Shown here in pieces: positions 1 to 61,284 of a stretch of DNA of 61,284 nt. Positions within the stretch are counted from its first letter, which is position 1, and the number at the start of each line of letters is the position of its first letter. A program made the translations under genes and the position numbers. The notes beneath the pieces are model-generated. The model saw nothing but the letters and a program-made list of their open reading frames with translations, made no database searches and was not told the DNA's origin. The DNA is from Saliphagus infecundisoli (GTDB lineage Archaea; Halobacteriota; Halobacteria; Halobacteriales; Natrialbaceae), in the NCBI RefSeq assembly GCF_020177375.1, contig NZ_JAIWHV010000024.1:1-61284 (forward strand), in the 5' to 3' direction.

Positions 1-318
1 GTGAGTCGTCGTTCAATTCGGCGCGAGGAGGGTTCGGATGACACACCTACCCCTCCTCAGTTAAGCCATGAACCAACTTCGATTCCGGCTGCAGTCATGC
101 GGTTTGTCTCTTAGCTAAAGACAGATGGTGGTGAGTTTTTCCACCTGCATTCTCTGGATTACCGTATTACGGAAGAAACGATAGAGGACGATTTTTTCGT
201 AGACGCCTTGGAAAATCGCGACCTGTTTTACCGGAACGAGATTAGTGGTGTAGAAGAATTCAAATCCTCTTCTAAGGCAGCAAAGAACTATAGAGAATAC
301 GTGGAGGACAGTTCGTAG
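1..318 (+). pseudogene. 3' part of an unknown gene with an in-frame stop
   Basis: One reading frame stays open from the window edge to TAG at 316-318 except for a single TAG at 112-114. The part after the internal stop reads like protein (GGEFFHLHSLDYRITEE, then an acidic and lysine-rich tail). The start lies outside the window. I recognise no family. It may be a gene inactivated by a nonsense mutation, or two unrelated short frames. Confidence 0.3.
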
Positions 319-426
319 GTTTCAGACGGTGATCGGTGAGGACCGGACATACAACGTGATTGTCGGTTTAATGGCAAATGTCATTATATTGGGACAGCGT
401 GCTCCGAGAGATTATCGCGTGTCAAC

Positions 427-942
427 TCAACTGGAAGCCGACGAACCCAGCTCGTCCACTTGTTCATCCAGTTTCTGGATTGTGTCGATCGCACGGTTCA
501 CCAATGCCCTAAGCGGCTTTCCGTCTGGAAGATACATACGGTTGTGTTGGGCGTGGACCAGGTCATTTCGGTATTGCCGGATGTTGCTCAATTCGCCTTT
601 CAGCCCTGAGTCAATTATCCCGGTGTGGAAGAGTAGGTCTTCGCGTCTGGCCTGGGAAAACTCGCGGAAGAACGCGATAGTGTTCTGTGGAGGGCGTTCT
701 TCACCGCCAAGCGTTTCATAGAGGATGATCGCGGTAAGGCGTTCAAGGTGTGCGTGGCCGACAACGTAGAACTCGAGGAGGCAAGTACGCTCCTCCGGTT
801 CGAGGATGATGTCGTTTCCAGAGGTGTTCCGGTCTTCGATGGCGGTGATAACGGAGTCGAGGCGATCGTAGAGTGATTCGATTTCACCGAATCCGTCGTA
901 TACTATTGATCCGTCGTCACCGAGGTGGATGTCTTCGTCCAT
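427..942 (-). CDS. HEPN-like small protein
   Basis: The 171-residue product is acidic and mostly helical, with no membrane segment. Near residue 130 it carries RQYRNDLVHA, which fits the R-x4-H signature of HEPN domains, many of which are RNases in toxin or defence proteins. A polar or acidic residue follows the Arg, as in active HEPN families. I chose ATG 942 over a GTG three codons upstream. No recognisable antitoxin lies beside it. The next gene on this strand is a membrane protein, and a second HEPN-like gene lies about 1 kb away. The fold is inferred from the motif and helical pattern; the target is unknown. Confidence 0.6.
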   Translation of the reverse strand: MDEDIHLGDDGSIVYDGFGEIESLYDRLDSVITAIEDRNTSGNDIILEPEERTCLLEFYVVGHAHLERLTAIILYETLGGEERPPQNTIAFFREFSQARREDLLFHTGIIDSGLKGELSNIRQYRNDLVHAQHNRMYLPDGKPLRALVNRAIDTIQKLDEQVDELGSSASS

Positions 943-1028
943 GGTTAGCACTGTTCTAGCAAGGAAAGAAAATTCCAGCGGTCTGTTGTTTAGATCGCAG
1001 GGGCGCAGTTCACTGGTGGAGGTATGGG

Positions 1029-1448
1029 TCAGATCCGCCGGTCTTTGGCCTCTTTCCAGACGTAGTGAAGGGAGTACAGCACCATAGGTGGAGCCCAGGC
1101 GTGGTCCGTTACGAATAGACCGATCAATGCGGCGGTGGTGAACACTAAACCTAAAACGAGTAGCTCCAGAGCCATGCCGGTCGTGGCGAACTCAAACATG
1201 GTGTAGAACACAGACAGGTATAGATCGACGATTACGAGAGACATCACCATCTGCGCCTCGATCACTGCGATCGCCGCCTCTACGGTGTAGTTCGTTGCGG
1301 GTTCGACGCCGGATGCAGCTAACTTGTGGATGGCGTTGGCCATGATGAAGAACATGGGTGCGGTAGCCATGAAGAGCAGTAGTATCCGATCATCGAACAA
1401 TTCGAGAACGCGATGAATCTGGTCTTTCACGTCATCAGAATCCGTCAT
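1029..1448 (-). CDS. small integral membrane protein
   Basis: The 139-residue product has three or four hydrophobic helices (around residues 22-42, 60-85, 88-110 and 112-128), an acidic N-terminus and a short basic C-terminal tail. I recognise no family. It lies upstream of and on the same strand as the HEPN-like gene, about 85 bp away, so co-transcription is possible. It could be a membrane partner of that gene, but nothing in the sequence proves it. Confidence 0.6.
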   Translation of the reverse strand: MTDSDDVKDQIHRVLELFDDRILLLFMATAPMFFIMANAIHKLAASGVEPATNYTVEAAIAVIEAQMVMSLVIVDLYLSVFYTMFEFATTGMALELLVLGLVFTTAALIGLFVTDHAWAPPMVLYSLHYVWKEAKDRRI

Positions 1449-1580
1449 ACGGTATTTAGTATCTACTTGATCAAAAATATTTCGATTTGACCTGTCTGTT
1501 TATCTATGGTGTGTACTGGGTGATGTCCCCGGAGGTTCCCGCCGGAGTCGTTTCGTAGCTGGACTCTGCATCTGGATGGT

Positions 1581-2539
1581 ATGACTGATGACGGGGACGA
1601 CGGCGAGGCGGATAACGACGGTGAGGAGGGAGTGGACCGTATCCTTGAGAAGTTGGAGGAGGAAGCGGAGAACCGTAGAGACGAAGACGAGGGCAAAGAC
1701 GAGAACGAGGACGGTGTTGATCTTCCGGAGCCATTGGAAGATGAGGGAACGGACGGTGGTGTATCATCACAGGCCGGTGGTGGTGGGTTCTCGCTGTTTC
1801 CGAACCAGTTTCGAATCGCTGATAATCTGATAGATACCGGGGTGATGCGGATGGTGGAGTTGGTGAACCAGCAGATGCAGGAGGTGCTGGATGTGATCGA
1901 GGAGCACCGGGAGGAGATGCGGGAGGTGATCGAAACGATGATCGATCTGGAGGAGCCGAAGATGTATGATCTGGCGGAGTCCGAGTGCATGAGAAGGCGG
2001 AAGCGGTGGCGGCTAAGCAGTTGCGGGATATGTTCTATGCGTTGGAGCGTGTCGGTGATTCGGATATGGAGGTGGTGCGGTCTCGGATGGCTGTGGGGTA
2101 TGATGCGTATATTGGGTGTGTTCCGACGGCCGATGATGAGGATGAGGGGCCGGTGGACGTCAAGTCACGGATTCATGAGGCGATTTTCGTATTTATCAGT
2201 CTGCAGGATGGGTTGATGTATTGGCTATGTGAACGGGATGAGAGTGTAGACTACGATAATCAGCGGGATGAGACCTATTACGGGAGAACGAAGAAGGAGG
2301 TGTTGAAGGATCGGTACGATTCTTATTATGGGATTGCGCCAAAAAGTTTGTTTGATGATAACCTGGATGCGTTCTATGATCATCGGCACAAGATTATGCA
2401 CGGGGATTTTGATGCGTATTTTGACGAGAACATTGCAACGGCTGAGGTCCTGTTCTTTGTGTTGACGCTTCATACGGTGTTGGAGGAGTTGGAGAAGTCG
2501 ACGGATTACGAGCGGTATAATACCGATTTGTCGGATTAG
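1581..2539 (+). pseudogene. HEPN-like protein gene split by a frameshift
   Basis: The first frame gives an acidic N-terminus and a long coiled coil (residues about 90-135), then turns abruptly into Arg/Trp-rich nonsense after DLAESE. From GTG 1985 another frame continues the same helical character and ends with FYDHRHKIMHGDF, an R-x4-H HEPN motif. Joining the frames near 1985 gives one protein of about 318 residues. I read it as one HEPN-family gene carrying a one-base shift, or less likely as two overlapping genes. No classic slippery run is seen at the junction, so programmed frameshifting is unsupported. A sequencing error cannot be excluded. Confidence 0.55.
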
Positions 2540-2785
2540 AGGGTTTTGCACGTCCTTCTCCGCCGAGGGGCGGACGAGCTTGCCTTTTGAGGGTAGGATG
2601 TGCCGGTCCAGTGTCGTCTGAACGTTCGGAGCGTGGAGATTGCCTTTAACCCAGTTTCCTGAAAGATTGCTGGCGGCAGGTTTCACTTTCAGTGTGGATG
2701 GATCGGGTTTTAGATAGAGGAGTAGAATGGTTCGGATGGAGCCCTGGATCGGGATCACACGCTCCATGGCTCCACGTTCCCGGCT

Positions 2786-2941
2786 ATGCACACAGACCCA
2801 GAAGACGCGCCGGTCGGTGATTGCCCGGTCTGTGGAGCGGTAGTAGGATCCGGGCAGATCTTGATCGAGTACGAGAAAGGCGACGAGCGAACGGCGTTTT
2901 CCGAGTGCTCGTCGTGCAACGAAGTTGTCCGCCCCCGGTAG
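2786..2941 (+). CDS. small two-CxxC zinc-finger protein
   Basis: This 51-residue frame begins MHTDPEDAPVGDCPVCGAVV and ends with a second knuckle, CSSCNEVV, about 25 residues later. The CPxCG plus CxxC pair is the usual layout of the very small zinc-finger proteins common in haloarchaea, which are thought to bind partners or nucleic acid. The acidic spacer fits a halophile. The gene stands alone between the split HEPN gene and a repeat element. Function unknown. Confidence 0.65.
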   Translation: MHTDPEDAPVGDCPVCGAVVGSGQILIEYEKGDERTAFSECSSCNEVVRPR

Positions 2942-3083
2942 CGGAGAAAGAGAACCAGAAGGAAGGAGGGGAAACATACCTGCCAGGATCTCTGCGACCT
3001 GCTCCTACCTATTCGAATACCTCTGCCATCCATCCTTCTTCGGTTTCCACCGTCTCAACCCGATAAATCTCCTTCTTCCCGTT

Positions 3084-3228
3084 GGGTGTCATAGAACTCT
3101 TCACACACCCCAGTAGCACCCCGAGAAACGGTGTCTGAAAGGCAGCCAATATTGACACCATTCGGAAGCGACGATAGCAGAACTCTCAACCGAATCCTCA
3201 AAGCCATGCAAACCGTTCTATGACACCC
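3084..3228. mobile_element. MITE-like element with 14-bp perfect inverted ends
   Basis: GGGTGTCATAGAAC at the left is matched by its exact reverse complement at the right, 145 bp end to end. The interior has no credible gene. No target duplication is obvious. A parent IS is not visible in this window. Confidence 0.55.
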
Positions 3229-3304
3229 TGCATGGGACGCCAACACCGTCCCTCGGGGCTTGTGCCACTCCGAATTGATCCACCTGCATTTGATCCGCAC
3301 TCTA

Positions 3305-3321
3305 ATGTAACGCGAAGATCA
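3305..3321 (+). repeat. IS/MITE terminus-like sequence left of the CBASS locus
   Basis: ATGTAACGCGAAGATCA matches, in inverted orientation, the outer end of the element at 8648-8835 at 15 of 17 positions. It may be the remnant of a transposable element end. Confidence 0.4.
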
Positions 3322-3584
3322 AGCTGGTCACTAGCGGAATGATCCCGGTAGAGTATTCGAGGACAGCCTGGAGAAAGGTCTTGGTATGTAGGACCCGGGA
3401 GTCGGACGTCGATATATGCAACCGATCGAATATATGCACGCTCAACGTCGTCGACGAGCGTACAGTGTGCATAGATCGGCGCCGATCGCGACCGCTTTCA
3501 GCCCGATCACTGCGCCAGCCCGACCCGCCTATATTACGAACACTCATTTCAGGTAGTCGAGATCGACGGGTTCGCGCCCCCCGT

Positions 3585-3758
3585 ATGCACATTCGTTTAT
3601 ATGCGACGAAACTAACCACCCTTCGGCTCAGCGACGAGCACCAGCGACTCCTTGAGGAAGCGAACGAGATCGTCGCGGATGGTTCCGAGGATGATCCGCC
3701 GATGGCCGACGTGATTCAGGAGTGCACTACTTTCACCCCAGTCCCACTACCTATTTGA
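3585..3758 (+). pseudogene. ribbon-helix-helix-like fragment
   Basis: The frame reads TTLRLSDEHQRLLEEANEIV and then a short acidic loop and MADVIQECT, a typical ribbon-helix-helix/CopG-like pattern. The C-terminus is lost after about 15 further residues. The upstream part of the frame is arginine-rich and not protein-like. I interpret it as a truncated antitoxin-like or repressor-like gene. It ends about 20 bp before the CBASS start, so its 3' end may have been replaced when the CBASS operon arrived. Confidence 0.35.
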
Positions 3759-3760
3759 AC
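3748..3760 (+). promoter_or_regulatory. TATA-like box of the CBASS operon
   Basis: ACCTATTTGA is centred about 27 bp before ATG 3781, the spacing expected for a leaderless haloarchaeal transcript. No Shine-Dalgarno sequence lies between it and the start, which supports that reading. Confidence 0.4.
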
Positions 3761-3780
3761 AGGCAATACGTGTCGTCATT

Positions 3781-4899
3781 ATGGCGACTCTCCCGTCCCT
3801 CTTCGAGCAGTTCTTATCGGACATCCGGCCGACAGAAGAACACAAACAGGATTACAAGGACGGCCACGAGACGCTTCGTGAGCGGTTGCACGAGGACGAC
3901 GCGGTGAGTGAGTACTACGTCGGGGATTTTCTTCAGGGGAGTTATCGACGCTGGACTGCCGTGAAGCCGATTGGAGACGAGAAATCTGACGTAGACATCA
4001 TTCTCGTTACGAATCTTGACAGGAACGATCAGCCTCCTGCCGAGGCGATGGAGAACTGCGAGCCGTTCCTGGAGGAGCACTACGGCGACCAATGGGAGCG
4101 GAAACACCGGGCCTACCAAATTGACGAGGAAAGCGTCGAACTTGATCTCGTGTTGACCGCCGCACCCAGTGAAGCGATGCGGGACGCAATAGGCCCAGAC
4201 AGTTCTATCGGATCGCTGCCGGTCAATGCAGCCTTGGACATGGGAGAGACCGAAGAATTGTTGCAGGGTCTCGGATTCGAACCCGGTACGAAAAGTGACG
4301 AGTGGAAGATTGATCCGCTTGACATTCCCGACCGCGAACTCGAAATCTGGGAGAAAACCCACCCACTCTACACCATCGCCTGGACCATCGACAAGAACGC
4401 CCGCACCAACAAGCACTACGTCAACGTCGTGAAGACTATCAAGTGGTGGCGGCGAACCCAAGTCTCGGAGCCAGAGCGTCCGAAGGGCTACCCTCTTGAG
4501 CACATCGTCGGCTGGTGCTGTCCAGACGATATCGAGAGCGTCGCAGAAGGTGTGACCCTCACCTTCGAAGACATCGCGCAGCGCTACACTACTCATGCAC
4601 AGAACGAGGAAACACCATTCCTCGGAGCCAGGGGCCTTCCCGACAACAACGTCCTGGCCCGCATCGATGGCGAGGATTTCGCTGCGTTCCACGAGAACGT
4701 CGTTGAAGCCGCCGACCTCGCCCGGCAGGCCCTCGATGAGGAAGACCCGTCTACCTCCCGTGATCTGTGGCACTCCCTTCTCGGAGACGAATTTCCACCG
4801 TACGGGAGCGATGACGACGACAGCAACGGCGAGCGTCAGTCTGCACAATTCCGCTCCTCGTCAGGATCTACCAGTGTTTCCGACCAGCGATTCGCCTAA
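3781..4899 (+). CDS. CBASS CD-NTase (cGAS/DncV-like nucleotidyltransferase)
   Basis: The 372-residue product is predicted to make a cyclic oligonucleotide signal on phage infection. It shows the nucleotidyltransferase signature: G53-S54 in QGSYRRW, D70 and D72 in SDVDII, and a third acidic residue in VELDLV near residue 122. A helical C-terminal domain and an acidic disordered tail ending RFA follow. In type II CBASS the C-terminal residue of this enzyme, often Gly or Ala, is the site joined to targets by the E1/E2 enzyme, and a terminal Ala fits. The next gene starts 19 bp downstream. The nucleotide product cannot be read from sequence. Family assignment is firm. Confidence 0.9.
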   Translation: MATLPSLFEQFLSDIRPTEEHKQDYKDGHETLRERLHEDDAVSEYYVGDFLQGSYRRWTAVKPIGDEKSDVDIILVTNLDRNDQPPAEAMENCEPFLEEHYGDQWERKHRAYQIDEESVELDLVLTAAPSEAMRDAIGPDSSIGSLPVNAALDMGETEELLQGLGFEPGTKSDEWKIDPLDIPDRELEIWEKTHPLYTIAWTIDKNARTNKHYVNVVKTIKWWRRTQVSEPERPKGYPLEHIVGWCCPDDIESVAEGVTLTFEDIAQRYTTHAQNEETPFLGARGLPDNNVLARIDGEDFAAFHENVVEAADLARQALDEEDPSTSRDLWHSLLGDEFPPYGSDDDDSNGERQSAQFRSSSGSTSVSDQRFA

Positions 4900-4918
4900 C
4901 CCACTGCTGAACTAACGC

Positions 4919-7234
4919 ATGCCTCCTAGAGAACTAATACGGGCAGTGGATGCCCTCAACCAACTCGACGCAGTCACGGTACGTGAAGGCCTCCGACAGC
5001 AAAAGGACGGGCGTAAATGGATACTCAAAATCAGGCTTTGCCTCACCGACCTCCCAGTGGACACGCAGGTGCCGCGAGAGACCCACTGGTATGTCCTGAT
5101 CGAAGATACCTATCCGTGGGGGTCAATCGAGATCCATCCGTCTAAGGAAAACAGCATCACTGCAACCTTCCCCCATCAACGACGGAACCACCCCGGTAAT
5201 GAAGGTGAGCCGTGGCGAAATGGGGACATCTGTGTCTCTCAATACGGTCACATCCTTGGCCGGTCGGGTGCAATTACCGAACCACGCGACCCAGATGAAC
5301 GGCTCCGGTGGCACCTAGAGAGAGCCGTCGCGTGGTTGGAGATCGCCGCGCACGGAAATCTTCAGCAGCCAGGTGATCCGTATGAGGTGCCAGAATTCGA
5401 TACCGGAGCAGCCCCGAATCGAACCCTCGCCTTCAACGAGACCTATGACTCATTCGAAGACTGGAAATCAGTTAGCGGATCGTGGGGCACTGTCGAACTT
5501 CGACAGTTAGCGGAACCCATGGGAACACTCGCTACCGGAGAATTCAGAGACCAGGACGATCACGTCATTCACCAACCCGAGTGGGGCGACTACATCAAGA
5601 ACAATACCGAGGACGTATTCCCCGGAGCTTGGATTCTCCTCGATTCGACACCGTTCGAACCCCCATGGGAAGCACCAGAAACATGGCGTGCACTGGAGAA
5701 CGTTCTCGAAGACGCTCCCATTAAGCTGTACGAACTCATGGGGAAGGTCAGTTCAACTGTCACGGAGGAAGACGTTCAAATCCTACTCATTGGGTTTCCG
5801 ATTCCCGAAGAGATTGGTGACCCTGACGCTCTCATCCGGTGGCAGGCTGTCAAGCTCCCCAGTCTCAAACGACCAGCCGAGCACGCCGGCGGATACCGGA
5901 ACACCGAGCGAGACCGCGAAATCCTCGCCCGCGTCGATTTAGTGAACAAGGAGATTCAATGGCTGGACTCGGAGAACTGGGCGCACGAGCAACTCGCACG
6001 GCGTGGCTCGCTGTCGAAGCCGCTATCTGAGACAAAGGTCCTCCTCATTGGGACTGGCGCGTTGGGGAGTACACTTGCGGAATGCCTTGTACGAGGAGGT
6101 GTTCAGGAGTTGACGCTCGTCGATGGTGAAACCTTCGAAATCGGGAATCTCGCGCGCCACACTCTGACGCTCGCCGACGTTGGCGAAAAGAAAGCCACCG
6201 CACTCGCTGAGCGACTCCAGTCACTCACCCCGCACGCCAGCGTCGAAGCAATAATCGAAGATTTCCCACCGACCGACGAATCACGGGATGCAGTCGTTTC
6301 ATCAGAGATTGTTATCGATTGCACTGGGTCAAACGCTGTGCTGGAAGCACTTCGCCGTTTCCCGTGGAAGCACCCGACGTTGTTCACCTCCGCCTCGATG
6401 GGACGACGCGGCAACCGGTTGTTCGTCTATTCTGCGTACGATACTATCTTCCCACATAATCGCTTCCGAAAGGCGCTCGAACCGTGGCTACTCCAAGAAC
6501 GATTAGAGTGGTCGCACGGTGAGGATGCTGTGCCGGAACGAGTTGGCTGCTGGCACCCGGCGTCCGTCGTTCAGATGGACCGAGTGACCACGTGGGCAGG
6601 TACTATCTCCCGGCACCTCGACCAAACAACAGACCTCGGGCACGGACAATACGACCTCACTGTTCTTGAAACACAGGCAGAAGGTGAAGTACCACTTGTG
6701 TCTGAAGCCGAGCCACCATTCCAAGACGCGATAGAGTGGACATCTGCAGATTCGTCAATCACTGTGAGAATCCCGGCGGATCGCCTTGCTGCTGTGAAAG
6801 ACTTGTGTGCTGAAGCAAGGGAGGTTGAAACCGGCGGGATTCTGGCGGGGACATACTTCTCGGGAAGTGAAGCACTCGTTGTTCGGGCGACAGACCCGCC
6901 GAGCGATTCGACTCACGGGCCGACGACCTTTCACCGAGGAACCGAGCAAGTAGATGAATGGCTCCAAGCGGCTAACGAACGCCTCGGCATCCAGTATCTC
7001 GGTGAGTGGCATTATCACCCGGCCGCGCCACCGGAAGCAAGTGATGACGACCATGACGAGATGGTGTCCATCGCTACAAACGAGAGTTACCATTGCCCCG
7101 ATCCAATCCTCGTCATTGTCGGCGGAACACCACCCGATGATCTCTCCGTGAATGTGTACGTCTTCCACCGCGAAGGCGACTTCGAAGAGCTCCATCGTGC
7201 GAACCCGGAAGACGAACCGGAAGATAGTCAGTGA
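4919..7234 (+). CDS. CBASS E2-E1-JAB fusion (Cap2 plus Cap3 in one chain)
   Basis: The 771-residue protein has three ubiquitin-pathway modules. Residues 1-150 resemble a bacterial-type E2 with the likely catalytic Cys105 in GDICVSQYG. A ThiF/E1 adenylation domain starts near residue 376 with GTGALGS and the VDGETFEIGNLARH nucleotide region, and a candidate catalytic Cys lies in VGCWHPAS near 543. The C-terminal JAB/JAMM peptidase carries E-x-HxH-P and a downstream Asp (GEWHYHPAAPPEASDDD, about 694-710). In many type II CBASS loci the E1/E2 (Cap2) and JAB (Cap3) are separate genes. The protein should prime the CD-NTase by C-terminal conjugation, with the JAB domain removing the conjugate. All key residues look intact. 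Confidence 0.88.
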   Translation: MPPRELIRAVDALNQLDAVTVREGLRQQKDGRKWILKIRLCLTDLPVDTQVPRETHWYVLIEDTYPWGSIEIHPSKENSITATFPHQRRNHPGNEGEPWRNGDICVSQYGHILGRSGAITEPRDPDERLRWHLERAVAWLEIAAHGNLQQPGDPYEVPEFDTGAAPNRTLAFNETYDSFEDWKSVSGSWGTVELRQLAEPMGTLATGEFRDQDDHVIHQPEWGDYIKNNTEDVFPGAWILLDSTPFEPPWEAPETWRALENVLEDAPIKLYELMGKVSSTVTEEDVQILLIGFPIPEEIGDPDALIRWQAVKLPSLKRPAEHAGGYRNTERDREILARVDLVNKEIQWLDSENWAHEQLARRGSLSKPLSETKVLLIGTGALGSTLAECLVRGGVQELTLVDGETFEIGNLARHTLTLADVGEKKATALAERLQSLTPHASVEAIIEDFPPTDESRDAVVSSEIVIDCTGSNAVLEALRRFPWKHPTLFTSASMGRRGNRLFVYSAYDTIFPHNRFRKALEPWLLQERLEWSHGEDAVPERVGCWHPASVVQMDRVTTWAGTISRHLDQTTDLGHGQYDLTVLETQAEGEVPLVSEAEPPFQDAIEWTSADSSITVRIPADRLAAVKDLCAEAREVETGGILAGTYFSGSEALVVRATDPPSDSTHGPTTFHRGTEQVDEWLQAANERLGIQYLGEWHYHPAAPPEASDDDHDEMVSIATNESYHCPDPILVIVGGTPPDDLSVNVYVFHREGDFEELHRANPEDEPEDSQ

Positions 7235-7274
7235 GATAGGAGTAACTATTTTTTCAGATCAACGGTGACCGACT

Positions 7275-8495
7275 ATGACTGACCCGACGGGGAAAATGTT
7301 CGTCAGCTACCGAAGGAGCCAAGCGGACATCGCTGAAGCACTCATCACGTCGTTACACGAGCATGGGATACGAACCTGGCAGGACATTTCCGATCTACGT
7401 ACCGAGCCAACCCAGCCCGAGATCAGGAACGTGTTAGAGGTAGAGAATCCTGAACTCGCCGGTGGCATTGTACTGGTGAGTGAGGATGTCACCAAATCGG
7501 ATATCATTCTCGAACTGGAACTCCCCCGTCTTCATAACCGGTGGAAGAACGAGGAAGAGTTCTTCGTGGTAGTCGCGCTCTGTCCTGGGATTGACTATGA
7601 CGACGCCAACGAAATCCTCTCCGAATCCCCGACACTGCTCGACTTCTCCGATTGGAACATGATTAAACTGGGGTCTACAGCGGATACGCCAGCATCAGCC
7701 GATGACGTCGCTACTGCCGTCCTCACTGAACGGGTTCGTCTCAACCATGAACGACTTGATGAGGACCACCCACTTGACGTATCTCTCGATACGTACGCTC
7801 CTCCCTCCCATGCATCTCGACCAGCGGTTACCATCGATTGGTCATCGTATTTCGCAGACGAGGCTCCGACGCCTGATCATTGGAATCAACGGCTTCTCCC
7901 TCGACTCCAAAGGGTCATTGACCTTGTGGAAGAATCTGCTCCCGGGAGATCTCTCCGCGTCCGCGGACAGGCCCACTTGCCAGCCGCGTTCGCACTAGGA
8001 CGCTGCCTCCAAACGACCAGAGGGATCGACGCGACGTGGCTGCAATACAGCGCAGGCCAGCATAGTCCATGGAACCTCCACACTGATCACCAAGACAGTG
8101 GATTGGAGAGCACCCTCCATGTGAACGACATTACGGGTTCTGACTTGGCCGTCCTAGTCTGTGTCACGAATGAAGTAGGCGCAGCTGTCGGGAGATCCAA
8201 ATCATCACTTCCTGATTTCGGCGGTGTCCTTGAGTTATCGCTTAGCGATGACATCGGATCATCACTTAATACTTCAGAGGCCGCACACGCCGCGCACGTC
8301 TTTCGCCAAGCGGTTCAATCGGCACTGAATGAACTATCTGCCACATCAACAATACATCTCTTCATGGCGGCCCCAGTGGGACTGGCGTTCCTATTCGGCC
8401 AACAGAGCAACACCTTCCCCGAAATCCAGACGTATCTCCTGGAAACTACAGACGGAGCAAGAACATACCAACCTGCTGCCGCACTAGGAAACTGA
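7275..8495 (+). CDS. TIR-SAVED CBASS effector
   Basis: Residues 1-150 are a TIR domain: FVSYRRSQADIAEAL, an IRTWQD loop and the helix around DIILELELPRL that carries the candidate NADase glutamate. Residues about 175-400 are a SAVED domain ending in the typical HLFMAAPVGLAFLFGQ segment. Known TIR-SAVED proteins bind a cyclic oligonucleotide through SAVED, assemble, and degrade NAD+ so that the infected cell stops growing. It lies 40 bp after the E2-E1-JAB gene on the same strand and should be co-transcribed. No transmembrane segments. Confidence 0.88.
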   Translation: MTDPTGKMFVSYRRSQADIAEALITSLHEHGIRTWQDISDLRTEPTQPEIRNVLEVENPELAGGIVLVSEDVTKSDIILELELPRLHNRWKNEEEFFVVVALCPGIDYDDANEILSESPTLLDFSDWNMIKLGSTADTPASADDVATAVLTERVRLNHERLDEDHPLDVSLDTYAPPSHASRPAVTIDWSSYFADEAPTPDHWNQRLLPRLQRVIDLVEESAPGRSLRVRGQAHLPAAFALGRCLQTTRGIDATWLQYSAGQHSPWNLHTDHQDSGLESTLHVNDITGSDLAVLVCVTNEVGAAVGRSKSSLPDFGGVLELSLSDDIGSSLNTSEAAHAAHVFRQAVQSALNELSATSTIHLFMAAPVGLAFLFGQQSNTFPEIQTYLLETTDGARTYQPAAALGN

Positions 8496-8647
8496 CTACG
8501 CTCGAAAGCAACTTGTTGGGGAACTCAGCTTTGCACGTTGACCAAATGACGGATTCACTGTCTAAACATCTTCGAGAGGACCTCTATCGACAGATTTTCT
8601 CAGTAGGGAAACAACGAGTCGATCTTCACGAGACCGGCTTGACCTGT

Positions 8648-8835
8648 ATGTGACGCGAAGATCAGCCGACTCTCTCGTGAAAAATAGGTGCCGAGAATTG
8701 GGCATAATAGGACTAAGTTCAAACCCACTGTGTATTTCCGAAGGTGGACACAATAGAATTGGAGCTTAGTCTGAGTAAGCTCAACTCATCGGAGCCATTT
8801 TTTCACGAGATGGGCGGCTGATTCTCGCGTTACAT
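8648..8835. mobile_element. MITE-like element, 188 bp, imperfect ~36-bp inverted ends
   Basis: The ends share ATGTRACGCGA, then ATCAGCCG and a TCTCGTGAAAAA block in inverted orientation. The inside holds no gene but has a second small inverted repeat around GAGCTTA...TAAGCTC. It lies just after the CBASS effector. No clear target duplication is seen. Confidence 0.55.
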
Positions 8836-8899
8836 CCGATTGTGAACTGAACGACTGCCCTGGCCAAGAATTTAGTACCCAGCCCCGTGCTCTCTTGGC

Positions 8900-8995
8900 A
8901 TGGATTTCTCAGATTACGTGGTGCTGTTTGTACTCGACGTGATTGCGACCGTGGTCGGAATATTTGCTTACATCGCGATTGGTGGATCGTTCTAA
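8900..8995 (+). CDS. 31-residue membrane peptide
   Basis: The frame encodes MDFSDYVVLFVLDVIATVVG, continues with an aromatic and isoleucine-rich stretch, and ends GGSF. It is one hydrophobic helix with an acidic N-terminus. Small single-helix proteins of this kind are common in haloarchaea. A promoter-like sequence is not obvious. Function unknown. Confidence 0.4.
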   Translation: MDFSDYVVLFVLDVIATVVGIFAYIAIGGSF

Positions 8996-9102
8996 CTTGC
9001 GATTCTGAGCGTTACAATCACTTCCTGTACGTAACATCATACCTACCGTCTCGAACTGCAAACCAAGCGAAACTCTTCCACGACAGTTGGTGGCTGAAGT
9101 GG

Positions 9103-9503
9103 TTAGTCGTCGATGAGTTGGGGGTACGCCACTTCCCAAAGGGGTTCGCCAGGGTCCGCAAAGTAGCCGGAATAACCGCCCCAGAAGACTTCCTGAGCGG
9201 GTTTCACAATTCATCCGCCGGCAGCTTCTGCCTCGTCAAGAACTGTGTCTACTTCCCTTTTGTCGATACATTGTGAGCGATAGTAATTCCAAAGAAGCCG
9301 CTGCCGTCCGCAGTAACGGTCGCGTCTTCGGCGAGTAGTTCTCTCGGGTAGAGCGAGAGCCACGTCCCATCAAGGGGGAAGAAGGCGACGTCGCTGTCAT
9401 CTTCCCGCTCTTGCATCGGTAATCCGAGACCATCTCGGTAGAACCCAATGGATTCAGCAAGGTCTGACACACCAAGTGTCACAAGTGTAATCTGTGGGCC
9501 CAT
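9103..9503 (-). pseudogene. VOC/glyoxalase family gene, frameshifted
   Basis: The start MGPQITLVTLGVSDLAESIG and following residues to HNVSTK are a typical VOC (glyoxalase/dioxygenase superfamily) first half. A frameshift in the AAAAGGG run near 9256 breaks the frame. The next frame restores the family pattern (REVDTVLDEAEAAGG), meets an in-frame TGA near 9207, then resumes with FWGGYSGYFADPGEPLWEV and ends at 9103. So the gene has two lesions and is dead. It once encoded a metal-binding barrel enzyme of unknown substrate. It lies next to a second decayed VOC gene. Confidence 0.75.
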
Positions 9504-9666
9504 AGTGGGTAGAAGAGTACTGTGACAATAAGCCGTTCCGCTCCTCGTTGCAACAAGATCGCTCAATAGGAACCTCTTCCTACTACCTCGTGACAGCTTC
9601 TGACCGTTCAGTTCCACTGGAACGAATAGAATCACCCTCACAGGCTCCCCTCCAGGGGACATCGTC

Positions 9667-9969
9667 TCAGGATTCAGTGCGAGTTACGTCAGTGGCCGCT
9701 AGCAGCTCTTGGATGAACCCCGTAAGGAGGTCATCGGGATCGTACTCGCGACCGTGCGGTGGTGGATTCCAGAGTTCAACATCGAACGCATGAGTTGTGG
9801 ATAGCTGCCCGTCAGTGACGGCCACCATGAGAATCGCTTGCTGGAAAATCACTACCGTACGGCGGTCGTCGACAGGGAGAGAGTCGATCGCAGCCGCCTC
9901 GAGTGCGGTGAGAATATCGACGGGCGCAGTCAATTCACAGTGCTGCACTGGATCATCCTCGCCCGTCAT
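9667..9969 (-). CDS. hypothetical acidic protein
   Basis: The product of about 100 residues starts at MTGEDDPVQ; an upstream ATG (9996) is possible. It has hydrophobic beta-like segments (DRRTVVIFQQAILMVAV) and an acidic C-terminus, with no signal peptide or metal motif. Codon use and acidity look genuine. It sits between two decayed VOC genes on the same strand. Function unknown. Confidence 0.5.
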   Translation of the reverse strand: MTGEDDPVQHCELTAPVDILTALEAAAIDSLPVDDRRTVVIFQQAILMVAVTDGQLSTTHAFDVELWNPPPHGREYDPDDLLTGFIQELLAATDVTRTES

Positions 9970-10151
9970 AGCTACCGATACCAGCCGTCCCCACAAGTAC
10001 GTCCGGGTTCCGAGCGTTTCACACGCCTAGTCCCCCATCGCCGTTCTAGTACTCAATACAGCATAGGACTATGTCTCTCAATCAACTCTCTCGTCTTGAG
10101 TGAGTAATCTATCGGTTATTGGGGAGAGACGGGCGAGAGTACAGTCGTCTT

Positions 10152-10199
10152 GCCTTGTGCAACAATGGGGTGCATACTCTCTCCGATGTTGCACAAGGC
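10152..10199. repeat. 12-bp perfect inverted repeat
   Basis: GCCTTGTGCAAC and its exact complement GTTGCACAAGGC flank a 24-base loop. It lies in the 9970-10343 gap, which otherwise shows nothing I can assign. It could be a bidirectional terminator or a solo element end. Confidence 0.45.
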
Positions 10200-10343
10200 A
10201 GTGGGAATCAAGTGTCGGTATCAGCGGATTCTGTGACTAATACAGCGGAAACGCGGTGTCTCGTGACCGCGCCACGGGCCTTCGCATCGGTCACGGGCAC
10301 CGACGGCATCAATTGATCACCGAGTGCTCTGCAGTACCAGGTG

Positions 10344-10742
10344 TTAGTGTAGGGACTGGGCACAGAACCCGTTTCCTTCGGGATCGTGCATGACTGTCCA
10401 GGTCTGTGTAGGGGCCGGTCGTCCCAGTTTTCGTCTCAACGACGGTTGCTCCGAGTTCGGTGAGTCGCTCGACTTCCGCTTCCCGGTCATTGGCGTTCAG
10501 GTCGAGATGGATCGGAATGTGCTCGAGTGCGACCGCGGCATCTTCTTGAAGAACAACTGTGGGCCATCCCCCGCTGGATCGACCGCTGCAGCGGCCGCGT
10601 TGAGATCGCCACCCTCGGCTTCGATCGCGTCGATGAGATCCGGTGGTGGCTCTTCAAGGTCATAGTCGAGCGCGGCGGCACAGAACTCGGCGAGCGCCCG
10701 TGGATCCCCACATGCGAACGTAATATTACCCAGCGACGCCAT
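10344..10742 (-). pseudogene. second VOC family gene with two frameshifts
   Basis: The gene starts MASLGNITFACGDPRALAEF and keeps a VOC pattern through GPQLFFKKMPR. A frameshift follows. The second frame carries IPIHLDLNANDREAEVERL and GATVVETKTGTTGPYT. After another shift, WTVMHDPEGNGFCAQSLH ends the protein, matching the normal C-terminal HDPEGNxFC motif. The reading frame is therefore broken twice. With the neighbouring VOC pseudogene this marks a stretch under relaxed selection. Confidence 0.75.
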
Positions 10743-10808
10743 ACGAGCACGACCAAAGATTCGCCACCGACCCTATGAATACAGAGTGAACAGCTGGTTG
10801 GGAGTGTC

Positions 10809-10920
10809 TGGAACCTGCGGAAATATGGTGTGGGGCACGGAACCTCCGGAACCGTCGGTATTGTGGGCCACCGGTCGGCCTACGGAAACTAACCCCCCAC
10901 CTGCGGAACCTGCGGAAACA
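10809..10920. repeat. origin repeat cluster upstream of orc1/cdc6
   Basis: Four copies of a motif close to GGAACCTSCGGAAAC start their GGAA cores at 10819, 10848, 10884 and 10914, about 29-36 bp apart and all in one orientation. They lie just before the initiator gene, as Orc-binding repeats do at haloarchaeal origins. Confidence 0.65.
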
Positions 10921-10978
10921 TCGGTCGAAGGTTTTTTATGATGGTCTCTGGTTGAGGGAACCAACACCAAGTTTTGCT

Positions 10979-12199
10979 ATGACATCAGCCTTTGATGATT
11001 TATCGGAGAGCGCGATTTTCGAGCAGCGCGACGCGCTTGCTGATGAATACATACCCTCAGAAATTGTCGGACGCGACGAGAAAAAAGAGGAGTATATGAA
11101 TGCTCTCCTACCCGTCTACAAAGGGGAAAGCCCAGATAATATTTTTCTCTACGGGCAGAACGGTGTTGGGAAAACTGCTGTCACACACTGGGTGCTCAGT
11201 CAGCTTGAAGCGTCAGAGAAGCTCCAGACCGAGCTTGCAGTTCTTCCCATCAACTGTGAAGGTGTAAACACGTCGTATCAGTTGACAATTGAACTGGCAA
11301 ACCAATTGATCCCAAATTCTGAAGATTACCTTCCCTCAACAGGCCATCCTGAAAGTAAGGTCTATTCCGTTTTCTTTGATCAGCTAGACAAAATTGGAGG
11401 AACAGCACTCGTTGTCCTCGACGAAATCGACCACGTGGCGAACATCGACACATTCCTCTACAAAGCCACGCGCGCAGCGAGCTATGGCGATCTCACCGAA
11501 ACAAAACTCGGCCTCATCGGGATTAGCACCGATACTGCTTTCAGCGAAGATCTATCATCAGACGTTCGCTCATCCCTTCGCGAACGAGTCATCGAATTCC
11601 CGCCGTACGATGCCGGTCAGCTTGAACAGGTCCTGCGACAGCGTGTTGACACCGCCTTCTACGAGGATGTAGTAACCAACGCCGCGATCACTTATGCGGC
11701 CGCCCTTGGGTCGAAGAACAGTGGTGATGCGCGGATGGTTCTTGACTTGATTCGTATCGCTGGAGACTATGCTCGCGAGCGAGGTCTGGACCACGTCACG
11801 GAAGACCTCATTAAGGAAGCAATGGACGAATATGAGATTGAACGATCAATGTCAGTGTTGGCTGATCTCCCAGAAAACATCAAGATAGTTGTGTATGCCC
11901 TCGCAGTTCTCGAAGAGCGTCAGGACGAGGAAGTTACATCAGCAGTTCTCTATGATCTCTATAGTGATTTCACTCAGATCGTCGGACACGATCCTGTCTC
12001 GGAGCGCCGAGCACGGGACTACTACGGACGGCTTGATGACCTGAACATTATCGAATCCCAGGTGAAACATGATTCCTCTGGAGGACAATACAAAACTCAT
12101 TGGCTGAATCATCCGACCAATGAGGTACTCACAGCACTTAGCGATACTGTCGATACAATCGGAGTCCACAATAGCATTCAGCATTTGGTCGAGCAGTAA
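10979..12199 (+). CDS. Orc1/Cdc6 family replication initiator
   Basis: The 406-residue AAA+ protein has Walker A GQNGVGKTAV near residue 58, Walker B VVLDEIDH near 145, a sensor-1 region (GISTDTAF), the DARMVLDLIRIAGDYARERG lid region and a C-terminal winged helix that binds origin DNA. ATG at 10979 gives the usual MTSAFDDLS-type start; a GTG-type start nine codons earlier is less likely. Repeats of the same sequence type lie on both sides of the gene and in opposite orientation downstream, so it probably fires its own origin. A plasmid or secondary-replicon initiator is likely, given the accessory surroundings. Confidence 0.92.
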   Translation: MTSAFDDLSESAIFEQRDALADEYIPSEIVGRDEKKEEYMNALLPVYKGESPDNIFLYGQNGVGKTAVTHWVLSQLEASEKLQTELAVLPINCEGVNTSYQLTIELANQLIPNSEDYLPSTGHPESKVYSVFFDQLDKIGGTALVVLDEIDHVANIDTFLYKATRAASYGDLTETKLGLIGISTDTAFSEDLSSDVRSSLRERVIEFPPYDAGQLEQVLRQRVDTAFYEDVVTNAAITYAAALGSKNSGDARMVLDLIRIAGDYARERGLDHVTEDLIKEAMDEYEIERSMSVLADLPENIKIVVYALAVLEERQDEEVTSAVLYDLYSDFTQIVGHDPVSERRARDYYGRLDDLNIIESQVKHDSSGGQYKTHWLNHPTNEVLTALSDTVDTIGVHNSIQHLVEQ

Positions 12200-12261
12200 G
12201 ATCGCCTCTTCACGTTATATACGGCAAATGCGATAGTAGAGGTCCAAGACGACGACACCCA

Positions 12262-12340
12262 CCGCCGTTTCCGGAGGTTCCGTAGCATACACCACTATTT
12301 CCGGAGGTTCCGTACGGGGGACCGTTGTTTCCTTAGGTGA
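12262..12340. repeat. origin repeats directly downstream of orc1/cdc6
   Basis: GTTTCCGGAGGTTCCGTA at 12267 and its near copy at 12297, then a degenerate GTTTCCTTAGG at 12327, are spaced exactly 30 bp. They are the reverse complement of the upstream type. Another lone GTTTCCGCGGGTTC lies near 12409. Confidence 0.65.
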
Positions 12341-12657
12341 TTCTCAAAGGACGTGAAAATCACAAGAGAGAGTGGAGTTTCCGATAGATGCGACACACAC
12401 CCTCCATTGTTTCCGCGGGTTCACGCAGAGAGTGGCCGTCGCAATCCTCATCTCTATTTCCTAGGAGAAAGCTTTATTACATAGCAAGAAAAACCGAATC
12501 CGTACTGCAGTTAATAAGATGGGTTGGCAGTAAGAGCTTGGGTTGAAGAAGAGTCTATGTCACTCCTTTCGTCCCTACCTACGGAAATGGTGGAGGGTGT
12601 GTGTCCTTCTTCCACGAAATCAAGCATTGTACTGCGATTCTCCGGCTAATCTCTATC

Positions 12658-12763
12658 CACCTCCGGAAACAGTACCCTGCCTATGGAACCTCCGGAAACG
12701 ATGGTGTAGCTTCCGGACCCTCTGGAAACACTGGGGTGGCCTGCGGAACCTCCGGAAACAACG
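12658..12763. repeat. second downstream origin repeat cluster
   Basis: Four GGAAAC cores start at 12665, 12694, 12724 and 12754, 29-30 bp apart, in the orientation of the upstream cluster and facing the 12267 cluster. Between the two downstream clusters lies an AT-rich stretch around 12340-12540 that could be the unwinding region. Confidence 0.6.
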
Positions 12764-13274
12764 GTGTGTCCTCCTGGGCGTTCCTCTCGATGACATGCTT
12801 ACGTGGTTCGTCGCCGATGTCGAGCAGGCGATCCTCTAGGATGTTCTGTGGGAGGCAGCTGCCCAGCTCGTCGAGCCGAGTTGATCGGGTGACCTCGGCG
12901 ATCCGATCTGTGGTCCGTTCATGGAGCTGCTCCTCACGGTCGATCGTCTGAGACGGTCGTGGAGGTGGGGACGAATGGGGATCGATCCGCTTAGGGGAGC
13001 GTCGATGCTCCAGAGCGCACGCCACTGGTTGCACAGTTCGGGCCTGCAATCGACCAGACTGCACTTCCGTGACATCCTCCCATCCTGTCCGTTCACTCTG
13101 AACACGGTATTGCCTGACGGTCGAAAACCCCAAGCTAGAGGCTTCTGGAGTGCTCATCGCCGACCGTTCCAGACACACCGCTGAAGTCTTGCAACTCGGC
13201 CGGCGCTTCGAGGAAGGCGACCGAGTCCGGGTTCCAGACATACCCATGAGGTCTTGAAACGGGCGATCAGATAA
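12764..13274. other. stretch without a supported gene
   Basis: The minus strand has a long open frame here, but its C-terminal part is simply translated origin repeat and it matches nothing I know. A middle portion (IAEVTRSTRLDELGSCLPQN) looks somewhat protein-like, so a decayed gene is possible. I do not call a gene. Confidence 0.3.
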
Positions 13275-13553
13275 TCATCTATCAGGCCCTAATTTTTCGA
13301 GTTCAGCAGGATCAATCTCTCGATCCAGGACCTCTTCACCAAGATCTGTAATTGAATAATATGGTCCACTCTCCTCATCAATTGTCAGTAGCCCACACTC
13401 AAAAAGTAACTCAGTCCGTTGTCCAACATAATTCGGAGAGTAATCTATGTTCTTTGCAATTGCAGCAGGATTGAGCGCTAACTTCAAAGGAGAACCTAGG
13501 ATCTCCAAGATGGCAATATCAACAGGACGGAGCCAAGAGACCTGACTGAACAT
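13275..13553 (-). CDS. PhiH1-repressor-like winged-helix regulator
   Basis: The 92-residue product starts MFSQVSWLRPVDIAILEILG and runs through NPAAIAKNIDYSPNYVGQRT, a recognition-helix region, to a wing ending in PYYSITDLGEEVLDREID. This is the typical pattern of haloarchaeal phage PhiH1-repressor-like wHTH proteins. An upstream ATG (13646) would add 31 residues that look less conserved; I prefer the short form. It may control the replication module or the neighbouring small membrane gene. Confidence 0.7.
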   Translation of the reverse strand: MFSQVSWLRPVDIAILEILGSPLKLALNPAAIAKNIDYSPNYVGQRTELLFECGLLTIDEESGPYYSITDLGEEVLDREIDPAELEKLGPDR

Positions 13554-13666
13554 GTCACTACGATCGATCACGTACAGCATCTTTACTGCCATGATCCGGT
13601 AGTGAATCCATCTATATCCAATACCCAGGTAGTGAGTTTCGCTCACAAAGGTTAAGAGGATGGCTA

Positions 13667-13810
13667 CTAACAGACAATTACACGCACCCCAGAACCCAAA
13701 AATCGGAACAGAATGAAAAATGCACCAAACATTACCAAAGGGATTAATAAGCCCTCGGGAAACCGACTAGCCCAAAGATAGGACAACGCATCAGGAAACC
13801 AGCTGCTCAA
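13667..13810 (-). CDS. putative 47-residue membrane protein
   Basis: From a TTG start the frame encodes SSWFPDALSYLWASRFPEG, then the hydrophobic helix LLIPLVMFGAFFILFRFLG and a short tail. It lies just upstream of the regulator on the same strand. A non-ATG start and short length make it uncertain. Nothing else is evident between here and the next gene. Confidence 0.3.
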   Translation of the reverse strand: MSSWFPDALSYLWASRFPEGLLIPLVMFGAFFILFRFLGSGVRVIVC

Positions 13811-14041
13811 GGTCGATTACCGCAGGAGGAAGTTGGTATCTTCTCCTCGGTTGTTCGGCCACATAAGTGTTCCGCTTAGATAGCGGGAGCGCTGTTCCAA
13901 AATCCGAGATCCATCCGCAATCTCGTTGGAGTAGCGTCTGGTGTCGAGTGTTCTCTCGACCAACCCCATGCCAAACCCCGATACGCCTGTCTTCGGGATT
14001 GACGAGCGCTCTGCCATCGGCACCGAGCCGGAGCTCCAGCT

Positions 14042-16999
14042 ATGACCGACGAGAGCGGCGCCCCCACGAATGCAGGGCTCCGGGCGGTCGGACCGCTCGG
14101 GCAGGCGTCGCTCTCCGATGTGATCATCTCTGACGTTGGGCCGCGTCGATCATCCTGGTTGCCTGACGCCCTCGACGAACTCTTACCGACGACGAGCCGC
14201 GCGATCCGCGAGCTCGTGGGAGATCATGATCCCCGCGTTTTCGCGGACAAGCGGCTGCGGTCGTCGTTCGTGCGCGAGGTTCTCCTGGACGATGTAATCA
14301 ATGAGACCGGCGAGGTCGCGATTGAGACCGCCGATGCTGGCGTCGCTCTCGAGAGCTATCTGGAGTCGCTTACACGCTACGCGCTGGAGTTCGACGGATT
14401 CGAGGCAGAGATCGAGGACTGGCCTCGCCAGTACCGCCAGCAACGCGTCGAGGATATCGAGACAATCACAACCATCGGGACGGGCCGCGGCAAGTGGAAT
14501 GCCGGCCTTCCCGTCCTCGAGCACGGCTTCTGCGAAGTCCACCGTCGTGCGGAAATCGCGCCGACGGTCCTTCTCCTGCTCGACGGCCAAGAGTGGCTCT
14601 CCGTCGACGACAACCGGACAATCCAGTCGGCTCTCGACGCGATCACGCTGCTCGGCGAGGTCCTGGACCTCCGACTCGTTCTCTCACCGTCCTTGGAGCG
14701 CTACCTCGAGCAACACTTCCAGTCCTTCTGTGAGGACGTTGTGGGTCTTACTGAGGAGAGGGATGCCTCCACCACCCCACCCCCTGTTTCTGCCGACCCG
14801 ACTGAGTCTGATCTGCTCGCCGACGCATGGGATCGCCTGTGTGATCTCGACGGTCGGGGGGAAGGACGGCTCCGGCTGCTCGCGAATCTCGATCCAGATA
14901 GCGCTCGCGAACATCGAGACCTCAAGCAAGACGATGAGATCGACTTGGCTGCTGGCTCAGTGGATCGTTACGTCGGTGACCTCGAGAGCATAGATCTGGT
15001 GACCGTCGACGACAGTAGCCGATACAACACTGTCTCACTGTCGCCTCTCGGGGAGACCGCACTTGAGTTCATCACTGACGACTACTCTGTTCGTCACCCG
15101 CTTCAGTCCCAACTCGACGCGCCTTACGCGGACCCCCCTTTCGACGACAAGTACAGTGTATCGCCCGAAGATGAGATTCCCCCCCAGGATGGCCAGGGCG
15201 ACGAAGACAGCTCCGAGAATGCATCTACTGCTGAAGAATGGCTGGCTCAGACCGGCAATCCTGACGACGGTGCCGCGTACGTCCAATGGATCGACGGCGG
15301 GCCAAGTGAAACGCTCGACGCGTGGGCGATGCACGATCGACTTGCTGCTGGTCGCCGCGTCGAGGGCGTCAACCTCGTCGATCACGAAATCTCCGAGTTC
15401 GAGGACGGCCGCATCGCCCAACTCTCTTGTTTCGAGGACGACGCTCAGGTCGTCGTCCAGTGGGGCGGGTCGCTCCCTACACTGGCACGTCTCCCAGCAG
15501 CCTTACTGAGCGACCGCGCGTTCTCGAAGATTCTCGAACCCAGTGCAGTCGGCTCCGCGTTCGAGAACCTCTTCGAAGACCACCTCGAAGAGGAGATCGA
15601 GGCAGTCATCCAGCGTGGGATGCAAATCGGCTGGTTCTCCGAAGACGAGCTGCAGTACGAGTCCTGGCGTAAGCGGTGGGGTCACGTCCGGACGGAGCTG
15701 CTCCAGCGCCTCGGCGAGGCCGTCGGAACCCGCGATTACGAACTCAGACAAGAGTTATACAACGACCTCCACGGCCTGCTCGCGTCGGCGACCGCGCTCT
15801 ACCGCTCGCTTGGGATCGACGTCACGATCCACATCCGGATGCCGGATACGGCGATGCTGCGAGATGACGAGACGCGTCTCGGCGATTTCCTCTCGTTCAT
15901 GCGCCACACAGTCCCGAAGCAAACCGCATATGGCATCCACAGCGGGAACCGGATGCTCCTCGAGGACCGACGCAAGAAGCTCCGGCAGCGGCTCCCATAT
16001 GATGTCCAGGCCGACGACCCGACGATGGATCTCACCGCGTCCTGGGTCGTCTCCGGTCCCCAAGCATCACTCCTCCAAGAAGACCTCGAGAATGCGATCG
16101 GCGCCGCAGACGAGGACGTCCGCGAAGCCATCCAGGAAGGAGCGGAGACGGCGCCGACGATGGAGATTCCCGTCGTCGTCGCAAACGAGTTCGGCGCGAT
16201 CAAGTCCGAAATTTCGCGCCACCTGGAGCGTAAAGGATTCCGCCAGCGTCACGACAACGTCGTCTCACTCACGAGGGCTTGCATGGCCGTTCTGGGTACG
16301 GAAACTCGGGGTGCGAGCCCGTTCGATGTCGCCGAAGCGCTGCTGCACCTCAAAAAGAAGCCGGGTCTCTCGCTTTCACTCGTCCAGCTGGAGAATGCGC
16401 TCGCGATGCTTCCGGCTGATCGTCTTCTCCGCGGCGAGAAGGCGACTGTCCAGAAGATGGTGAAAGCACTCCTTGAGGCCGACGATCCGCTCGGTCGGAA
16501 GGAACTCATCGAGGCAGCAGGGATCTCGGAGAATAGTTACGACCGGAACTGGCGTGATCTTCGCACCCTCGAGGCCTTTGGGCTCGTTGACCGGCTCAAC
16601 GATAAGCGCTGGCAGGCCCGCCTGATCCCGTTTTGGAGTGACGTCGGATCGAAATCGTCCCCAGAGGACCTCAAAGAGTGGGAAATCCCGTCAACGTGGT
16701 CGGACGTCCTCTTCGAGGCGGTGTTCGTCCTCGGTCGCGACGACGACGTCGACGTCAACGACCTCTTCAGCTGGCCGCAGAATCTCGCCGAGATTCTTCG
16801 GGCGACTGAGTGGGAACACTGGGGTCCGATGCTGATCTACCTTTTCGATGGGCTCTTCGAAAATCGCCAGACTGCAGCGATGAGGGGCCCCGGTAAGATA
16901 GTGGGAGATCCGAGGAAGAGAGGAGTCGCGACGATTGGGCGGCGCCCGACAGGGACCGATCCGAAGCAGTCTGAAATTGTCGAGAAGACGACAGTGTAG
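14042..16999 (+). CDS. 985-residue unknown protein beside the origin
   Basis: A large, acidic, soluble protein with no ATPase, nuclease or membrane motif that I can name. The region around residues 300-345 looks like a winged helix ending VSLSPLGETALEFI, a proline/acid-rich linker follows near 370-400, and another winged-helix-like segment (GRKELIEAAGISENSYDRNW) lies near 820-860. The middle is helical with many Arg and Glu residues. It follows the orc1/cdc6 module, so a role in replication, partition or copy control is a reasonable guess only. The C-terminal 40 residues are basic and may be an altered tail, since an IS lies 24 bp beyond the stop. Confidence 0.7.
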   Translation: MTDESGAPTNAGLRAVGPLGQASLSDVIISDVGPRRSSWLPDALDELLPTTSRAIRELVGDHDPRVFADKRLRSSFVREVLLDDVINETGEVAIETADAGVALESYLESLTRYALEFDGFEAEIEDWPRQYRQQRVEDIETITTIGTGRGKWNAGLPVLEHGFCEVHRRAEIAPTVLLLLDGQEWLSVDDNRTIQSALDAITLLGEVLDLRLVLSPSLERYLEQHFQSFCEDVVGLTEERDASTTPPPVSADPTESDLLADAWDRLCDLDGRGEGRLRLLANLDPDSAREHRDLKQDDEIDLAAGSVDRYVGDLESIDLVTVDDSSRYNTVSLSPLGETALEFITDDYSVRHPLQSQLDAPYADPPFDDKYSVSPEDEIPPQDGQGDEDSSENASTAEEWLAQTGNPDDGAAYVQWIDGGPSETLDAWAMHDRLAAGRRVEGVNLVDHEISEFEDGRIAQLSCFEDDAQVVVQWGGSLPTLARLPAALLSDRAFSKILEPSAVGSAFENLFEDHLEEEIEAVIQRGMQIGWFSEDELQYESWRKRWGHVRTELLQRLGEAVGTRDYELRQELYNDLHGLLASATALYRSLGIDVTIHIRMPDTAMLRDDETRLGDFLSFMRHTVPKQTAYGIHSGNRMLLEDRRKKLRQRLPYDVQADDPTMDLTASWVVSGPQASLLQEDLENAIGAADEDVREAIQEGAETAPTMEIPVVVANEFGAIKSEISRHLERKGFRQRHDNVVSLTRACMAVLGTETRGASPFDVAEALLHLKKKPGLSLSLVQLENALAMLPADRLLRGEKATVQKMVKALLEADDPLGRKELIEAAGISENSYDRNWRDLRTLEAFGLVDRLNDKRWQARLIPFWSDVGSKSSPEDLKEWEIPSTWSDVLFEAVFVLGRDDDVDVNDLFSWPQNLAEILRATEWEHWGPMLIYLFDGLFENRQTAAMRGPGKIVGDPRKRGVATIGRRPTGTDPKQSEIVEKTTV

Positions 17000-17023
17000 G
17001 CTATATGAAAACTTCTGTACAAC

Positions 17024-17783
17024 GGCACTGCTAGATTGAAGCTGAACTGAACGGAGTTCTTCGAGGGGAGTAGGATGCTGTTCAAAGAACTCCAGATCGA
17101 GGTAACGGGTTTTTCAGACGTACCGTTTTTGGATAGTGATCGGACGCGCACGCCAGCCTGATCAGCCAGGCTGGCGTGCGCTGGGCATGCTGCAGCGGCC
17201 TCCTTAGCCGAGTGTCGCGATCTCTGCGAGTGGTTCGGCGTCAGCCGAACCCGAGCAACCATCCAGCACTGGTACCAGTCTTTTGCCGAGTACTACGATC
17301 AGGAGTTTACTGCCGAACCTGATCGCGTCGCTGTCGACGAGAAACAGGTTCAGCTCGGGGAGGAACGGACCGCATGGTTGTACGCGGCGATCGATGTTGA
17401 CTTGAAAGTCGTGCTCCACGCCCGACTTTCTGAACATCGTGGACGAGATCCCGCTGAAACGTTCTTAGATGAACTGAAAGAGAAACACCGCGTCGGAGAC
17501 GCGGAGTTTCTCGTCGATGGCATGGGGTATCTCACAGCCCTCGCTCGAACCGATCTCATCGGCCACCTCGATTACTCTGAGCGCAACATCGTCGAAAAGC
17601 TATTCCAGATGTACACCATGCGAATCGAGCGGTTCCACGAAACCTGGAACGGCAGTCAGGCCAGCGCCGAGCGCTGGCTGACTGCCTACACCGCCTACTA
17701 CAACCACCATCGCGACCACCAAGCACTGGAGAATCAGGCGCCGCTCAACGCACTCGAACTGGAGGATTCAATCTAGCAGTGCC
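17024..17783 (+). mobile_element. IS6-family insertion sequence, copy 1
   Basis: The ends are GGCACTGCTAGATTGAA and its exact reverse complement (17 bp). Inside is one transposase frame with an internal TGA. A 15-bp perfect inverted repeat with a six-base loop surrounds that TGA. Nearly identical to copy 2. Confidence 0.8.
17075..17776 (+). pseudogene. IS6-type DDE transposase, interrupted by TGA (copy 1)
   Basis: One frame of 234 codons reads through to TAG except for TGA at 17159-17161. By the family pattern RTPA-W-SARLAC, that position probably encoded Trp (TGG). After it come an HTH (AECRDLCEWFGVSRTRATIQ) and the DDE core: D in RVAVDEK, D in FLVDGMG, E in RIERFHE. The C-terminus is typical (YYNHHRDHQALENQAP). 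Without readthrough only a 28-residue peptide or an internal-start product lacking the HTH would be made. Confidence 0.75.
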
Positions 17784-17852
17784 TTTCTAATCATCCTAAC
17801 AACGGTTGTATGAATACAAAATACTTAATCTGGTTTAATTATAGAAGTATAT

Positions 17853-19058
17853 ATGGTTGATATATCTCCAAATGAGGATCAGGTTGCTGATTACCTAATA
17901 AATCATCACAGAGAAACTTGCGAAAACGAGGGGATATCGGCAGAAAATATCGACATTCAACCAGAAAGGCCATATGACCATTATTCTAATCGCGGATCAG
18001 TCGATTTGTTTGTAAAACTAGAATATGAGGGAGGTACGGAAATACACCGGAATTATTATATTTACGAAATTAAAAGCCATTGGGCAATTAGATCTGCCAC
18101 AGGTGCAAACGAAATCATTAGACAATATAACCGAATGAGAGAGTATTTCTTTAAAGGGACAGATTATAATCTATCCAATAGTGATTCTGTATATTTCCAA
18201 CTCGTCTTTACTCCTTCTGCCGAATGCTTTAGACATTTCATTAATAATTACGCTATGTATAGAGAGATAATTGAGTTAGTAGAGCGTGAAAGCACAAGCA
18301 TGTCATCAGATATTTCTTTTTGTCCGACCACCGAAATACTCGATAGATCTCCTATTGTACCGGTGTCAATAATTCAAGACGACATACTAATTGACCCGTC
18401 TAGTAGAGAATTCTGGCAGCTCTTGCTTTTATTCGACGAATCTCTTGCAGATGAATTTCGTAGTGTGTTTAACGAGTATCGTGGCAAAGTCAGGAAAGGG
18501 CATCAGTTTACAAGCTTCTCTCCGGGGAGATTCTTAATTGAAAAAGGTGTATCTGAAGACTTTATAGAACCTACGCAAGTGGAAGTTGGTAGTGAATATT
18601 CTATTGATAATACCATAATATCCAGTGAATTAACGGCCACTCTAAAAGAAGTAGCGAACGTTAATGGGATCACTATTAATCAGGATGGTGCAGAATTTGT
18701 AGCTGGATATGCGGACGGAAATGCTAAAAAAGCGATTGACTTCATGGAGACCGTCGCAAAAATGAAAGGGGAGGTAACAATGGACTCAGCTTATGAGGTT
18801 CTATCAGACAATAGCTCTTATAAATCAGATTTTATTGATAATAGATACAATAATTCAATGTCTCCAACAGACGTTTCTAATGCAGATAAAATTAAATTGA
18901 ATAGAATGATGGACATCCCGAAACTTGGCACATACGCCGATATAGAAATCGAAATATCAAAGAATAAGATTGGAAACCTTCATTCAGACTTGCATTTGAG
19001 AGATATTATACATACTTCCACTCTTGGTTTAGTTTTAGGATTATATGATGAACAATGA
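17853..19058 (+). CDS. AT-rich cargo gene: PD-(D/E)XK-like N-terminus and AAA-lid-like C-terminus
   Basis: The 401-residue protein is the only full gene between the two IS copies. Its low GC and its Ile, Asn and Lys content differ sharply from its neighbours and suggest recent transfer from an AT-rich source. Residues about 50-75 read SVDLFVKLEYEGG...YYIYEIKSHWA, where D and E-x-K fit a PD-(D/E)XK nuclease core. Residues about 270-325 read ITINQDGAEFVAGYADGNAKKA then VTMDSAYEVL, close to the helical lid of RFC/Cdc6-type AAA+ proteins, yet no Walker motifs are present. I recognise no named family. A defence or DNA-processing role is an inference from the motif and cargo position. Confidence 0.7.
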   Translation: MVDISPNEDQVADYLINHHRETCENEGISAENIDIQPERPYDHYSNRGSVDLFVKLEYEGGTEIHRNYYIYEIKSHWAIRSATGANEIIRQYNRMREYFFKGTDYNLSNSDSVYFQLVFTPSAECFRHFINNYAMYREIIELVERESTSMSSDISFCPTTEILDRSPIVPVSIIQDDILIDPSSREFWQLLLLFDESLADEFRSVFNEYRGKVRKGHQFTSFSPGRFLIEKGVSEDFIEPTQVEVGSEYSIDNTIISSELTATLKEVANVNGITINQDGAEFVAGYADGNAKKAIDFMETVAKMKGEVTMDSAYEVLSDNSSYKSDFIDNRYNNSMSPTDVSNADKIKLNRMMDIPKLGTYADIEIEISKNKIGNLHSDLHLRDIIHTSTLGLVLGLYDEQ

Positions 19059-19221
19059 AATAAGATCTATTGAGTATTTAGATTTTTCTACAAGAAAAGC
19101 TTGAGCTTTACGCCGAGCTTAGTAGCGTCGAATTGCCCTTATCGACCTGTATCCCTTCTAAGTACCGGATAAGATCGTTTTGAACGGTCTTTTATCGGCT
19201 TCCGAGAATTTCCCAAAGAAC

Positions 19222-19981
19222 GGTACTGCTAGATTGAAGCTGAACTGAACGGAGTTCTTCGAGGGGGGTAGGATGCTGTTCGAAGAACTCCAGGTTGAGG
19301 TGACGGGTTCTTCAGATGTACCGTTTTTGGATAGTGATCGGACGCGCACGCCAGCCTGATCAGCCAGGCTGGCGTGCGCTGGGCATGCTGCAGCGGCCTC
19401 CTTAGCTGAGTGTCGCGATCTCTGCGAGTGGTTCGGCGTCAGCCGAACCCGAGCAACCATCCAGCACTGGTACCAGTCTTTTGCCGAGTACTACGATCAG
19501 GAGTTTACTGCCGAACCTGATCGCGTCGCTGTCGACGAAAAACAGGTTCAGCTCGGGGAGGAACGGACCGCATGGTTGTACGCGACGATCGATGTTGACT
19601 CGAAAGTCGTGCTCCACGCACGACTTTCTGAACATCGTGGACGAGATCCCGCTGAAACGTTCTTAGATGAACTGAAAGAGAAACACCGCGTCGGAGACGC
19701 GGAGTTTCTCGTCGATGGTATGGGGTATCTCACAGCCCTCGCTCGAACCGATCTCACCGGCCACCTCGATTACTCTGAGCGCAACATCGTCGAAAAGCTA
19801 TTCCAGACGTACACGATGCGGATCGAACGATTTCACGAAACCTGGAACGGCAGTCAGGCCAGCGCCGAGCGCTGGCTGACTGCCTACACCGCCTACTACA
19901 ACCACCACCGCAGCCACCAAGCACTGGAGAATCAGGCGCCGCTCAACGCACTCGAACTGGGGGATTCAATCTAGCAGTGCC
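19222..19981 (+). mobile_element. IS6-family insertion sequence, copy 2
   Basis: Same 760-bp length and ends as copy 1 (left end GGTACTG, one mismatch). It is a few per cent different from copy 1, with the same stem-loop and internal TGA. Its right flank starts TGTACAAC, the outer duplication. Confidence 0.8.
19273..19974 (+). pseudogene. IS6-type DDE transposase, interrupted by TGA (copy 2)
   Basis: The same 234-codon frame as copy 1, with TGA at 19357-19359 in the same place. The DDE residues and C-terminal region are intact. Third-position and coding differences from copy 1 are scattered while the TGA is shared, so the stop was present before the two copies diverged, or readthrough is tolerated. 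The frame is otherwise clean. Confidence 0.75.
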
Positions 19982-20091
19982 TGTACAACTGCTAAACCAG
20001 TAAACGAACGCCTTTGACCGGTTCGATGGCGTTCTTCGAAGGCGTCACAATCGACGACGGAACGGTACCCTCTCTACAGGGATCGGCGGGT

Positions 20092-20349
20092 TCACATCGA
20101 TTCTGAACGCCGGCTTTCGAGAAGGAATACTGTTCCGATCCAAGCCAGAGCTATTCCTATATAAAGGAGAAAGCCGATGCCCAAGAGAGGCAGAAGAAAC
20201 TCCATGTCTCCTGCTTGTGCTGCTGTTGAGAATGTCTCAAAGGGGTTTTCGAAAACGAAATGAAGGAGAATGAGCATTACCCCCACAAAAAACACTCCTG
20301 GAAGAAATGTTAGAGACGAGGTTGTTGATATTTTATTGGGATTCTCCAT
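20092..20349 (-). CDS. small two-helix membrane protein
   Basis: The 85-residue product (MENPNKISTTSSLTFLPG) has two hydrophobic helices, about residues 18-38 and 52-78, separated by a polar loop, and a basic end (LLESRRSES). ATG 20349 is preferred to a frame extension four codons upstream. It lies about 200 bp from the J-domain gene on the same strand. That gap is AT-rich and shows a promoter-like stretch but no gene. No family recognised. Confidence 0.55.
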   Translation of the reverse strand: MENPNKISTTSSLTFLPGVFFVGVMLILLHFVFENPFETFSTAAQAGDMEFLLPLLGIGFLLYIGIALAWIGTVFLLESRRSESM

Positions 20350-20561
20350 CATATGCCACAATTGTTAGATGCTATTATTTAACACTATCTATTACTTTCC
20401 AACCTTATCTATCGAATTTAAGAGTCTCTCTGAGTGTGGATAAGGAGGCTACAACTCTCGAGGCGGGGCAGGCCGAGTGCCTTGAGGTCAAGCCCGGGGG
20501 GTTCATGATTTTGATGGTGAGCCGTGAAATTTGCTGGTCTGGTATCGTCACCAGCGGGGCG

Positions 20562-22064
20562 TCAGATCCAGAGTTCAAGCCAGCGGCGGAGTTCATACGC
20601 GCTCGCAAGCGGGACCGGAAGGACCAGCAGCCCAATGAGGAAAACGACAGCAACGTCTACGTTTGAGATAGTGGCCCACCCAATGATCGCGACGGGCAGC
20701 GTCACGATCAGATTCCACACGCCAGGCCGGATCGAATAGCCGTGTTGATACCGGTCCCAGCTCGGCACCCGCGCGAAAAACCGGCCCATGTAGAGCACAC
20801 TCGCAAGCAGACACCCCAGCATCACCATCCCGATCAGGAACGTCACAAGTGTCCCCACCTCAAGCGGGCCAACCAGGACCTGTGGAATCCAAACCGTCTC
20901 AGGAGCCTGTGAACTGTCCGTAATGGCCTCTGAAAGATTCACACCTCCACCCCACGTTGTGAATGCGAACAGGAACACGGGAACTGGCGTGAACTTCACG
21001 CCGAGTCCCGCCCCACGAAGCAGCCGCTTGTGCTCACGGATCGCCTCGAGACAGACTCCAAGAAACACACAGATGGGGGCCAAAAACAGACTGAAAATGA
21101 CTAGCCCGACGATCGCGGAGAACATCCACCAGAGTCCACCGAACGGTGCGCCAGTCAGATAGCCGGTGAGGACCAGAGCGAACCCGGCGAGGTTCGCGAC
21201 CACCATCGGGTACACGGGAGCAGTCATCCCCGGATTGAAGCTCGGCTTCGAACGGGGCTCTCGAGGTTCGAACGAGAATGGCCCAAGCCATCCATAACTA
21301 GCGTGGCTGAGGACGACTGCGGCCACCACTACGGGAAGTCCCTGAGAAAGAGAAAGGGAAGCCAGGGTCCGATCAAGCCAGATGAGGACTGGGACGGCGA
21401 GGCATGCCGCGATCAGGAGCCGAATCGACGTCGGCGCGAGGAGCCACCGACGTGGTTCGCCGACGACCGCACGGAAACTCGGAGGGGAGAAGAAGTACCG
21501 GAACGGCGCGAATCGCTTGGCTGGCTGGCTGAGCCGCTGGTCGATAGTGTGGTATACTTTCCAAAAAGTAGCAAACACAGCTCCGATGAACGACTGTCGA
21601 CTGTCATTGGTCTCTGTCCGCGATTGGGTTTGGTCGGTGTCACCATCACCATCCCCGCCAGCCGTTCGTGAGCCTGTGCGTGAGCGCGTTCGGGTTCGTG
21701 AGTGACGGCGCTCCTTTCTGTGGTCTCGGTTCCGGTTCGTCCGATGGTTTCGATTCCGGTTCGTGCGGTGTGAGTTCGTTTCCGTTTCGGTCTCTGTCTC
21801 CTCGCTCTGAGTTGACTTGTCTTCGTCGCGAGTACGGCGACGATCGTATCGTGCCCGTTTTGTTGAATCGGTGAGGACGGCTTTGGCCTCACTGATCAAC
21901 TGTGTCATCTCTTGGGCGTTCTCAGCATCGCTCAGATCTGGGTGGTGTTCCTTGATCTTCTCCCGATATGCTGCAATAATAGCGTCGTCGGTAGCGTCCT
22001 GGGTGATACCGAGGATCTCGTAGTAGTTTGCGTCGGGATCAGGGTCGGGATCAGTGCTGGACAT
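20562..22064 (-). CDS. membrane-anchored J-domain (DnaJ-like) protein
   Basis: Residues 10-75 are a J domain: NYYEILGITQDATDDAIIAA, then the HPD motif at residues 41-43. This domain stimulates Hsp70 ATPase. A long Arg/Thr/Asp low-complexity linker (about 75-150) follows, and then a hydrophobic part with seven or eight membrane helices to the C-terminus. There is no Gly/Phe or zinc domain, so it is a J-only (class C) protein placed at the membrane. It lies 30 bp after the Hsp70 gene in one operon. The pair likely acts on membrane or secreted cargo of the mobile element; this is inference from linkage. Confidence 0.8.
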   Translation of the reverse strand: MSSTDPDPDPDANYYEILGITQDATDDAIIAAYREKIKEHHPDLSDAENAQEMTQLISEAKAVLTDSTKRARYDRRRTRDEDKSTQSEETETETETNSHRTNRNRNHRTNRNRDHRKERRHSRTRTRSRTGSRTAGGDGDGDTDQTQSRTETNDSRQSFIGAVFATFWKVYHTIDQRLSQPAKRFAPFRYFFSPPSFRAVVGEPRRWLLAPTSIRLLIAACLAVPVLIWLDRTLASLSLSQGLPVVVAAVVLSHASYGWLGPFSFEPREPRSKPSFNPGMTAPVYPMVVANLAGFALVLTGYLTGAPFGGLWWMFSAIVGLVIFSLFLAPICVFLGVCLEAIREHKRLLRGAGLGVKFTPVPVFLFAFTTWGGGVNLSEAITDSSQAPETVWIPQVLVGPLEVGTLVTFLIGMVMLGCLLASVLYMGRFFARVPSWDRYQHGYSIRPGVWNLIVTLPVAIIGWATISNVDVAVVFLIGLLVLPVPLASAYELRRWLELWI

Positions 22065-22094
22065 TGGCTGAGGTGGGTGTTGGGCACCTGTTGC

Positions 22095-23720
22095 TTACCG
22101 GAGGACGGGGAGGGTTTGGCGGAGTTTGGAAATTTCGTGATGGGTCAGTGTCATTGTCGGGTGGATTTCGATCTCGGTATCGATGTTGTGGTCGATATCC
22201 TCGGCGCTGGCGTGGAGAATCCCGTTTTCGTTGAGTCGAAATTCAACATCGATATTCGGTTCACCTTGTGGACGGGGTGGGATCGGTCCAATTTCGAACT
22301 CGTCGATCTGCTCGTTCTCGTCCAGCGTGGGACTATCCCCCTGATAGACCGGAAACGTGACGTACTCTTGATTGTCAAAGAGCGTTGTAAACCTATTCGT
22401 GGCGCGTGCTGGAATCGGCGAGTTGCAGTCGATCAGCACGCTGTAATAGTATTCTCTCGTTTCCAAGTCTGTTATTCTGACACCCAAAGATTGTGGTGTG
22501 ACGTCGGCAAGAGCAATATCGTTCGTGTTGGCAGACGTCGTTTCGAGGGTTCTGTTGGGTTGGTTCTTTTCGAGAGAGGTGGTCTGTCCACCGCCTGTGT
22601 TATCGGCTGGCACGGGAAGGGCGGTTTCGTGGATGATCGCGGCTTGGGCTGCTGCGCCGAGGGCGACTGCTTCGTCAGGATTCACCCGTTTCGAGGGAGG
22701 GTGATTAAAGAACGCTTCGACGTAGTTCTGGATTTGAGGCATCCGGGTTGCGCCACCGACGAGCAGCACCGTGTCGATCGCTGCTGGTGTATAGCCTGCG
22801 TCCTCAAGGAGTTCCGCACAGCAATCAATCGTGGTCTCGACGAGGTGATCCGTCATCGCTTCGAACTCATCGCGTGCCAGCTCGTATTCGACGTTGTGTG
22901 TCTCTCCGTCGATCTCGAGGAACGGGATGGAGGTGGTCGTCCGTTCTCGTGCGGAGAGGTCGTGTTTGGCTTGCTGTGCCGCGTCGAACAGTCGTTCGAG
23001 TGCGATCGGGTTGGTCTCGGCGTCGAACGCGATCGAGAGTTCGCGTTCGATCCGCTCGATGAGCCAGTCGACAATCGTGTCGTCCCAGTCATCACCGCCG
23101 AGTTGAGTCTCACCGTTGGTCGCGACGACCTCGAAGACGCCACCGCCCACGCTGACGAGCGAACTATCGAACGTGCCGCCACCGAGATCGTACACGAGGA
23201 CGGTCTCGCCTTCACCGCCTTGAAGTCCGTAAGCGAGACAGGCAGCGGTGGGTTCGTTGATGATTCGATCGACAGTCAAGCCTGCGATCTCCCCAGCGTG
23301 TTTGGTTGCCTGCCGCTGATTGTCGTTGAAATACGCCGGGACAGTGATTACCGCGTTCGTAATCGACTGTTGGAGATGGTGTTCAGCGTCTTGTTTTAGT
23401 TTCTTGAGGATGAGTGCGGAGACTTCTTCGGGCGTGAGTTCATCCGTGTTGTTCGTCAGGGTGTTTTCGAAGACAACGACTTCATCGCTTCCCATCAGCC
23501 GTTTGACCGAGAAGACAGTTCGTCCCGGATATTGGACGGCCTGATTTACAGCTGGAGTGCCAACACGCGCTTCAACGCCGTCATAACTCACGACAGAGGG
23601 TGTGGTCCGCTCGCCGCTGCCGTTTTCGAGGATTGTGAGCTCGCCTGTGCCCGCCTCAGCAAGGGCAATCGCGCTGTTGGTTGTTCCCAAATCGATTCCG
23701 ATTGCAGGTGTGTCACTCAT
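22095..23720 (-). CDS. Hsp70/DnaK-like chaperone with short C-terminus
   Basis: The 541-residue protein keeps the actin-like ATPase domain: IGIDLGTTNSAIAL at the start, NEPTAACLAYG, VYDLGGGTFDSSLVSV and LLVGGATRMPQIQ. The beta substrate-binding region is present up to FRLNENGILHASAED, but only a short helix follows, so most of the alpha lid found in normal DnaK (about 610-640 residues) is missing. ATG 23720 begins MSDTPAIG. It is co-linear with a J-domain membrane protein and a small acidic gene. No GrpE is nearby. It is probably a dedicated accessory Hsp70, not the housekeeping DnaK. Confidence 0.88.
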   Translation of the reverse strand: MSDTPAIGIDLGTTNSAIALAEAGTGELTILENGSGERTTPSVVSYDGVEARVGTPAVNQAVQYPGRTVFSVKRLMGSDEVVVFENTLTNNTDELTPEEVSALILKKLKQDAEHHLQQSITNAVITVPAYFNDNQRQATKHAGEIAGLTVDRIINEPTAACLAYGLQGGEGETVLVYDLGGGTFDSSLVSVGGGVFEVVATNGETQLGGDDWDDTIVDWLIERIERELSIAFDAETNPIALERLFDAAQQAKHDLSARERTTTSIPFLEIDGETHNVEYELARDEFEAMTDHLVETTIDCCAELLEDAGYTPAAIDTVLLVGGATRMPQIQNYVEAFFNHPPSKRVNPDEAVALGAAAQAAIIHETALPVPADNTGGGQTTSLEKNQPNRTLETTSANTNDIALADVTPQSLGVRITDLETREYYYSVLIDCNSPIPARATNRFTTLFDNQEYVTFPVYQGDSPTLDENEQIDEFEIGPIPPRPQGEPNIDVEFRLNENGILHASAEDIDHNIDTEIEIHPTMTLTHHEISKLRQTLPVLR

Positions 23721-23742
23721 GGGTTTTGCGGTGAGGGAGGTG

Positions 23743-24123
23743 TCAGCTGGTCGTGTCCTTCGGGTCGACGGGGGCGATGTATTGGTTCTCCCAGGAATCC
23801 TCTCCAGATCTCCATTGCCAGTAATAATATTTATAGCCAGGTTTCGTTTCCTTGATCGTAATATAGGCTCCACTAGCAGTGACATCGTCGTAGTCGGCCG
23901 GATCGGTCGAAATCCCGCGTGCTTCGAGTTCGGCTTGTTCGTCGTCGCTGATCGACTCGCGTTCTTGAGCTTCGGTGAGTTCTTGTTCGCGTTCGGCACG
24001 CTTCCAGCGTGCGAGCTCACGAGCGTACGCACTCACTTCTTCGAGGCGATCGGGTGACTGCCGTTCGAGAGGCTTGAGGAGAGTCTTTGGAAGATCGGGT
24101 GAGTCCGGTTTGTCTTCGGCCAT
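23743..24123 (-). CDS. hypothetical protein, first gene of the chaperone operon
   Basis: The 126-residue acidic product begins MAEDKPDSPDLPKTLLKPLE, has a helical charged middle (WKRAEREQELTEAQER) and a C-terminal aromatic region (KPGYKYYYWQWRSGEDSW). The KYYYWQWR-type end is seen in small haloarchaeal plasmid proteins of unknown function. It is 22 bp upstream of the Hsp70 gene. Its promoter region carries the 42-bp palindrome. Confidence 0.7.
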   Translation of the reverse strand: MAEDKPDSPDLPKTLLKPLERQSPDRLEEVSAYARELARWKRAEREQELTEAQERESISDDEQAELEARGISTDPADYDDVTASGAYITIKETKPGYKYYYWQWRSGEDSWENQYIAPVDPKDTTS

Positions 24124-24133
24124 CGTCCTTGCC

Positions 24134-24175
24134 GTTACCCCACGTGATCTAGATTAATAATTGTTGTGGGGTAAC
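24134..24175. promoter_or_regulatory. 42-bp palindromic operator, copy 1
   Basis: GTTACCCCAC and its exact complement GTGGGGTAAC are 32 bp apart start to start. The AT-rich TATA-like ATTAATAATT of the minus-strand chaperone operon lies inside, about 30 bp from ATG 24123, so binding here should block that promoter. The same element is found at 50697-50738. Confidence 0.65.
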
Positions 24176-24236
24176 TCTCTTAGAATTCTTTTATCCTGGC
24201 CGAACACTTATGTAGAGTGATGTAAGATATGTCAAT

Positions 24237-25136
24237 ATGTATCGACGGCGGCTGCTCACCGCCTCAGGTGCGTCGCTCGCCGGGTTGGGAGTGACAGGAT
24301 GCCTCGGCTCGGGCTCCGAGGAGAGCGTCTTCGAGGAGATCACGGGCACAGGCTGGAACCTCGTTGTCACATTCGCCGAAGAATCACAGATTGAAGAAAT
24401 CAGCCTTGTGACGCCCGACGGCGACGTGTTTACTGGGGGGTCCCTCGAGCTGGGACAGCGCCGCGTTGCACTCCCGCTCGTTGAGCACAATTTTGGCGAG
24501 ATTCAATCGAGCTACAGGCCGGGGGACGAGTACACGCTCGCGGTCGTTGATGCCGACGACGAGCGTCACGAGCGGGCGATCACGCTTGACCCAGCTGTCG
24601 AACTCTCCAAGATCGCCATTTTCGGAGAGACCGAGATGGGACAGGACCCCAGCACTGGACCATTCACCGATCTCCACGGGGTCTCGACGACAGCACCAGC
24701 GATTACACTGGAGAATGAGGGGAACGCCCCAGGGCTCCTTTTTGAATCAGGCGTGATTGGCGAGAACGTCCCGAATCCACGGCGTGGTCCGGAGAATCGC
24801 GACGATTCAACCCCGGATGGGGCGAGACTCATCCCATTGAATGATGATCGGTATGGGATGCAGTCGACGATCGACGGCGTGGTCGTTGGGGCAGACGAGA
24901 CAACACACGCCGTCACCGCGTATCACCCGTTTGCGTTCCCCGAGGAAGACTTCACTGAAGATGACCTTGCAACGGAGTGGGCGGGTACGGAAATCGAGGC
25001 CACGCTGGTAGTCGCGACATTCCCCGAAACCGAGCATCGCGCGACGCTCACGGTTGCGTTCGACGGCGAGATTTCTCGCGAGTCGAACGTGAGGTATTTC
25101 GAGGAGACACGGCTTGTGGAGGCAGAGATCGAATGA
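24237..25136 (+). CDS. Tat-exported lipoprotein of unknown function
   Basis: Residues 1-22 are a Tat signal with RRRLLTASG and a lipobox ending GVTGC, so Cys22 is likely lipidated outside the membrane. The mature part is acidic and mostly beta, with segments such as TPDGDVFTGGSLELGQRRVA and a C-terminal pattern like an Ig-like or carbohydrate-binding fold. No catalytic motif is visible. Its stop overlaps the start of the HNH gene (ATGA), so the two are translationally linked. It is divergent from the chaperone operon. Confidence 0.72.
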   Translation: MYRRRLLTASGASLAGLGVTGCLGSGSEESVFEEITGTGWNLVVTFAEESQIEEISLVTPDGDVFTGGSLELGQRRVALPLVEHNFGEIQSSYRPGDEYTLAVVDADDERHERAITLDPAVELSKIAIFGETEMGQDPSTGPFTDLHGVSTTAPAITLENEGNAPGLLFESGVIGENVPNPRRGPENRDDSTPDGARLIPLNDDRYGMQSTIDGVVVGADETTHAVTAYHPFAFPEEDFTEDDLATEWAGTEIEATLVVATFPETEHRATLTVAFDGEISRESNVRYFEETRLVEAEIE

Positions 25137-25807
25137 GCCAGTACGAATCCCAGATCAACCCCCGCTACGACGATCCAGACACGTACTCGGGAAAGAATCC
25201 GCCGGATTGGGAGGCACGCCGCAAGAGAGTGTACCGACGCGACGACTGGACGTGCCAGAACTGCGGGCGAAAGAGCGGCCCCCACGCTGGTGACGACGGC
25301 GAACGGTTACACGCTCACCACATCCAGGCGTACGCCAACGGCGGGTCGAACCGGCTATCGAACCTCGAGACACTGTGTGAACCGTGTCACCAGAACAGCC
25401 ACGAGCACAATATCTTCCAGGACGGCTGGGTTGGAGATGGCCCGCGGAGGTATCGGATTGGGGCGGTGCGAGCAAGCCTGCGAGGGATTCTCGCCGCGCT
25501 CATCATGTCGGTCTGGATTGCGCTGTTTGGTCGATTGATACTCTACGAGGGAGGAACTCCGCTTGGATCGCTCGTGGACGAGGCGATCTGGATCGGAATC
25601 CCGACACTGGTCGTGTTGGTATTCTTGCTTCCGAAGCCGCGAGTCGTCACGGCGCTCCTCGGAGTGGGGACAACAGGACTCACAGCGATGGCGTGGCAGG
25701 AGTTCGGGGTGAGTCTCGAACTGCTGGCGATAGCGCTATTGGTGTGGCCGCCGGTTCTGATCGGGCTGTGGGCGATCGTTCGAGGCCATTTGAAGGGGAC
25801 CCAGTAG
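25133..25807 (+). CDS. HNH endonuclease domain fused to membrane helices
   Basis: The 224-residue protein starts at the ATGA overlap. Residues about 25-90 form an HNH domain with a zinc site: CQNCGRKSG, LHAHHIQAYANGGSN, LSNLETLCEPCHQNSH. Four hydrophobic helices occupy about residues 115-215. HNH domains cut DNA with a metal ion. An HNH facing the cytoplasm and anchored in the membrane next to transfer genes could act on incoming or outgoing DNA, but that is inference. The HNH residues look intact. Confidence 0.8.
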   Translation: MSQYESQINPRYDDPDTYSGKNPPDWEARRKRVYRRDDWTCQNCGRKSGPHAGDDGERLHAHHIQAYANGGSNRLSNLETLCEPCHQNSHEHNIFQDGWVGDGPRRYRIGAVRASLRGILAALIMSVWIALFGRLILYEGGTPLGSLVDEAIWIGIPTLVVLVFLLPKPRVVTALLGVGTTGLTAMAWQEFGVSLELLAIALLVWPPVLIGLWAIVRGHLKGTQ

Positions 25808-25877
25808 TACGTCAGTTCAGATGGGGGAAATTTTATTACTGATAGGTATCTAGTATTATAGAACAGGAAGAGAGATA

Positions 25878-26861
25878 ATGGCACTCACAACGTACATCCC
25901 AGGGATGGCACCGGGCCGGACACCGCGCAATCTTGTTGTGCTCGTGGTGTACCTTATCTGCTTCCCAGTCGTGCCGTTCGTTTTGGCGTATGCAGCCTTC
26001 TCGAACTATAACCAGATTTCCGACCGGCTCGCGATGAGAAATACGCCTGGATTCACTCCTGGGGGAGGTGTGAAGCCAGCAGCAGTCACACTCGTTGTGT
26101 TACTCGTGACGATTTCGCTGATCGCAAGCCTCGGTGTCGCTCCGTTTTTGGTGCTTGCCGACAGCGGCGGTGGGTCCCAAGCTAGTACCGATAATGAACC
26201 AGGCAGTGGAGCCGACGATCTGGGGGCTGATGAAGAGGGAGGGGAAGGAGATGACGAAGAGAGGGAGGAAGAAGCAGGAGAAGGGGAAGAGCAAGGGGGG
26301 AATACAGCCGATAGTGATGACGGTTTCGGCGGGGAATCATTCATAGATGGGGGTGGGGAATCGTTCATAGATGGGGGAGCCTCAGCATCAGATGACCTCT
26401 CTGACGAGGAAAGGGCTGCTAACACGCAGGGGCTATTTGAAGATATGCTAACAGAAGCTGGGTATGAAATCACTGATGGGGAAATGGATGAGGGAGTCAT
26501 CCACATTGAATACCGCACGTATGCAGAAGATCGTGATGAGGCCCTCGCTGAAATAGTTGAGATTGCTGCCAATTATGCTGGGATGGAGGGCGTGCTTCGA
26601 AACGAGGTTGCAGAAGAAGAAGAATATGAAGGCGTATTCAAAGAGCAGACAGAGGGGCTCCACGTGACTATCCTCGACCCGAATGATGTTGTGCAAGGAA
26701 CATTTTCTGTTGAAAGTGAATGGGCTATGGCGTTCTTTAACGAGGAAATTTCGGAGGAGGAATATTTAGATCGAGTCGAGGAGACGATCGAAATTCCCGA
26801 CCACTTCGAGAATAGCGATGAGTTCGGCGACAGTGAGAGTGACGACAACAGTAGCGGCTAA
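25878..26861 (+). CDS. membrane protein with acidic linker and C-terminal domain
   Basis: The 327-residue product has two N-terminal helices (about 18-42 and 70-95) and a very acidic Glu/Gly/Asp linker (about 98-175) holding a direct GGESFIDGG duplication. The soluble C-terminal domain starts LFEDMLTEAGYEITDGEMD. The C-terminal part resembles small alpha/beta domains found in haloarchaeal exported proteins. It ends 2 bp before a lipoprotein gene and is probably co-transcribed with it. Function unknown; a surface or periplasmic-side role in cell contact is possible. Confidence 0.7.
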   Translation: MALTTYIPGMAPGRTPRNLVVLVVYLICFPVVPFVLAYAAFSNYNQISDRLAMRNTPGFTPGGGVKPAAVTLVVLLVTISLIASLGVAPFLVLADSGGGSQASTDNEPGSGADDLGADEEGGEGDDEEREEEAGEGEEQGGNTADSDDGFGGESFIDGGGESFIDGGASASDDLSDEERAANTQGLFEDMLTEAGYEITDGEMDEGVIHIEYRTYAEDRDEALAEIVEIAANYAGMEGVLRNEVAEEEEYEGVFKEQTEGLHVTILDPNDVVQGTFSVESEWAMAFFNEEISEEEYLDRVEETIEIPDHFENSDEFGDSESDDNSSG

Positions 26862-26863
26862 CG

Positions 26864-27931
26864 ATGGACCACCGTTATTTGGGGGACGCGGACGGATCTT
26901 TTTCTCGGCGTGAGTATCTTCTTTCCACTGGGGCTGGGAGTATCGCAGTTCTCAGTGGGACTGCAGGATGTCTTGGGCTGGGTGACGATGAACAGCAAGC
27001 TGAGGAGCCCGGTGACGAGACGGACGAAAACAGCACTGAAAACGAAAGTGAAGACGAGGACGCGACTGACGAGGCAGAGGAGACTGAGAACGAGTCTGAA
27101 GACGATGAAGCGGAACCGGAGAACGAAACGGTCGAGAACGAGTCTGAAGACGAGGACGCGACTGACGGGGAAGAGGTAGATGATGAGGGCGATGGTTCGA
27201 TACTCGAGGAAGAAGAGTCCGACGAGAACGACTCTGAAAACGACTCTGAAGACAAGAGCGAGGCGACCGAAAACGAGTCTGAGGATGAGGCGGGTGATGG
27301 GGATACCGAGAACGGCACCGCAGACGAGAGCCAAGACACCGAAACCCCTGAAGAACCCCAAGAAGACGCGGACAATGAGACGGACGGGAATGAGTCTGAA
27401 GATGAGGCTGCCGAGAATGAGTCTGGCGACGGCGCTAGCGAGACCGACTCCGAAGGTGACCATGAGGACTCCGGTACCGAAGAAGCTGATGAGGACGGGG
27501 GTTTCGAGCAGTATACCATTGAAGATCTGCCCTACCAAGTCGACTACCCGGCTGACTGGGAGGTGGACGAGTCAAACGAAGGCTACGTCCAAATCTTCAA
27601 TGGCGATGAAACGGCACGGATCTGGATCGAAACCGAGGAGGCTCGTCTCGATCTCGAACAGGAGGTCCGGGATTACCGCGACACCTTTGAGCCCGAACCC
27701 AGCGTTGAGATCCATGCGGACGACCCGGTGACACTCTCGAGCGGCGAAGACGGTCATCGGTTTGTCATCGAGATGACCGACAGAGAGACCAACCAAATCA
27801 TCGCTCACGAGCTCATCGCACAAGCCAACGGCATCCAGTATCTCACTTCTGTCATCATTTCACGGTCGCTATATAACAACGCATACGCTCAGTTAGCAGA
27901 GAAAATCCTTGCGTCGGTTGCTCTTGGCTGA
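26864..27931 (+). CDS. Tat lipoprotein with NESED-type repeats and PsbP-like domain
   Basis: A Tat motif (SRREYLLSTGAG) precedes a lipobox ending GTAGC. Residues about 40-215 are almost wholly Asp, Glu, Asn, Ser and Thr, with recurring ENESEDE units, probably an extended glycosylated stalk. The last 130 residues form a folded domain (YQVDYPADWEVDESNEGYV...ISRSLYNNAYAQLAEKIL) like the PsbP/DUF1795 type often found on exported proteins. It follows the preceding gene by 2 bp. It likely projects from the cell surface. Confidence 0.75.
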   Translation: MDHRYLGDADGSFSRREYLLSTGAGSIAVLSGTAGCLGLGDDEQQAEEPGDETDENSTENESEDEDATDEAEETENESEDDEAEPENETVENESEDEDATDGEEVDDEGDGSILEEEESDENDSENDSEDKSEATENESEDEAGDGDTENGTADESQDTETPEEPQEDADNETDGNESEDEAAENESGDGASETDSEGDHEDSGTEEADEDGGFEQYTIEDLPYQVDYPADWEVDESNEGYVQIFNGDETARIWIETEEARLDLEQEVRDYRDTFEPEPSVEIHADDPVTLSSGEDGHRFVIEMTDRETNQIIAHELIAQANGIQYLTSVIISRSLYNNAYAQLAEKILASVALG

Positions 27932-27963
27932 CTCACGAGCACCGTTCTCCCAGATCGAGATGA

Positions 27964-29367
27964 TTAATTAGTGCTCACGACGACATTTTTGAGTTGATCG
28001 GCCCCCACGCCACCGATGAGGCGATTAAGCCTGGCCTCCCAGCCAACCGTGTTGATCTCGATGTCGTGGACCTCGATCGAATTAGTATACGGCGAGACAT
28101 AGATTGCGTCCGTGTTTTCGTGGAGCGTGATTGTTGAGTTCTCGACAACGGCTGGGCCGGCCGGTGCCTTCCCGCCTTCGCCGCGCGTCCCGAAGCCGTA
28201 CGTCCCTCCAGCCCCGCCGCCCTCGGCATACGCGATCTCGATTTCACAGTTGCGAACGAGTTGCCGGCCGTCTTGAAGCAGGATTCCACGCGGGTTGATG
28301 TAGACGCCCTCTGGTTTCTCATCGATCAACACGTGGCAATTTTCGATGACGGAGCCTGGATACGGCCCGTTGAGGGCTTCGTCTTTGTCGTCGGTTCCAT
28401 CCAACCATTCAACAGGCTCCCAATCGTCGCCTCCATTGTTCCGAATCTGGGACCCGCCGCCGTTCCAGACGGTGCATCCCGAGACGATCTTTCGGCCGGT
28501 TCCTCCCCGAGGGTAGATCGTGTTATCGGGCCAGGGTCCGCAGACGAGGTTGCGGATAACGGTCGTCCCCTGTTGATCGGGATGGCCCGTGAACCCCGTC
28601 GAGCCCCAGCTTTGCCCGAAGTCGGGATGCTCGGGTCCCTCATCGAACCGACGCTCTTCTCGAGTGTTGATCGTATCAATGTAGTGGAGTCCGCCGCCGG
28701 GTGCAGCCACCGAATCAACGAGGGCAACCGAGTCGGGTGAGGCGCTCGCGACGCGCAAATTGGCGAATGACCCAAGCGAATGAGTTCCGTTGAAGACGAT
28801 ATTCCGGATCTCAGCCTGTCCATCGATGAACGCATTGAGGCCCTGCATTCCCGCGTTCTCGTGCCATCCCCAGTCGAAAATGAGGCCGCCGAAGACGAGA
28901 TCGCCATGTGGGTTCGTTGAGGTCCCGATGCGGAACATCATCGTAGAGCCGGTATACTCCCCCCGATCGACTGTGTGTTTATTGATCGCCTTCACTTCAC
29001 CATGCCGGATAGTCGCGTTCTGGCCGATGAACCCAACGTTCGAGGTACTCGTCCGTCGGAACGGCCGATTCATCTTATATTCGCCCTCCGGAAGCACGAT
29101 CAGTCGGTCGTTGTCCCAAGCTTGTCTGAGAGGGGCATCGATCGGCTGTTCGCCCGACGGGTCTGCACCGAAATCGTCAACGAGATTCACGACCTCGGAA
29201 AAGCGATCTGCATACTGATCTGGCCGAAGTGCGGTTGGTGTATCCGTCTCCTCAATGTTGAGAGGGCCAGAGCTCCTTTGGTCACCACAGCCGGCAAGTG
29301 CCGCTGCACCAGCTGTGGCCCCGATTCCCGCCAGGAGCCGACGGCGTGTTAGTCTGGGAGATGGCAT
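27964..29367 (-). CDS. Tat lipoprotein with right-handed beta-helix
   Basis: A twin-arginine signal (TRRRLLAGIGATAGAAALAG then Cys26) precedes a pectate-lyase-like start: VNLVDDFGADPSGEQPID. A long series of short beta-strand repeats with many Asn and Gly residues (IENCHVLI, VRNCEIEI, VENSTITL, VHDIEIN) forms the parallel beta-helix. Such proteins bind or cut polysaccharides. No clear lyase catalytic set is visible, so substrate and activity are open. It is convergent with the preceding lipoprotein gene and could act on cell-surface glycans during mating, by analogy only. Confidence 0.78.
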   Translation of the reverse strand: MPSPRLTRRRLLAGIGATAGAAALAGCGDQRSSGPLNIEETDTPTALRPDQYADRFSEVVNLVDDFGADPSGEQPIDAPLRQAWDNDRLIVLPEGEYKMNRPFRRTSTSNVGFIGQNATIRHGEVKAINKHTVDRGEYTGSTMMFRIGTSTNPHGDLVFGGLIFDWGWHENAGMQGLNAFIDGQAEIRNIVFNGTHSLGSFANLRVASASPDSVALVDSVAAPGGGLHYIDTINTREERRFDEGPEHPDFGQSWGSTGFTGHPDQQGTTVIRNLVCGPWPDNTIYPRGGTGRKIVSGCTVWNGGGSQIRNNGGDDWEPVEWLDGTDDKDEALNGPYPGSVIENCHVLIDEKPEGVYINPRGILLQDGRQLVRNCEIEIAYAEGGGAGGTYGFGTRGEGGKAPAGPAVVENSTITLHENTDAIYVSPYTNSIEVHDIEINTVGWEARLNRLIGGVGADQLKNVVVSTN

Positions 29368-29610
29368 ACGGATTGTTCCCCTTTACCAGACTAGTGATCA
29401 CTCCTAGACTATTCAATTTATCTATTATTTCTACCTGAAATCCCCGGGGAATCAATTCAAAACGATCGGCCATAAAATATTATATAACTTATATATTATC
29501 TATGTGGGATTACCAATAAATATTTTCACCTGACCATATAATATATTAAAATAATGAAAACGGGTAGATTTTGGGTAATCTATAAATGTCTCTGTCTAGA
29601 TGTAATCTCT

Positions 29611-30048
29611 ATGGGAGAACATACCAATAACCACAGGCGACCGACAGAGGTAACACTCCGAGCTCTGGCTCGAGTGAGTCCCACAGCAGCCAAGATTGCG
29701 ATGGTCACCGCAGGGGTACTGATGTTGATCCAACCCGTCGTTGCCCAGTCTGCGTTTGAAGAAGCATCCGAGGTTGCTTGCGGGGGGGCATTGGGATCGG
29801 CGGTTTTCCTTGGATTTGGATTGTTGACATTAATACTCATATTGGCTGGGATTGGCCAAATTGCGATCGGCTTTCTTGGTTTTGGGGGTGGTGGCCGTCG
29901 AGGCGAGCGTAGTTCGATCATCAACGGATTTGTGACCCTTCTCGGAGGGTTATTTTTAGGTAGTATGTCGGCGGTACTTGATTATTTAGGTGTCAATATC
30001 AGTGGCTGTCTAGAGGGTGAGATCCTGTGGGTCATGGTGTTGCTCTGA
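29611..30048 (+). CDS. small membrane protein, possible VirB2/pilin-like subunit
   Basis: The 145-residue product from ATG 29611 has a basic N-terminus, a hydrophobic segment ending PVVAQSAFEEA that looks like a cleavable signal, and two further helices around a short loop (FLGFGLLTLILILAGIG; INGFVTLLGGLFLGSM). This signal plus two-helix plan matches VirB2/TrbC-type pilins, though sequence similarity is not certain. It lies 10 bp before the VirB6-like gene and upstream of VirB4- and VirD4-like ATPases. The 243-bp upstream region is very AT-rich with several TATA-like boxes. Confidence 0.6.
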   Translation: MGEHTNNHRRPTEVTLRALARVSPTAAKIAMVTAGVLMLIQPVVAQSAFEEASEVACGGALGSAVFLGFGLLTLILILAGIGQIAIGFLGFGGGGRRGERSSIINGFVTLLGGLFLGSMSAVLDYLGVNISGCLEGEILWVMVLL

Positions 30049-30058
30049 CGCTCCACGC

Positions 30059-31732
30059 ATGAACTCCCGGTTGTTCATCGGTCGGAGGTGGTTGTTGGTT
30101 GCGGTTTTAGGCATTTTGTTGGTGAGTGGAGCGCTCTTTGGCGCGATTGGTATCGGAGTTGTCGATGCCCAGGAAAATGAAAGTAATGAGTCTGAAGACG
30201 ATGGATTTGGGGTTGACCCTGGCGAGGTAGCGAATGCAACGAACGGGTCTGAGGGAGAAGTCGAGAACGAGACGGCCGAAAATGAATCAAACAACGAGAG
30301 CGTGGACGATGGATTCGGTATCCAGCCAAATTCTATTCTTACCGGAGAGGAAAATAACGAAAATCAAACGAACTCAGAGGACGAAGATGACAACGGTGGC
30401 GCATTATCCGCAGTGGGGGGTGCTGTAGAATGGCTGGATCAGGCGAAAGGCAAGGCACGGGACGGTATTGAAGAACACGTTCCTGGGGCAGCAGCGGCCG
30501 GCAACATCTATGATACGATGACTAACCCCTCAGACGAAGCAGTCCAATGGTTCAATTCGTGGGTGGCGGCGTTCGTTGACGGGGTGTTGTCGGAAGTGGT
30601 CGCGGCCATCAATGCGATACACGCAATCGCCATCCAGGTTCCAGCACCGGGGGAGGCAGAGGACCCTTCGAGTTGGGCCGAGCCTGCGAGTGAGCAGTGG
30701 CAGACCGTCTTTGCGGTAATCTCGTGGCCGCTCGTGGCCGCCATAGTATGGCTGATGGCACAAATAGGCGTCTCGTTTTCCTACGATAGTGCCGAGAAAC
30801 GTCGTCGGGGCTGGAAGCGTATCGCTCTCGCTAGCGTGATGATATTTGGGACGTGGGTGTTCGCGCCGGCACTCCTGCACTTGTTTGCGGAGGTAGCTCA
30901 GGGGATCTATCCTGATGGCGAACAATTCGTCACTCCGGACGGTGCGATCCGCTTTGGGCTCGGTCTCTATCTTCTGGCAATCTTATTGATATTTAAGGCG
31001 ATCGTCGTCGTCGCAGCACTTGTCAGTGTCATCATGCTACATTTACTGACATATCTTTCCATACTGTTTTGGCCGCTTTCGTGGGCTGCGTGGGCAACCC
31101 ACGGTCAAGCACACGCCTACGGGAGTTTTGGCCTGTTCGTTTTCGGCTCTCTTCTCGCCCTCTCGGTTATCCAGTCGGTCATCTTGCGGTTCCTAATATA
31201 TCTACCGCTCGACGGGTCAATTGCCGGAACCGCTGGTTCGATCGTTTTGATTCTCTTCGGGTTGGCGTTCGCGCTCGTCTACCTCCCGTGGAAAATGCTC
31301 GAAAAGGCGCATGTCGCCGCCGCACTCAAACTCGGGAAGGGGCCGGCCCAGGACGTGGGTCAACGAATGCGGCAAGCACCTGGCGAGGTGCATCACCTAG
31401 CTCGACACTACAGAGCAGCATACGACCAGAGATCTGGAGGCGGAGGTGGTGGTGGAGACGGAGGTGGAGGCAGAGGTGGTGGAGACGGAGGCGGAGGCAG
31501 AGGTGGTGGAGACGGAGGCGGAGGCAGAGGTGGTGGAGACGGAGGCGGAGGTAGTGGTGGTGGGGACGGAGGCGGAGGTGGGGGTGAAGACGGGAAGAGT
31601 GAGCAAGAGTCATCGTCGACTCAGGATGGCGATTCCAGCCAGGAGAACCGCAGGCCACGCATCAAATCGCGCAAGAAAAAGACGTTCAGCGAGATCCAAA
31701 AAGACCGGATCGAGCGGAAAGTCAACTCATAA
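30059..31732 (+). CDS. polytopic VirB6/TrbL-like transfer membrane protein
   Basis: The 557-residue protein has a signal-like first helix ending VVDAQENESNES, an acidic extracellular stretch, then six or seven helices (about residues 220-430), the layout of VirB6/TrbL channel proteins. The C-terminus is basic and contains a glycine repeat of about 50 residues. ATG 30059 begins MNSRLFIGRRWLL. Position between a pilin-like gene and a VirB4-like ATPase supports a mating-channel role. Confidence 0.68.
   Translation: MNSRLFIGRRWLLVAVLGILLVSGALFGAIGIGVVDAQENESNESEDDGFGVDPGEVANATNGSEGEVENETAENESNNESVDDGFGIQPNSILTGEENNENQTNSEDEDDNGGALSAVGGAVEWLDQAKGKARDGIEEHVPGAAAAGNIYDTMTNPSDEAVQWFNSWVAAFVDGVLSEVVAAINAIHAIAIQVPAPGEAEDPSSWAEPASEQWQTVFAVISWPLVAAIVWLMAQIGVSFSYDSAEKRRRGWKRIALASVMIFGTWVFAPALLHLFAEVAQGIYPDGEQFVTPDGAIRFGLGLYLLAILLIFKAIVVVAALVSVIMLHLLTYLSILFWPLSWAAWATHGQAHAYGSFGLFVFGSLLALSVIQSVILRFLIYLPLDGSIAGTAGSIVLILFGLAFALVYLPWKMLEKAHVAAALKLGKGPAQDVGQRMRQAPGEVHHLARHYRAAYDQRSGGGGGGGDGGGGRGGGDGGGGRGGGDGGGGRGGGDGGGGSGGGDGGGGGGEDGKSEQESSSTQDGDSSQENRRPRIKSRKKKTFSEIQKDRIERKVNS
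31437..31588 (+). repeat. glycine-rich in-frame tandem repeat
   Basis: A 24-bp unit (GGTGGAGACGGAGGCGGAGG then CAGA) repeats in frame, encoding GGDGGGGR units. It lies in the C-terminal tail of the VirB6-like protein and is likely variable in length between strains. Confidence 0.7.
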
Positions 31733-31750
31733 AATCACCACAATTGCCCC

Positions 31751-34700
31751 ATGACAACCGACTCATCACCGCCCAGCTCGGACACGATCGATCGAGATCC
31801 GTCACAGCTTGCCCTGCCGTACATCGATTCGTCGATCAAAGTGCGAGGGTACAAGCTCAAACACATCTTCTACGGTGCGCCCGGAGGAATCATCCTCTTT
31901 TTCGGGATTTTTAGTTCGCCGTTCACGAGTGGTCCTGGGGTTTTCTGGACGACGGCAGCAATCGGGATTCCGCTGGCCGTGATCGGGATGGCGGTTTCGT
32001 ACAGCACGGATTACGAGACGACGACGGGGATCGACCGTGCTCGAGCTGGCCTGCGGTCGCTCGTCCTGCATTGGCAGTACCCGAAGACCCACATCGAATC
32101 GTCGGTCGACCCGATCCACGGTGTGAAGCGAATTTTCTCGAACGGGTTCGCCGAAATGGAAGACGGGCGGTACGTTGCGCTCGTTCGCGTCGATGGTCGT
32201 AACACTGAGCGGCAGTCCCGGTCGGCTGTCAATGATATGGTTCAGGATTTGACGTTTGCGGTTCGCCGCGAGATGGACAATACGTTCGATTTCTTTGTCA
32301 CAACGTTTGATACCGACGTTGACAAGATCACGGACAAGTACCGTGAGCAACTCCACAGCGGCCGATTCAGCGGCGACGAGTGGATCATTGCTCGTGATCT
32401 ACTCGAGGATTATGTGCTCTACGAGGAGGAGGAGGCCGAGGCGTGGGATGCTCGCGAACTCCGCTCGTACATCGTCGTCGAGGTCGACCCGACTGATCTC
32501 GAGCATCGCCGTCAGTCGGATAATGGCTCGCTTTTCTCGCTTGGTGGAGACGAGCCGGACGCACGCCAGCGCAAGCAGATGCGACGGCGACTGCGTGATC
32601 GGGTTGCCTCGGCGAAGGCCGTCGCGGGCTCGGTGAGTGGCTGTTCGGGTGAGTTAGTCGATCCGGCCGAGCACGCCCTCTTGCTCGCGAAATACTGGGC
32701 CGGGGTTGAACACCGGCAATTTACCGACGAGTCAGCATCCCAGGTGGCGAACCTTTCGGTGTGGCCCGATATCAAATCGGCCGAATCGGACGCTCACGAG
32801 CACGAGCAGGCGGAAATGGACAGTCACCGGCCGGGAGCGGTCGACGCGCACCTCGACAAGCAAGCTCGAACCAGCGCGGAGACAACTCCCGCAGCAGAAG
32901 ACTTCGACGAAGAGGCCGATGGGCGGATATCACTCGATGCAGTCGCAGACGTCGATGAGGTTGAAGTGGCGGGCGACGGTGGAGTGACTGGCCTGGAACC
33001 AACTGAGAGCGTTGTCACGCAGCTCCTCCAATCGCCGACCGAGGCAGGACCTTCCGACGACGTTCTCGACGACACGGAGACAGCAGCGAAGACATTAACC
33101 CTCGCTCGCCTCCGTGAGGGATTGTTCCACCCACTCTCGGATTCAGACACAGACAGTGACAGTGGTGTGGCGTCCTCGCCCCTTCAGGACGCCCTTGCTC
33201 CCGGGACGATCGATATTCACGGCGATTATGTTGAGGTCGGCGATCAGTACGCACGGACCTACTGGTTGACTGGCTGGCGCAAGCGCCCCTCGAGCAACTT
33301 CCTCCAATCGTTGCAGACGCTCACGGGCGTTGATTTCGATCTTCGACTCCGTGCACGCCCGGTCGAGAAGGCTGATGCGATCGAGCGTCTGAAGCCGAAA
33401 ATCAAGGATATTGACGCGGATATCAGCGACAGACAGCAGATTCACGATATCGAGTCCTCGGTCATGACCGAGGACGTTCACTACTACCAGGGGATGTATA
33501 AGCTGCTCAAGCAGACGACGGTCCGACCGTTCGAACTCAACGGCTATCTCACGGTTCGGGCCGGATCGAAGCGAGCGCTCGATCTGGCCGAGTCGCAGAT
33601 CGAGCAGGGCTACGAATCCCCGGAGACGCTTACCCTCGATGTTGCCAAACGGCGGGCGCTCGAAGAGGCCGAAGAGACGGTGTTGAACGCGGTCGAAGAC
33701 ACGCCTGCGGAACTCACGCCGATCTCGTCGTCGCGTGCTGACGAGCTGTTCCGATCGGGCGCTCCGGGTGCGCGCGATCACTACAACGAGTCGTCCTGGA
33801 AAGACCACACTACGATGGTGCTCGACGGGGCGCTCGGTGCGCTGTTCCCGTTCGCTCGATCGACCGTCCAAGATGAGGACGGGGTTGAGTACGGTCGCTC
33901 TGAACATCACGGTGAGAAGATCATCGCGAGTCAGTTCGCGAGAGGTGGGGCCGGGCACAAGCTTACGCTGGCAGACTCAGGCAGCGGGAAGACCTACCAC
34001 GCGGGCAAGCAAGCATTGCGCTGGTGGCTTGGCAAGGAAGATCGGACAGTGATCTTCCTCGATACGATGGGCGGTTTCTACCAGCATACAGAGGCAGTCA
34101 ACGGCAACCGGATCGTCGTCGACGGCAACACGACGATCAACCCGCTGTTGATCCAGGAAACGCCCGAGACGGTGATGGAGACCAAAGACGTCGATCCATT
34201 CGGGATGGCCCGCGATTCGGCGGTGAGCTGGATTCTTTCGATCATTAAGGCTCAGGGTGGTGATCCAGACAACTTCAAGCACTTAGTCAGCGAGATCGTC
34301 ACGGAGACCTACCGAGAGGCGGGGATCTACCCCGGTCGTCCGGAGACGCACAAGCGGGAGAGCCCGACGATGGACGACTTTATTGAGAAGACGACCACGA
34401 TGCTCGAAAACCCGACGGAGTACACCCTCTCCGGGCACAATATCGAAGGGGAGGAAGTCAAACAGGAAGTGCGGCAGTTTCTCCGGAAGCTCGTCGGCTT
34501 CAAGAAACACGGGCGCTACCAGCACTTGATCGGCGAGAGTGAGGTGACGCTTGAGGAGGGCGAAGTCAACTATCTGGACTTGCAGCAGATCGAGGCGCTA
34601 GGAACGGCGGACAAGTCCACGATGCTCCAACTTCTGTTGCGCAACGTCTACGAGATGGTCAAGCGCGCGCCTGAGGAGACGATTTTCGTGGTTGACGAAG

Positions 34701-35950
34701 CGCACTATCTCTTGCACAGCGAGGAGATGCTGCCGTGGCTGCAACAAGCTGCACGCCACTGGCGGCACTACAACGCGGGGCTGTGGTTCCTCTCGCACCG
34801 GCCGGACGAGTTCATCAGCGGCGACGACGACAGAGCCGGACACAAAAACGCGATCCGAGGCCAGTGTACGACGACCGAGTTCTTCCGGTTGAAGGATATC
34901 GATTGGTCGGTCGGTAAGGCGTTCGGATTGAACGAGAGCCAATACAATTTTGTGACAAGTCAGGCAGTGACAGGGCAGGCTGGTGTAGGCCATTCGACGG
35001 GGATCGTCGGGTTCAGTGACGAAGAAGAGTGGTACACGTTCGAGGTCGCTTCCGGGGAATTTGAGGACGCACTCCTGAGTTACAATCCTGACAAGCACGG
35101 CGCGTTCCAGTCGTACATCCGCCCATATGTGAGCGACCCCGTTGCCCTCGATCAGGTCTTCGAGGCCGAAGATTCCAACGAGGAACGTACTGATCGGGCG
35201 GCAGAGAAGGACAAGGACGAGGGCGAGGAATCCGACGGTCACACGGACGGAACCGACGACGAGTCACGCACTGCTCAGGCGACGAACAAGGATGAAGATA
35301 AGGAGACTGGCGACGGGCCAGGTCCGCTTGAGACGGCTCTGGCAGCAATTCACGAGGAGGATCACTCGTCGGCTGGCGAGACTGCTGATAGTACCGGTGG
35401 CACTGCAGACACACTCCCCGCAGCTGACGACTCGACCGGGACGACGACCACAGAGACAGATGGTGAGGACGAGTTAGCAAACGAAGCAGAAGAGAGCGAA
35501 CCGTCGACAGAAACGACGGAAGACGAGCAGGAGGAACGCAGTACCGAGAGCACTGACGAAGAACCAGACAACGAGACACCCGAGGACGAGAGTGAAGACG
35601 CTCCCACCGAACGAGAACACACGCACGAACCGTCCAGCAGCGAGAAAGCGGCTGACAGTACAGCAGACGATCGCCAAGAGGTCACGACGATCACGGGGAT
35701 TGGGGAATCCTACAGCAGCCAGCTCCGTGAGGCGGGGGTCGAAACCGTTGACGACCTCGCGGCGGCGGAACCTGGGTCCCTCGAGGAGCAGACGCTGATC
35801 GCCTCGACGCTTCTAGAGAAGTGGATCGGCGTCGCTCGGACCGAGTCCACCACCAGCAGTGACACTGCTGCTGATGAGCAGCCGGGCAGGCCAGACAGTG
35901 GTGGATCAGCTCCTGCGGACGAGGGGGTGAGTCCAGACGATGACGATTAG
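31751..35950 (+). CDS. VirB4/HerA-like conjugation ATPase
   Basis: The 1399-residue protein has two N-terminal membrane helices (about 38-80), a VirB4-like N-domain, then the motor domain with Walker A DSGSGKTYHAG near 740 and Walker B TIFVVDEAHYLLH near 976. After about 1130 comes a long Glu/Asp/Thr-rich tail ending in a helix-hairpin-helix segment (TTITGIGESYSSQLREAG), a DNA-binding fold. The VirB4 fusion with membrane helices resembles TrbE/VirB3-B4 fusions. It should power pilus or channel assembly at the membrane. The HhH tail is unusual and may bind DNA. Confidence 0.85.
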   Translation: MTTDSSPPSSDTIDRDPSQLALPYIDSSIKVRGYKLKHIFYGAPGGIILFFGIFSSPFTSGPGVFWTTAAIGIPLAVIGMAVSYSTDYETTTGIDRARAGLRSLVLHWQYPKTHIESSVDPIHGVKRIFSNGFAEMEDGRYVALVRVDGRNTERQSRSAVNDMVQDLTFAVRREMDNTFDFFVTTFDTDVDKITDKYREQLHSGRFSGDEWIIARDLLEDYVLYEEEEAEAWDARELRSYIVVEVDPTDLEHRRQSDNGSLFSLGGDEPDARQRKQMRRRLRDRVASAKAVAGSVSGCSGELVDPAEHALLLAKYWAGVEHRQFTDESASQVANLSVWPDIKSAESDAHEHEQAEMDSHRPGAVDAHLDKQARTSAETTPAAEDFDEEADGRISLDAVADVDEVEVAGDGGVTGLEPTESVVTQLLQSPTEAGPSDDVLDDTETAAKTLTLARLREGLFHPLSDSDTDSDSGVASSPLQDALAPGTIDIHGDYVEVGDQYARTYWLTGWRKRPSSNFLQSLQTLTGVDFDLRLRARPVEKADAIERLKPKIKDIDADISDRQQIHDIESSVMTEDVHYYQGMYKLLKQTTVRPFELNGYLTVRAGSKRALDLAESQIEQGYESPETLTLDVAKRRALEEAEETVLNAVEDTPAELTPISSSRADELFRSGAPGARDHYNESSWKDHTTMVLDGALGALFPFARSTVQDEDGVEYGRSEHHGEKIIASQFARGGAGHKLTLADSGSGKTYHAGKQALRWWLGKEDRTVIFLDTMGGFYQHTEAVNGNRIVVDGNTTINPLLIQETPETVMETKDVDPFGMARDSAVSWILSIIKAQGGDPDNFKHLVSEIVTETYREAGIYPGRPETHKRESPTMDDFIEKTTTMLENPTEYTLSGHNIEGEEVKQEVRQFLRKLVGFKKHGRYQHLIGESEVTLEEGEVNYLDLQQIEALGTADKSTMLQLLLRNVYEMVKRAPEETIFVVDEAHYLLHSEEMLPWLQQAARHWRHYNAGLWFLSHRPDEFISGDDDRAGHKNAIRGQCTTTEFFRLKDIDWSVGKAFGLNESQYNFVTSQAVTGQAGVGHSTGIVGFSDEEEWYTFEVASGEFEDALLSYNPDKHGAFQSYIRPYVSDPVALDQVFEAEDSNEERTDRAAEKDKDEGEESDGHTDGTDDESRTAQATNKDEDKETGDGPGPLETALAAIHEEDHSSAGETADSTGGTADTLPAADDSTGTTTTETDGEDELANEAEESEPSTETTEDEQEERSTESTDEEPDNETPEDESEDAPTEREHTHEPSSSEKAADSTADDRQEVTTITGIGESYSSQLREAGVETVDDLAAAEPGSLEEQTLIASTLLEKWIGVARTESTTSSDTAADEQPGRPDSGGSAPADEGVSPDDDD

Positions 35951-36026
35951 GACAGCAGTGCCTCGAGTGCGACCGGTATGTGGGACCCGTGCTCACCAGT
36001 CTGCAAGTTCACGAGGTGAAACACGA

Positions 36027-36251
36027 ATGACCAATTCAATAGATGCCAATCCAATAGACAATAATCCAACGGACGACGCGCGAGCGAGTGAGAACGAAGG
36101 CAGGGGTGGGGCTGAAGAGATGGATGCCGACAGCGACAGATCAGTCGTTCCCGGCCAGAGTGGAGGTGCGAAAACGTGGCATGCTCTTCACTCCCTCCGA
36201 TGCTGGACCGACAACGGCCACCCTGACGGTGAAGGTGGTGACTCGGAATGA
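36027..36251 (+). CDS. small acidic protein between the two transfer ATPases
   Basis: The product of about 74 residues (MTNSIDANPIDNNPTDDARA) is polar and disordered, with one Cys. Its TGA overlaps the ATG of the coupling-protein gene (ATGA). A frame extension to an ATG that overlaps the VirB4 stop (35940) is possible but would add an Arg-rich, atypical segment. Function unknown; probable operon member. Confidence 0.5.
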   Translation: MTNSIDANPIDNNPTDDARASENEGRGGAEEMDADSDRSVVPGQSGGAKTWHALHSLRCWTDNGHPDGEGGDSE

Positions 36252-39200
36252 CTACCGATGATTGGGATGGACGCGACCATGATGCGGACCGGTCTCGTGA
36301 GTCTGCCTACGAAGGAACGGATGACACTCCAAATCTCGAGTGGATCGTTGCAGAAGACGACCGAGTAGCTGACGTTGCCGACCTCGACGTGCAGTGGGTC
36401 GGCACTCCACTGGCTCGGAGTGGGCTTCGTGCGTACGCGGGCGCGATCCTCCTCGTTGGGCTTGCAATCGCCCTCGCGACTCCCAGCGTCGCTGGATTCG
36501 CTACGGGGCCGGCCCTTATCGGGCTCGCGCCGGTCGAGATCGGACTGGTCGTGACGACCGTCACCCTCCCATTGTGGTGGCTTGGGGCGATCCCAATCGC
36601 CCTCGGAGTCACGGGCGTTGTCGTCGGCCTGCTCCCACTATTGCGATCGATTCGAACCGAATATGTTCTCACGTCTGACGTGCTCTACGCCCGCAAACGA
36701 GGGATTCGAGGAGACCAATTTACGAAGCTCGCTCTCGAGCGTGTCGTCGAAACCACCCGTCACCAGTCGCTTGCGGGACGACTGCTCTCTTATGGGACGA
36801 TCACGTTCCGGACGGTCGAAGCCGAGATCCCCAAAGTGGTCTGCAAAGGCGTCCACAACCCGAAGGATGTCCATTCGATCGTCCTCACTCTCGACGCGTC
36901 CACCGACTCTCCGCTCGATCGCAAACAGGAGTACGTTCGCGTCATCCCGTCGACGGGTGAGCGAGCACCGTCCGAGATCGTCACTCAAATCCGCCCTCTG
37001 CACGCCCTGAACCCGACCGAAGAATCGTTCTGGCAGCGAATCAACCCGTTTGCCAGCCCTGACCCGCTGACGTTCGATTTCACCATCTACAGCAACGGCA
37101 CGGATGCGCCAATCGAGTTCTATTATTCGACTGACCAGCATCTCTCGACGCTCTATGACCGGCTCAACTCCGCCTACCCTGATACAGTCGAAATCGAACG
37201 CGTGACCGTCGATCTCGCCGAAAAGCTTGTCGCCCCAGAGCAATACAGCTACGAGGAGTTCGAGGCAGCGCTGGAAAACGGGGCGCTTCAGACCTCTGTC
37301 GAAGAGGTCGAAGCGATCACCCGTGTTCACGGCGGTCAGCCCCTCGCTGCTGATGGGGCCGGTACCAGCGACGGCCCGGGGTCGGTGTCGGTATCGGGAA
37401 CGGAGTCGGGGCCGGAGTTGGGGTCGGGAGCCAACACCCCGCTTGGAGGGCAACTCCCAAGCGTTGACCTCGACGCACTCCGGAAACAAGAGGACGAAGA
37501 AAACCGCGATCCAGGCTCGCTCAGATTCGGGCTCGAGACGCCACGTGATACCGGCGAGGGCGTTCTCGCGCGGCCCCACCCGGACGACGTTGAGCCGTAT
37601 AGTCTGCGGTGGACGGGCAGTGGCGACCCGATGACGCCGATCAGGCTTTTCGACGAGGAACTTGATGACGAAGACTTCACGAAAGATAGCTCGCACGCGC
37701 CCCTAACCGTGCTGATCGACCACTTCGCAACGACTGATTATCCGATCGTCTTTCAGGCAGCGTTCGAAGGCGAACAGGATTCGACCCACAGTGGCAATCA
37801 GCGTATCGAGGAGATCCGAGGCGACCGAGAAACGTGGGGGGAGGCGATCAATCAAGCTATCGAAGATTTCTTCTATGGTCCCGAGCCCAAGCAAGAGCGC
37901 CATCCACAGGACTCCCAACCGATCCCCGAAGCCGATCGTGATCTGATCGACAACCTCCAAACAGAAGACTTGGGGCATACGTTCACGGCCAACCTGCGGG
38001 TAGTAACCGTCCCCCCGAAGTCGGCGAGCAGTGACACGTCCGAGCTCAAACAGTCGCTCCGAAGCATCAGCACGGTGTTCGATCCGCTTGAGGGGCGATT
38101 CTATGGCATTGAGAGCGAAAAATTGTACGATAAAGGCTTGCTCGCCCGCCGCAGCCGGACGTACTCGCGGCGCTGTTTCAACCGTGTCCTGAATCGAGAC
38201 GTCGTGACCGGCAAGCGACTCGGACGCTCGACGCCCGACCTCCATCTCGACCCGAACGAACTCTGCAACATGATCATCGTGCCGAGCACCGAGCACCTCA
38301 CTGACGAGGCCACCAAAGAAACCCACGCGAATCCAGAAAGCCGGACATCACTCCCCGGATTGGAGGCTGCCCAGCGCCGGCAGTACACGACAGGGATGGT
38401 GCTGGGCGAGGACCCCGCCAGTTCCATTGATGGGCCGCTTCGATTACCACCGGACCGACAGACCCGCCACTGGCTCGTCTGCGCGACGACCGGAGGTGGG
38501 AAGAGTCAACTCGTCAATCGGATGCTGCGCTCGCTCAGCGAGACGACGTCAGGGCCGAACATCCTGTTCGAGCCGAAAGGCGACGGAATGTGCACCAACT
38601 ACCTCATGGGCCACTACAAGCGGCATGGCTCGCTCGAGGACGTCTACTACTTCCGCGAGCCTGAGACGCTTCCTGCAGTCTCGTTTTTCGATCTTCGGCC
38701 CGCGCTCGAAGCCGGCCACGACCGGGAAACCGCGGTCAAGGAGAAGGCCGATCACTTCCACGCGCTGATGCGGATGATTATGGGTGCAGAGCGTCACGAG
38801 CAGGCGTTCGTCGCGAACGAAATCCTGACGTTCCTCATCCACGCGCTGTTCGATCCTGTTCACGGGGACGACGTCTTCGGCCTCGATGATCTGGTCGAGG
38901 CTGCGACGCGGATGCAGCGAAATCAAGAGCTGCCGGACGTCTCGGGGATCAACCAGGATATCCACGACTCTCTCACTGCACAGTTCGCCAAGGAGGATCA
39001 TCAGTTCCACACCACGATGGGTGCGGTGCTCAATCGACTCAACCGGCTGAAAGAGGACCGTCACCTCCACTGGATGCTGCGCCACAAGCCCGGTCGAGAG
39101 GCCGAGGGCGACAGCCTCTACGGGTTCCACGACCAGAACGTCCATTTCGATTTCCGCGATATCCTCGACGAGGACGTGACGATCCTGTTCGACCTCGGCG

Positions 39201-40969
39201 ACCTCACACTGGACGCCCAGCGTGGGTTGACCACGGTCCTGTTGAGTAACCTGTGGCACTCGATTCAGCACCGACGGCGATCGTCGCCAGACAACGTGGT
39301 GAACGTGATTCTTGAGGAGGCCGCGCCGTTCATCGCGACGGAGTTAGTCGCCGATCAGCTCCTCCCACAGGGTCGCTCATCGGGGCTGAGCATGGGACTC
39401 GTCATGCAGTATCCCGAGCAGGTCAACCCCTGGGACGAGGACAACAACGGCGCGTACGAAGAGCTGTTGACAGAGGTGCATACGAAACTGGTCGGGGACA
39501 TCTCGATTACGGATCGGTTTGCGAAAACGTTCACGCACGACGATCTGTCCGTGGAGGATGTTCGCAACCGGATCAATCGGATAGCGTCAGGCGAGTGGTT
39601 CACGAAGCTTGCGAGTCCCAAGTTCGGTGAGGATCGACCAGCACCGCTGACGTTGCACTCGCTGCCGATCATCAGTGGACATCCAGAGAGCGACGAGCCG
39701 CTGTCGGAGACCGAGCAGGCACGCTTTGATGACGAAATCCTGCCAGGGGTCATCGAGCGGACTGACGACGAATACGGCTTGGAAGTGCCCACGCACGAGG
39801 ACGTGATGAACTGGTCGGAGTGGGACGGGGCACATCACGAGCGGGGGTCGCCGCCGGAACTCGAGTCAGACGAGGTCGAGATCGGTGCCGAGGTCGAAAG
39901 CGAGAGCGAAGATGAGGTCGAGGAAGAGGGTGAGGCTGAGATCGAACAGGAGGATCGGGGTGAGGACGAAAAGAAAGGTGAAGTTGCTGCTGACTCAGAA
40001 CGCCCGTCGTTAAATGACACTGCCCCGGAGAGTGGGAGCGAGGCCCAGCATGAAGACACCGAAGAAGGCGGCGAGAGCAGGGAGATGGGGGAGAGGATTG
40101 ACTCCACAGACGATAGGGACGTCATAGACAGCGGAGATGACACCGAAGACGACGGAGACGTGGGGGATGCCGACGAGTCCGACGAGTCCGTCGACAGTTC
40201 CCCAACTCCCTCGCTCTTTGGCGCGAACGAGGGCGGCACTGAGAGTTGTCCAGTCACGGACGGTACTCTTCGCGAATGCGGCCTCTCTCGAGACGACGCG
40301 ATCTTCCTCAAACGAGTGTTAGACGCGATGAACCGCGAACTCCCGGACTACACGCTCTTGGACGGGATGGACGAATTGAAAGATGGGCTTGATGGGCTTG
40401 ATGTTCATGTATTGATTGAGCAGGATTTGCTCGAGAAAGAGACGGTGAATCGACGGGTATACTACACGGTTCTTCCAGAGGGGCGAGAGCTACTCGACGA
40501 GTCGCTCACAGCCGACGCAGGAACTGGTGATCTCGGAGAGAAGACACCACACAAAGTTGGGGTAGAACTCCTGGTCCAATGGTTCAACACGTTCGAGGAG
40601 GTTGAGCGGGTTGATCGATATCACCAGCAGGATTCGGAGACAGTATTCGATGTCGTCGGGTTCGATATCGATGGTGAACTCGTTCGGGTCGGTGAAGTCG
40701 AGATGGCATCGAATAACGCGCAAGCGGTCGTAGACGACTACAACAAAATGGCTGCCGTCGACGCGGACGCAATCTGGGCTTTTCGGTCCCGTGGCGAAGC
40801 GGAGGATACGATAGAGGTATTGGCCGGTCACAATCGACTTCCCAGCAAAGTGAGTGGACGGGCGGCTCACGTGTTCTCACGGATGCAAGAGACGGTCGAA
40901 GAGTTTGAAGCCGATGGGATGACAACAATACAGACCTTCCGAAAAATGAATGAGGGAATAGAGGAATAG
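36248..40969 (+). CDS. VirD4/TraD-like coupling ATPase with extra domains
   Basis: The 1573-residue protein has two membrane helices (about residues 60-130), then a PH-like bacterial domain (YVLTSDVLYARKRGIRGDQF), a long region, and the motor with Walker A TTGGGKSQLVNR near 747 and Walker B VVNVILEEAAPFI near 1017. An acidic linker (about 1200-1320) leads to a C-terminal winged-helix-like region and a nuclease-like domain (DVVGFDIDGELVRVGEVEMAS) in which the usual E-x-K lysine is replaced. Coupling proteins bring DNA to the mating channel. Its position behind a VirB4-like ATPase supports this role. The ExE-type end may be an inactive DNA-binding nuclease fold. Confidence 0.83.
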   Translation: MTTDDWDGRDHDADRSRESAYEGTDDTPNLEWIVAEDDRVADVADLDVQWVGTPLARSGLRAYAGAILLVGLAIALATPSVAGFATGPALIGLAPVEIGLVVTTVTLPLWWLGAIPIALGVTGVVVGLLPLLRSIRTEYVLTSDVLYARKRGIRGDQFTKLALERVVETTRHQSLAGRLLSYGTITFRTVEAEIPKVVCKGVHNPKDVHSIVLTLDASTDSPLDRKQEYVRVIPSTGERAPSEIVTQIRPLHALNPTEESFWQRINPFASPDPLTFDFTIYSNGTDAPIEFYYSTDQHLSTLYDRLNSAYPDTVEIERVTVDLAEKLVAPEQYSYEEFEAALENGALQTSVEEVEAITRVHGGQPLAADGAGTSDGPGSVSVSGTESGPELGSGANTPLGGQLPSVDLDALRKQEDEENRDPGSLRFGLETPRDTGEGVLARPHPDDVEPYSLRWTGSGDPMTPIRLFDEELDDEDFTKDSSHAPLTVLIDHFATTDYPIVFQAAFEGEQDSTHSGNQRIEEIRGDRETWGEAINQAIEDFFYGPEPKQERHPQDSQPIPEADRDLIDNLQTEDLGHTFTANLRVVTVPPKSASSDTSELKQSLRSISTVFDPLEGRFYGIESEKLYDKGLLARRSRTYSRRCFNRVLNRDVVTGKRLGRSTPDLHLDPNELCNMIIVPSTEHLTDEATKETHANPESRTSLPGLEAAQRRQYTTGMVLGEDPASSIDGPLRLPPDRQTRHWLVCATTGGGKSQLVNRMLRSLSETTSGPNILFEPKGDGMCTNYLMGHYKRHGSLEDVYYFREPETLPAVSFFDLRPALEAGHDRETAVKEKADHFHALMRMIMGAERHEQAFVANEILTFLIHALFDPVHGDDVFGLDDLVEAATRMQRNQELPDVSGINQDIHDSLTAQFAKEDHQFHTTMGAVLNRLNRLKEDRHLHWMLRHKPGREAEGDSLYGFHDQNVHFDFRDILDEDVTILFDLGDLTLDAQRGLTTVLLSNLWHSIQHRRRSSPDNVVNVILEEAAPFIATELVADQLLPQGRSSGLSMGLVMQYPEQVNPWDEDNNGAYEELLTEVHTKLVGDISITDRFAKTFTHDDLSVEDVRNRINRIASGEWFTKLASPKFGEDRPAPLTLHSLPIISGHPESDEPLSETEQARFDDEILPGVIERTDDEYGLEVPTHEDVMNWSEWDGAHHERGSPPELESDEVEIGAEVESESEDEVEEEGEAEIEQEDRGEDEKKGEVAADSERPSLNDTAPESGSEAQHEDTEEGGESREMGERIDSTDDRDVIDSGDDTEDDGDVGDADESDESVDSSPTPSLFGANEGGTESCPVTDGTLRECGLSRDDAIFLKRVLDAMNRELPDYTLLDGMDELKDGLDGLDVHVLIEQDLLEKETVNRRVYYTVLPEGRELLDESLTADAGTGDLGEKTPHKVGVELLVQWFNTFEEVERVDRYHQQDSETVFDVVGFDIDGELVRVGEVEMASNNAQAVVDDYNKMAAVDADAIWAFRSRGEAEDTIEVLAGHNRLPSKVSGRAAHVFSRMQETVEEFEADGMTTIQTFRKMNEGIEE

Positions 40970-40971
40970 CG

Positions 40972-41280
40972 ATGGTTTCGCTCCTCCGTCGTCTTGTGTC
41001 GGAGCTGGATATTGTGTCGGTATATCTGTCGCAGTATATACCAATCTACTCCTACGGGGGAATACTGGAAATCGGGCTCAGTATCACTGCTGTCGCGCTC
41101 GTCATCTACGCGCTGTTGCTGCCAGTCCTTTTCACTGTCCGGATGTTCATCGGGACGATCCTCACTCCGAGGTGGACGCCGTTCCCGCGACGGGGGGATG
41201 GCGTCGTGGTCGGTGTTATTGCTCTCCTGGGGTTGATCGTCGCGATTGATTTCATCCAATTTGCTGGAATAAGCCCATGA
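40972..41280 (+). CDS. small membrane protein in the transfer operon
   Basis: The 102-residue product starts 2 bp after the coupling ATPase stop and has two hydrophobic helices (about 30-58 and 78-100) joined by a basic loop. Its stop overlaps the next start (ATGA). This tight packing says it belongs to the transfer or primase operon. No family recognised. Confidence 0.7.
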   Translation: MVSLLRRLVSELDIVSVYLSQYIPIYSYGGILEIGLSITAVALVIYALLLPVLFTVRMFIGTILTPRWTPFPRRGDGVVVGVIALLGLIVAIDFIQFAGISP

Positions 41281-42200
41281 CCTGGAGAGAAGCAACGCGC
41301 GACGAGATCTACACGTACTATACTGAGGAGTTTCCCGAGTACACAGACCAGCTTCCAGGGTTCATTATGGCGACTGCACCGAAAGAGTTCGGGATCAGCT
41401 TTCGCGAGCGCCATCCAATTCGCAAGAAAGAGCGCCCAGATCGGAACTTCATCCGACGAGCGACGCGGCGGACGGACTCGAATGGAGAGCAGATCTCACA
41501 GAACTTCGGCGGGCTCGAGGACGTTCTGTCGTTCATTCAATCTCCCGCGCGGCACGACCCGTTCCAGGGAAGTGAGTACGCACTCGTCGATCCCGATCTG
41601 ATCGAGAAATCCGACCCGGTTTCAGCAGGGGTGTACTACGGGTTAGACAACTGGGAGCGGTCGTGGGTGGTCGCTGTCGATATCGATGCAAAAGATATTG
41701 CCGCAGCACGGGCTGAACGCGAACTCGACGGTGAGCACGGCCCGTTCGCAATGGACCAGGAGAATCCAAGCCGAAGCGAGATGTTGCTTGCTGACTCCGG
41801 CATTCGTGACGCCGACCCTGCGGGGTATCCCTACGCGTTCGAGGACATTAACCGTGCAATTGAGTACGGCTTCGACACGCAGGATATCTTCGAAGCAGAC
41901 TTCACTGCCGAAGAGACGATGGTTGTCTACTCTGGGCAAGGCGTCCACGTCTACCTGCTCGACGACGATCTCGAGCACGACTACGACGAGAAAAGCCGAG
42001 AAGTGCTTAACGATCTCCTGATCGAGCGATACGAGATCCCGATCGATCCCGTGGTGACCGCTGATCGGAGCCGCCTGCTTCGAGTGCCCTACTCGTTGCA
42101 TGCCGACGTCTGTCGTGTCGTCCAGCCGATCGAGAGTCCGTCGTTCGACCCCCGAACGGACGCGCAACCACAGTTCCTCGAGAGTGATCCCAATGGTTGA
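41277..42200 (+). CDS. PriS-like archaeo-eukaryotic primase domain protein
   Basis: The 307-residue protein has the catalytic AEP pattern: WVVAVDIDAKD near residue 130 with paired Asp residues, VVYSGQGVHVYLLDD (SGxGxH motif) near 215, and DRSRLLRVPYSLH near 265. It would make primers or short DNA strands. It overlaps the next gene by 8 bp and sits behind the coupling protein, so it probably supports replication of transferred single strands. It is short for PriS and lacks an obvious helicase partner. Confidence 0.82.
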   Translation: MTWREATRDEIYTYYTEEFPEYTDQLPGFIMATAPKEFGISFRERHPIRKKERPDRNFIRRATRRTDSNGEQISQNFGGLEDVLSFIQSPARHDPFQGSEYALVDPDLIEKSDPVSAGVYYGLDNWERSWVVAVDIDAKDIAAARAERELDGEHGPFAMDQENPSRSEMLLADSGIRDADPAGYPYAFEDINRAIEYGFDTQDIFEADFTAEETMVVYSGQGVHVYLLDDDLEHDYDEKSREVLNDLLIERYEIPIDPVVTADRSRLLRVPYSLHADVCRVVQPIESPSFDPRTDAQPQFLESDPNG

Positions 42201-43746
42201 CCCACGACACACCGAACGAGACGCCTATCTCGTCGTCGCAGTGCCGACCGAGTTTTCGAACCGGGACATCATTCAGTTGTTCCTCCGGGGCTACGACTGC
42301 TATCTGCACGATGACGACCTCGCGAGGGAGGACTTGATTTCGGATATCGAACAATTTGGGACGGCGGCGTTCGAGAACGCGAAGCGTGAACGCCCCCTCG
42401 AGTACCCGTTCGTCGATGACCCTGGAATGCTCGTGTTGCTGGCGACGTTGAGTACACTCTGTGTCGAGGACCAACCCCGGTTCGAGGAGACACCACTCCG
42501 GCGTAACCAAGTGGTCGCCAACATCCGCGAACTGTTCGCGACCAACGTGCTCGCACTCTTATACGAGTACGACGACCCGACACTCTACCAAGAGATCGCT
42601 GAAGTCCTCTACGCGAAACCGCCAAACGACGACGGCCCTCACCCCGGACGGGTCTGTACCGACGTCACCACCATGCCCGAGTTCGATGACGAGAAGGACA
42701 AGAAAAAAGGCGAAGACGAAACCGAAGAGGAGCTTTACGTCGAAATCCCAATGGCAGCCGCCTCGCGCGCGTGCCTTGCACGGTCAACAAGCGAAGCGAC
42801 GAGTGCCGAGGAAACTGGCGAGATTCTCACCCGGATCGCGAACGGCAATCTCTATATCCCACTCGCGTACGTGCGAGACAGATACCGGACGTATGTTGAC
42901 ACAGGCTTTGGATGCTTGCGAGCGGCCCAAGAAGACGATCTTAGTGACGAAGAACGCAACTGGTTAGCAACCACCGAAACAGCGATCACCGACCGCACAG
43001 ACCGCGCTATCGAACTGGGACACTACCAACAGATCTGGACAACCTGGGATCGCGGCGAGCGCGTCGTCCAACTCATTCGAGAAGCCATGCGAACCGATCC
43101 CCGCGTCCAAATCGGCGAGTTCCACACCGCTACAGAGTTATACGAAGCGCTTGAGGCCTACAACCCAGATAATGAGGGCGAACATGCCCAACTCCAACAG
43201 CTCTCAAGTCCCCGAAGTGTGGGAAACACCCTTGCCGACCACGACTCACATCGGTCAGTGACGATTGACCGGACCGGCCGTGCCAACACTTACCAGATTG
43301 GGCACTCGGGCGGCGGCGCGCGCCCGATCGAAATCACGGAACTTGAAGACTTTTTCGAACTCCCGTGCATGGCAGCGATGGACGACAAGCTTCACGAGGA
43401 CCCGCCAGTGCGGAAAGACCTTTTCAACTTCGTCCGGATGACGATGTGGCTCCCCCAATATCGCGACAAACCGATCGACGAAATCACCGAACAAATCCAA
43501 GACCTGTTCAGCCGCTGGCCGTGGCACGATTCGGAGATCACCGACTACCAAGTCAAATATGAACACCGTCGCGGTGAACGCGGGATCGGTCCCAAAGGAA
43601 ATACCCCACTTCCGATGGGCTGTGATAACGACGATATGCAACGACACTGCATCGGCAAAGATCAGTGCCCGTACTCGATCTACGGCAGCCTTCCCTTCCC
43701 CGACGAAATGTACGATCAACTTGACGAATCCGAAGACTGGTTCTAA
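42193..43746 (+). CDS. PriL-like large primase subunit
   Basis: The 517-residue protein from ATG 42193 is mostly helical with an acidic linker near 165-180. The C-terminal region carries four cysteines: one in FELPCMAAMDD, one in PMGCDNDDMQRHC plus the second in the same stretch, and CPYS shortly after. This matches the 4Fe-4S domain of archaeal/eukaryotic PriL. With the preceding PriS-like gene it forms a two-subunit primase carried by the element. Overlapping genes suggest a fixed stoichiometry. Confidence 0.78.
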   Translation: MVDPRHTERDAYLVVAVPTEFSNRDIIQLFLRGYDCYLHDDDLAREDLISDIEQFGTAAFENAKRERPLEYPFVDDPGMLVLLATLSTLCVEDQPRFEETPLRRNQVVANIRELFATNVLALLYEYDDPTLYQEIAEVLYAKPPNDDGPHPGRVCTDVTTMPEFDDEKDKKKGEDETEEELYVEIPMAAASRACLARSTSEATSAEETGEILTRIANGNLYIPLAYVRDRYRTYVDTGFGCLRAAQEDDLSDEERNWLATTETAITDRTDRAIELGHYQQIWTTWDRGERVVQLIREAMRTDPRVQIGEFHTATELYEALEAYNPDNEGEHAQLQQLSSPRSVGNTLADHDSHRSVTIDRTGRANTYQIGHSGGGARPIEITELEDFFELPCMAAMDDKLHEDPPVRKDLFNFVRMTMWLPQYRDKPIDEITEQIQDLFSRWPWHDSEITDYQVKYEHRRGERGIGPKGNTPLPMGCDNDDMQRHCIGKDQCPYSIYGSLPFPDEMYDQLDESEDWF

Positions 43747-44534
43747 AGTTCTCCACCGTTTCTATCCACCCCACATCCGATAATATATACCACTGTTATC
43801 CAGTATAAACTATAAATATTTCACCTATAGATGAATGGAACGAACGGTGGCCTTGAGATGTTTGAGGAGCCGGATTGAACGGGAAATGTCACTTCATTCT
43901 TCCCCCTCAGAGCAGATTAATATATCTCTGAATTCTCTCCCTTTCTTCATATATTATTGGATATTAGTAGTGCAGAAAAGTCTCCACCCAACGAACCAAT
44001 GACTGGGGCCACCGTAAGAAGGGACTGAAATGGGGATTTCCCCCTCTACTATTCGACGGTAGAGCATTTGGTTCCCATATCCAACCCCGGAAACAACATT
44101 TTTACTCCGCCTTTGTGACTGAATTGAGAAGGTTATCTATTACGTCTTTTCCTAACTAAAGTACATATTCACAGATTGTCTGTGAGGACGATCCCACCCA
44201 AAACATATGTTATATAGAGTATATTCTTAACAAGTTAATCTGGGACGCATCTATCTCGTTAACCACGATTTAGCCTCTCAAACTGCTACAAACGAAGGTT
44301 AGAACGGATCTAGAAGAATAATATAGCGAATCTAATGGATTACTCATTACTTCTAATCAATGTAAAACTCGATATTCCACCGATTTCAGAAGTTTCACCC
44401 CCTCGTTCAGCACGTTTTCTGTTCCACCATCAAAATCTGGTTTCGTTAACCACGATTCTAGCGCCTTAGAGATGCCCAACGAACCTCTAACCAGTTTTAA
44501 GCCCGTTAAACTCCTCTTGCACACCTGGAAATCG
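43747..44534. other. AT-rich gene-free region after the primase genes
   Basis: No supported gene on either strand. It is rich in TATA-like runs (ATAATATATACC, TATAAATATTTC). A 15-bp direct repeat, TCGTTAACCACGATT, occurs at 44256-44270 and 44443-44457. It may be an origin, transfer origin or partition site, but no test can be made here. Confidence 0.4.
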
Positions 44535-44990
44535 TCCAAAGGATAAGGGAGGTATGCAGATACGAGGGGGGTAGTTAACGGGGAGAAAAGTGGGCGGTGG
44601 AAAGAATGGAAGAACAGGAAATTACCAGGAAAGATATAGATGTGTGAGCGGGGGTGGTGGAGGAGAATACACGGGGGTCTGGGAGAGAGTGAAACGTGGG
44701 AGAGAAGCAGACAGAAAAGGGTGAGAATGCAGTAGTTGGCTGGCCGGGGGAACAGGAGGTGAGAGCTGGGAGTAAGAGGGCGTAGATCAACGGTATCTCT
44801 CCGCATAGTGGAGAGGGTAAAGTAGGAGGGAAAGGAGGTCACAATCACGGGAAAGTATCAGATCCCATAGTCAGTGAGAATGGCGTGAGAAGAAGGAGTG
44901 AAAACAGGGTGAATGAGGAGCAGTGAGGAGCAGACCAGTGAGGGAGTTCGGGGACTCGAGGAGCGGGGCTGAACGGGGAGCAGTTTTGTC
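44535..44990 (+). other. purine-rich strand asymmetry, non-coding
   Basis: The plus strand is roughly 70-80 % purine in most 60-base blocks (my count over several lines), with runs of GGAG, GAGG and GAAAG. Long minus-strand open frames here are Pro/Ser/Phe/Leu-rich by-products of this bias. It lies directly upstream of the small-gene array. Confidence 0.5.
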
Positions 44991-45006
44991 CCGATCGGAC
45001 TCATCC

Positions 45007-45049
45007 GCACGGTGGTGTCGGTCGCCCCTCAGAGAGGGGTAGAGGTACG
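45007..45049 (+). promoter_or_regulatory. hairpin leader A
   Basis: Starts GCACGGTGGTGTCGG; the hairpin CCCCTC-AGA-GAGGGG is followed by TAGAGG and the ATG. First of eight leaders of this type and the longest stem (6 bp). Confidence 0.6.
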
Positions 45050-45589
45050 ATGGGATGGAGCGACCGACACGAGACGGAGGACGAACCGGACGACAACCAC
45101 GAGCAGGTTCTGGAGGAAGAATTTGACGAGTGGGTCCAGGAAGGCAAAGAGTCGGGGCCGTGGGGTCGGAAGGAGACACAGTCCGACGCGGGCGCCGCCG
45201 CGAAGACTCGAGAGGGTCCACACATGAGTGAGGAGTCACCGATTCCTGGCTCGCCCTCGCGAGCGGTTTCAGAAGATCCGCTGTCGATGACGCAGTGTCC
45301 CCGGTGTGACAGTCGTAGGTTCGTCTCGAAGAAACTGGTGTACGAGGAGTTCCACTACAGCGAGGGGGGCGATCTCGAGCGGCATCAGAATCGGGTCCGT
45401 GCCGAGTTCGAGTACACGTGCATCGACTGCGACAAGCGGTTCCACGAACTGCCGAAGGGGGCGCGTTCGTACTACAGGGAAGTCACGGTCCTTCGGGAGG
45501 ACCTCCGACATGCGATTCGGGTCCAAACGCGGGCCTGGCTCGCCTCGGTTGGCGATCGACTTCGAGGGCTCTTCTCGAGAGGCGAATAG
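45050..45589 (+). CDS. zinc-ribbon protein
   Basis: The 179-residue product has an acidic N-terminus and a central zinc ribbon: MTQCPRCDSRRFVSKK, about 35 residues, then YTCIDCDKRFHELPKG. The C-terminus is basic (RHAIRVQTRAWLASVGDRL), fitting nucleic-acid binding. ATG 45050 follows hairpin leader A; an internal ATG (45225) would still keep the ribbon. It is the first gene of the small-gene array. Function unknown, but a transcription or replication accessory role is plausible. Confidence 0.65.
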   Translation: MGWSDRHETEDEPDDNHEQVLEEEFDEWVQEGKESGPWGRKETQSDAGAAAKTREGPHMSEESPIPGSPSRAVSEDPLSMTQCPRCDSRRFVSKKLVYEEFHYSEGGDLERHQNRVRAEFEYTCIDCDKRFHELPKGARSYYREVTVLREDLRHAIRVQTRAWLASVGDRLRGLFSRGE

Positions 45590-46856
45590 GGAAGGCGAGT
45601 AGCGACCAGCCAACGGCGGCATCACGAGGCCAGCGGGGCCGCTCGAGGCGTCCGCATCTGGTGGATCGGAGCGGAACGCTACAGCGTGGCGATCGGCCGG
45701 TGCCGGTGGACTCACTTCACGAGCTGCCCAGCACCGCACAGTACCGCCATCCCACGAACCCCCACCCACCTCCAGGGTCCGGGCGGCTCGCTCCCTGCGG
45801 TCGCTGCGCTGCCGGGCTTTCCCTGTCCGCTCTGTGGTGCATTGCAGTGCTCCAGACGGGGTGCGCTGGATAGCATCAGCACCAGATGCCGCGCTCATTG
45901 CTCCGTGCGGACGTCATGAGGGGGTCTGCCAGCGTGAAACGGTGTCTCGCGCTCGGGGTCGCGACTCCCTGGTGATCTCGGTGCTGTTGCCAGCGTCGAC
46001 AGGGCCGCCAGTGTCGCGATCGGCGTCATCACCGCTGCTGCTGTTGCGTCATCACCGCTGCTACTGTTGGGAGGATTGTTGGAGTCTTCATCGATATTCA
46101 GCTGAACTATGGTGTGATCGCTTGCGCATCGTGGGTGTGGTTCGCAAGTCGTGGTCGTGTCGTCGATGGGTGTGAGCGTGATCGAGGCAGAGGAGGAAGG
46201 AGGAGAAGTGGGAAATCTCGAGGGAGAGACAATGGAATCAGAGTCGAGGTGACGATGCAGATGACGTCCGAAAGCCCTCGGGCGCTCGGCATCCCGCGCC
46301 TCGCTGCGCTCCTCACTGCGTTGCGGTGCTTGCGTCGTCGGGGGACGACCGAGATGCCCTCGCCCTTTCGCAGTCCACCAGGAAGGGGAATCAAGAGCCG
46401 GCCGTTTTCGAGCTGCTCGACCGGTATGTTCGCGACGGCACGCCCCGCTCGCCGCGTGCCGCCCTCCGCTCGCTCGCGACCGACCATTCCGGGCGTGCGC
46501 CGCCGACTCCCGCACGGCACCGTCGACAGCTCACCACCCGACTGACCGGCACAGCGGCGTTCCGGGCTCAACTGGATGTGGTCTCGACGCCAGCGCTTCA
46601 CCCGTTCGGGTCCTGCGGACCGCGGCTTCGCCGCCCGCGACGGACGTGGTTGCGTCGCGGCGAACGGGGAATGCGCTGGACGCTCGCTCCGGGCGGGTCG
46701 GCGCGCGGTGCTGGCTGGTGGGGGTGGGTGTCCCGCTCTGCTCGCGCCTTAGGGGACCTGAAGGCGCGAGCGAGAGCGGTTGCAGGGGACGACGGAGTTG
46801 GAACTGAGAGATGTTGGAAGTGAAGACGCGTTGGAAAGCGCCTTCGGATTAGAACC
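45590..46856. other. gene-poor GC-rich region with repeats
   Basis: No firm gene. A GTG-started plus frame at 46326-46823 contains a protein-like part (EPAVFELLDRYVRDGTP...RAALRSLATD) that decays into Arg/Trp-rich sequence, perhaps a dead gene. A 23-bp tandem duplication lies at 46023-46068. GC-rich palindromic bits like those of the 47.7-49.8 kb elements are scattered through it. Confidence 0.35.
46740..46771 (+). promoter_or_regulatory. 11-bp perfect stem-loop before the OB-fold gene
   Basis: GCTCGCGCCTT and its complement AAGGCGCGAGC flank a 10-base loop, about 85 bp before ATG 46857. It could be a terminator-like or regulatory hairpin; no T-tract follows. Confidence 0.4.
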
Positions 46857-47717
46857 ATGAGTTCCAAGGAGTTCAGCGGTGATAAAGGTTCGGATGGACA
46901 GGATGATGACCAGTACGCGGTTGCGGACAAGGCAGATCCGTTCGCGGAAGACGTCGTGGACGAGACGCCGGAGTTCGCGGCGTCGGTCGATCAGGAGGTC
47001 AACACGAAAGTCGAGACCGAGCACCCGGAGACGGTGGTCGGGCGGGACGAGAACGAATACGGCCACCTGCCGTTAGCGCAAGAGGAAGAAATCCGGGCTC
47101 GAGAGGAAGAGCTCGAGATGATCAGCGCGAAAGCGACGTTCGGCCAGCAAGAGGGGCGTGAAGAGCGTACCCGTGAAGTGGTCGTCGAACAGCGCCGTGA
47201 GCGGCGGATCGAGCGGGTCGATCCCCGGTCGGAGTTGGAGCAAGCGAAGGTCGCAGAAGTGAACACGCAGTCAGTGCGGATCACAGAGAGCGTGCGTGGG
47301 GGACCGAGCCGGGCGGCAGTGAGCCGTGGGCTGGCCGAGAGGGTCGCAGATGGGAAGTCGATGATCGACGCGACCCTCGAGCAGATGGAGGAAGTCAAGG
47401 CTGAAGCAGGGTCGATCGTGGACATCGCAGACGTCCCCGAGGTGGAGACGGGCGAAGTGGACGTGGAAGGCGAGATCATCGAACTGTGGGAGCCCTCGAA
47501 GCCGTCGATCCAACAAGTCGGACTGATCGCGGACGATACCGAGAAGATCAAGTTCACGATCTGGAAGAACTCCTACCAGACGAAGGTGAGCGAGGGAGAG
47601 ACCGTGCGATTCAGGAACGTGAAGAAGAACTGGTACGACGAGACGTGCAATCTGGCCGTGACCGGGTGGAGTCGACTCGAGTTCCCCGAGCGCGGCCGGT
47701 GGTGGACCGACGAGTAG
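46857..47717 (+). CDS. putative OB-fold single-strand DNA-binding (RPA-like) protein
   Basis: The 286-residue product has an acidic N-terminus, a coiled-coil-like middle (about 70-120) and a C-terminal domain starting VDVEGEIIELWEPSKPSIQQ and continuing TEKIKFTIWKNSYQTKVSEG, the beta pattern of haloarchaeal RPA/SSB OB folds. ATG 46857 starts MSSKEFSGDKG. No zinc finger is present. Near primase and coupling genes, an SSB would protect transferred single strands. A 3' T-tract and structured repeat follow. Confidence 0.72.
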   Translation: MSSKEFSGDKGSDGQDDDQYAVADKADPFAEDVVDETPEFAASVDQEVNTKVETEHPETVVGRDENEYGHLPLAQEEEIRAREEELEMISAKATFGQQEGREERTREVVVEQRRERRIERVDPRSELEQAKVAEVNTQSVRITESVRGGPSRAAVSRGLAERVADGKSMIDATLEQMEEVKAEAGSIVDIADVPEVETGEVDVEGEIIELWEPSKPSIQQVGLIADDTEKIKFTIWKNSYQTKVSEGETVRFRNVKKNWYDETCNLAVTGWSRLEFPERGRWWTDE

Positions 47718-47728
47718 CCGACACTCCC

Positions 47729-47876
47729 CTCTTTTTTTGGTGTAGAACCACACGCTCGCTTCGCTCGCGTCCTCCCCAGCCGACGCCCTGCGGGGCGCAC
47801 TGGCGTGCGCTTCCTCGGTCGTCCCTCGCGCGTTCTCCACGCCTTTCGGCGTGGATTCATCGCGCGCCACCGCTCG
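47729..47876 (+). repeat. structured 3' element R1
   Basis: Begins CTCTTTTTTTGGTGTA right after the OB-fold gene, then GC-rich hairpins: CGCCC-TGCG-GGGCG, GCGCAC-TGGC-GTGCGC, and an outer CGCGCG pair enclosing CCACGCC-TTTC-GGCGTGG. Two further copies follow. Likely terminator plus structured RNA. Confidence 0.6.
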
Positions 47877-47934
47877 TAGCCCCGCAGGGAAGGGGTGGAC
47901 GGAACCGCTTTGGAGAGAGTGGTCATGAGAGTGC

Positions 47935-47985
47935 ACTGCTCGGTGGCGTTGTTCGCCCCCTCGAGGGGTAGGAGGTTTCGAAGAG
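47935..47985 (+). promoter_or_regulatory. hairpin leader B
   Basis: CGGTGGCGTTGTTCG box, hairpin CCCCCTCGAGGGG, then TAGGAGGT, a strong Shine-Dalgarno about 10 bases before the ATG. Confidence 0.65.
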
Positions 47986-48351
47986 ATGTCAACGAGGACA
48001 AACCCGACTGACGGACATGGTACCGAGATCCAGACAGAAGCGGTCGGAGCGGTGGAGTCGCTGTTCGCGGGCGGCGAGCTGATCGATGCAGCGCGGGTCG
48101 TCAGCTTGGAGACAGAGTTCAGCGTGACGCTGTTTCAAGAAGAGACGGTGGAGAAGATCTGGACGGAGGACGAGGACGCAGACGAAGCCGGAAACGAGAC
48201 GGTGGAGGAGGCAGCACAGACGGCGCGGTGTCCGAACTGTGAGGTGGAGGTTGCCGTGTCGGTGGTGATCCAGCAGACGCGAGCAGCGGACGAGGCGGGA
48301 ACGAGGCTGTACCGTGGGACGTGCGGGTGCACGTGGCGGCGGGGGAACTAA
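47986..48351 (+). CDS. small zinc-ribbon protein
   Basis: The 121-residue product has an acidic helical N-terminal half and a C-terminal ribbon: TARCPNCEVEVAVSV and, about 25 residues later, GTCGCTWRRGN. The CxxC...CxC layout could bind one zinc ion. It lies behind leader B and before element R2, as if each gene were a cassette with its own leader and 3' element. Function unknown. Confidence 0.65.
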   Translation: MSTRTNPTDGHGTEIQTEAVGAVESLFAGGELIDAARVVSLETEFSVTLFQEETVEKIWTEDEDADEAGNETVEEAAQTARCPNCEVEVAVSVVIQQTRAADEAGTRLYRGTCGCTWRRGN

Positions 48352-48363
48352 CCCTGCCGAAGG

Positions 48364-48506
48364 GCTCTTTTTTGGTGTATTTGGCCACACGCTCGCTTCG
48401 CGAGCGCCCTCCCCAACCGACGCCCTGCGGGGCGCACTACCGTGGGCCTCCTTGGCCGTCCCTCGCGCGTTCTGTGCGCTATCGCACGCTTTCATCGCGC
48501 GCCACC
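48364..48506 (+). repeat. structured 3' element R2
   Basis: Same layout as R1: GCTCTTTTTTGGTGTA, then CGCTCGC-TTC-GCGAGCG, CGCCC-TGCG-GGGCG, and an outer CGCGCG pair around GTGCG-CTAT-CGCAC. The inner stem differs from R1 and R3 yet still pairs. Confidence 0.6.
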
Positions 48507-48573
48507 TCCCCGTACGCTCCGTAGGAGACGGTGGGGAAAGAACGGCCTAGAGAGACTGATTGAGGAGTCGCTC

Positions 48574-48618
48574 GTGGGGTAGCGTTGCTCGCCCCCTCGA
48601 GGGGTAGAGGGATCAGAG
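48574..48618 (+). promoter_or_regulatory. hairpin leader C
   Basis: GGTAGCGTTGCTCG box, hairpin CCCCCTCGAGGGG, TAGAGGGATCAGAG, then ATG 48619. Nearly identical to leader B in the stem. Confidence 0.65.
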
Positions 48619-48849
48619 ATGACGGATCGACCAGACGCCCAGCCAGAGGCGATTGTTGTTGAATTCACAGCCGAAGACGATCCGCAGTTTGCGAAACCCG
48701 ATCACGATCCTCACGGCGAAGTGCCAGCGCTTGCCGCTCAGTCTGGAACGCGGTGCGACAGCTGTGGGACCTACGGCCTAGTGCCGACGGCGGCGTGCGA
48801 GGACGCCATGATCCAGGACGTTGATCTCGTCTGTTCAGAGTGTGGGTGA
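48619..48849 (+). CDS. zinc-finger mini-protein
   Basis: The 76-residue product ends with a two-knuckle finger: TRCDSCGTYGLVPTAACEDA and, after a short linker, LVCSECG. The rest is acidic and disordered. A paralogue with the same knuckle order and C-terminal position lies at 51279-51542. Likely binds zinc; partner unknown. It has leader C in front. Confidence 0.65.
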   Translation: MTDRPDAQPEAIVVEFTAEDDPQFAKPDHDPHGEVPALAAQSGTRCDSCGTYGLVPTAACEDAMIQDVDLVCSECG

Positions 48850-48911
48850 GTTCGACGAGACGACCCATGGCTGGTCGATGAACACGAACAAGAGTGACAC
48901 GAAAACGTAGC

Positions 48912-48959
48912 CGCCCGGTGGCGTTGTTCAACCCCCCGGAGGGGTAGAGGGTTTCAGAG
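48912..48959 (+). promoter_or_regulatory. hairpin leader D
   Basis: GGTGGCGTTGTTCAA box, stem CCCCCC-GGA-GGGG, TAGAGGGTTTCAGAG, then ATG 48960. Confidence 0.65.
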
Positions 48960-49430
48960 ATGTCGATACAGAACTCAGTTAGTCGATCCGCGACCGCACA
49001 GGGACTCGAGACGACCGAAAGCATCGACGCGCGATTCGAGGCGTGGGATTGCGAGCAGGGAAGCGTCCGTCCGTGGGCACTGGGACGACGAAAGTGTGTC
49101 CTCTCGTTAGTTCGGTTCTTCGAGGAGGAAATACAAGAGGGGATACTGTCGACGCCGATGGAGGTGACGATCGCGCCGACGCCGCTGTACCAGCCGTCGC
49201 CGAGCTGGCGCGAGCGAATCCGTGGAACGTACCAAGTGGGAGTGTACCCGAACGCGAACCCGGACTGGGGATCGATCGAAGCGGAAGTCCCAACGCTTGA
49301 GGAAGCACTCTCGGTCGCAGACCGGGTCTGCAGTGACCTCGAGGAACGCTACGAGCTGCTGAGGGAGGGCGATGGGCGAGAGAATGGGGATCTCACACTG
49401 TCGTTGCGAGGACCAAAGCCGATCGTCTGA
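48960..49430 (+). CDS. hypothetical soluble protein of the small-gene array
   Basis: The 156-residue product begins MSIQNSVSRSATAQGLETTE. Its middle has FFEEEIQEGILSTPMEVTIA and a basic patch around SWRERIRGTYQVG; the C-terminal part is helical (LEEALSVADRVCSDLEERY). No known motif. It has its own leader (D), so expression is probably set by that hairpin rather than by a shared operon promoter. Function unknown. Confidence 0.6.
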   Translation: MSIQNSVSRSATAQGLETTESIDARFEAWDCEQGSVRPWALGRRKCVLSLVRFFEEEIQEGILSTPMEVTIAPTPLYQPSPSWRERIRGTYQVGVYPNANPDWGSIEAEVPTLEEALSVADRVCSDLEERYELLREGDGRENGDLTLSLRGPKPIV

Positions 49431-49456
49431 GTCGATCGACTTCGCGAGCAGAGAGC

Positions 49457-49503
49457 GCACAGCCGGTAGCGTTGGTCACCCCCCAGGGTAGAGGGGTTAG
49501 GAA
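49457..49503 (+). promoter_or_regulatory. hairpin leader E
   Basis: GCACAGCCGGTAGCGTTGG box, weaker stem CCCCCC...GGG, TAGAGGGG and a short gap to ATG 49504. The most degenerate stem of the set. Confidence 0.5.
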
Positions 49504-49656
49504 ATGGAGTCCCAACACGGAGCCGCCTACCGGGTGCATCTGGCGTTAAGCAATCTCAAGAGCATCGACGATGATCAGTTGAGCAGCGAGGATCGAGAGA
49601 AGATCGCTGAAGCAGTGGGAAGTCTTGAAGAGGTGGGGATTGTGGAGATTCGATAG
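49504..49656 (+). CDS. 50-residue helical protein
   Basis: The frame encodes MESQHGAAYRVHLALSNLKS and ends in an acidic amphipathic helix and VEEVGIVEIR-like tail. It lies between leader E and structured element R3, the same leader-gene-element arrangement as its neighbours, which is the main reason to believe it is expressed. Function unknown; a coiled-coil partner is possible. Confidence 0.5.
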   Translation: MESQHGAAYRVHLALSNLKSIDDDQLSSEDREKIAEAVGSLEEVGIVEIR

Positions 49657-49803
49657 GCTCTTTTTTTGGTGTAGAACCACACGCTCGCTTCGCTCGCGTC
49701 CTCCCCAGCCGACGCCCTGCGGGGCGCACTGGCGTGCGCTTCCTTGGTCGTCCCTCGCGCGTTCAGCGCGCTATTGCGCGCTTTCATCGCGCGCCACCGC
49801 TCG
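49657..49803 (+). repeat. structured 3' element R3
   Basis: GGCTCTTTTTTTGGTGTA starts the element, followed by the same hairpins as R1 and an outer CGCGCG pair enclosing AGCGCGC-TATT-GCGCGCT. Highly similar to R1 outside the changed inner stem. Confidence 0.6.
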
Positions 49804-50011
49804 GGTTCGCGTCGGTTCCGGATGGCCCACGGATCGCCAGCCCGTAGTATTGGATTGGCCCACGAGATTGGATTGGCCCACGAGAGGAGTACGGGGGCGG
49901 AATCCTCCGCGAGGTATGGCAATACTGTACGCAGCCACCGCATCGAACGGTGCCACGGTGACCGACAGATAGGCAGGTAACGTTTCGACGACGGTGTAGC
50001 CGTCCCGCTGG

Positions 50012-50644
50012 TCACACGTCAGCGGCGATCTCTTCGATCTGGTCGCGGTGGGGACCGTCGCCCTCGAGGAGTTCACCGGGTGTGAGGCGGTAGGTGACAC
50101 CGAGCTTTTCGGTGACGACAGTGTGTCCATCGGGTTCGATCTCGGCGGCCAGCCCACAGTCTATGAGCCTCTCTTTGAGCGTGCGGACGTCGGCAGACGG
50201 CTCGGAGTCGGTCTGGTCAGCGTCTGTAGAGGTTTCGGTGGGATCACTTTCGGTCTGATCCTCGTTGCCTGTGTCCGCGTTCTCGCCTTCCTCGTCGGTT
50301 TCATCGGGTTCGCCGGAATCGTCGGTGGCGAGGCTTCTGAGACGGGGGACGGGGTACGAATAGTGAGAAACACCAGCTTCGTTGAGTTCGGCGAGCGGGA
50401 ACGGCCCGTCGCGTTCAGCCCAGTCGGGGTCGAATTCGGCGAGTTCGTGGCGGTAGACCACGATGGCAACGGAGGCATCCTCGGGATAGTCGGGATTGTC
50501 CTCTGCGACGGTCGTATTGCGGTAGGCAGTCCAGTCGTCGGCAGCCTGTGGCGGGCAATTGACAACGATTGCCGTGTTGGGATCGTCGTCAGGTGAATCG
50601 CGGTCAACCACTGGCTCACCAATCTCGAAAGCGTCTCGATCCAT
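50012..50644 (-). CDS. hypothetical acidic protein with operator-like palindrome upstream
   Basis: The 210-residue product from ATG 50644 (MDRDAFEIGEPVVDRDSPDD) has an N-terminal globular region with WTAYRNTTVAEDNPDYPED and VAIVVYRHELAEFDPDW, a Thr/Glu/Asp-rich linker (about 115-150) and a C-terminal winged-helix-like part (RTLKERLIDCGLAAEIEPDG). A TATA-like ATTAATAG lies 25-32 bp before the start. It is the only minus-strand gene in the small-gene array. The C-terminal fold could bind DNA; it is a candidate for the regulator of the palindrome. Confidence 0.65.
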   Translation of the reverse strand: MDRDAFEIGEPVVDRDSPDDDPNTAIVVNCPPQAADDWTAYRNTTVAEDNPDYPEDASVAIVVYRHELAEFDPDWAERDGPFPLAELNEAGVSHYSYPVPRLRSLATDDSGEPDETDEEGENADTGNEDQTESDPTETSTDADQTDSEPSADVRTLKERLIDCGLAAEIEPDGHTVVTEKLGVTYRLTPGELLEGDGPHRDQIEEIAADV

Positions 50645-50696
50645 GCTCCATCCGATCGACGGTCGTCGCGCTATTAATACTATTTGCTGACTCTGG

Positions 50697-50738
50697 GTTA
50701 CCCCACGAACAACGGCCAGTACACACGTGTGGGGTAAC
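50697..50738. promoter_or_regulatory. 42-bp palindromic operator, copy 2
   Basis: Same GTTACCCCAC / GTGGGGTAAC arms and the same 32-bp start-to-start distance as at 24134; the spacer sequence differs. It is 53-94 bp upstream of the minus-strand gene and about 45 bp before leader F on the plus strand. Confidence 0.65.
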
Positions 50739-50783
50739 TGACGCTCCTCCACAGCACCAGCAGTCCGCTGATCGCTGACCGTA

Positions 50784-50831
50784 CCGGACGTGATGTCGTT
50801 CACCCCCGAGAAGGGGGAGAGGGATTCGAGG
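50784..50831 (+). promoter_or_regulatory. hairpin leader F (orphan)
   Basis: ACCGGACGTGATGTCG box, stem CCCCC-GAGAA-GGGGG, GAGGGATTCGAGG, then an ATG that opens only a seven-codon frame (MTIQHTA, TGA at 50853). Its gene seems lost, or the short frame is a leader peptide. Confidence 0.55.
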
Positions 50832-50872
50832 ATGACGATCCAGCACACGGCCTGATGATCACTGACCCGACC

Positions 50873-50925
50873 GCACGGCCTGGTTGTGTTGTTGTACTCC
50901 CCAAGAGGGGTGGAGGATTTCACTA
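50873..50925 (+). promoter_or_regulatory. hairpin leader G
   Basis: GCACGGCCTGGTTGTGTTG box, stem CCCC-AAGA-GGGG, TGGAGGATTTCACTA, then ATG 50926. Confidence 0.6.
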
Positions 50926-51177
50926 ATGGCTGAAACCGAGACAGAGCGGTTGATCGCTACGTGGTCGGACAGTCCGTATACTGGGATTCAAAAGCGTCAC
51001 ATCACAGTGACGCATCGAATCGTGGCGAACTGGTATCCCGGCATTGGATGCGACATTCGCCACGAGATCAAATGCGCCGATCGGGAATACAACGACTGGA
51101 CGCCTGCCGAAACATGGGAACTGCGGAGCCACGGCGTTGAGAAGATCCAAACGCAGGCCGGGAAGGGATTGCCGTGA
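50926..51177 (+). CDS. 83-residue hypothetical protein
   Basis: MAETETERLIATWSDSPYTG opens the product. It has many aromatic and charged residues (YPGIGCDIRHEIKCADREYN) with two Cys, but no regular zinc motif, and ends with a helix (TPAETWELRSHGVEKIQ). The ATG overlaps the TAA of a 23-codon frame (50855-50926) that itself overlaps the seven-codon frame of leader F. Function unknown. Confidence 0.6.
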   Translation: MAETETERLIATWSDSPYTGIQKRHITVTHRIVANWYPGIGCDIRHEIKCADREYNDWTPAETWELRSHGVEKIQTQAGKGLP

Positions 51178-51233
51178 CGACGTAGGGGACTAACAGCGAC
51201 AATGAGAGGGCCGGCGACCATGCGGCTCGCACC

Positions 51234-51278
51234 GCACGGTGGCGTTGGCCGGTCCCCCTGAGGGGCGAGGAGACCGAG
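51234..51278 (+). promoter_or_regulatory. hairpin leader H
   Basis: GCACGGTGGCGTTGG box, stem CCCC-CTGA-GGGG with CGAGGAGACCGAG before ATG 51279. Last of the eight leaders. Confidence 0.6.
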
Positions 51279-51542
51279 ATGATCACTGCCAGTCAGGCTT
51301 CACAACCGATCACTGCCGAGTTCACCCCCGAACCAACGCTCGATCCTGATCTCGAGTCCGGTCCCAGGTCCGGTCCCAATTCCGATTTCGAGACAGCCAG
51401 TGCCCGTTTCGAACTGTTCGACCTGCCCGATCAGACGAATACGAGTTGTGATTACTGTGGCAAGATCGGCTTCGTCGAGACACACCACTGCGAGAGTGCC
51501 GAACGCCTCGGACTTTCGCTCATCTGTACGGAGTGCGAATGA
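51279..51542 (+). CDS. zinc-finger mini-protein, paralogue of the 48.6 kb gene
   Basis: The 87-residue product has a long acidic/proline N-terminus and a C-terminal finger: TSCDYCGKIGFVETHHCESA then LICTECE. The spacing mirrors RCDSCG...AACEDA...LVCSECG of the other copy, so they share a recent or conserved origin. Same leader type. Function unknown. Confidence 0.65.
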   Translation: MITASQASQPITAEFTPEPTLDPDLESGPRSGPNSDFETASARFELFDLPDQTNTSCDYCGKIGFVETHHCESAERLGLSLICTECE

Positions 51543-51711
51543 ACCATAACGCAGCTTCGAGCCGATTGAGAACGGACACGTGCCCACGCTGGCCGTCTCT
51601 GGCCGCCGAGAACAGGACAGGTCGACTACCCAGCCCAATCCTCGTGTCTGTCCTTCGCTCGCTCTCAGCGCCGCTCACGGACGCTGAACGAAAGCCTTCC
51701 CAGTGACTCCC

Positions 51712-52035
51712 ATGTCAGTCTCACCGCACCCGCTTGACCGCCTCGAGCTAACGGACAGAACGCTTCAACGCGCTCAGTACGAAGCCTTCGAGTTCGAACT
51801 CGTCGAACAAGGCGTGCTCGTCCGCAACGCGAGCCACGAGGATCCGACTGATCACGAGTACCTCGTGACGATCGACGACGGGCTTCCAGACAGCTGTGAG
51901 TGCCCAGCCGACGAACACCATCCAAGTGCGTGCAAACATCGAGTCACGATCGCGATCCGTTCACACGTCCTCGACTCGGCGTGTAATCTCCAGCGAGTTC
52001 GAAATCTCTCTGCTCCCCCAGTCGTTACTCAGTGA
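51712..52035 (+). CDS. SWIM zinc-finger protein
   Basis: The 107-residue product has the SWIM pattern C-x-C...C-x-H: DSCECPADEHHPSACKHRVT near residues 60-80. SWIM domains bind DNA or proteins. The N-terminal part (LDRLELTDRTLQRAQYEAFE) is helical, then beta strands. ATG 51712 is chosen over a GTG three codons earlier. It has no hairpin leader, which separates it from the array. It is convergent with the ACR3 gene. Confidence 0.75.
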   Translation: MSVSPHPLDRLELTDRTLQRAQYEAFEFELVEQGVLVRNASHEDPTDHEYLVTIDDGLPDSCECPADEHHPSACKHRVTIAIRSHVLDSACNLQRVRNLSAPPVVTQ

Positions 52036-52086
52036 GCAATACTTGCGATCGTGTTACGTCCAGGTGCATACAAACCGCTCTTGACC

Positions 52087-53082
52087 TCAGCTGCTTCCGA
52101 GTACCGACCGGAGATCGAGCGACCACCAGTTCCGGTCCCTGATTGCGACGTGGACCTGTGCGATGATCCCCAGCAACGGCAGTTCCAATAGCGGACCGAT
52201 GACGAGTGCTAATGGGATAAGCGGGTCGTTGGGAAAGGCGACGACTGCAATCGCCAGCGCTGTCGGGGAGTTCCGCGAGAGGATCGTGTTGTTGAAACAG
52301 ACCACCTCTGGATAGGAAAACGACAACAGGCGACCGATACCGAAGCCGACACCGAGATTGATCGCGTAAAACGCGATGACGGGAAGCGCGAGCAACGCGA
52401 GCAGTCCCGGGTTCTCGACGATTACCTCCCCTTGTGAGGCAAACATTGCTCCGATTGCGAGGCTCAGAAAGACGATCTGGACCGGGCTCAGCCTCGGGAG
52501 GAATCGATCGGTGAACCACGTCGTCCCCTTCGTGCGGGTCAACCCCCACCGAGCGAGCCCGCCAAACGCGAGTGGAACCACGAGGACGAGACCGACGCTC
52601 TCTATCAACACCCCGAGGGGTAATTCAACTAACGCTCCCGCAAAGACGTACAGATACACCGGAAGCAGTACCAACTGTAAGACGAGGTTGTACGGAAGGA
52701 TCGAGGTGGCAAGGGGAACGTCTCCGTCGGCGATATCGGTGAAGATGAGATACCAGTCCGTACAGGGCGTGACCAACAGCATGATGAGACCGACCCAGAG
52801 CGCCGGGTGATCCCGAAGGAAAAGCGCACCGAGGCCGACGGCCAACAGCGGACTCCAGACGAAGTTGACCAGGAGGCTCGATCCGACGACGCGGCGGTTC
52901 CCGAACGCCGCCCGGAGCCGGGAAAACGAAACACCGGTGAACGCAGCAAACAGCATGACCATCAGAAATGGGAGGATCAGCCGATCCGCAACGGCGGGGA
53001 TACCCGCGATTTGACCCAGCGCGAGCCCACCGACGATGGCGGCGAGAACGAATACCGTCTGGTACTTCTCGACGAACTCCAT
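52087..53082 (-). CDS. ACR3-type arsenite efflux permease
   Basis: The 331-residue protein has ten likely membrane helices and the ACR3/bile-acid-transporter fold. The conserved Cys of the ACR3 family is in LVTPCTDWYLIFT. It would expel arsenite (or antimonite). It is divergent from an arsenate reductase gene with a 102-bp shared promoter region. No ArsR regulator is visible next to it. SBF-family relatives with other substrates exist, but the Cys motif and neighbour favour arsenite. Confidence 0.8.
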   Translation of the reverse strand: MEFVEKYQTVFVLAAIVGGLALGQIAGIPAVADRLILPFLMVMLFAAFTGVSFSRLRAAFGNRRVVGSSLLVNFVWSPLLAVGLGALFLRDHPALWVGLIMLLVTPCTDWYLIFTDIADGDVPLATSILPYNLVLQLVLLPVYLYVFAGALVELPLGVLIESVGLVLVVPLAFGGLARWGLTRTKGTTWFTDRFLPRLSPVQIVFLSLAIGAMFASQGEVIVENPGLLALLALPVIAFYAINLGVGFGIGRLLSFSYPEVVCFNNTILSRNSPTALAIAVVAFPNDPLIPLALVIGPLLELPLLGIIAQVHVAIRDRNWWSLDLRSVLGSS

Positions 53083-53184
53083 TCACTAAAGCGTCGGTTC
53101 CATGCGGGGTTAGGACTGTGGATTGCACCCAGGATTCGTGCCAGCAACAGAGTATAGGCATCAGAGAGCGAACGCCCACGGACG

Positions 53185-53595
53185 ATGACGAAGATCGCGT
53201 TCGCGTGCGTCGGAAACGCTGGCCGGAGCCAGATGGCAACAGCGTTCGCAGAACAGGAACGTGACCGGCGGGATCTCGACGTCGATATTGTAACAGGAGG
53301 GACTGAGCCCGCGGAGAGCGTGCATGATGATGTCGTTGACGTACTCGGAGAGGAGGGTATCGACATTAGCGAACGCACGCCGCGCCGTATCACGCCGGAC
53401 GATGTCGAGGATGCGGACTGCATCGTGACGATGGGATGCTCCGTCGATCAATTCCGACCCGACGGCTGGAACGGCGAACATCGTGTGTGGTCGCTCGAGG
53501 CAACCAGCGAAGGAACCGACGGGACACGAGAGCAACGTGATGAGATCAAGTACCGAGTGAACGACTTTTTCGATGAGCTCGAAGCTTCTCACTAA
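53185..53595 (+). CDS. arsenate reductase (LMW protein-tyrosine phosphatase type)
   Basis: The 136-residue product carries the P-loop CVGNAGRSQMA at residues 8-18, where Cys8 and Arg14 would be catalytic, and a DADCIVTMGC segment with a further Cys. The general fold is LMW-PTP/ArsC, which reduces arsenate to arsenite. It pairs with the divergent ACR3 permease. A phosphatase role cannot be excluded, but context supports arsenic detoxification. Confidence 0.82.
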   Translation: MTKIAFACVGNAGRSQMATAFAEQERDRRDLDVDIVTGGTEPAESVHDDVVDVLGEEGIDISERTPRRITPDDVEDADCIVTMGCSVDQFRPDGWNGEHRVWSLEATSEGTDGTREQRDEIKYRVNDFFDELEASH

Positions 53596-53664
53596 TCTAT
53601 ATGCTTGAAAGTCTATGCCACAAGGTCAAAATGGCACTCACATGTACATAATATCAGTTGGGGG

Positions 53665-53942
53665 ATGTCTGACGAAATTGAGGCTGAACAGCAGCTTGCC
53701 CGAGCAGAGATCCTAACTACTTCGAGGAATTCGCCGAGAAGCTCCGCGATGATGGCCCTGTTACCGTTCCAGTCGTGTTCAAGACCTTCTACGTTGATCC
53801 TCCTACCACCGTCATCTTCGAAGCTGAAGTTGAAGACGAAGGTGAGGAAGTTGGTGCTGTGGAACGGAATATCGAGTTCGAACTCAAATGGCAAGCCAAG
53901 AGGGAGACGCAGAACTGGAAGAGCTATCAACAATCACTCTAG
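53665..53942 (+). pseudogene. amphi-Trp domain protein gene with frameshift
   Basis: The first frame starts MSDEIEAEQQLARAEIL and breaks near 53720. The next frame continues the family pattern NYFEEFAEKLRDDG, FEAEVEDEGEEVGAVER and IEFELKWQ to TAG at 53940-53942. Small haloarchaeal amphi-Trp proteins share this plan. One base gained or lost would restore it, so a sequencing error is possible. Its end overlaps the stop of the convergent exchanger by 4 bp. Confidence 0.7.
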
Positions 53943-54961
53943 AAGATGACAGCGATGATGACACCGAGAAAGACAAGATAGCTGAGATCGAAGGCGATCA
54001 CCTGCCAGAGTGAGAATCCGGATTGTTCTGGGCTCCAATAGATGAAAACAGTGTATAGCAAGGGCATCGCCACTAGAAACGCGAAGCTCACCCAGTAGAG
54101 CTGGAAATCATCTATTGGCACGGTCACAAATGCGAGTGGAACGAGGGCGACAGTCATCGTCACCGCGTTATCTGTAACCACACCCGTCGTTCCCGATGTA
54201 AATTGCCCGCTCTTCACGATGCTCCACGTCGCGAAAAGTTCGGGCAGCGTACTCATCGTGCCAGTGATGAACAGTCCCCCGACGATCTCCGAGATGCCGA
54301 ACGCAGCGACGAGTTGTTCGGTCGCTCGAATCGCGAAATATGACCCGACAGCAAGCACGATCACACCCGCCACTGCAAGCCCGACCTCTTTTCTGGTCCA
54401 CTGGACGTTCTCACCCTCCTGTCGGCCGCGTACAAGCGCCTGGCCCGCATAAATGAGATAAGCGATGGCCAATAGCCACCCATCAAGGGGTTGGAGCCCT
54501 CGCCAGGGCGCAGGTAGAGTCAATACAGCAACGAGAACTAAAATTAGAATATAGGGAATCGCTAAGACGGTTACTGCCGTTCGCCTGACTGGAAGTTGTT
54601 CTGGAGAATCTGTCGGGTTCTGAGACGCGGCTGCTTTGCTGTCTTCGCCACGTTGCTGAGTTACGTCCGTTGTGCGGACGGCCAGATAAGCGGCCGTCAC
54701 CATGAGTGGCATTGAGAGGACGTTCGCCCCGAATGAATTTCCAAGCCCGATAGAGCCGACATCACGGAGTGCACTTACCGTGTTAATAGCGATCTCCGGA
54801 CTGGCTGCAGCCAGCCCAATAAACGTCCCCCCGGCAACCGCGGTTAATCCCCACTGCCGCCGCAGTTTTTTCAAGGGACTACTCAATCGCTCTGCTCCCC
54901 AGTGGGCTGCAAAAACCGAAATTAGTAGGATACCGAACCAAAAGCCAATGCGTAGCGACAT
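53939..54961 (-). CDS. cation/Ca2+ exchanger (CaCA family)
   Basis: The 340-residue membrane protein has two homologous halves with the alpha repeats GLAAASPEIAINTVSALR...GLGNSFGANV and GTMSTLPELFATWSIVKSG. The acidic residue in each repeat (SPE, LPE) would bind the cation. About ten helices are seen. ATG 54961 starts MSLRIGFW. It exchanges Ca2+ or another divalent ion for Na+ or H+, and sits beside a heavy-metal ATPase. Confidence 0.82.
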   Translation of the reverse strand: MSLRIGFWFGILLISVFAAHWGAERLSSPLKKLRRQWGLTAVAGGTFIGLAAASPEIAINTVSALRDVGSIGLGNSFGANVLSMPLMVTAAYLAVRTTDVTQQRGEDSKAAASQNPTDSPEQLPVRRTAVTVLAIPYILILVLVAVLTLPAPWRGLQPLDGWLLAIAYLIYAGQALVRGRQEGENVQWTRKEVGLAVAGVIVLAVGSYFAIRATEQLVAAFGISEIVGGLFITGTMSTLPELFATWSIVKSGQFTSGTTGVVTDNAVTMTVALVPLAFVTVPIDDFQLYWVSFAFLVAMPLLYTVFIYWSPEQSGFSLWQVIAFDLSYLVFLGVIIAVIF

Positions 54962-55007
54962 CAAATCAGAATAAGGAGTTCTGTTTGGTAGTCAGACGGT
55001 CATGAGT

Positions 55008-57557
55008 TCATGCGCCCGTCTCTTGGTCAGCGTCACTGCGCAGACGCTCGGGAACAATCCGTGAGAGCCGCATCGCGTTCCCGGTGACACCGAGGCTCAT
55101 CCCCATGTCGCCGACGATCACGGCCACTGCAACGCTGACGTAGCCGAGCGGGACGCCGATTGCGAGCAGGCCCTTCGCGCCGAGACTCGTCCAGATGTTC
55201 TGTTGAATCACGTTTCCTGCTTTGTGTGACAGCTTGTAGAGATACGGTAACTTCGAAAGATCATCGCCCATCAGCGCGATATCAGCGGTTTCGAGTGCCG
55301 TATCCGTTCCGGCCGCTCCCATGGCAATGCCAACGGTCGCAGTTGCGAGCGCGGGCGCGTCATTCACGCCGTCGCCAACCATCGCCACTCCGCCGTACTC
55401 CTCACTCAACTCATCGATCGCTTCGACCTTCTGATCGGGGAGGAGCTCAGCCCGGTACTCATCGATTCCGACTTGCTCAGCGATGGCCCGGGCCGTTCCC
55501 TCGTTGTCACCTGTGATCATGATCAGATGCTCGACGCCGAGCTCGTGCAGCCGCTCGACAGCCGCAGCGGCATCTGGTCGCATTTCGTCTGCAATCGCAA
55601 CCACACCCAATACGGACGTCTCTGTCCCGACGACCACGACCGTCTTCCCGTCAGCTTGGAGGTCAGGGATCGTGTCGTCCGTTAAATCAACACAGCTGCC
55701 CTGTTCGCACTCGTCCTCGGCGTCAGTGAGCACACCGCCGTCCGTCGCGATGTGAGCGTGTGAGAGGTCGGCACCGAGATCACCAAAGAGATCCGGCTTT
55801 CCGGCGAAGTAAGTCGTCCCATCGATCTCGGCCCGGATACCCTTCCCGGTGATGCTCTCGAAGTCAGCCACCTCCGCAGGCGCCACATCCGCCTCGGTGG
55901 CGTGATCGAGAATCGCATCCGCGATTGGGTGTTCACTCCGCTGTTCGAGCCCGCTAGCATAGCGGAGGAGATCAGCTTCGCTATACCCGTTCAGCGGGAC
56001 GACGTCAGTGACGGTGAGTTCACCCTTCGTGAGTGTCCCCGTCTTGTCGAAGGCGATGGCCTCGACGTCGCCCATCGCCTCGAGATGTTTGCCTCCCTTG
56101 ATGAGGACGCCGTTTTTTGCGGCGCTCGTAATCCCGGAGACGACGCTCACTGGCGTCGAGATGACGAATGCGCATGGGCAGGCGATCACGAGCAGCGTGA
56201 GGCCGCGAACGAACCACGTCTGCCACGGGCCATTGAATACGAGCGGTGGAACGGCCGCAGTCAGGATTGCGGCCACGACGACGATGGGCGTGTAGTAGCC
56301 TGCGAACTTATCGACGAACTGCTCGCTTTCGGTTTTCTGCTGCTGTGCGCCCTGGACCATCTCGATGATTCGCGAAAGCGTGTTGTCCGATGCCTCGGAC
56401 GTCACTTCGATTTCGAGGTACCCCTCTTCATTGATCGTGCCCGCGTACACCTCGTCACCCTGGGTTTTGTCGACAGGGACACTTTCACCAGTAATCGGTG
56501 ATTCATCGACCGCGCTTCCGCCCTCGGTGACCACGCCGTCCATCGGGATCTTCTCGCCAGGCCGGACGGCGACCGTATCACCCACGTGGACATCGTCGAC
56601 GGGCAGGGTTTGTTCGTCGCCATCCCGGAGGACGGTCGCCTCATCCGGCGACAACTCCATCAGTTCACGGAGGGAGTTTCGGGCGCGATCCATCGCGTAT
56701 TCTTCGAGGAGTTCTGCGATGCTGAACAGCACTGCAAGCGTCGCGGCTTCGACGAAGAGGCCAATGCCGGTGGCGGCGACGATCGCAGTTCCCATCAGCA
56801 GATCGATATCGAGACTCAAATTTCGGGCGGAGTAGTACCCGCTTCGGACAACCGGAATGCCACTACTCACAATTGCAGCGAGGAAGAAGACGTCGGCGAG
56901 CAGAACTTCGAAGCCAAGAAGATCCCCGACGATGACGTTCTGTGCTGTCAGCAGGAATTCGACCAGGAGTCCGAGCGTCAGGAATCCCGCGCCGATCCAC
57001 GTCTTGATCCCCCGTGTACTCGTCCAGATCTCCGCTGGCGCTGCAACACCGCCAGCTGTGGCCTCCGAATCATCAGCTGAACGTTCAGTGACCTCATACC
57101 CTGCGCCTTCGATCGCCTCAGTAATGGTCTGCTCTGAGGTCGCGTTCGGATTGTAGATGACCGTAACCGTCCCGGTGGTGGGTTGGAGATCGATTTCGGT
57201 AATCCCCTCGATCCCCTCCAGGCTCTTGTCTACTTTCTTGGCACACGAGGGGCAATCCATCTCGGGGACGGTAAACCGCCCAGTAACTTCTTCTGTCGGA
57301 CGCTCAACAGCGTAGCCGGCTTTCTCAACCCTATCGAGAACCGCATCTTCGTCGGTTTTCGTAGGGTTGAACGTGACTGTGAGCGCTCCGGTTGTTGGCT
57401 GTGGATCAAGTTCCTCGATCCCGTCGAGTTTCTCGACGCTCTTGGTGACTTTCCCAGCACACGATGGACAGTCCATTTCGGGAACCGTGAGCTGGAGCGT
57501 CCGGAGACGACCGTCAGAGGTGTATCCGGACTGGGTGGAATCCGTTGATTGACTCAT
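55008..57557 (-). CDS. CPC-type P1B heavy-metal ATPase with two HMA domains
   Basis: The 849-residue pump starts with two HMA domains, each with MDCPSCA (about residues 30 and 105), then eight membrane helices, TGESVP, the metal-passage motif ACPCAF in the sixth helix, phosphorylation site DKTGTLT, SEHPIA and GDGVND. A Cys-rich cytoplasmic patch (ECEQGSC) may bind metal. CPC pumps move Zn2+/Cd2+/Pb2+ or Cu+; sequence alone does not settle which. A regulator gene lies 72 bp upstream. Confidence 0.9.
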   Translation of the reverse strand: MSQSTDSTQSGYTSDGRLRTLQLTVPEMDCPSCAGKVTKSVEKLDGIEELDPQPTTGALTVTFNPTKTDEDAVLDRVEKAGYAVERPTEEVTGRFTVPEMDCPSCAKKVDKSLEGIEGITEIDLQPTTGTVTVIYNPNATSEQTITEAIEGAGYEVTERSADDSEATAGGVAAPAEIWTSTRGIKTWIGAGFLTLGLLVEFLLTAQNVIVGDLLGFEVLLADVFFLAAIVSSGIPVVRSGYYSARNLSLDIDLLMGTAIVAATGIGLFVEAATLAVLFSIAELLEEYAMDRARNSLRELMELSPDEATVLRDGDEQTLPVDDVHVGDTVAVRPGEKIPMDGVVTEGGSAVDESPITGESVPVDKTQGDEVYAGTINEEGYLEIEVTSEASDNTLSRIIEMVQGAQQQKTESEQFVDKFAGYYTPIVVVAAILTAAVPPLVFNGPWQTWFVRGLTLLVIACPCAFVISTPVSVVSGITSAAKNGVLIKGGKHLEAMGDVEAIAFDKTGTLTKGELTVTDVVPLNGYSEADLLRYASGLEQRSEHPIADAILDHATEADVAPAEVADFESITGKGIRAEIDGTTYFAGKPDLFGDLGADLSHAHIATDGGVLTDAEDECEQGSCVDLTDDTIPDLQADGKTVVVVGTETSVLGVVAIADEMRPDAAAAVERLHELGVEHLIMITGDNEGTARAIAEQVGIDEYRAELLPDQKVEAIDELSEEYGGVAMVGDGVNDAPALATATVGIAMGAAGTDTALETADIALMGDDLSKLPYLYKLSHKAGNVIQQNIWTSLGAKGLLAIGVPLGYVSVAVAVIVGDMGMSLGVTGNAMRLSRIVPERLRSDADQETGA

Positions 57558-57629
57558 CAATTTAGGATACGAACGCTATCCGTATTTGCCTTAATTGGCG
57601 TGCGCCAAACCTCGTTCGTCGCAGGTGAA

Positions 57630-58385
57630 TCAGAGAGAAGAAGACAGTGACTCTGCTTCCAGTGGGTTCCCCGTTTCGACGAAATATTTTGCGAGTTCTG
57701 CTTCTGCACGTTGGAGCCGGTATGAAAGCGTCGACCGAGGAATATCGAGCTGTTCAGCGAGTTCAGTCAGATCGATCTGTCGGGGGGTCTCGTAATATCC
57801 ATGTTCGATAGCCGTACGCAGGGCGTCCCGTTGTTCCTGTGAGAGCGTATCCTCTGATGCCGACTGGGATGTCGGGGACGGAGAGAGATCTGTCAGCCGA
57901 ATCATTTCCATACCCGCGCAATCGCCAACCTCCTCTTGTAGCGCCGTGAAGAAAGCGTGCACGTTCGCCTCATTGGCGAGAATAATGCGCCACGTGTAGC
58001 GACGGCCCTCGCGCTGTGTATCGAACAACAACCCATCCCCCAGGTGTTCGAGTGCAAGGTGTGGGACTGACGTACAAACCGACGTTCGTTCCCAGTAGGT
58101 GTACAGAATCAGCGCATCATCTGTTCGGTCAAGAATCTCCGTCTCACTATCCGCGCCACAGTCTTCCGTAATGAGACAGTCAGAGAAGTATTCTGCGTTC
58201 AGAAACGCGTCTTCGAGGGCATCTAGTGCCTCTGGACTCCCGATTGCGCGATCGACCCGCCAGAGACTCTCTGGACTGACGTGGCACGCAAGCGACCGGA
58301 GGGTTGTCTCCGGGTACGTTGCTAGTGTATCCGCGACCGAATTACGCCCCGGTTCGTATTCGAGGGCAAAGACGAACTCTCGCAT
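57630..58385 (-). CDS. HTH_10 (bacterio-opsin-activator-like) regulator
   Basis: The product of about 251 residues from ATG 58385 (MREFVFALEYEPGRNSVADT) has an N-terminal sensory-type domain and a C-terminal HTH_10 domain: LSQEQRDALRTAIEHGYYET, then LTELAEQLDIPRSTLSYRLQ. It precedes the ATPase gene on the same strand and probably controls it in response to metal. Several His and Cys residues (CHVSPESLW, CLITEDCGAD) could sense metal. A fragment of a close copy is seen at 60009-60131. Confidence 0.82.
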   Translation of the reverse strand: MREFVFALEYEPGRNSVADTLATYPETTLRSLACHVSPESLWRVDRAIGSPEALDALEDAFLNAEYFSDCLITEDCGADSETEILDRTDDALILYTYWERTSVCTSVPHLALEHLGDGLLFDTQREGRRYTWRIILANEANVHAFFTALQEEVGDCAGMEMIRLTDLSPSPTSQSASEDTLSQEQRDALRTAIEHGYYETPRQIDLTELAEQLDIPRSTLSYRLQRAEAELAKYFVETGNPLEAESLSSSL

Positions 58386-58412
58386 ATGTACGTGTATGTC
58401 GAGGGGCTTCAA

Positions 58413-58999
58413 AACTGATGCGCTCCCAAAAGAACGTTCAACGAACGCTTCTGACCCGACGGAACCGTCTAGTTAAACTCCTAGTCTTTGTTGAACTCCT
58501 CAGTCGACGATTGATTTCAGGCGATTATGCTTGATACAGACGCGTATTCGCACTGAGGACACCTCAACTGAAGATTGACCGCATCAATATTGAAACGGCA
58601 TTTCCCTTGAATAAGAACGACGCTCTTGTGAAGGAGATTGTTGGCAGAGGTGGCGTCGTGTATCCCGAGTTCACCGGGCCATCGTTTCAGTGGGGACATC
58701 CGTCATCTGACTCCCACACTGCTGACTAGTTGCTGCTGTGAATCGCAAGAAGGCAAGCCATCAACAACGTGCTTCACAAGAGCGTAAGAACGATGTATCT
58801 AATCTGGATATCACTCACTACATGATTCTACGAACACCGGGATACTAGCAGTAGCTTCGGTTTTAGTTGTTATATCTCAGACGAAGAGACTACTCAATAG
58901 CGTATAATAGCGGACAATGAGCATGGGAAAATATATAATAAAACTGAAGTTGTTTCTGGATGCCAGATTTAGAATAGTGATACAGACTTATGCCTCATA
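58413..58999. other. gene-poor gap with a possible 60-residue frame
   Basis: A minus-strand frame at 58517-58699 encodes a short protein with one CPQC motif near its C-terminus (LQLRCPQCEYASVSS); I cannot place it and leave it uncalled. The rest is AT-rich, with a TATA-rich stretch around 58920-58950, and shows no gene. Confidence 0.3.
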
Positions 59000-59923
59000 T
59001 TATGGTTTTGTCACACGATGAATTCGAATTGTGCCTAGGGGAGTTCTAACGATTTCAGGATTGGTTTCCTCCTTGAATCCGCTCTGGTCAAGGAACACCG
59101 GGTGTTTCCCATCGATATTGTCACTGGTCGTATCGAAACCGTCGAGCAATTGAATTATATAAAACGAAGCTCGTTGTAGACGAGAAGCTGGTCTACCCCA
59201 GTCGATCAAGTGGAATTCACCGCCCGGTCGTAAGACTCGCTGGACTTCTGACATCGTTACCAGCTTTTGATCGGTTGTCAGGTGATGAAAGACGAGGCTT
59301 GATATGACAGAATCGAAATGGTCATCCGGATACGGTAGATCAGTTACCGTTCCTCGGACTAACTGAACGTGTTGATAGTCTTTCATTATCTTGTCACGAG
59401 CGATAGCGAGCATGGCAGGATCGATATCAATACCGTGAACAGCCGTATCTGGGTAGTGCTGAGCTATTTCTACAGTCAGTGTGCCTGTTCCACATCCGAG
59501 ATCTAAGACTTCCCCGTCCTCTAAGGATAGCCGTTCAACGGTGGCAGATTTCCATTTCTTTTCACGAAGTGTAATATGAAGAATGGGATCATATAGTGGT
59601 GTTAGAATCCGATATCCGAGAGCAGGTACGAACCCCTGCTTTCGAGGAGTCGCTTCTTCTGTTGGGCGCTGGACGTCGTAGCCGGCTTTCTCAACTCTGT
59701 CGAGAACCATCTCTTCATCTGTATTCAATGGGTCAAACGTGACCGTGAGCGCGCCGGTCGTTGGCTGTGGGTCAAGCTCCTCGATCCCATCGAGTTTCTC
59801 GACGCTCTTGGTGACTTTCCCAGCACACGATGGACAATCCATTTCGGGAACCGTGAGCTGGAGCGTCCGGGAACGACCATCAGAGGTGTCCCCAGACTGG
59901 GTGTTGTCCGTCGCTCTACTCAT
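59000..59923 (-). CDS. HMA domain-SAM methyltransferase fusion
   Basis: The 307-residue protein has an N-terminal HMA domain (residues about 18-85, MDCPSCAGKV) almost identical to the first HMA of the nearby ATPase. A class I methyltransferase follows: VLDLGCGTGTLTVEIAQ, GIDIDPAMLAIA, DHFDSVISSLVFHH. The start MSRATDNTQSG lies at the same place relative to the promoter as in the ATPase. A metal-delivery role for HMA and a methylated metalloid as substrate would fit, but the acceptor is unknown. It probably arose by segmental duplication. Confidence 0.82.
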   Translation of the reverse strand: MSRATDNTQSGDTSDGRSRTLQLTVPEMDCPSCAGKVTKSVEKLDGIEELDPQPTTGALTVTFDPLNTDEEMVLDRVEKAGYDVQRPTEEATPRKQGFVPALGYRILTPLYDPILHITLREKKWKSATVERLSLEDGEVLDLGCGTGTLTVEIAQHYPDTAVHGIDIDPAMLAIARDKIMKDYQHVQLVRGTVTDLPYPDDHFDSVISSLVFHHLTTDQKLVTMSEVQRVLRPGGEFHLIDWGRPASRLQRASFYIIQLLDGFDTTSDNIDGKHPVFLDQSGFKEETNPEIVRTPLGTIRIHRVTKP

Positions 59924-60131
59924 TAGATTGGGATACGAACGCTGTTCGTATAGGTTTTTGTTGGCGTTCGCCAAAGTGGGTTCGTTGTGAGAAAATCAAA
60001 GAGAAGAAGACCGAATCTTTGCGTTGATTGAACTACTCGTCTCAACGAGGTGTCTTGCAAGTCTCCCCTTCTGCACGTTAGAGCCGATATAAAAGCGTCG
60101 ACCGAGGTGAATCTAACTGCTCACCGAGTTC
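59650..60131 (-). repeat. duplicated ATPase 5' segment
   Basis: This segment parallels 57285-57760: HMA coding region, promoter with GGATACGAACG, and the 3' end of the regulator gene, with point differences. It fused an HMA domain to the methyltransferase. Confidence 0.7.
60009..60131 (-). pseudogene. 3' fragment of an HTH_10 regulator gene
   Basis: Matches the end of the 57630-58385 regulator (shared CTTCTGCACGTT, AAAGCGTCGACCGAGG and ACCGAGTTCAGT or near copies) but lacks the rest of the gene and carries frame changes. It joins a PaaK-like gene at CCGAGTTCAGT. Confidence 0.6.
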
Positions 60132-60941
60132 AGTGGGATAACTGTGCGAATTTTGCCACCATGGGATTGTTCTGGTGGTTCCTCTGAGTGCTCGACTGTG
60201 ACGTGGGCAAGCTCGTGCTCCGTCAGTAGATCCATGATCTCGGTGTTTACCGTCTGCCACACGCGGTCTGGGTTGGCACCATCCGCGACCCGCAGGCGCA
60301 CCCGCAAGGTCGTCGGTGCGACCTGCACGATCTGAAATAACTCAATCCCGGGTATACGATCCATCAGCGCGCTGAACGCTAAGGGAGCAATCCTAACCGT
60401 CTCGTTCTTCTCAGCAGGGAACGTAAGCACATCAGCGGCGCGGCCCTGAACGCGAATCGCGGGCAGCGGATTCCCACACGGGCAGGGATCAGGCCGCTGC
60501 ACGATGCTATCACCGAGGTCATAGCGCAGGATTGGCTGTACCCGGTTGGCGAGATTGGTCACGAGAACCGTGTGCGATTGCTCACCTGCTGGAACAGACT
60601 GGTAGTCGGCGTCAACCGGCTCTAACATCACCCAATCGCTATTGACGTGCAGCCACCCATGTTCGCATCTGTAGCTGATGAACGGACACTCGGTGGCGGC
60701 ATAGCTGTCACGGACCTTCGTGTCGAACGCGGTGGCAATCCGATCATACTCGCTTGGCGGGAGCCCCTCGGCAGCGAGCACCATCAGTGCCAGATTAATG
60801 TGTAGACGGCCTGCTTCTTGCTCACCAGCCAGTAGTGCAGCCATGCTCGCGTAGGGAGCAACGACGGTCGGCTGGAACCGGTTGAGTCGCTCAACCAGTT
60901 CTGGCAGCGGCGTATCTATCGAGAAGACTTGGATTTGCCTA
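60113..60941 (-). pseudogene. PaaK-like adenylate-forming enzyme, truncated at both ends
   Basis: The frame contains the C-terminal half of a phenylacetate-CoA-ligase-like enzyme: YAATECPFISYRC, ILRYDLGDSIVQRPDPCPCG, IRVQGRAADVLTF. Upstream it still reads QIQVFSIDTPLPELVERL and then runs into the transposon near 60941, so the N-terminal half is missing. At the 3' end it meets the duplicated regulator fragment. Probably inactive. Confidence 0.65.
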
Positions 60942-60949
60942 CTACAGGT

Positions 60950-61284
60950 TCAATCGTGATTTGTTGGATATAGCTGCCGGAGTTTGATGCGTGCATCTTC
61001 GGTCGTGAACTGCCAGTCGATAGCGGAGTCATCCTCGTTTCGGATGCGTTCCCACGCAGCAACCTCCGCACGGAGGGTCGCTGCGTCGGGAATCCGTCGA
61101 TCGAGGCATTCAGTAGCGAGGGCACTGAACTCGATCTCGGCCATGTTCAGCCAGCTGCCGTGGACTGGTGTGAAGTGGAACTCGAGTTTCGAGAGCAGAC
61201 GATGCGCTTCCTGTGGTGGGAGAAACTCGTAGAACGCGTAGGCTTTGTGCGTGTCGAGGTTGTCGAGCACCACCCGGATGCAGT
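60950..61284 (-). CDS. IS630-type transposase, C-terminal part (cut by window edge)
   Basis: The frame runs to the window edge and contains VLDNLDTHK, LEFHFTPVHGSWLNMAEIEF and ECLDRRIPD, a typical IS630/Tc1-mariner DDE C-terminal part (the last catalytic Glu is in AEIEF). The stop at 60950 lies next to the broken PaaK-like gene, so the IS inserted there. Completeness cannot be judged. Confidence 0.82.
   Translation of the reverse strand, partial: CIRVVLDNLDTHKAYAFYEFLPPQEAHRLLSKLEFHFTPVHGSWLNMAEIEFSALATECLDRRIPDAATLRAEVAAWERIRNEDDSAIDWQFTTEDARIKLRQLYPTNHD

Follow-up and report, generated by a model that had tools for sequence, protein, structure and literature searches.

A candidate bistable mRNA leader repeated before genes of a transfer-type haloarchaeal plasmid

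Background: described systems with repeated or folded regulatory elements

Little is known about how transferable plasmids of archaea come through entry into a cell and turn on their counter-defence genes, and a literature search found no paper on the subject. Four described arrangements come closest. In integron attC arrays, hairpin sites are arranged in tandem and in one orientation, one per small gene, and genes are shuffled at the site, which lies 3' of the cassette gene. The leaders described here likewise form tandem, co-oriented hairpins, each with its own small gene, and genes are shuffled at them too. However, whereas attC comes after the gene, the leaders lie upstream of it and are fused to the Shine-Dalgarno (SD) sequence and the start codon.

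In the pLS20 family of Bacillus plasmids, the establishment gene regulatory sequences called EGeRS1 are 400-600 bp long (PMC8708921). A repeated GC-rich inverted-repeat sequence precedes several establishment operons of these conjugative plasmids, including ardC; a strong promoter is not evident, and the establishment genes are mosaic and variable (PMC8708921). Leaders are similarly GC-rich and repeated 5' of several establishment-type genes, ardC among them, on a plasmid with conjugation-type genes, as predicted from the genes themselves; here, too, a strong promoter is not evident and the gene set is mosaic and variable. In contrast to EGeRS1, with its several inverted repeats, they are haloarchaeal and only about 57 nt long (about 60-100 nt in a diverged version), with another sequence and one hairpin system. 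A conserved region of 400-600 bp is absent, since the leader motif has sharp edges and is bounded at about 50-60 nt.

The Frpo/ssi elements of F-type plasmids are also comparable: they are folded, precede leading-region genes in the vicinity of an SSB gene and accompany anti-defence cargo carried on a single strand (PMC11541004). They are longer, however, and contain sigma-70 -35 and -10 elements within the fold (PMC11541004); no core promoter elements were seen in the folded strand of the leaders, where TATA words and an AT-rich block were checked. In addition, the leader fold is apparently formed by the sense strand. Finally, in translational switches that mask the SD, an anti-SD arm can alternatively pair with the SD, as in examples discussed in a paper on synthetic haloarchaeal riboswitches (PMC8241225). 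The leaders share this alternative pairing but lack an apparent ligand-binding domain, and they differ further in that dozens of copies of one leader serve a single mobile-element regulon.

Eight leaders in one window

The window, that is, the whole stretch of 61,284 nt from Saliphagus infecundisoli that was analysed, contains eight near-identical hairpin sequences, each just 5' of a small-gene start codon. All eight sites reported in an initial annotation are present. The element spans about 57 nt and consists, in order, of a box (GTGGYGTTGTTCG), a hairpin, an SD-like GAGGG and the start codon. TAGAGG or GGAGG had been placed directly before the ATG; the SD-like GAGG actually lies about 6-13 nt 5' of it.

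A covariance model (R1), whose input includes these eight sites, returned precisely the eight leaders from the window (E 1e-15 to 7e-9) and nothing further below E = 1. Because this genome was left out of a sequence-only model (R3), built from 30 leaders of other genomes, R3 gives a clean test: it recovered 7 of the 8 (E 3.8e-15 to 3.2e-5), with the following match at E 4.2. The leader that it missed, the eighth, at 51228, is nevertheless obvious from its sequence, with a box identical to the consensus. The 10-base box by itself was rejected as an identifier, since its 11 one-mismatch matches versus 5.8 expected separate poorly from chance and are hence weak evidence.

All eight leaders are on the forward strand. 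The first (45001..45057; R1 59.8 bits, R3 E 2.2e-8) precedes a 179-codon zinc-ribbon-like gene (45050-45589), and the second (47932..47988; 56.3 bits, E 1.1e-9) a TFIIS-type zinc-ribbon gene (47986-48351; Pfam PF01096, E 9e-7). The third (48568..48621; 47.9 bits, E 1.9e-8) stands before a 76-codon CxxC gene (48619-48849). Behind the fourth (48907..48962; 70.9 bits, E 3.8e-15) is a lineage-restricted 156-codon gene (48960-49430), which has homologues on five plasmid records and whose predicted protein structure (pLDDT 47.9) is too low in confidence for use. The fifth (49455..49506; 49.6 bits, E 1e-6) precedes a 50-codon gene (49504-49656), the sixth (50779..50834; 44.5 bits, E 3.2e-5) a 7-codon ORF that is probably a decayed gene, the seventh (50872..50928; 50.8 bits, E 7.7e-9) an 83-codon gene (50926-51177), and the eighth (51228..51281; 42.7 bits from R1, which includes it) an 87-codon CxxC gene (51279-51542). 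Thus, the description of the sites as lying before small genes holds for seven (ORFs of 50-179 codons) but not for the site at 50784. The stem, said to be kept in seven of the eight, is indeed reduced at 49457, where the proximal stem is missing, yet in the minimum-energy fold, pairing between the C-rich arm and the SD is retained there.

A leader family associated with transfer-type plasmids

The array of eight is not the whole regulon: this genome has 57 leader matches at E<=0.1, and thus more than 50 copies, and other families are reached as well. Within the host's own family, matches at E<=1e-4 occur in 12 of 125 genomes. Strong copies in this genome share one strand within each contig. 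An ATG was found in range for 112 leaders, and in 83 of them it follows the end of the box at 33-35 nt. Rfam 15 gave no family at the gathering cut-off for the window or for two further sequences (L114 and L156); at E<=1, there were only sub-threshold matches, none near its own cut-off, and the literature searches did not point to a known family either. The array was unmatched in phage records and the strict leader pattern in viral contigs, so there is no sign of a viral regulon.

Upstream of the leaders in the window, and co-oriented with them, is a gene for a VirB4-like transfer ATPase (31751..35950, +; NCBIfam NF045975, E 8.4e-23, below its cut-off). It is followed on the same strand by a gene for a 1573-aa transfer-module protein with a HerA/DUF87 domain (36248..40969; Pfam PF01935, E 5.6e-6), by genes for a primase small subunit-like protein (41277..42200; NCBIfam TIGR00335, E 6e-11, below its cut-off) and a primase-associated protein (42193..43746, longest ORF from 42100; NCBIfam NF038197, E 7e-209), and by a co-oriented gene for an RPA/SSB-like OB-fold protein (46857..47717; Pfam Ssb-like_OB, E 3.9e-5; NCBIfam replication factor A, E 4.9e-18, below its cut-off). 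No leader of the compact type is present in front of this last gene, and the fold energy of the 587-nt region 5' of it gives no clear signal (z -0.71). A VirB4-like ATPase occurs on four contigs, and all four have same-strand leaders downstream; homologues on contigs C13 and C30, and a weaker one on C5, are all accompanied by leaders.

The leader genes of this genome include those for ArdC, a C5 DNA methylase, a DpdA homologue and small zinc proteins, and one may encode a relative of Mom. The proposed regulon of small zinc-finger genes therefore has to be widened to a mixed set on plasmids of the T4SS type, in which genes for anti-restriction and DNA modification are included. The link between this regulon, transfer-type plasmids and anti-restriction genes is well supported. 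Taken together, the leaders are a large undescribed family on archaeal plasmids with DNA-transfer machinery, marking genes that include anti-restriction ones. Examples of such plasmids are pJ7-1 of Natrinema sp. J7-2, pHTUR03 of Haloterrigena turkmenica and pNG600 of Haloarcula marismortui.

On transfer-type plasmids from other families of haloarchaea, genes are preceded by a diverged version that has a T-rich box, a variable stem and a GGGTG loop. Of its matches, 43 of 55 fall within the 110 nt that precede an annotated start, where 8% would be expected, and 70 are on the SSB/ArdC strand versus 9 on the opposite one. The distance from hairpin to ATG is variable and an SD is often absent there.

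Secondary structure of the leaders

Single-leader folding energies are mostly ordinary (z +0.7 to -2.5 versus shuffles), and the predicted structure, which is well supported, rests on comparison rather than on folding energy. Covariation across relatives, on which the proposed switch had been made to depend, is present in 133 distinct leaders. Pairing of the C-rich arm with the SD, as suggested at the outset, shows 55 two-sided changes versus 37.5+-4.2 in shuffles (0/500) and a covariation score of 0.213 versus 0.168+-0.009, which exceeds every slid version; for the proximal stem, there are 20 two-sided changes versus 11.5+-2.7 (1/500). The proximal stem was consequently demoted as the main structure. 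The arm-swap tests agree with selection for structure: among 54 dereplicated leaders, native arms pair better than swapped ones (-8.51 versus -7.96+-0.15, 0/300), as do the native C-rich arm and SD (-8.04 versus -7.37+-0.24, 3/300), with the reservation that leaders are related through descent and recombination, for which these tests correct only partly. Thus, the alternative pairing that hides the SD in SD-masking switches is conserved here beyond shuffles, slides and swaps. Loops of 3-10 nt are tolerated, and T.G outnumbers C.A in the core pairs (27 versus 8), as expected for folding of the sense strand.

Diverged elements have a repeat of their 5' arm further downstream, which offers the 3' arm a second possible partner (-11.13 versus -8.05+-0.46 for swapped arms, 0/300); this pairing played no part in picking the elements.

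Alternative explanations

The leaders could instead act in the DNA strand of the entering plasmid, as folded single-stranded sites, Frpo-like and possibly EGeRS1-like, that start transcription or priming for each establishment gene before second-strand synthesis. The one-strand arrays adjoining the VirB4/HerA/primase module and the anti-restriction cargo favour such sites, as do F-type Frpo, which lies upstream of ssb and is active from single-stranded DNA (PMC11541004), and EGeRS1, which also stands before ardC, is GC-rich, contains inverted repeats and lacks a strong sigma-A promoter (PMC8708921). TATA-like words are not enriched in the leader flanks (-220 to -20; 54 versus 54.7 expected). 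However, a template of the Frpo type has to be the antisense strand, whereas the T.G excess suggests a sense-strand fold, the stems of 4-10 bp have no recognisable promoter, and the compact type retains an SD and a constant distance to the ATG; single-stranded sites are thus an unlikely explanation. A double-stranded operator, or a promoter of non-canonical type, recognised by a factor that the plasmid encodes (a plasmid TFB or TBP, for example) would fit the high conservation of the box, which mostly reaches 0.9-1.9 bits per position, and the TFB genes found in the same region of diverged plasmids as the leaders. A canonical promoter is likewise missing: a TATA-like word occurs at -80 to -20 in 14% of leaders, compared with 16 of 35 other-strand control genes (-60 to -1), and neither an aligned TATA box nor an AT-rich block was found around the leaders, which may possibly contain non-canonical archaeal promoter elements. 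Complementary arms with wholly different stem sequences and variable loops would be unexpected in a duplex site, though, and the conserved unit takes in the SD and the ATG distance, which makes an operator quite improbable.

Two further explanations, both very unlikely in our estimation, invoke exchange between copies. Genes could be swapped as cassettes at the leaders, with conservation a by-product. Indeed, 28 leader pairs share only the upstream flank and 64 only the gene; the flanks of L008_7456 and L011_5241 are 84% identical over 180 nt and those of L078_12857 and L081_2691 87.5% over 200 nt, with unrelated genes behind. Ordinary homologous recombination between repeats would explain such mosaics, however, and a recombination seam needs no conserved SD or ATG distance, leaves the covariation unexplained and has no recombinase tied to it. 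Alternatively, a strong ribosome-binding leader could have been spread and homogenised through gene conversion and do no switching, as the near-identical copies inside one genome and an SD-like GGAGG spaced roughly as is customary might suggest. Such a passive leader should avoid pairing of its SD, yet the C-rich arm covaries with it, and the diverged type retains the architecture although an SD near the ATG is often missing.

A model for the leaders

The element most likely acts in mRNA. As read from the sequence, there is about an even chance that the eight sites represent a shared bistable mRNA leader of the plasmid-establishment regulon of a T4SS-type haloarchaeal plasmid. In this model, whose regulon and structure are well supported and whose mechanism and trigger we infer, the copies would mark establishment or leading-region genes. 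Behind a conserved unpaired box (GUGGYGUUGUUCG), a C-rich arm could pair with only one of two partners at a time: pairing with a nearby G-run would leave the SD free, and pairing with the SD would hide it. On diverged plasmids, the same logic would run through a 5' arm, the GGGTG loop and a 3' arm to a repeat of the 5' arm that precedes the start codon. The choice between the hairpins would depend on a common factor bound to the box or loop, or on the state of a plasmid that has just entered, so that many genes would be switched jointly. The leaders may thus time gene expression upon plasmid entry into a new cell; the RNA action, the on/off assignment and this timing are inferred.

According to PMC8241225, translation in haloarchaea does not strictly depend on an SD, and hiding it may consequently have little effect. 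Furthermore, with its variable hairpin-to-ATG distance and frequently missing SD, the diverged type does not allow the on/off logic of the compact leader to be transferred directly. It may also be observed that leader genes have no evident promoters, and reading the element as an mRNA leader does not explain how they are transcribed.

More tentatively, and with some doubt, the leaders could be a class-wide bistable family, an archaeal counterpart of bacterial leading-region control, in which establishment genes, including anti-restriction ones, would be off in a resident cell and jointly on right after entry, each lineage of self-transmissible haloarchaeal plasmids having evolved its own stem/loop code. 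One structured leader common to dozens of mobile-element genes would be unusual. The leaders offer a concrete switch for testing, and their short, searchable signature makes archaeal anti-defence genes findable through guilt by leader.

Compact leaders in the window

The eight sites that the initial annotation had proposed are present by direct reading. They lie on the (+) strand (45001-51281), and each is about 57 nt long, with a box, a hairpin, and a Shine-Dalgarno-like (SD) GAGGG ahead of a start codon. A covariance model (R1) trained on 22 leaders of this genome, these eight included, recovers precisely eight leader sites within the window, all at E<1e-8. A sequence-only model (R3) derived from 30 leaders found in other genomes recovers 7 of the 8 (E 3.8e-15 to 3.2e-5), the next match lying at E 4.2. 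The small genes said to follow the leaders are found at seven sites, with ORFs of 50-179 codons, but site 50784 is followed only by a 7-codon ORF. No Rfam family match to the leaders was found, and no description of the element was found in the open-licence papers covered. It is very likely that a structured leader is common to this co-oriented gene set.

In this compact type, the motif has sharp edges, at about -18 to +26 relative to the end of the box (GTGGYGTTGTTCG), most positions of which carry 0.9-1.9 bits; no aligned AT-rich block was seen upstream, to -110. Of the 112 leaders with an ATG found in the range examined, 83 have it 33-35 nt from the end of the box. The C-rich arm has two possible partners, the adjacent G-run (the proximal stem) or the SD.

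Evidence for structure

Single leaders fold with no clear advantage over shuffles, and the case for structure therefore rests on comparison. Among 133 distinct leaders, the proximal stem shows 20 two-sided changes versus 11.5±2.7 in shuffles, with a covariation score of 0.192 versus 0.162. The corresponding values for pairing of the C-arm with the SD are 55 versus 37.5±4.2 and 0.213 versus 0.168, a score that exceeds every slid version; since the alignment followed the proximal stem, it carries no bias toward this second pairing. In addition, native arms out-pair arms swapped between leaders (54 dereplicated leaders, with relatedness controlled only partly). Both the selection for structure and the pairing of the C-strand with the ribosome site suggested earlier are supported. 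At three core pairs, T.G (27) outnumbers C.A mismatches (8), an excess that would fit folding of the sense strand, although an independent constraint acting on the G-arm would yield an equal bias. The leader at 7428-7478 of L118, a leader-bearing sequence, is a clear single case of compensatory change for SD pairing: a G-C flip leaves the C-arm CGCCTC matched to the SD GAGGCG over 6 bp.

Spread and a diverged type

Within this genome, R1 gives 57 matches at E<=0.1, mainly on small plasmid-like contigs, and the copies on any one contig share a strand. The proposed covariance-model search of haloarchaeal genomes yielded strong, multi-copy matches (E<=1e-4) in 12 of 125 genomes of the family. Beyond the family, a class-wide search gave mainly lone weak matches of about 31 bits; the majority of those inspected represent a single, near-identical stretch preceding a DUF6735 gene, present on 63 haloarchaeal plasmid records. 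This stretch led to pJ7-1, where a diverged leader version precedes many genes, and the version was then traced to pNG600 and relatives.

A diverged element opens with a T-rich box; a 5' arm and a 3' arm follow, separated by a loop containing GGGTG or similar, and the stems are wholly different in sequence (GCGCCGGC, TCGTCCCGC, GCGCCTGCA, CGCCCCCG, and others). A descriptor of this layout matches 70 times on the SSB/ArdC strand versus 9 times on the opposite one. Of the 55 matches within eight annotated stretches, 43 lie <=110 nt upstream of an annotated start on the SSB/ArdC strand, versus 8% expected. Since the descriptor demands pairing, these contrasts of strand and position, rather than a pairing score, are the evidence for this type. 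Furthermore, the 5' arm is repeated downstream, and the 3' arm also pairs with this repeat (-11.13 versus -8.05±0.46 when swapped), a pairing that played no part in selecting the elements. The two types are linked by R3: trained only on compact leaders, it detects diverged elements (E 1e-6 or weaker), most of them on the same strand.

Genomic setting

Upstream of leader 1, the window encodes, in order, a VirB4-like ATPase, a giant protein resembling HerA, a primase-like protein, and a primase-associated protein. An RPA/SSB-like gene separates leader 1 from leaders 2-8, and all these genes and leaders are co-oriented. Three of the assignments (VirB4-like, primase, RPA) fall under NCBIfam cut-offs, and the SSB-like Pfam match is slightly above its own. 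This genome has close VirB4-like homologues on contigs C13 and C30 and a weaker one on C5; all four contigs with the gene have leaders downstream on the same strand. In PLSDB, several related plasmids are of MPF_T type; a protein annotated as 'type IV secretory system conjugative DNA transfer family protein' is encoded on pNG600 and on a Halobellus plasmid. PLSDB classes the related plasmids as non-mobilizable. Among the genes behind leaders are those for ArdC, a C5 methylase, and a DpdA homologue; one resembles Mom weakly (E 0.0067, under the cut-off). In pHTUR03 and in a plasmid of Natrinema zhouii, the series of leaders lies on the strand that also carries the SSB-like gene and extends to shortly before ArdC.

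Several noncoding stretches accompany these genes. The interval from the primase-associated gene to leader 1 (43747-45000) comprises an AT-rich 724 nt (GC 0.40) and then 531 nt of strong purine bias (GC skew +0.44), with a sharp skew flip near 44470; it is a candidate origin or oriT, and no such flip was seen in pJ7-1 or two relatives. In the leader-bearing sequences L114 (6275-6815) and L160 (1223-1763), a conserved noncoding stretch in the same position contains an inverted repeat (TTGCATATCGC...GCGATATGCAA) and is likewise a candidate oriT or origin. About 580 apparently noncoding nt directly before the SSB-like gene (46270-46850) are conserved together with it on many of 164 matched plasmid records; folding is not unusual (z -0.71), and the stretch is possibly an origin or structured RNA.

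Transcription and recombination

TATA-like words in leader flanks occur at chance (54 versus 54.7). One lies at -80 to -20 in 14% of leaders versus 16 of 35 other-strand control genes (-60 to -1), a rough contrast because the two windows differ. Leader genes may be transcribed by read-through, from a non-canonical promoter, or by a single-strand mechanism. Three copies of a repeat that opens with a T-run right after a stop codon (about 47730, 48370, and 49660; TTTTTTTGGTGTAG...CGCGCGCCACC) are probably terminators as well as a dispersed repeat, which suggests that some leader genes are transcribed as units of their own.

The leaders are also seams: some pairs share the flank upstream to the leader but have unrelated genes, and others show the reverse, a pattern that ordinary recombination between repeats explains. 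At about 49915-49975 lies a short remnant (MAILYAATASNGATVTDR, then a stop) of the MATLQAVTASSGATVTD gene family, which is leader-bearing elsewhere (sequences L022 and L085). Many leaders are preceded, at 40-60 nt or more, by GTGGGGTAAC, which in the window takes the form of an inverted repeat, GTTACCCCAC...GTGGGGTAAC, at about 50697-50738.

Relation to known systems

The nearest analogue in role is EGeRS1, a set of repeats that lie ahead of establishment operons, ardC among them, and have no strong promoter (PMC8708921); the leaders share its features only in part. Among mechanisms that act on DNA, the nearest is that of Frpo (PMC11541004), whose features the leaders do not show in full. We regard it as an even bet that the leader acts in the mRNA as a bistable switch of establishment genes. 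Taken together, the leaders form a real family, apparently undescribed, of structured elements carried by haloarchaeal plasmids of transfer type.
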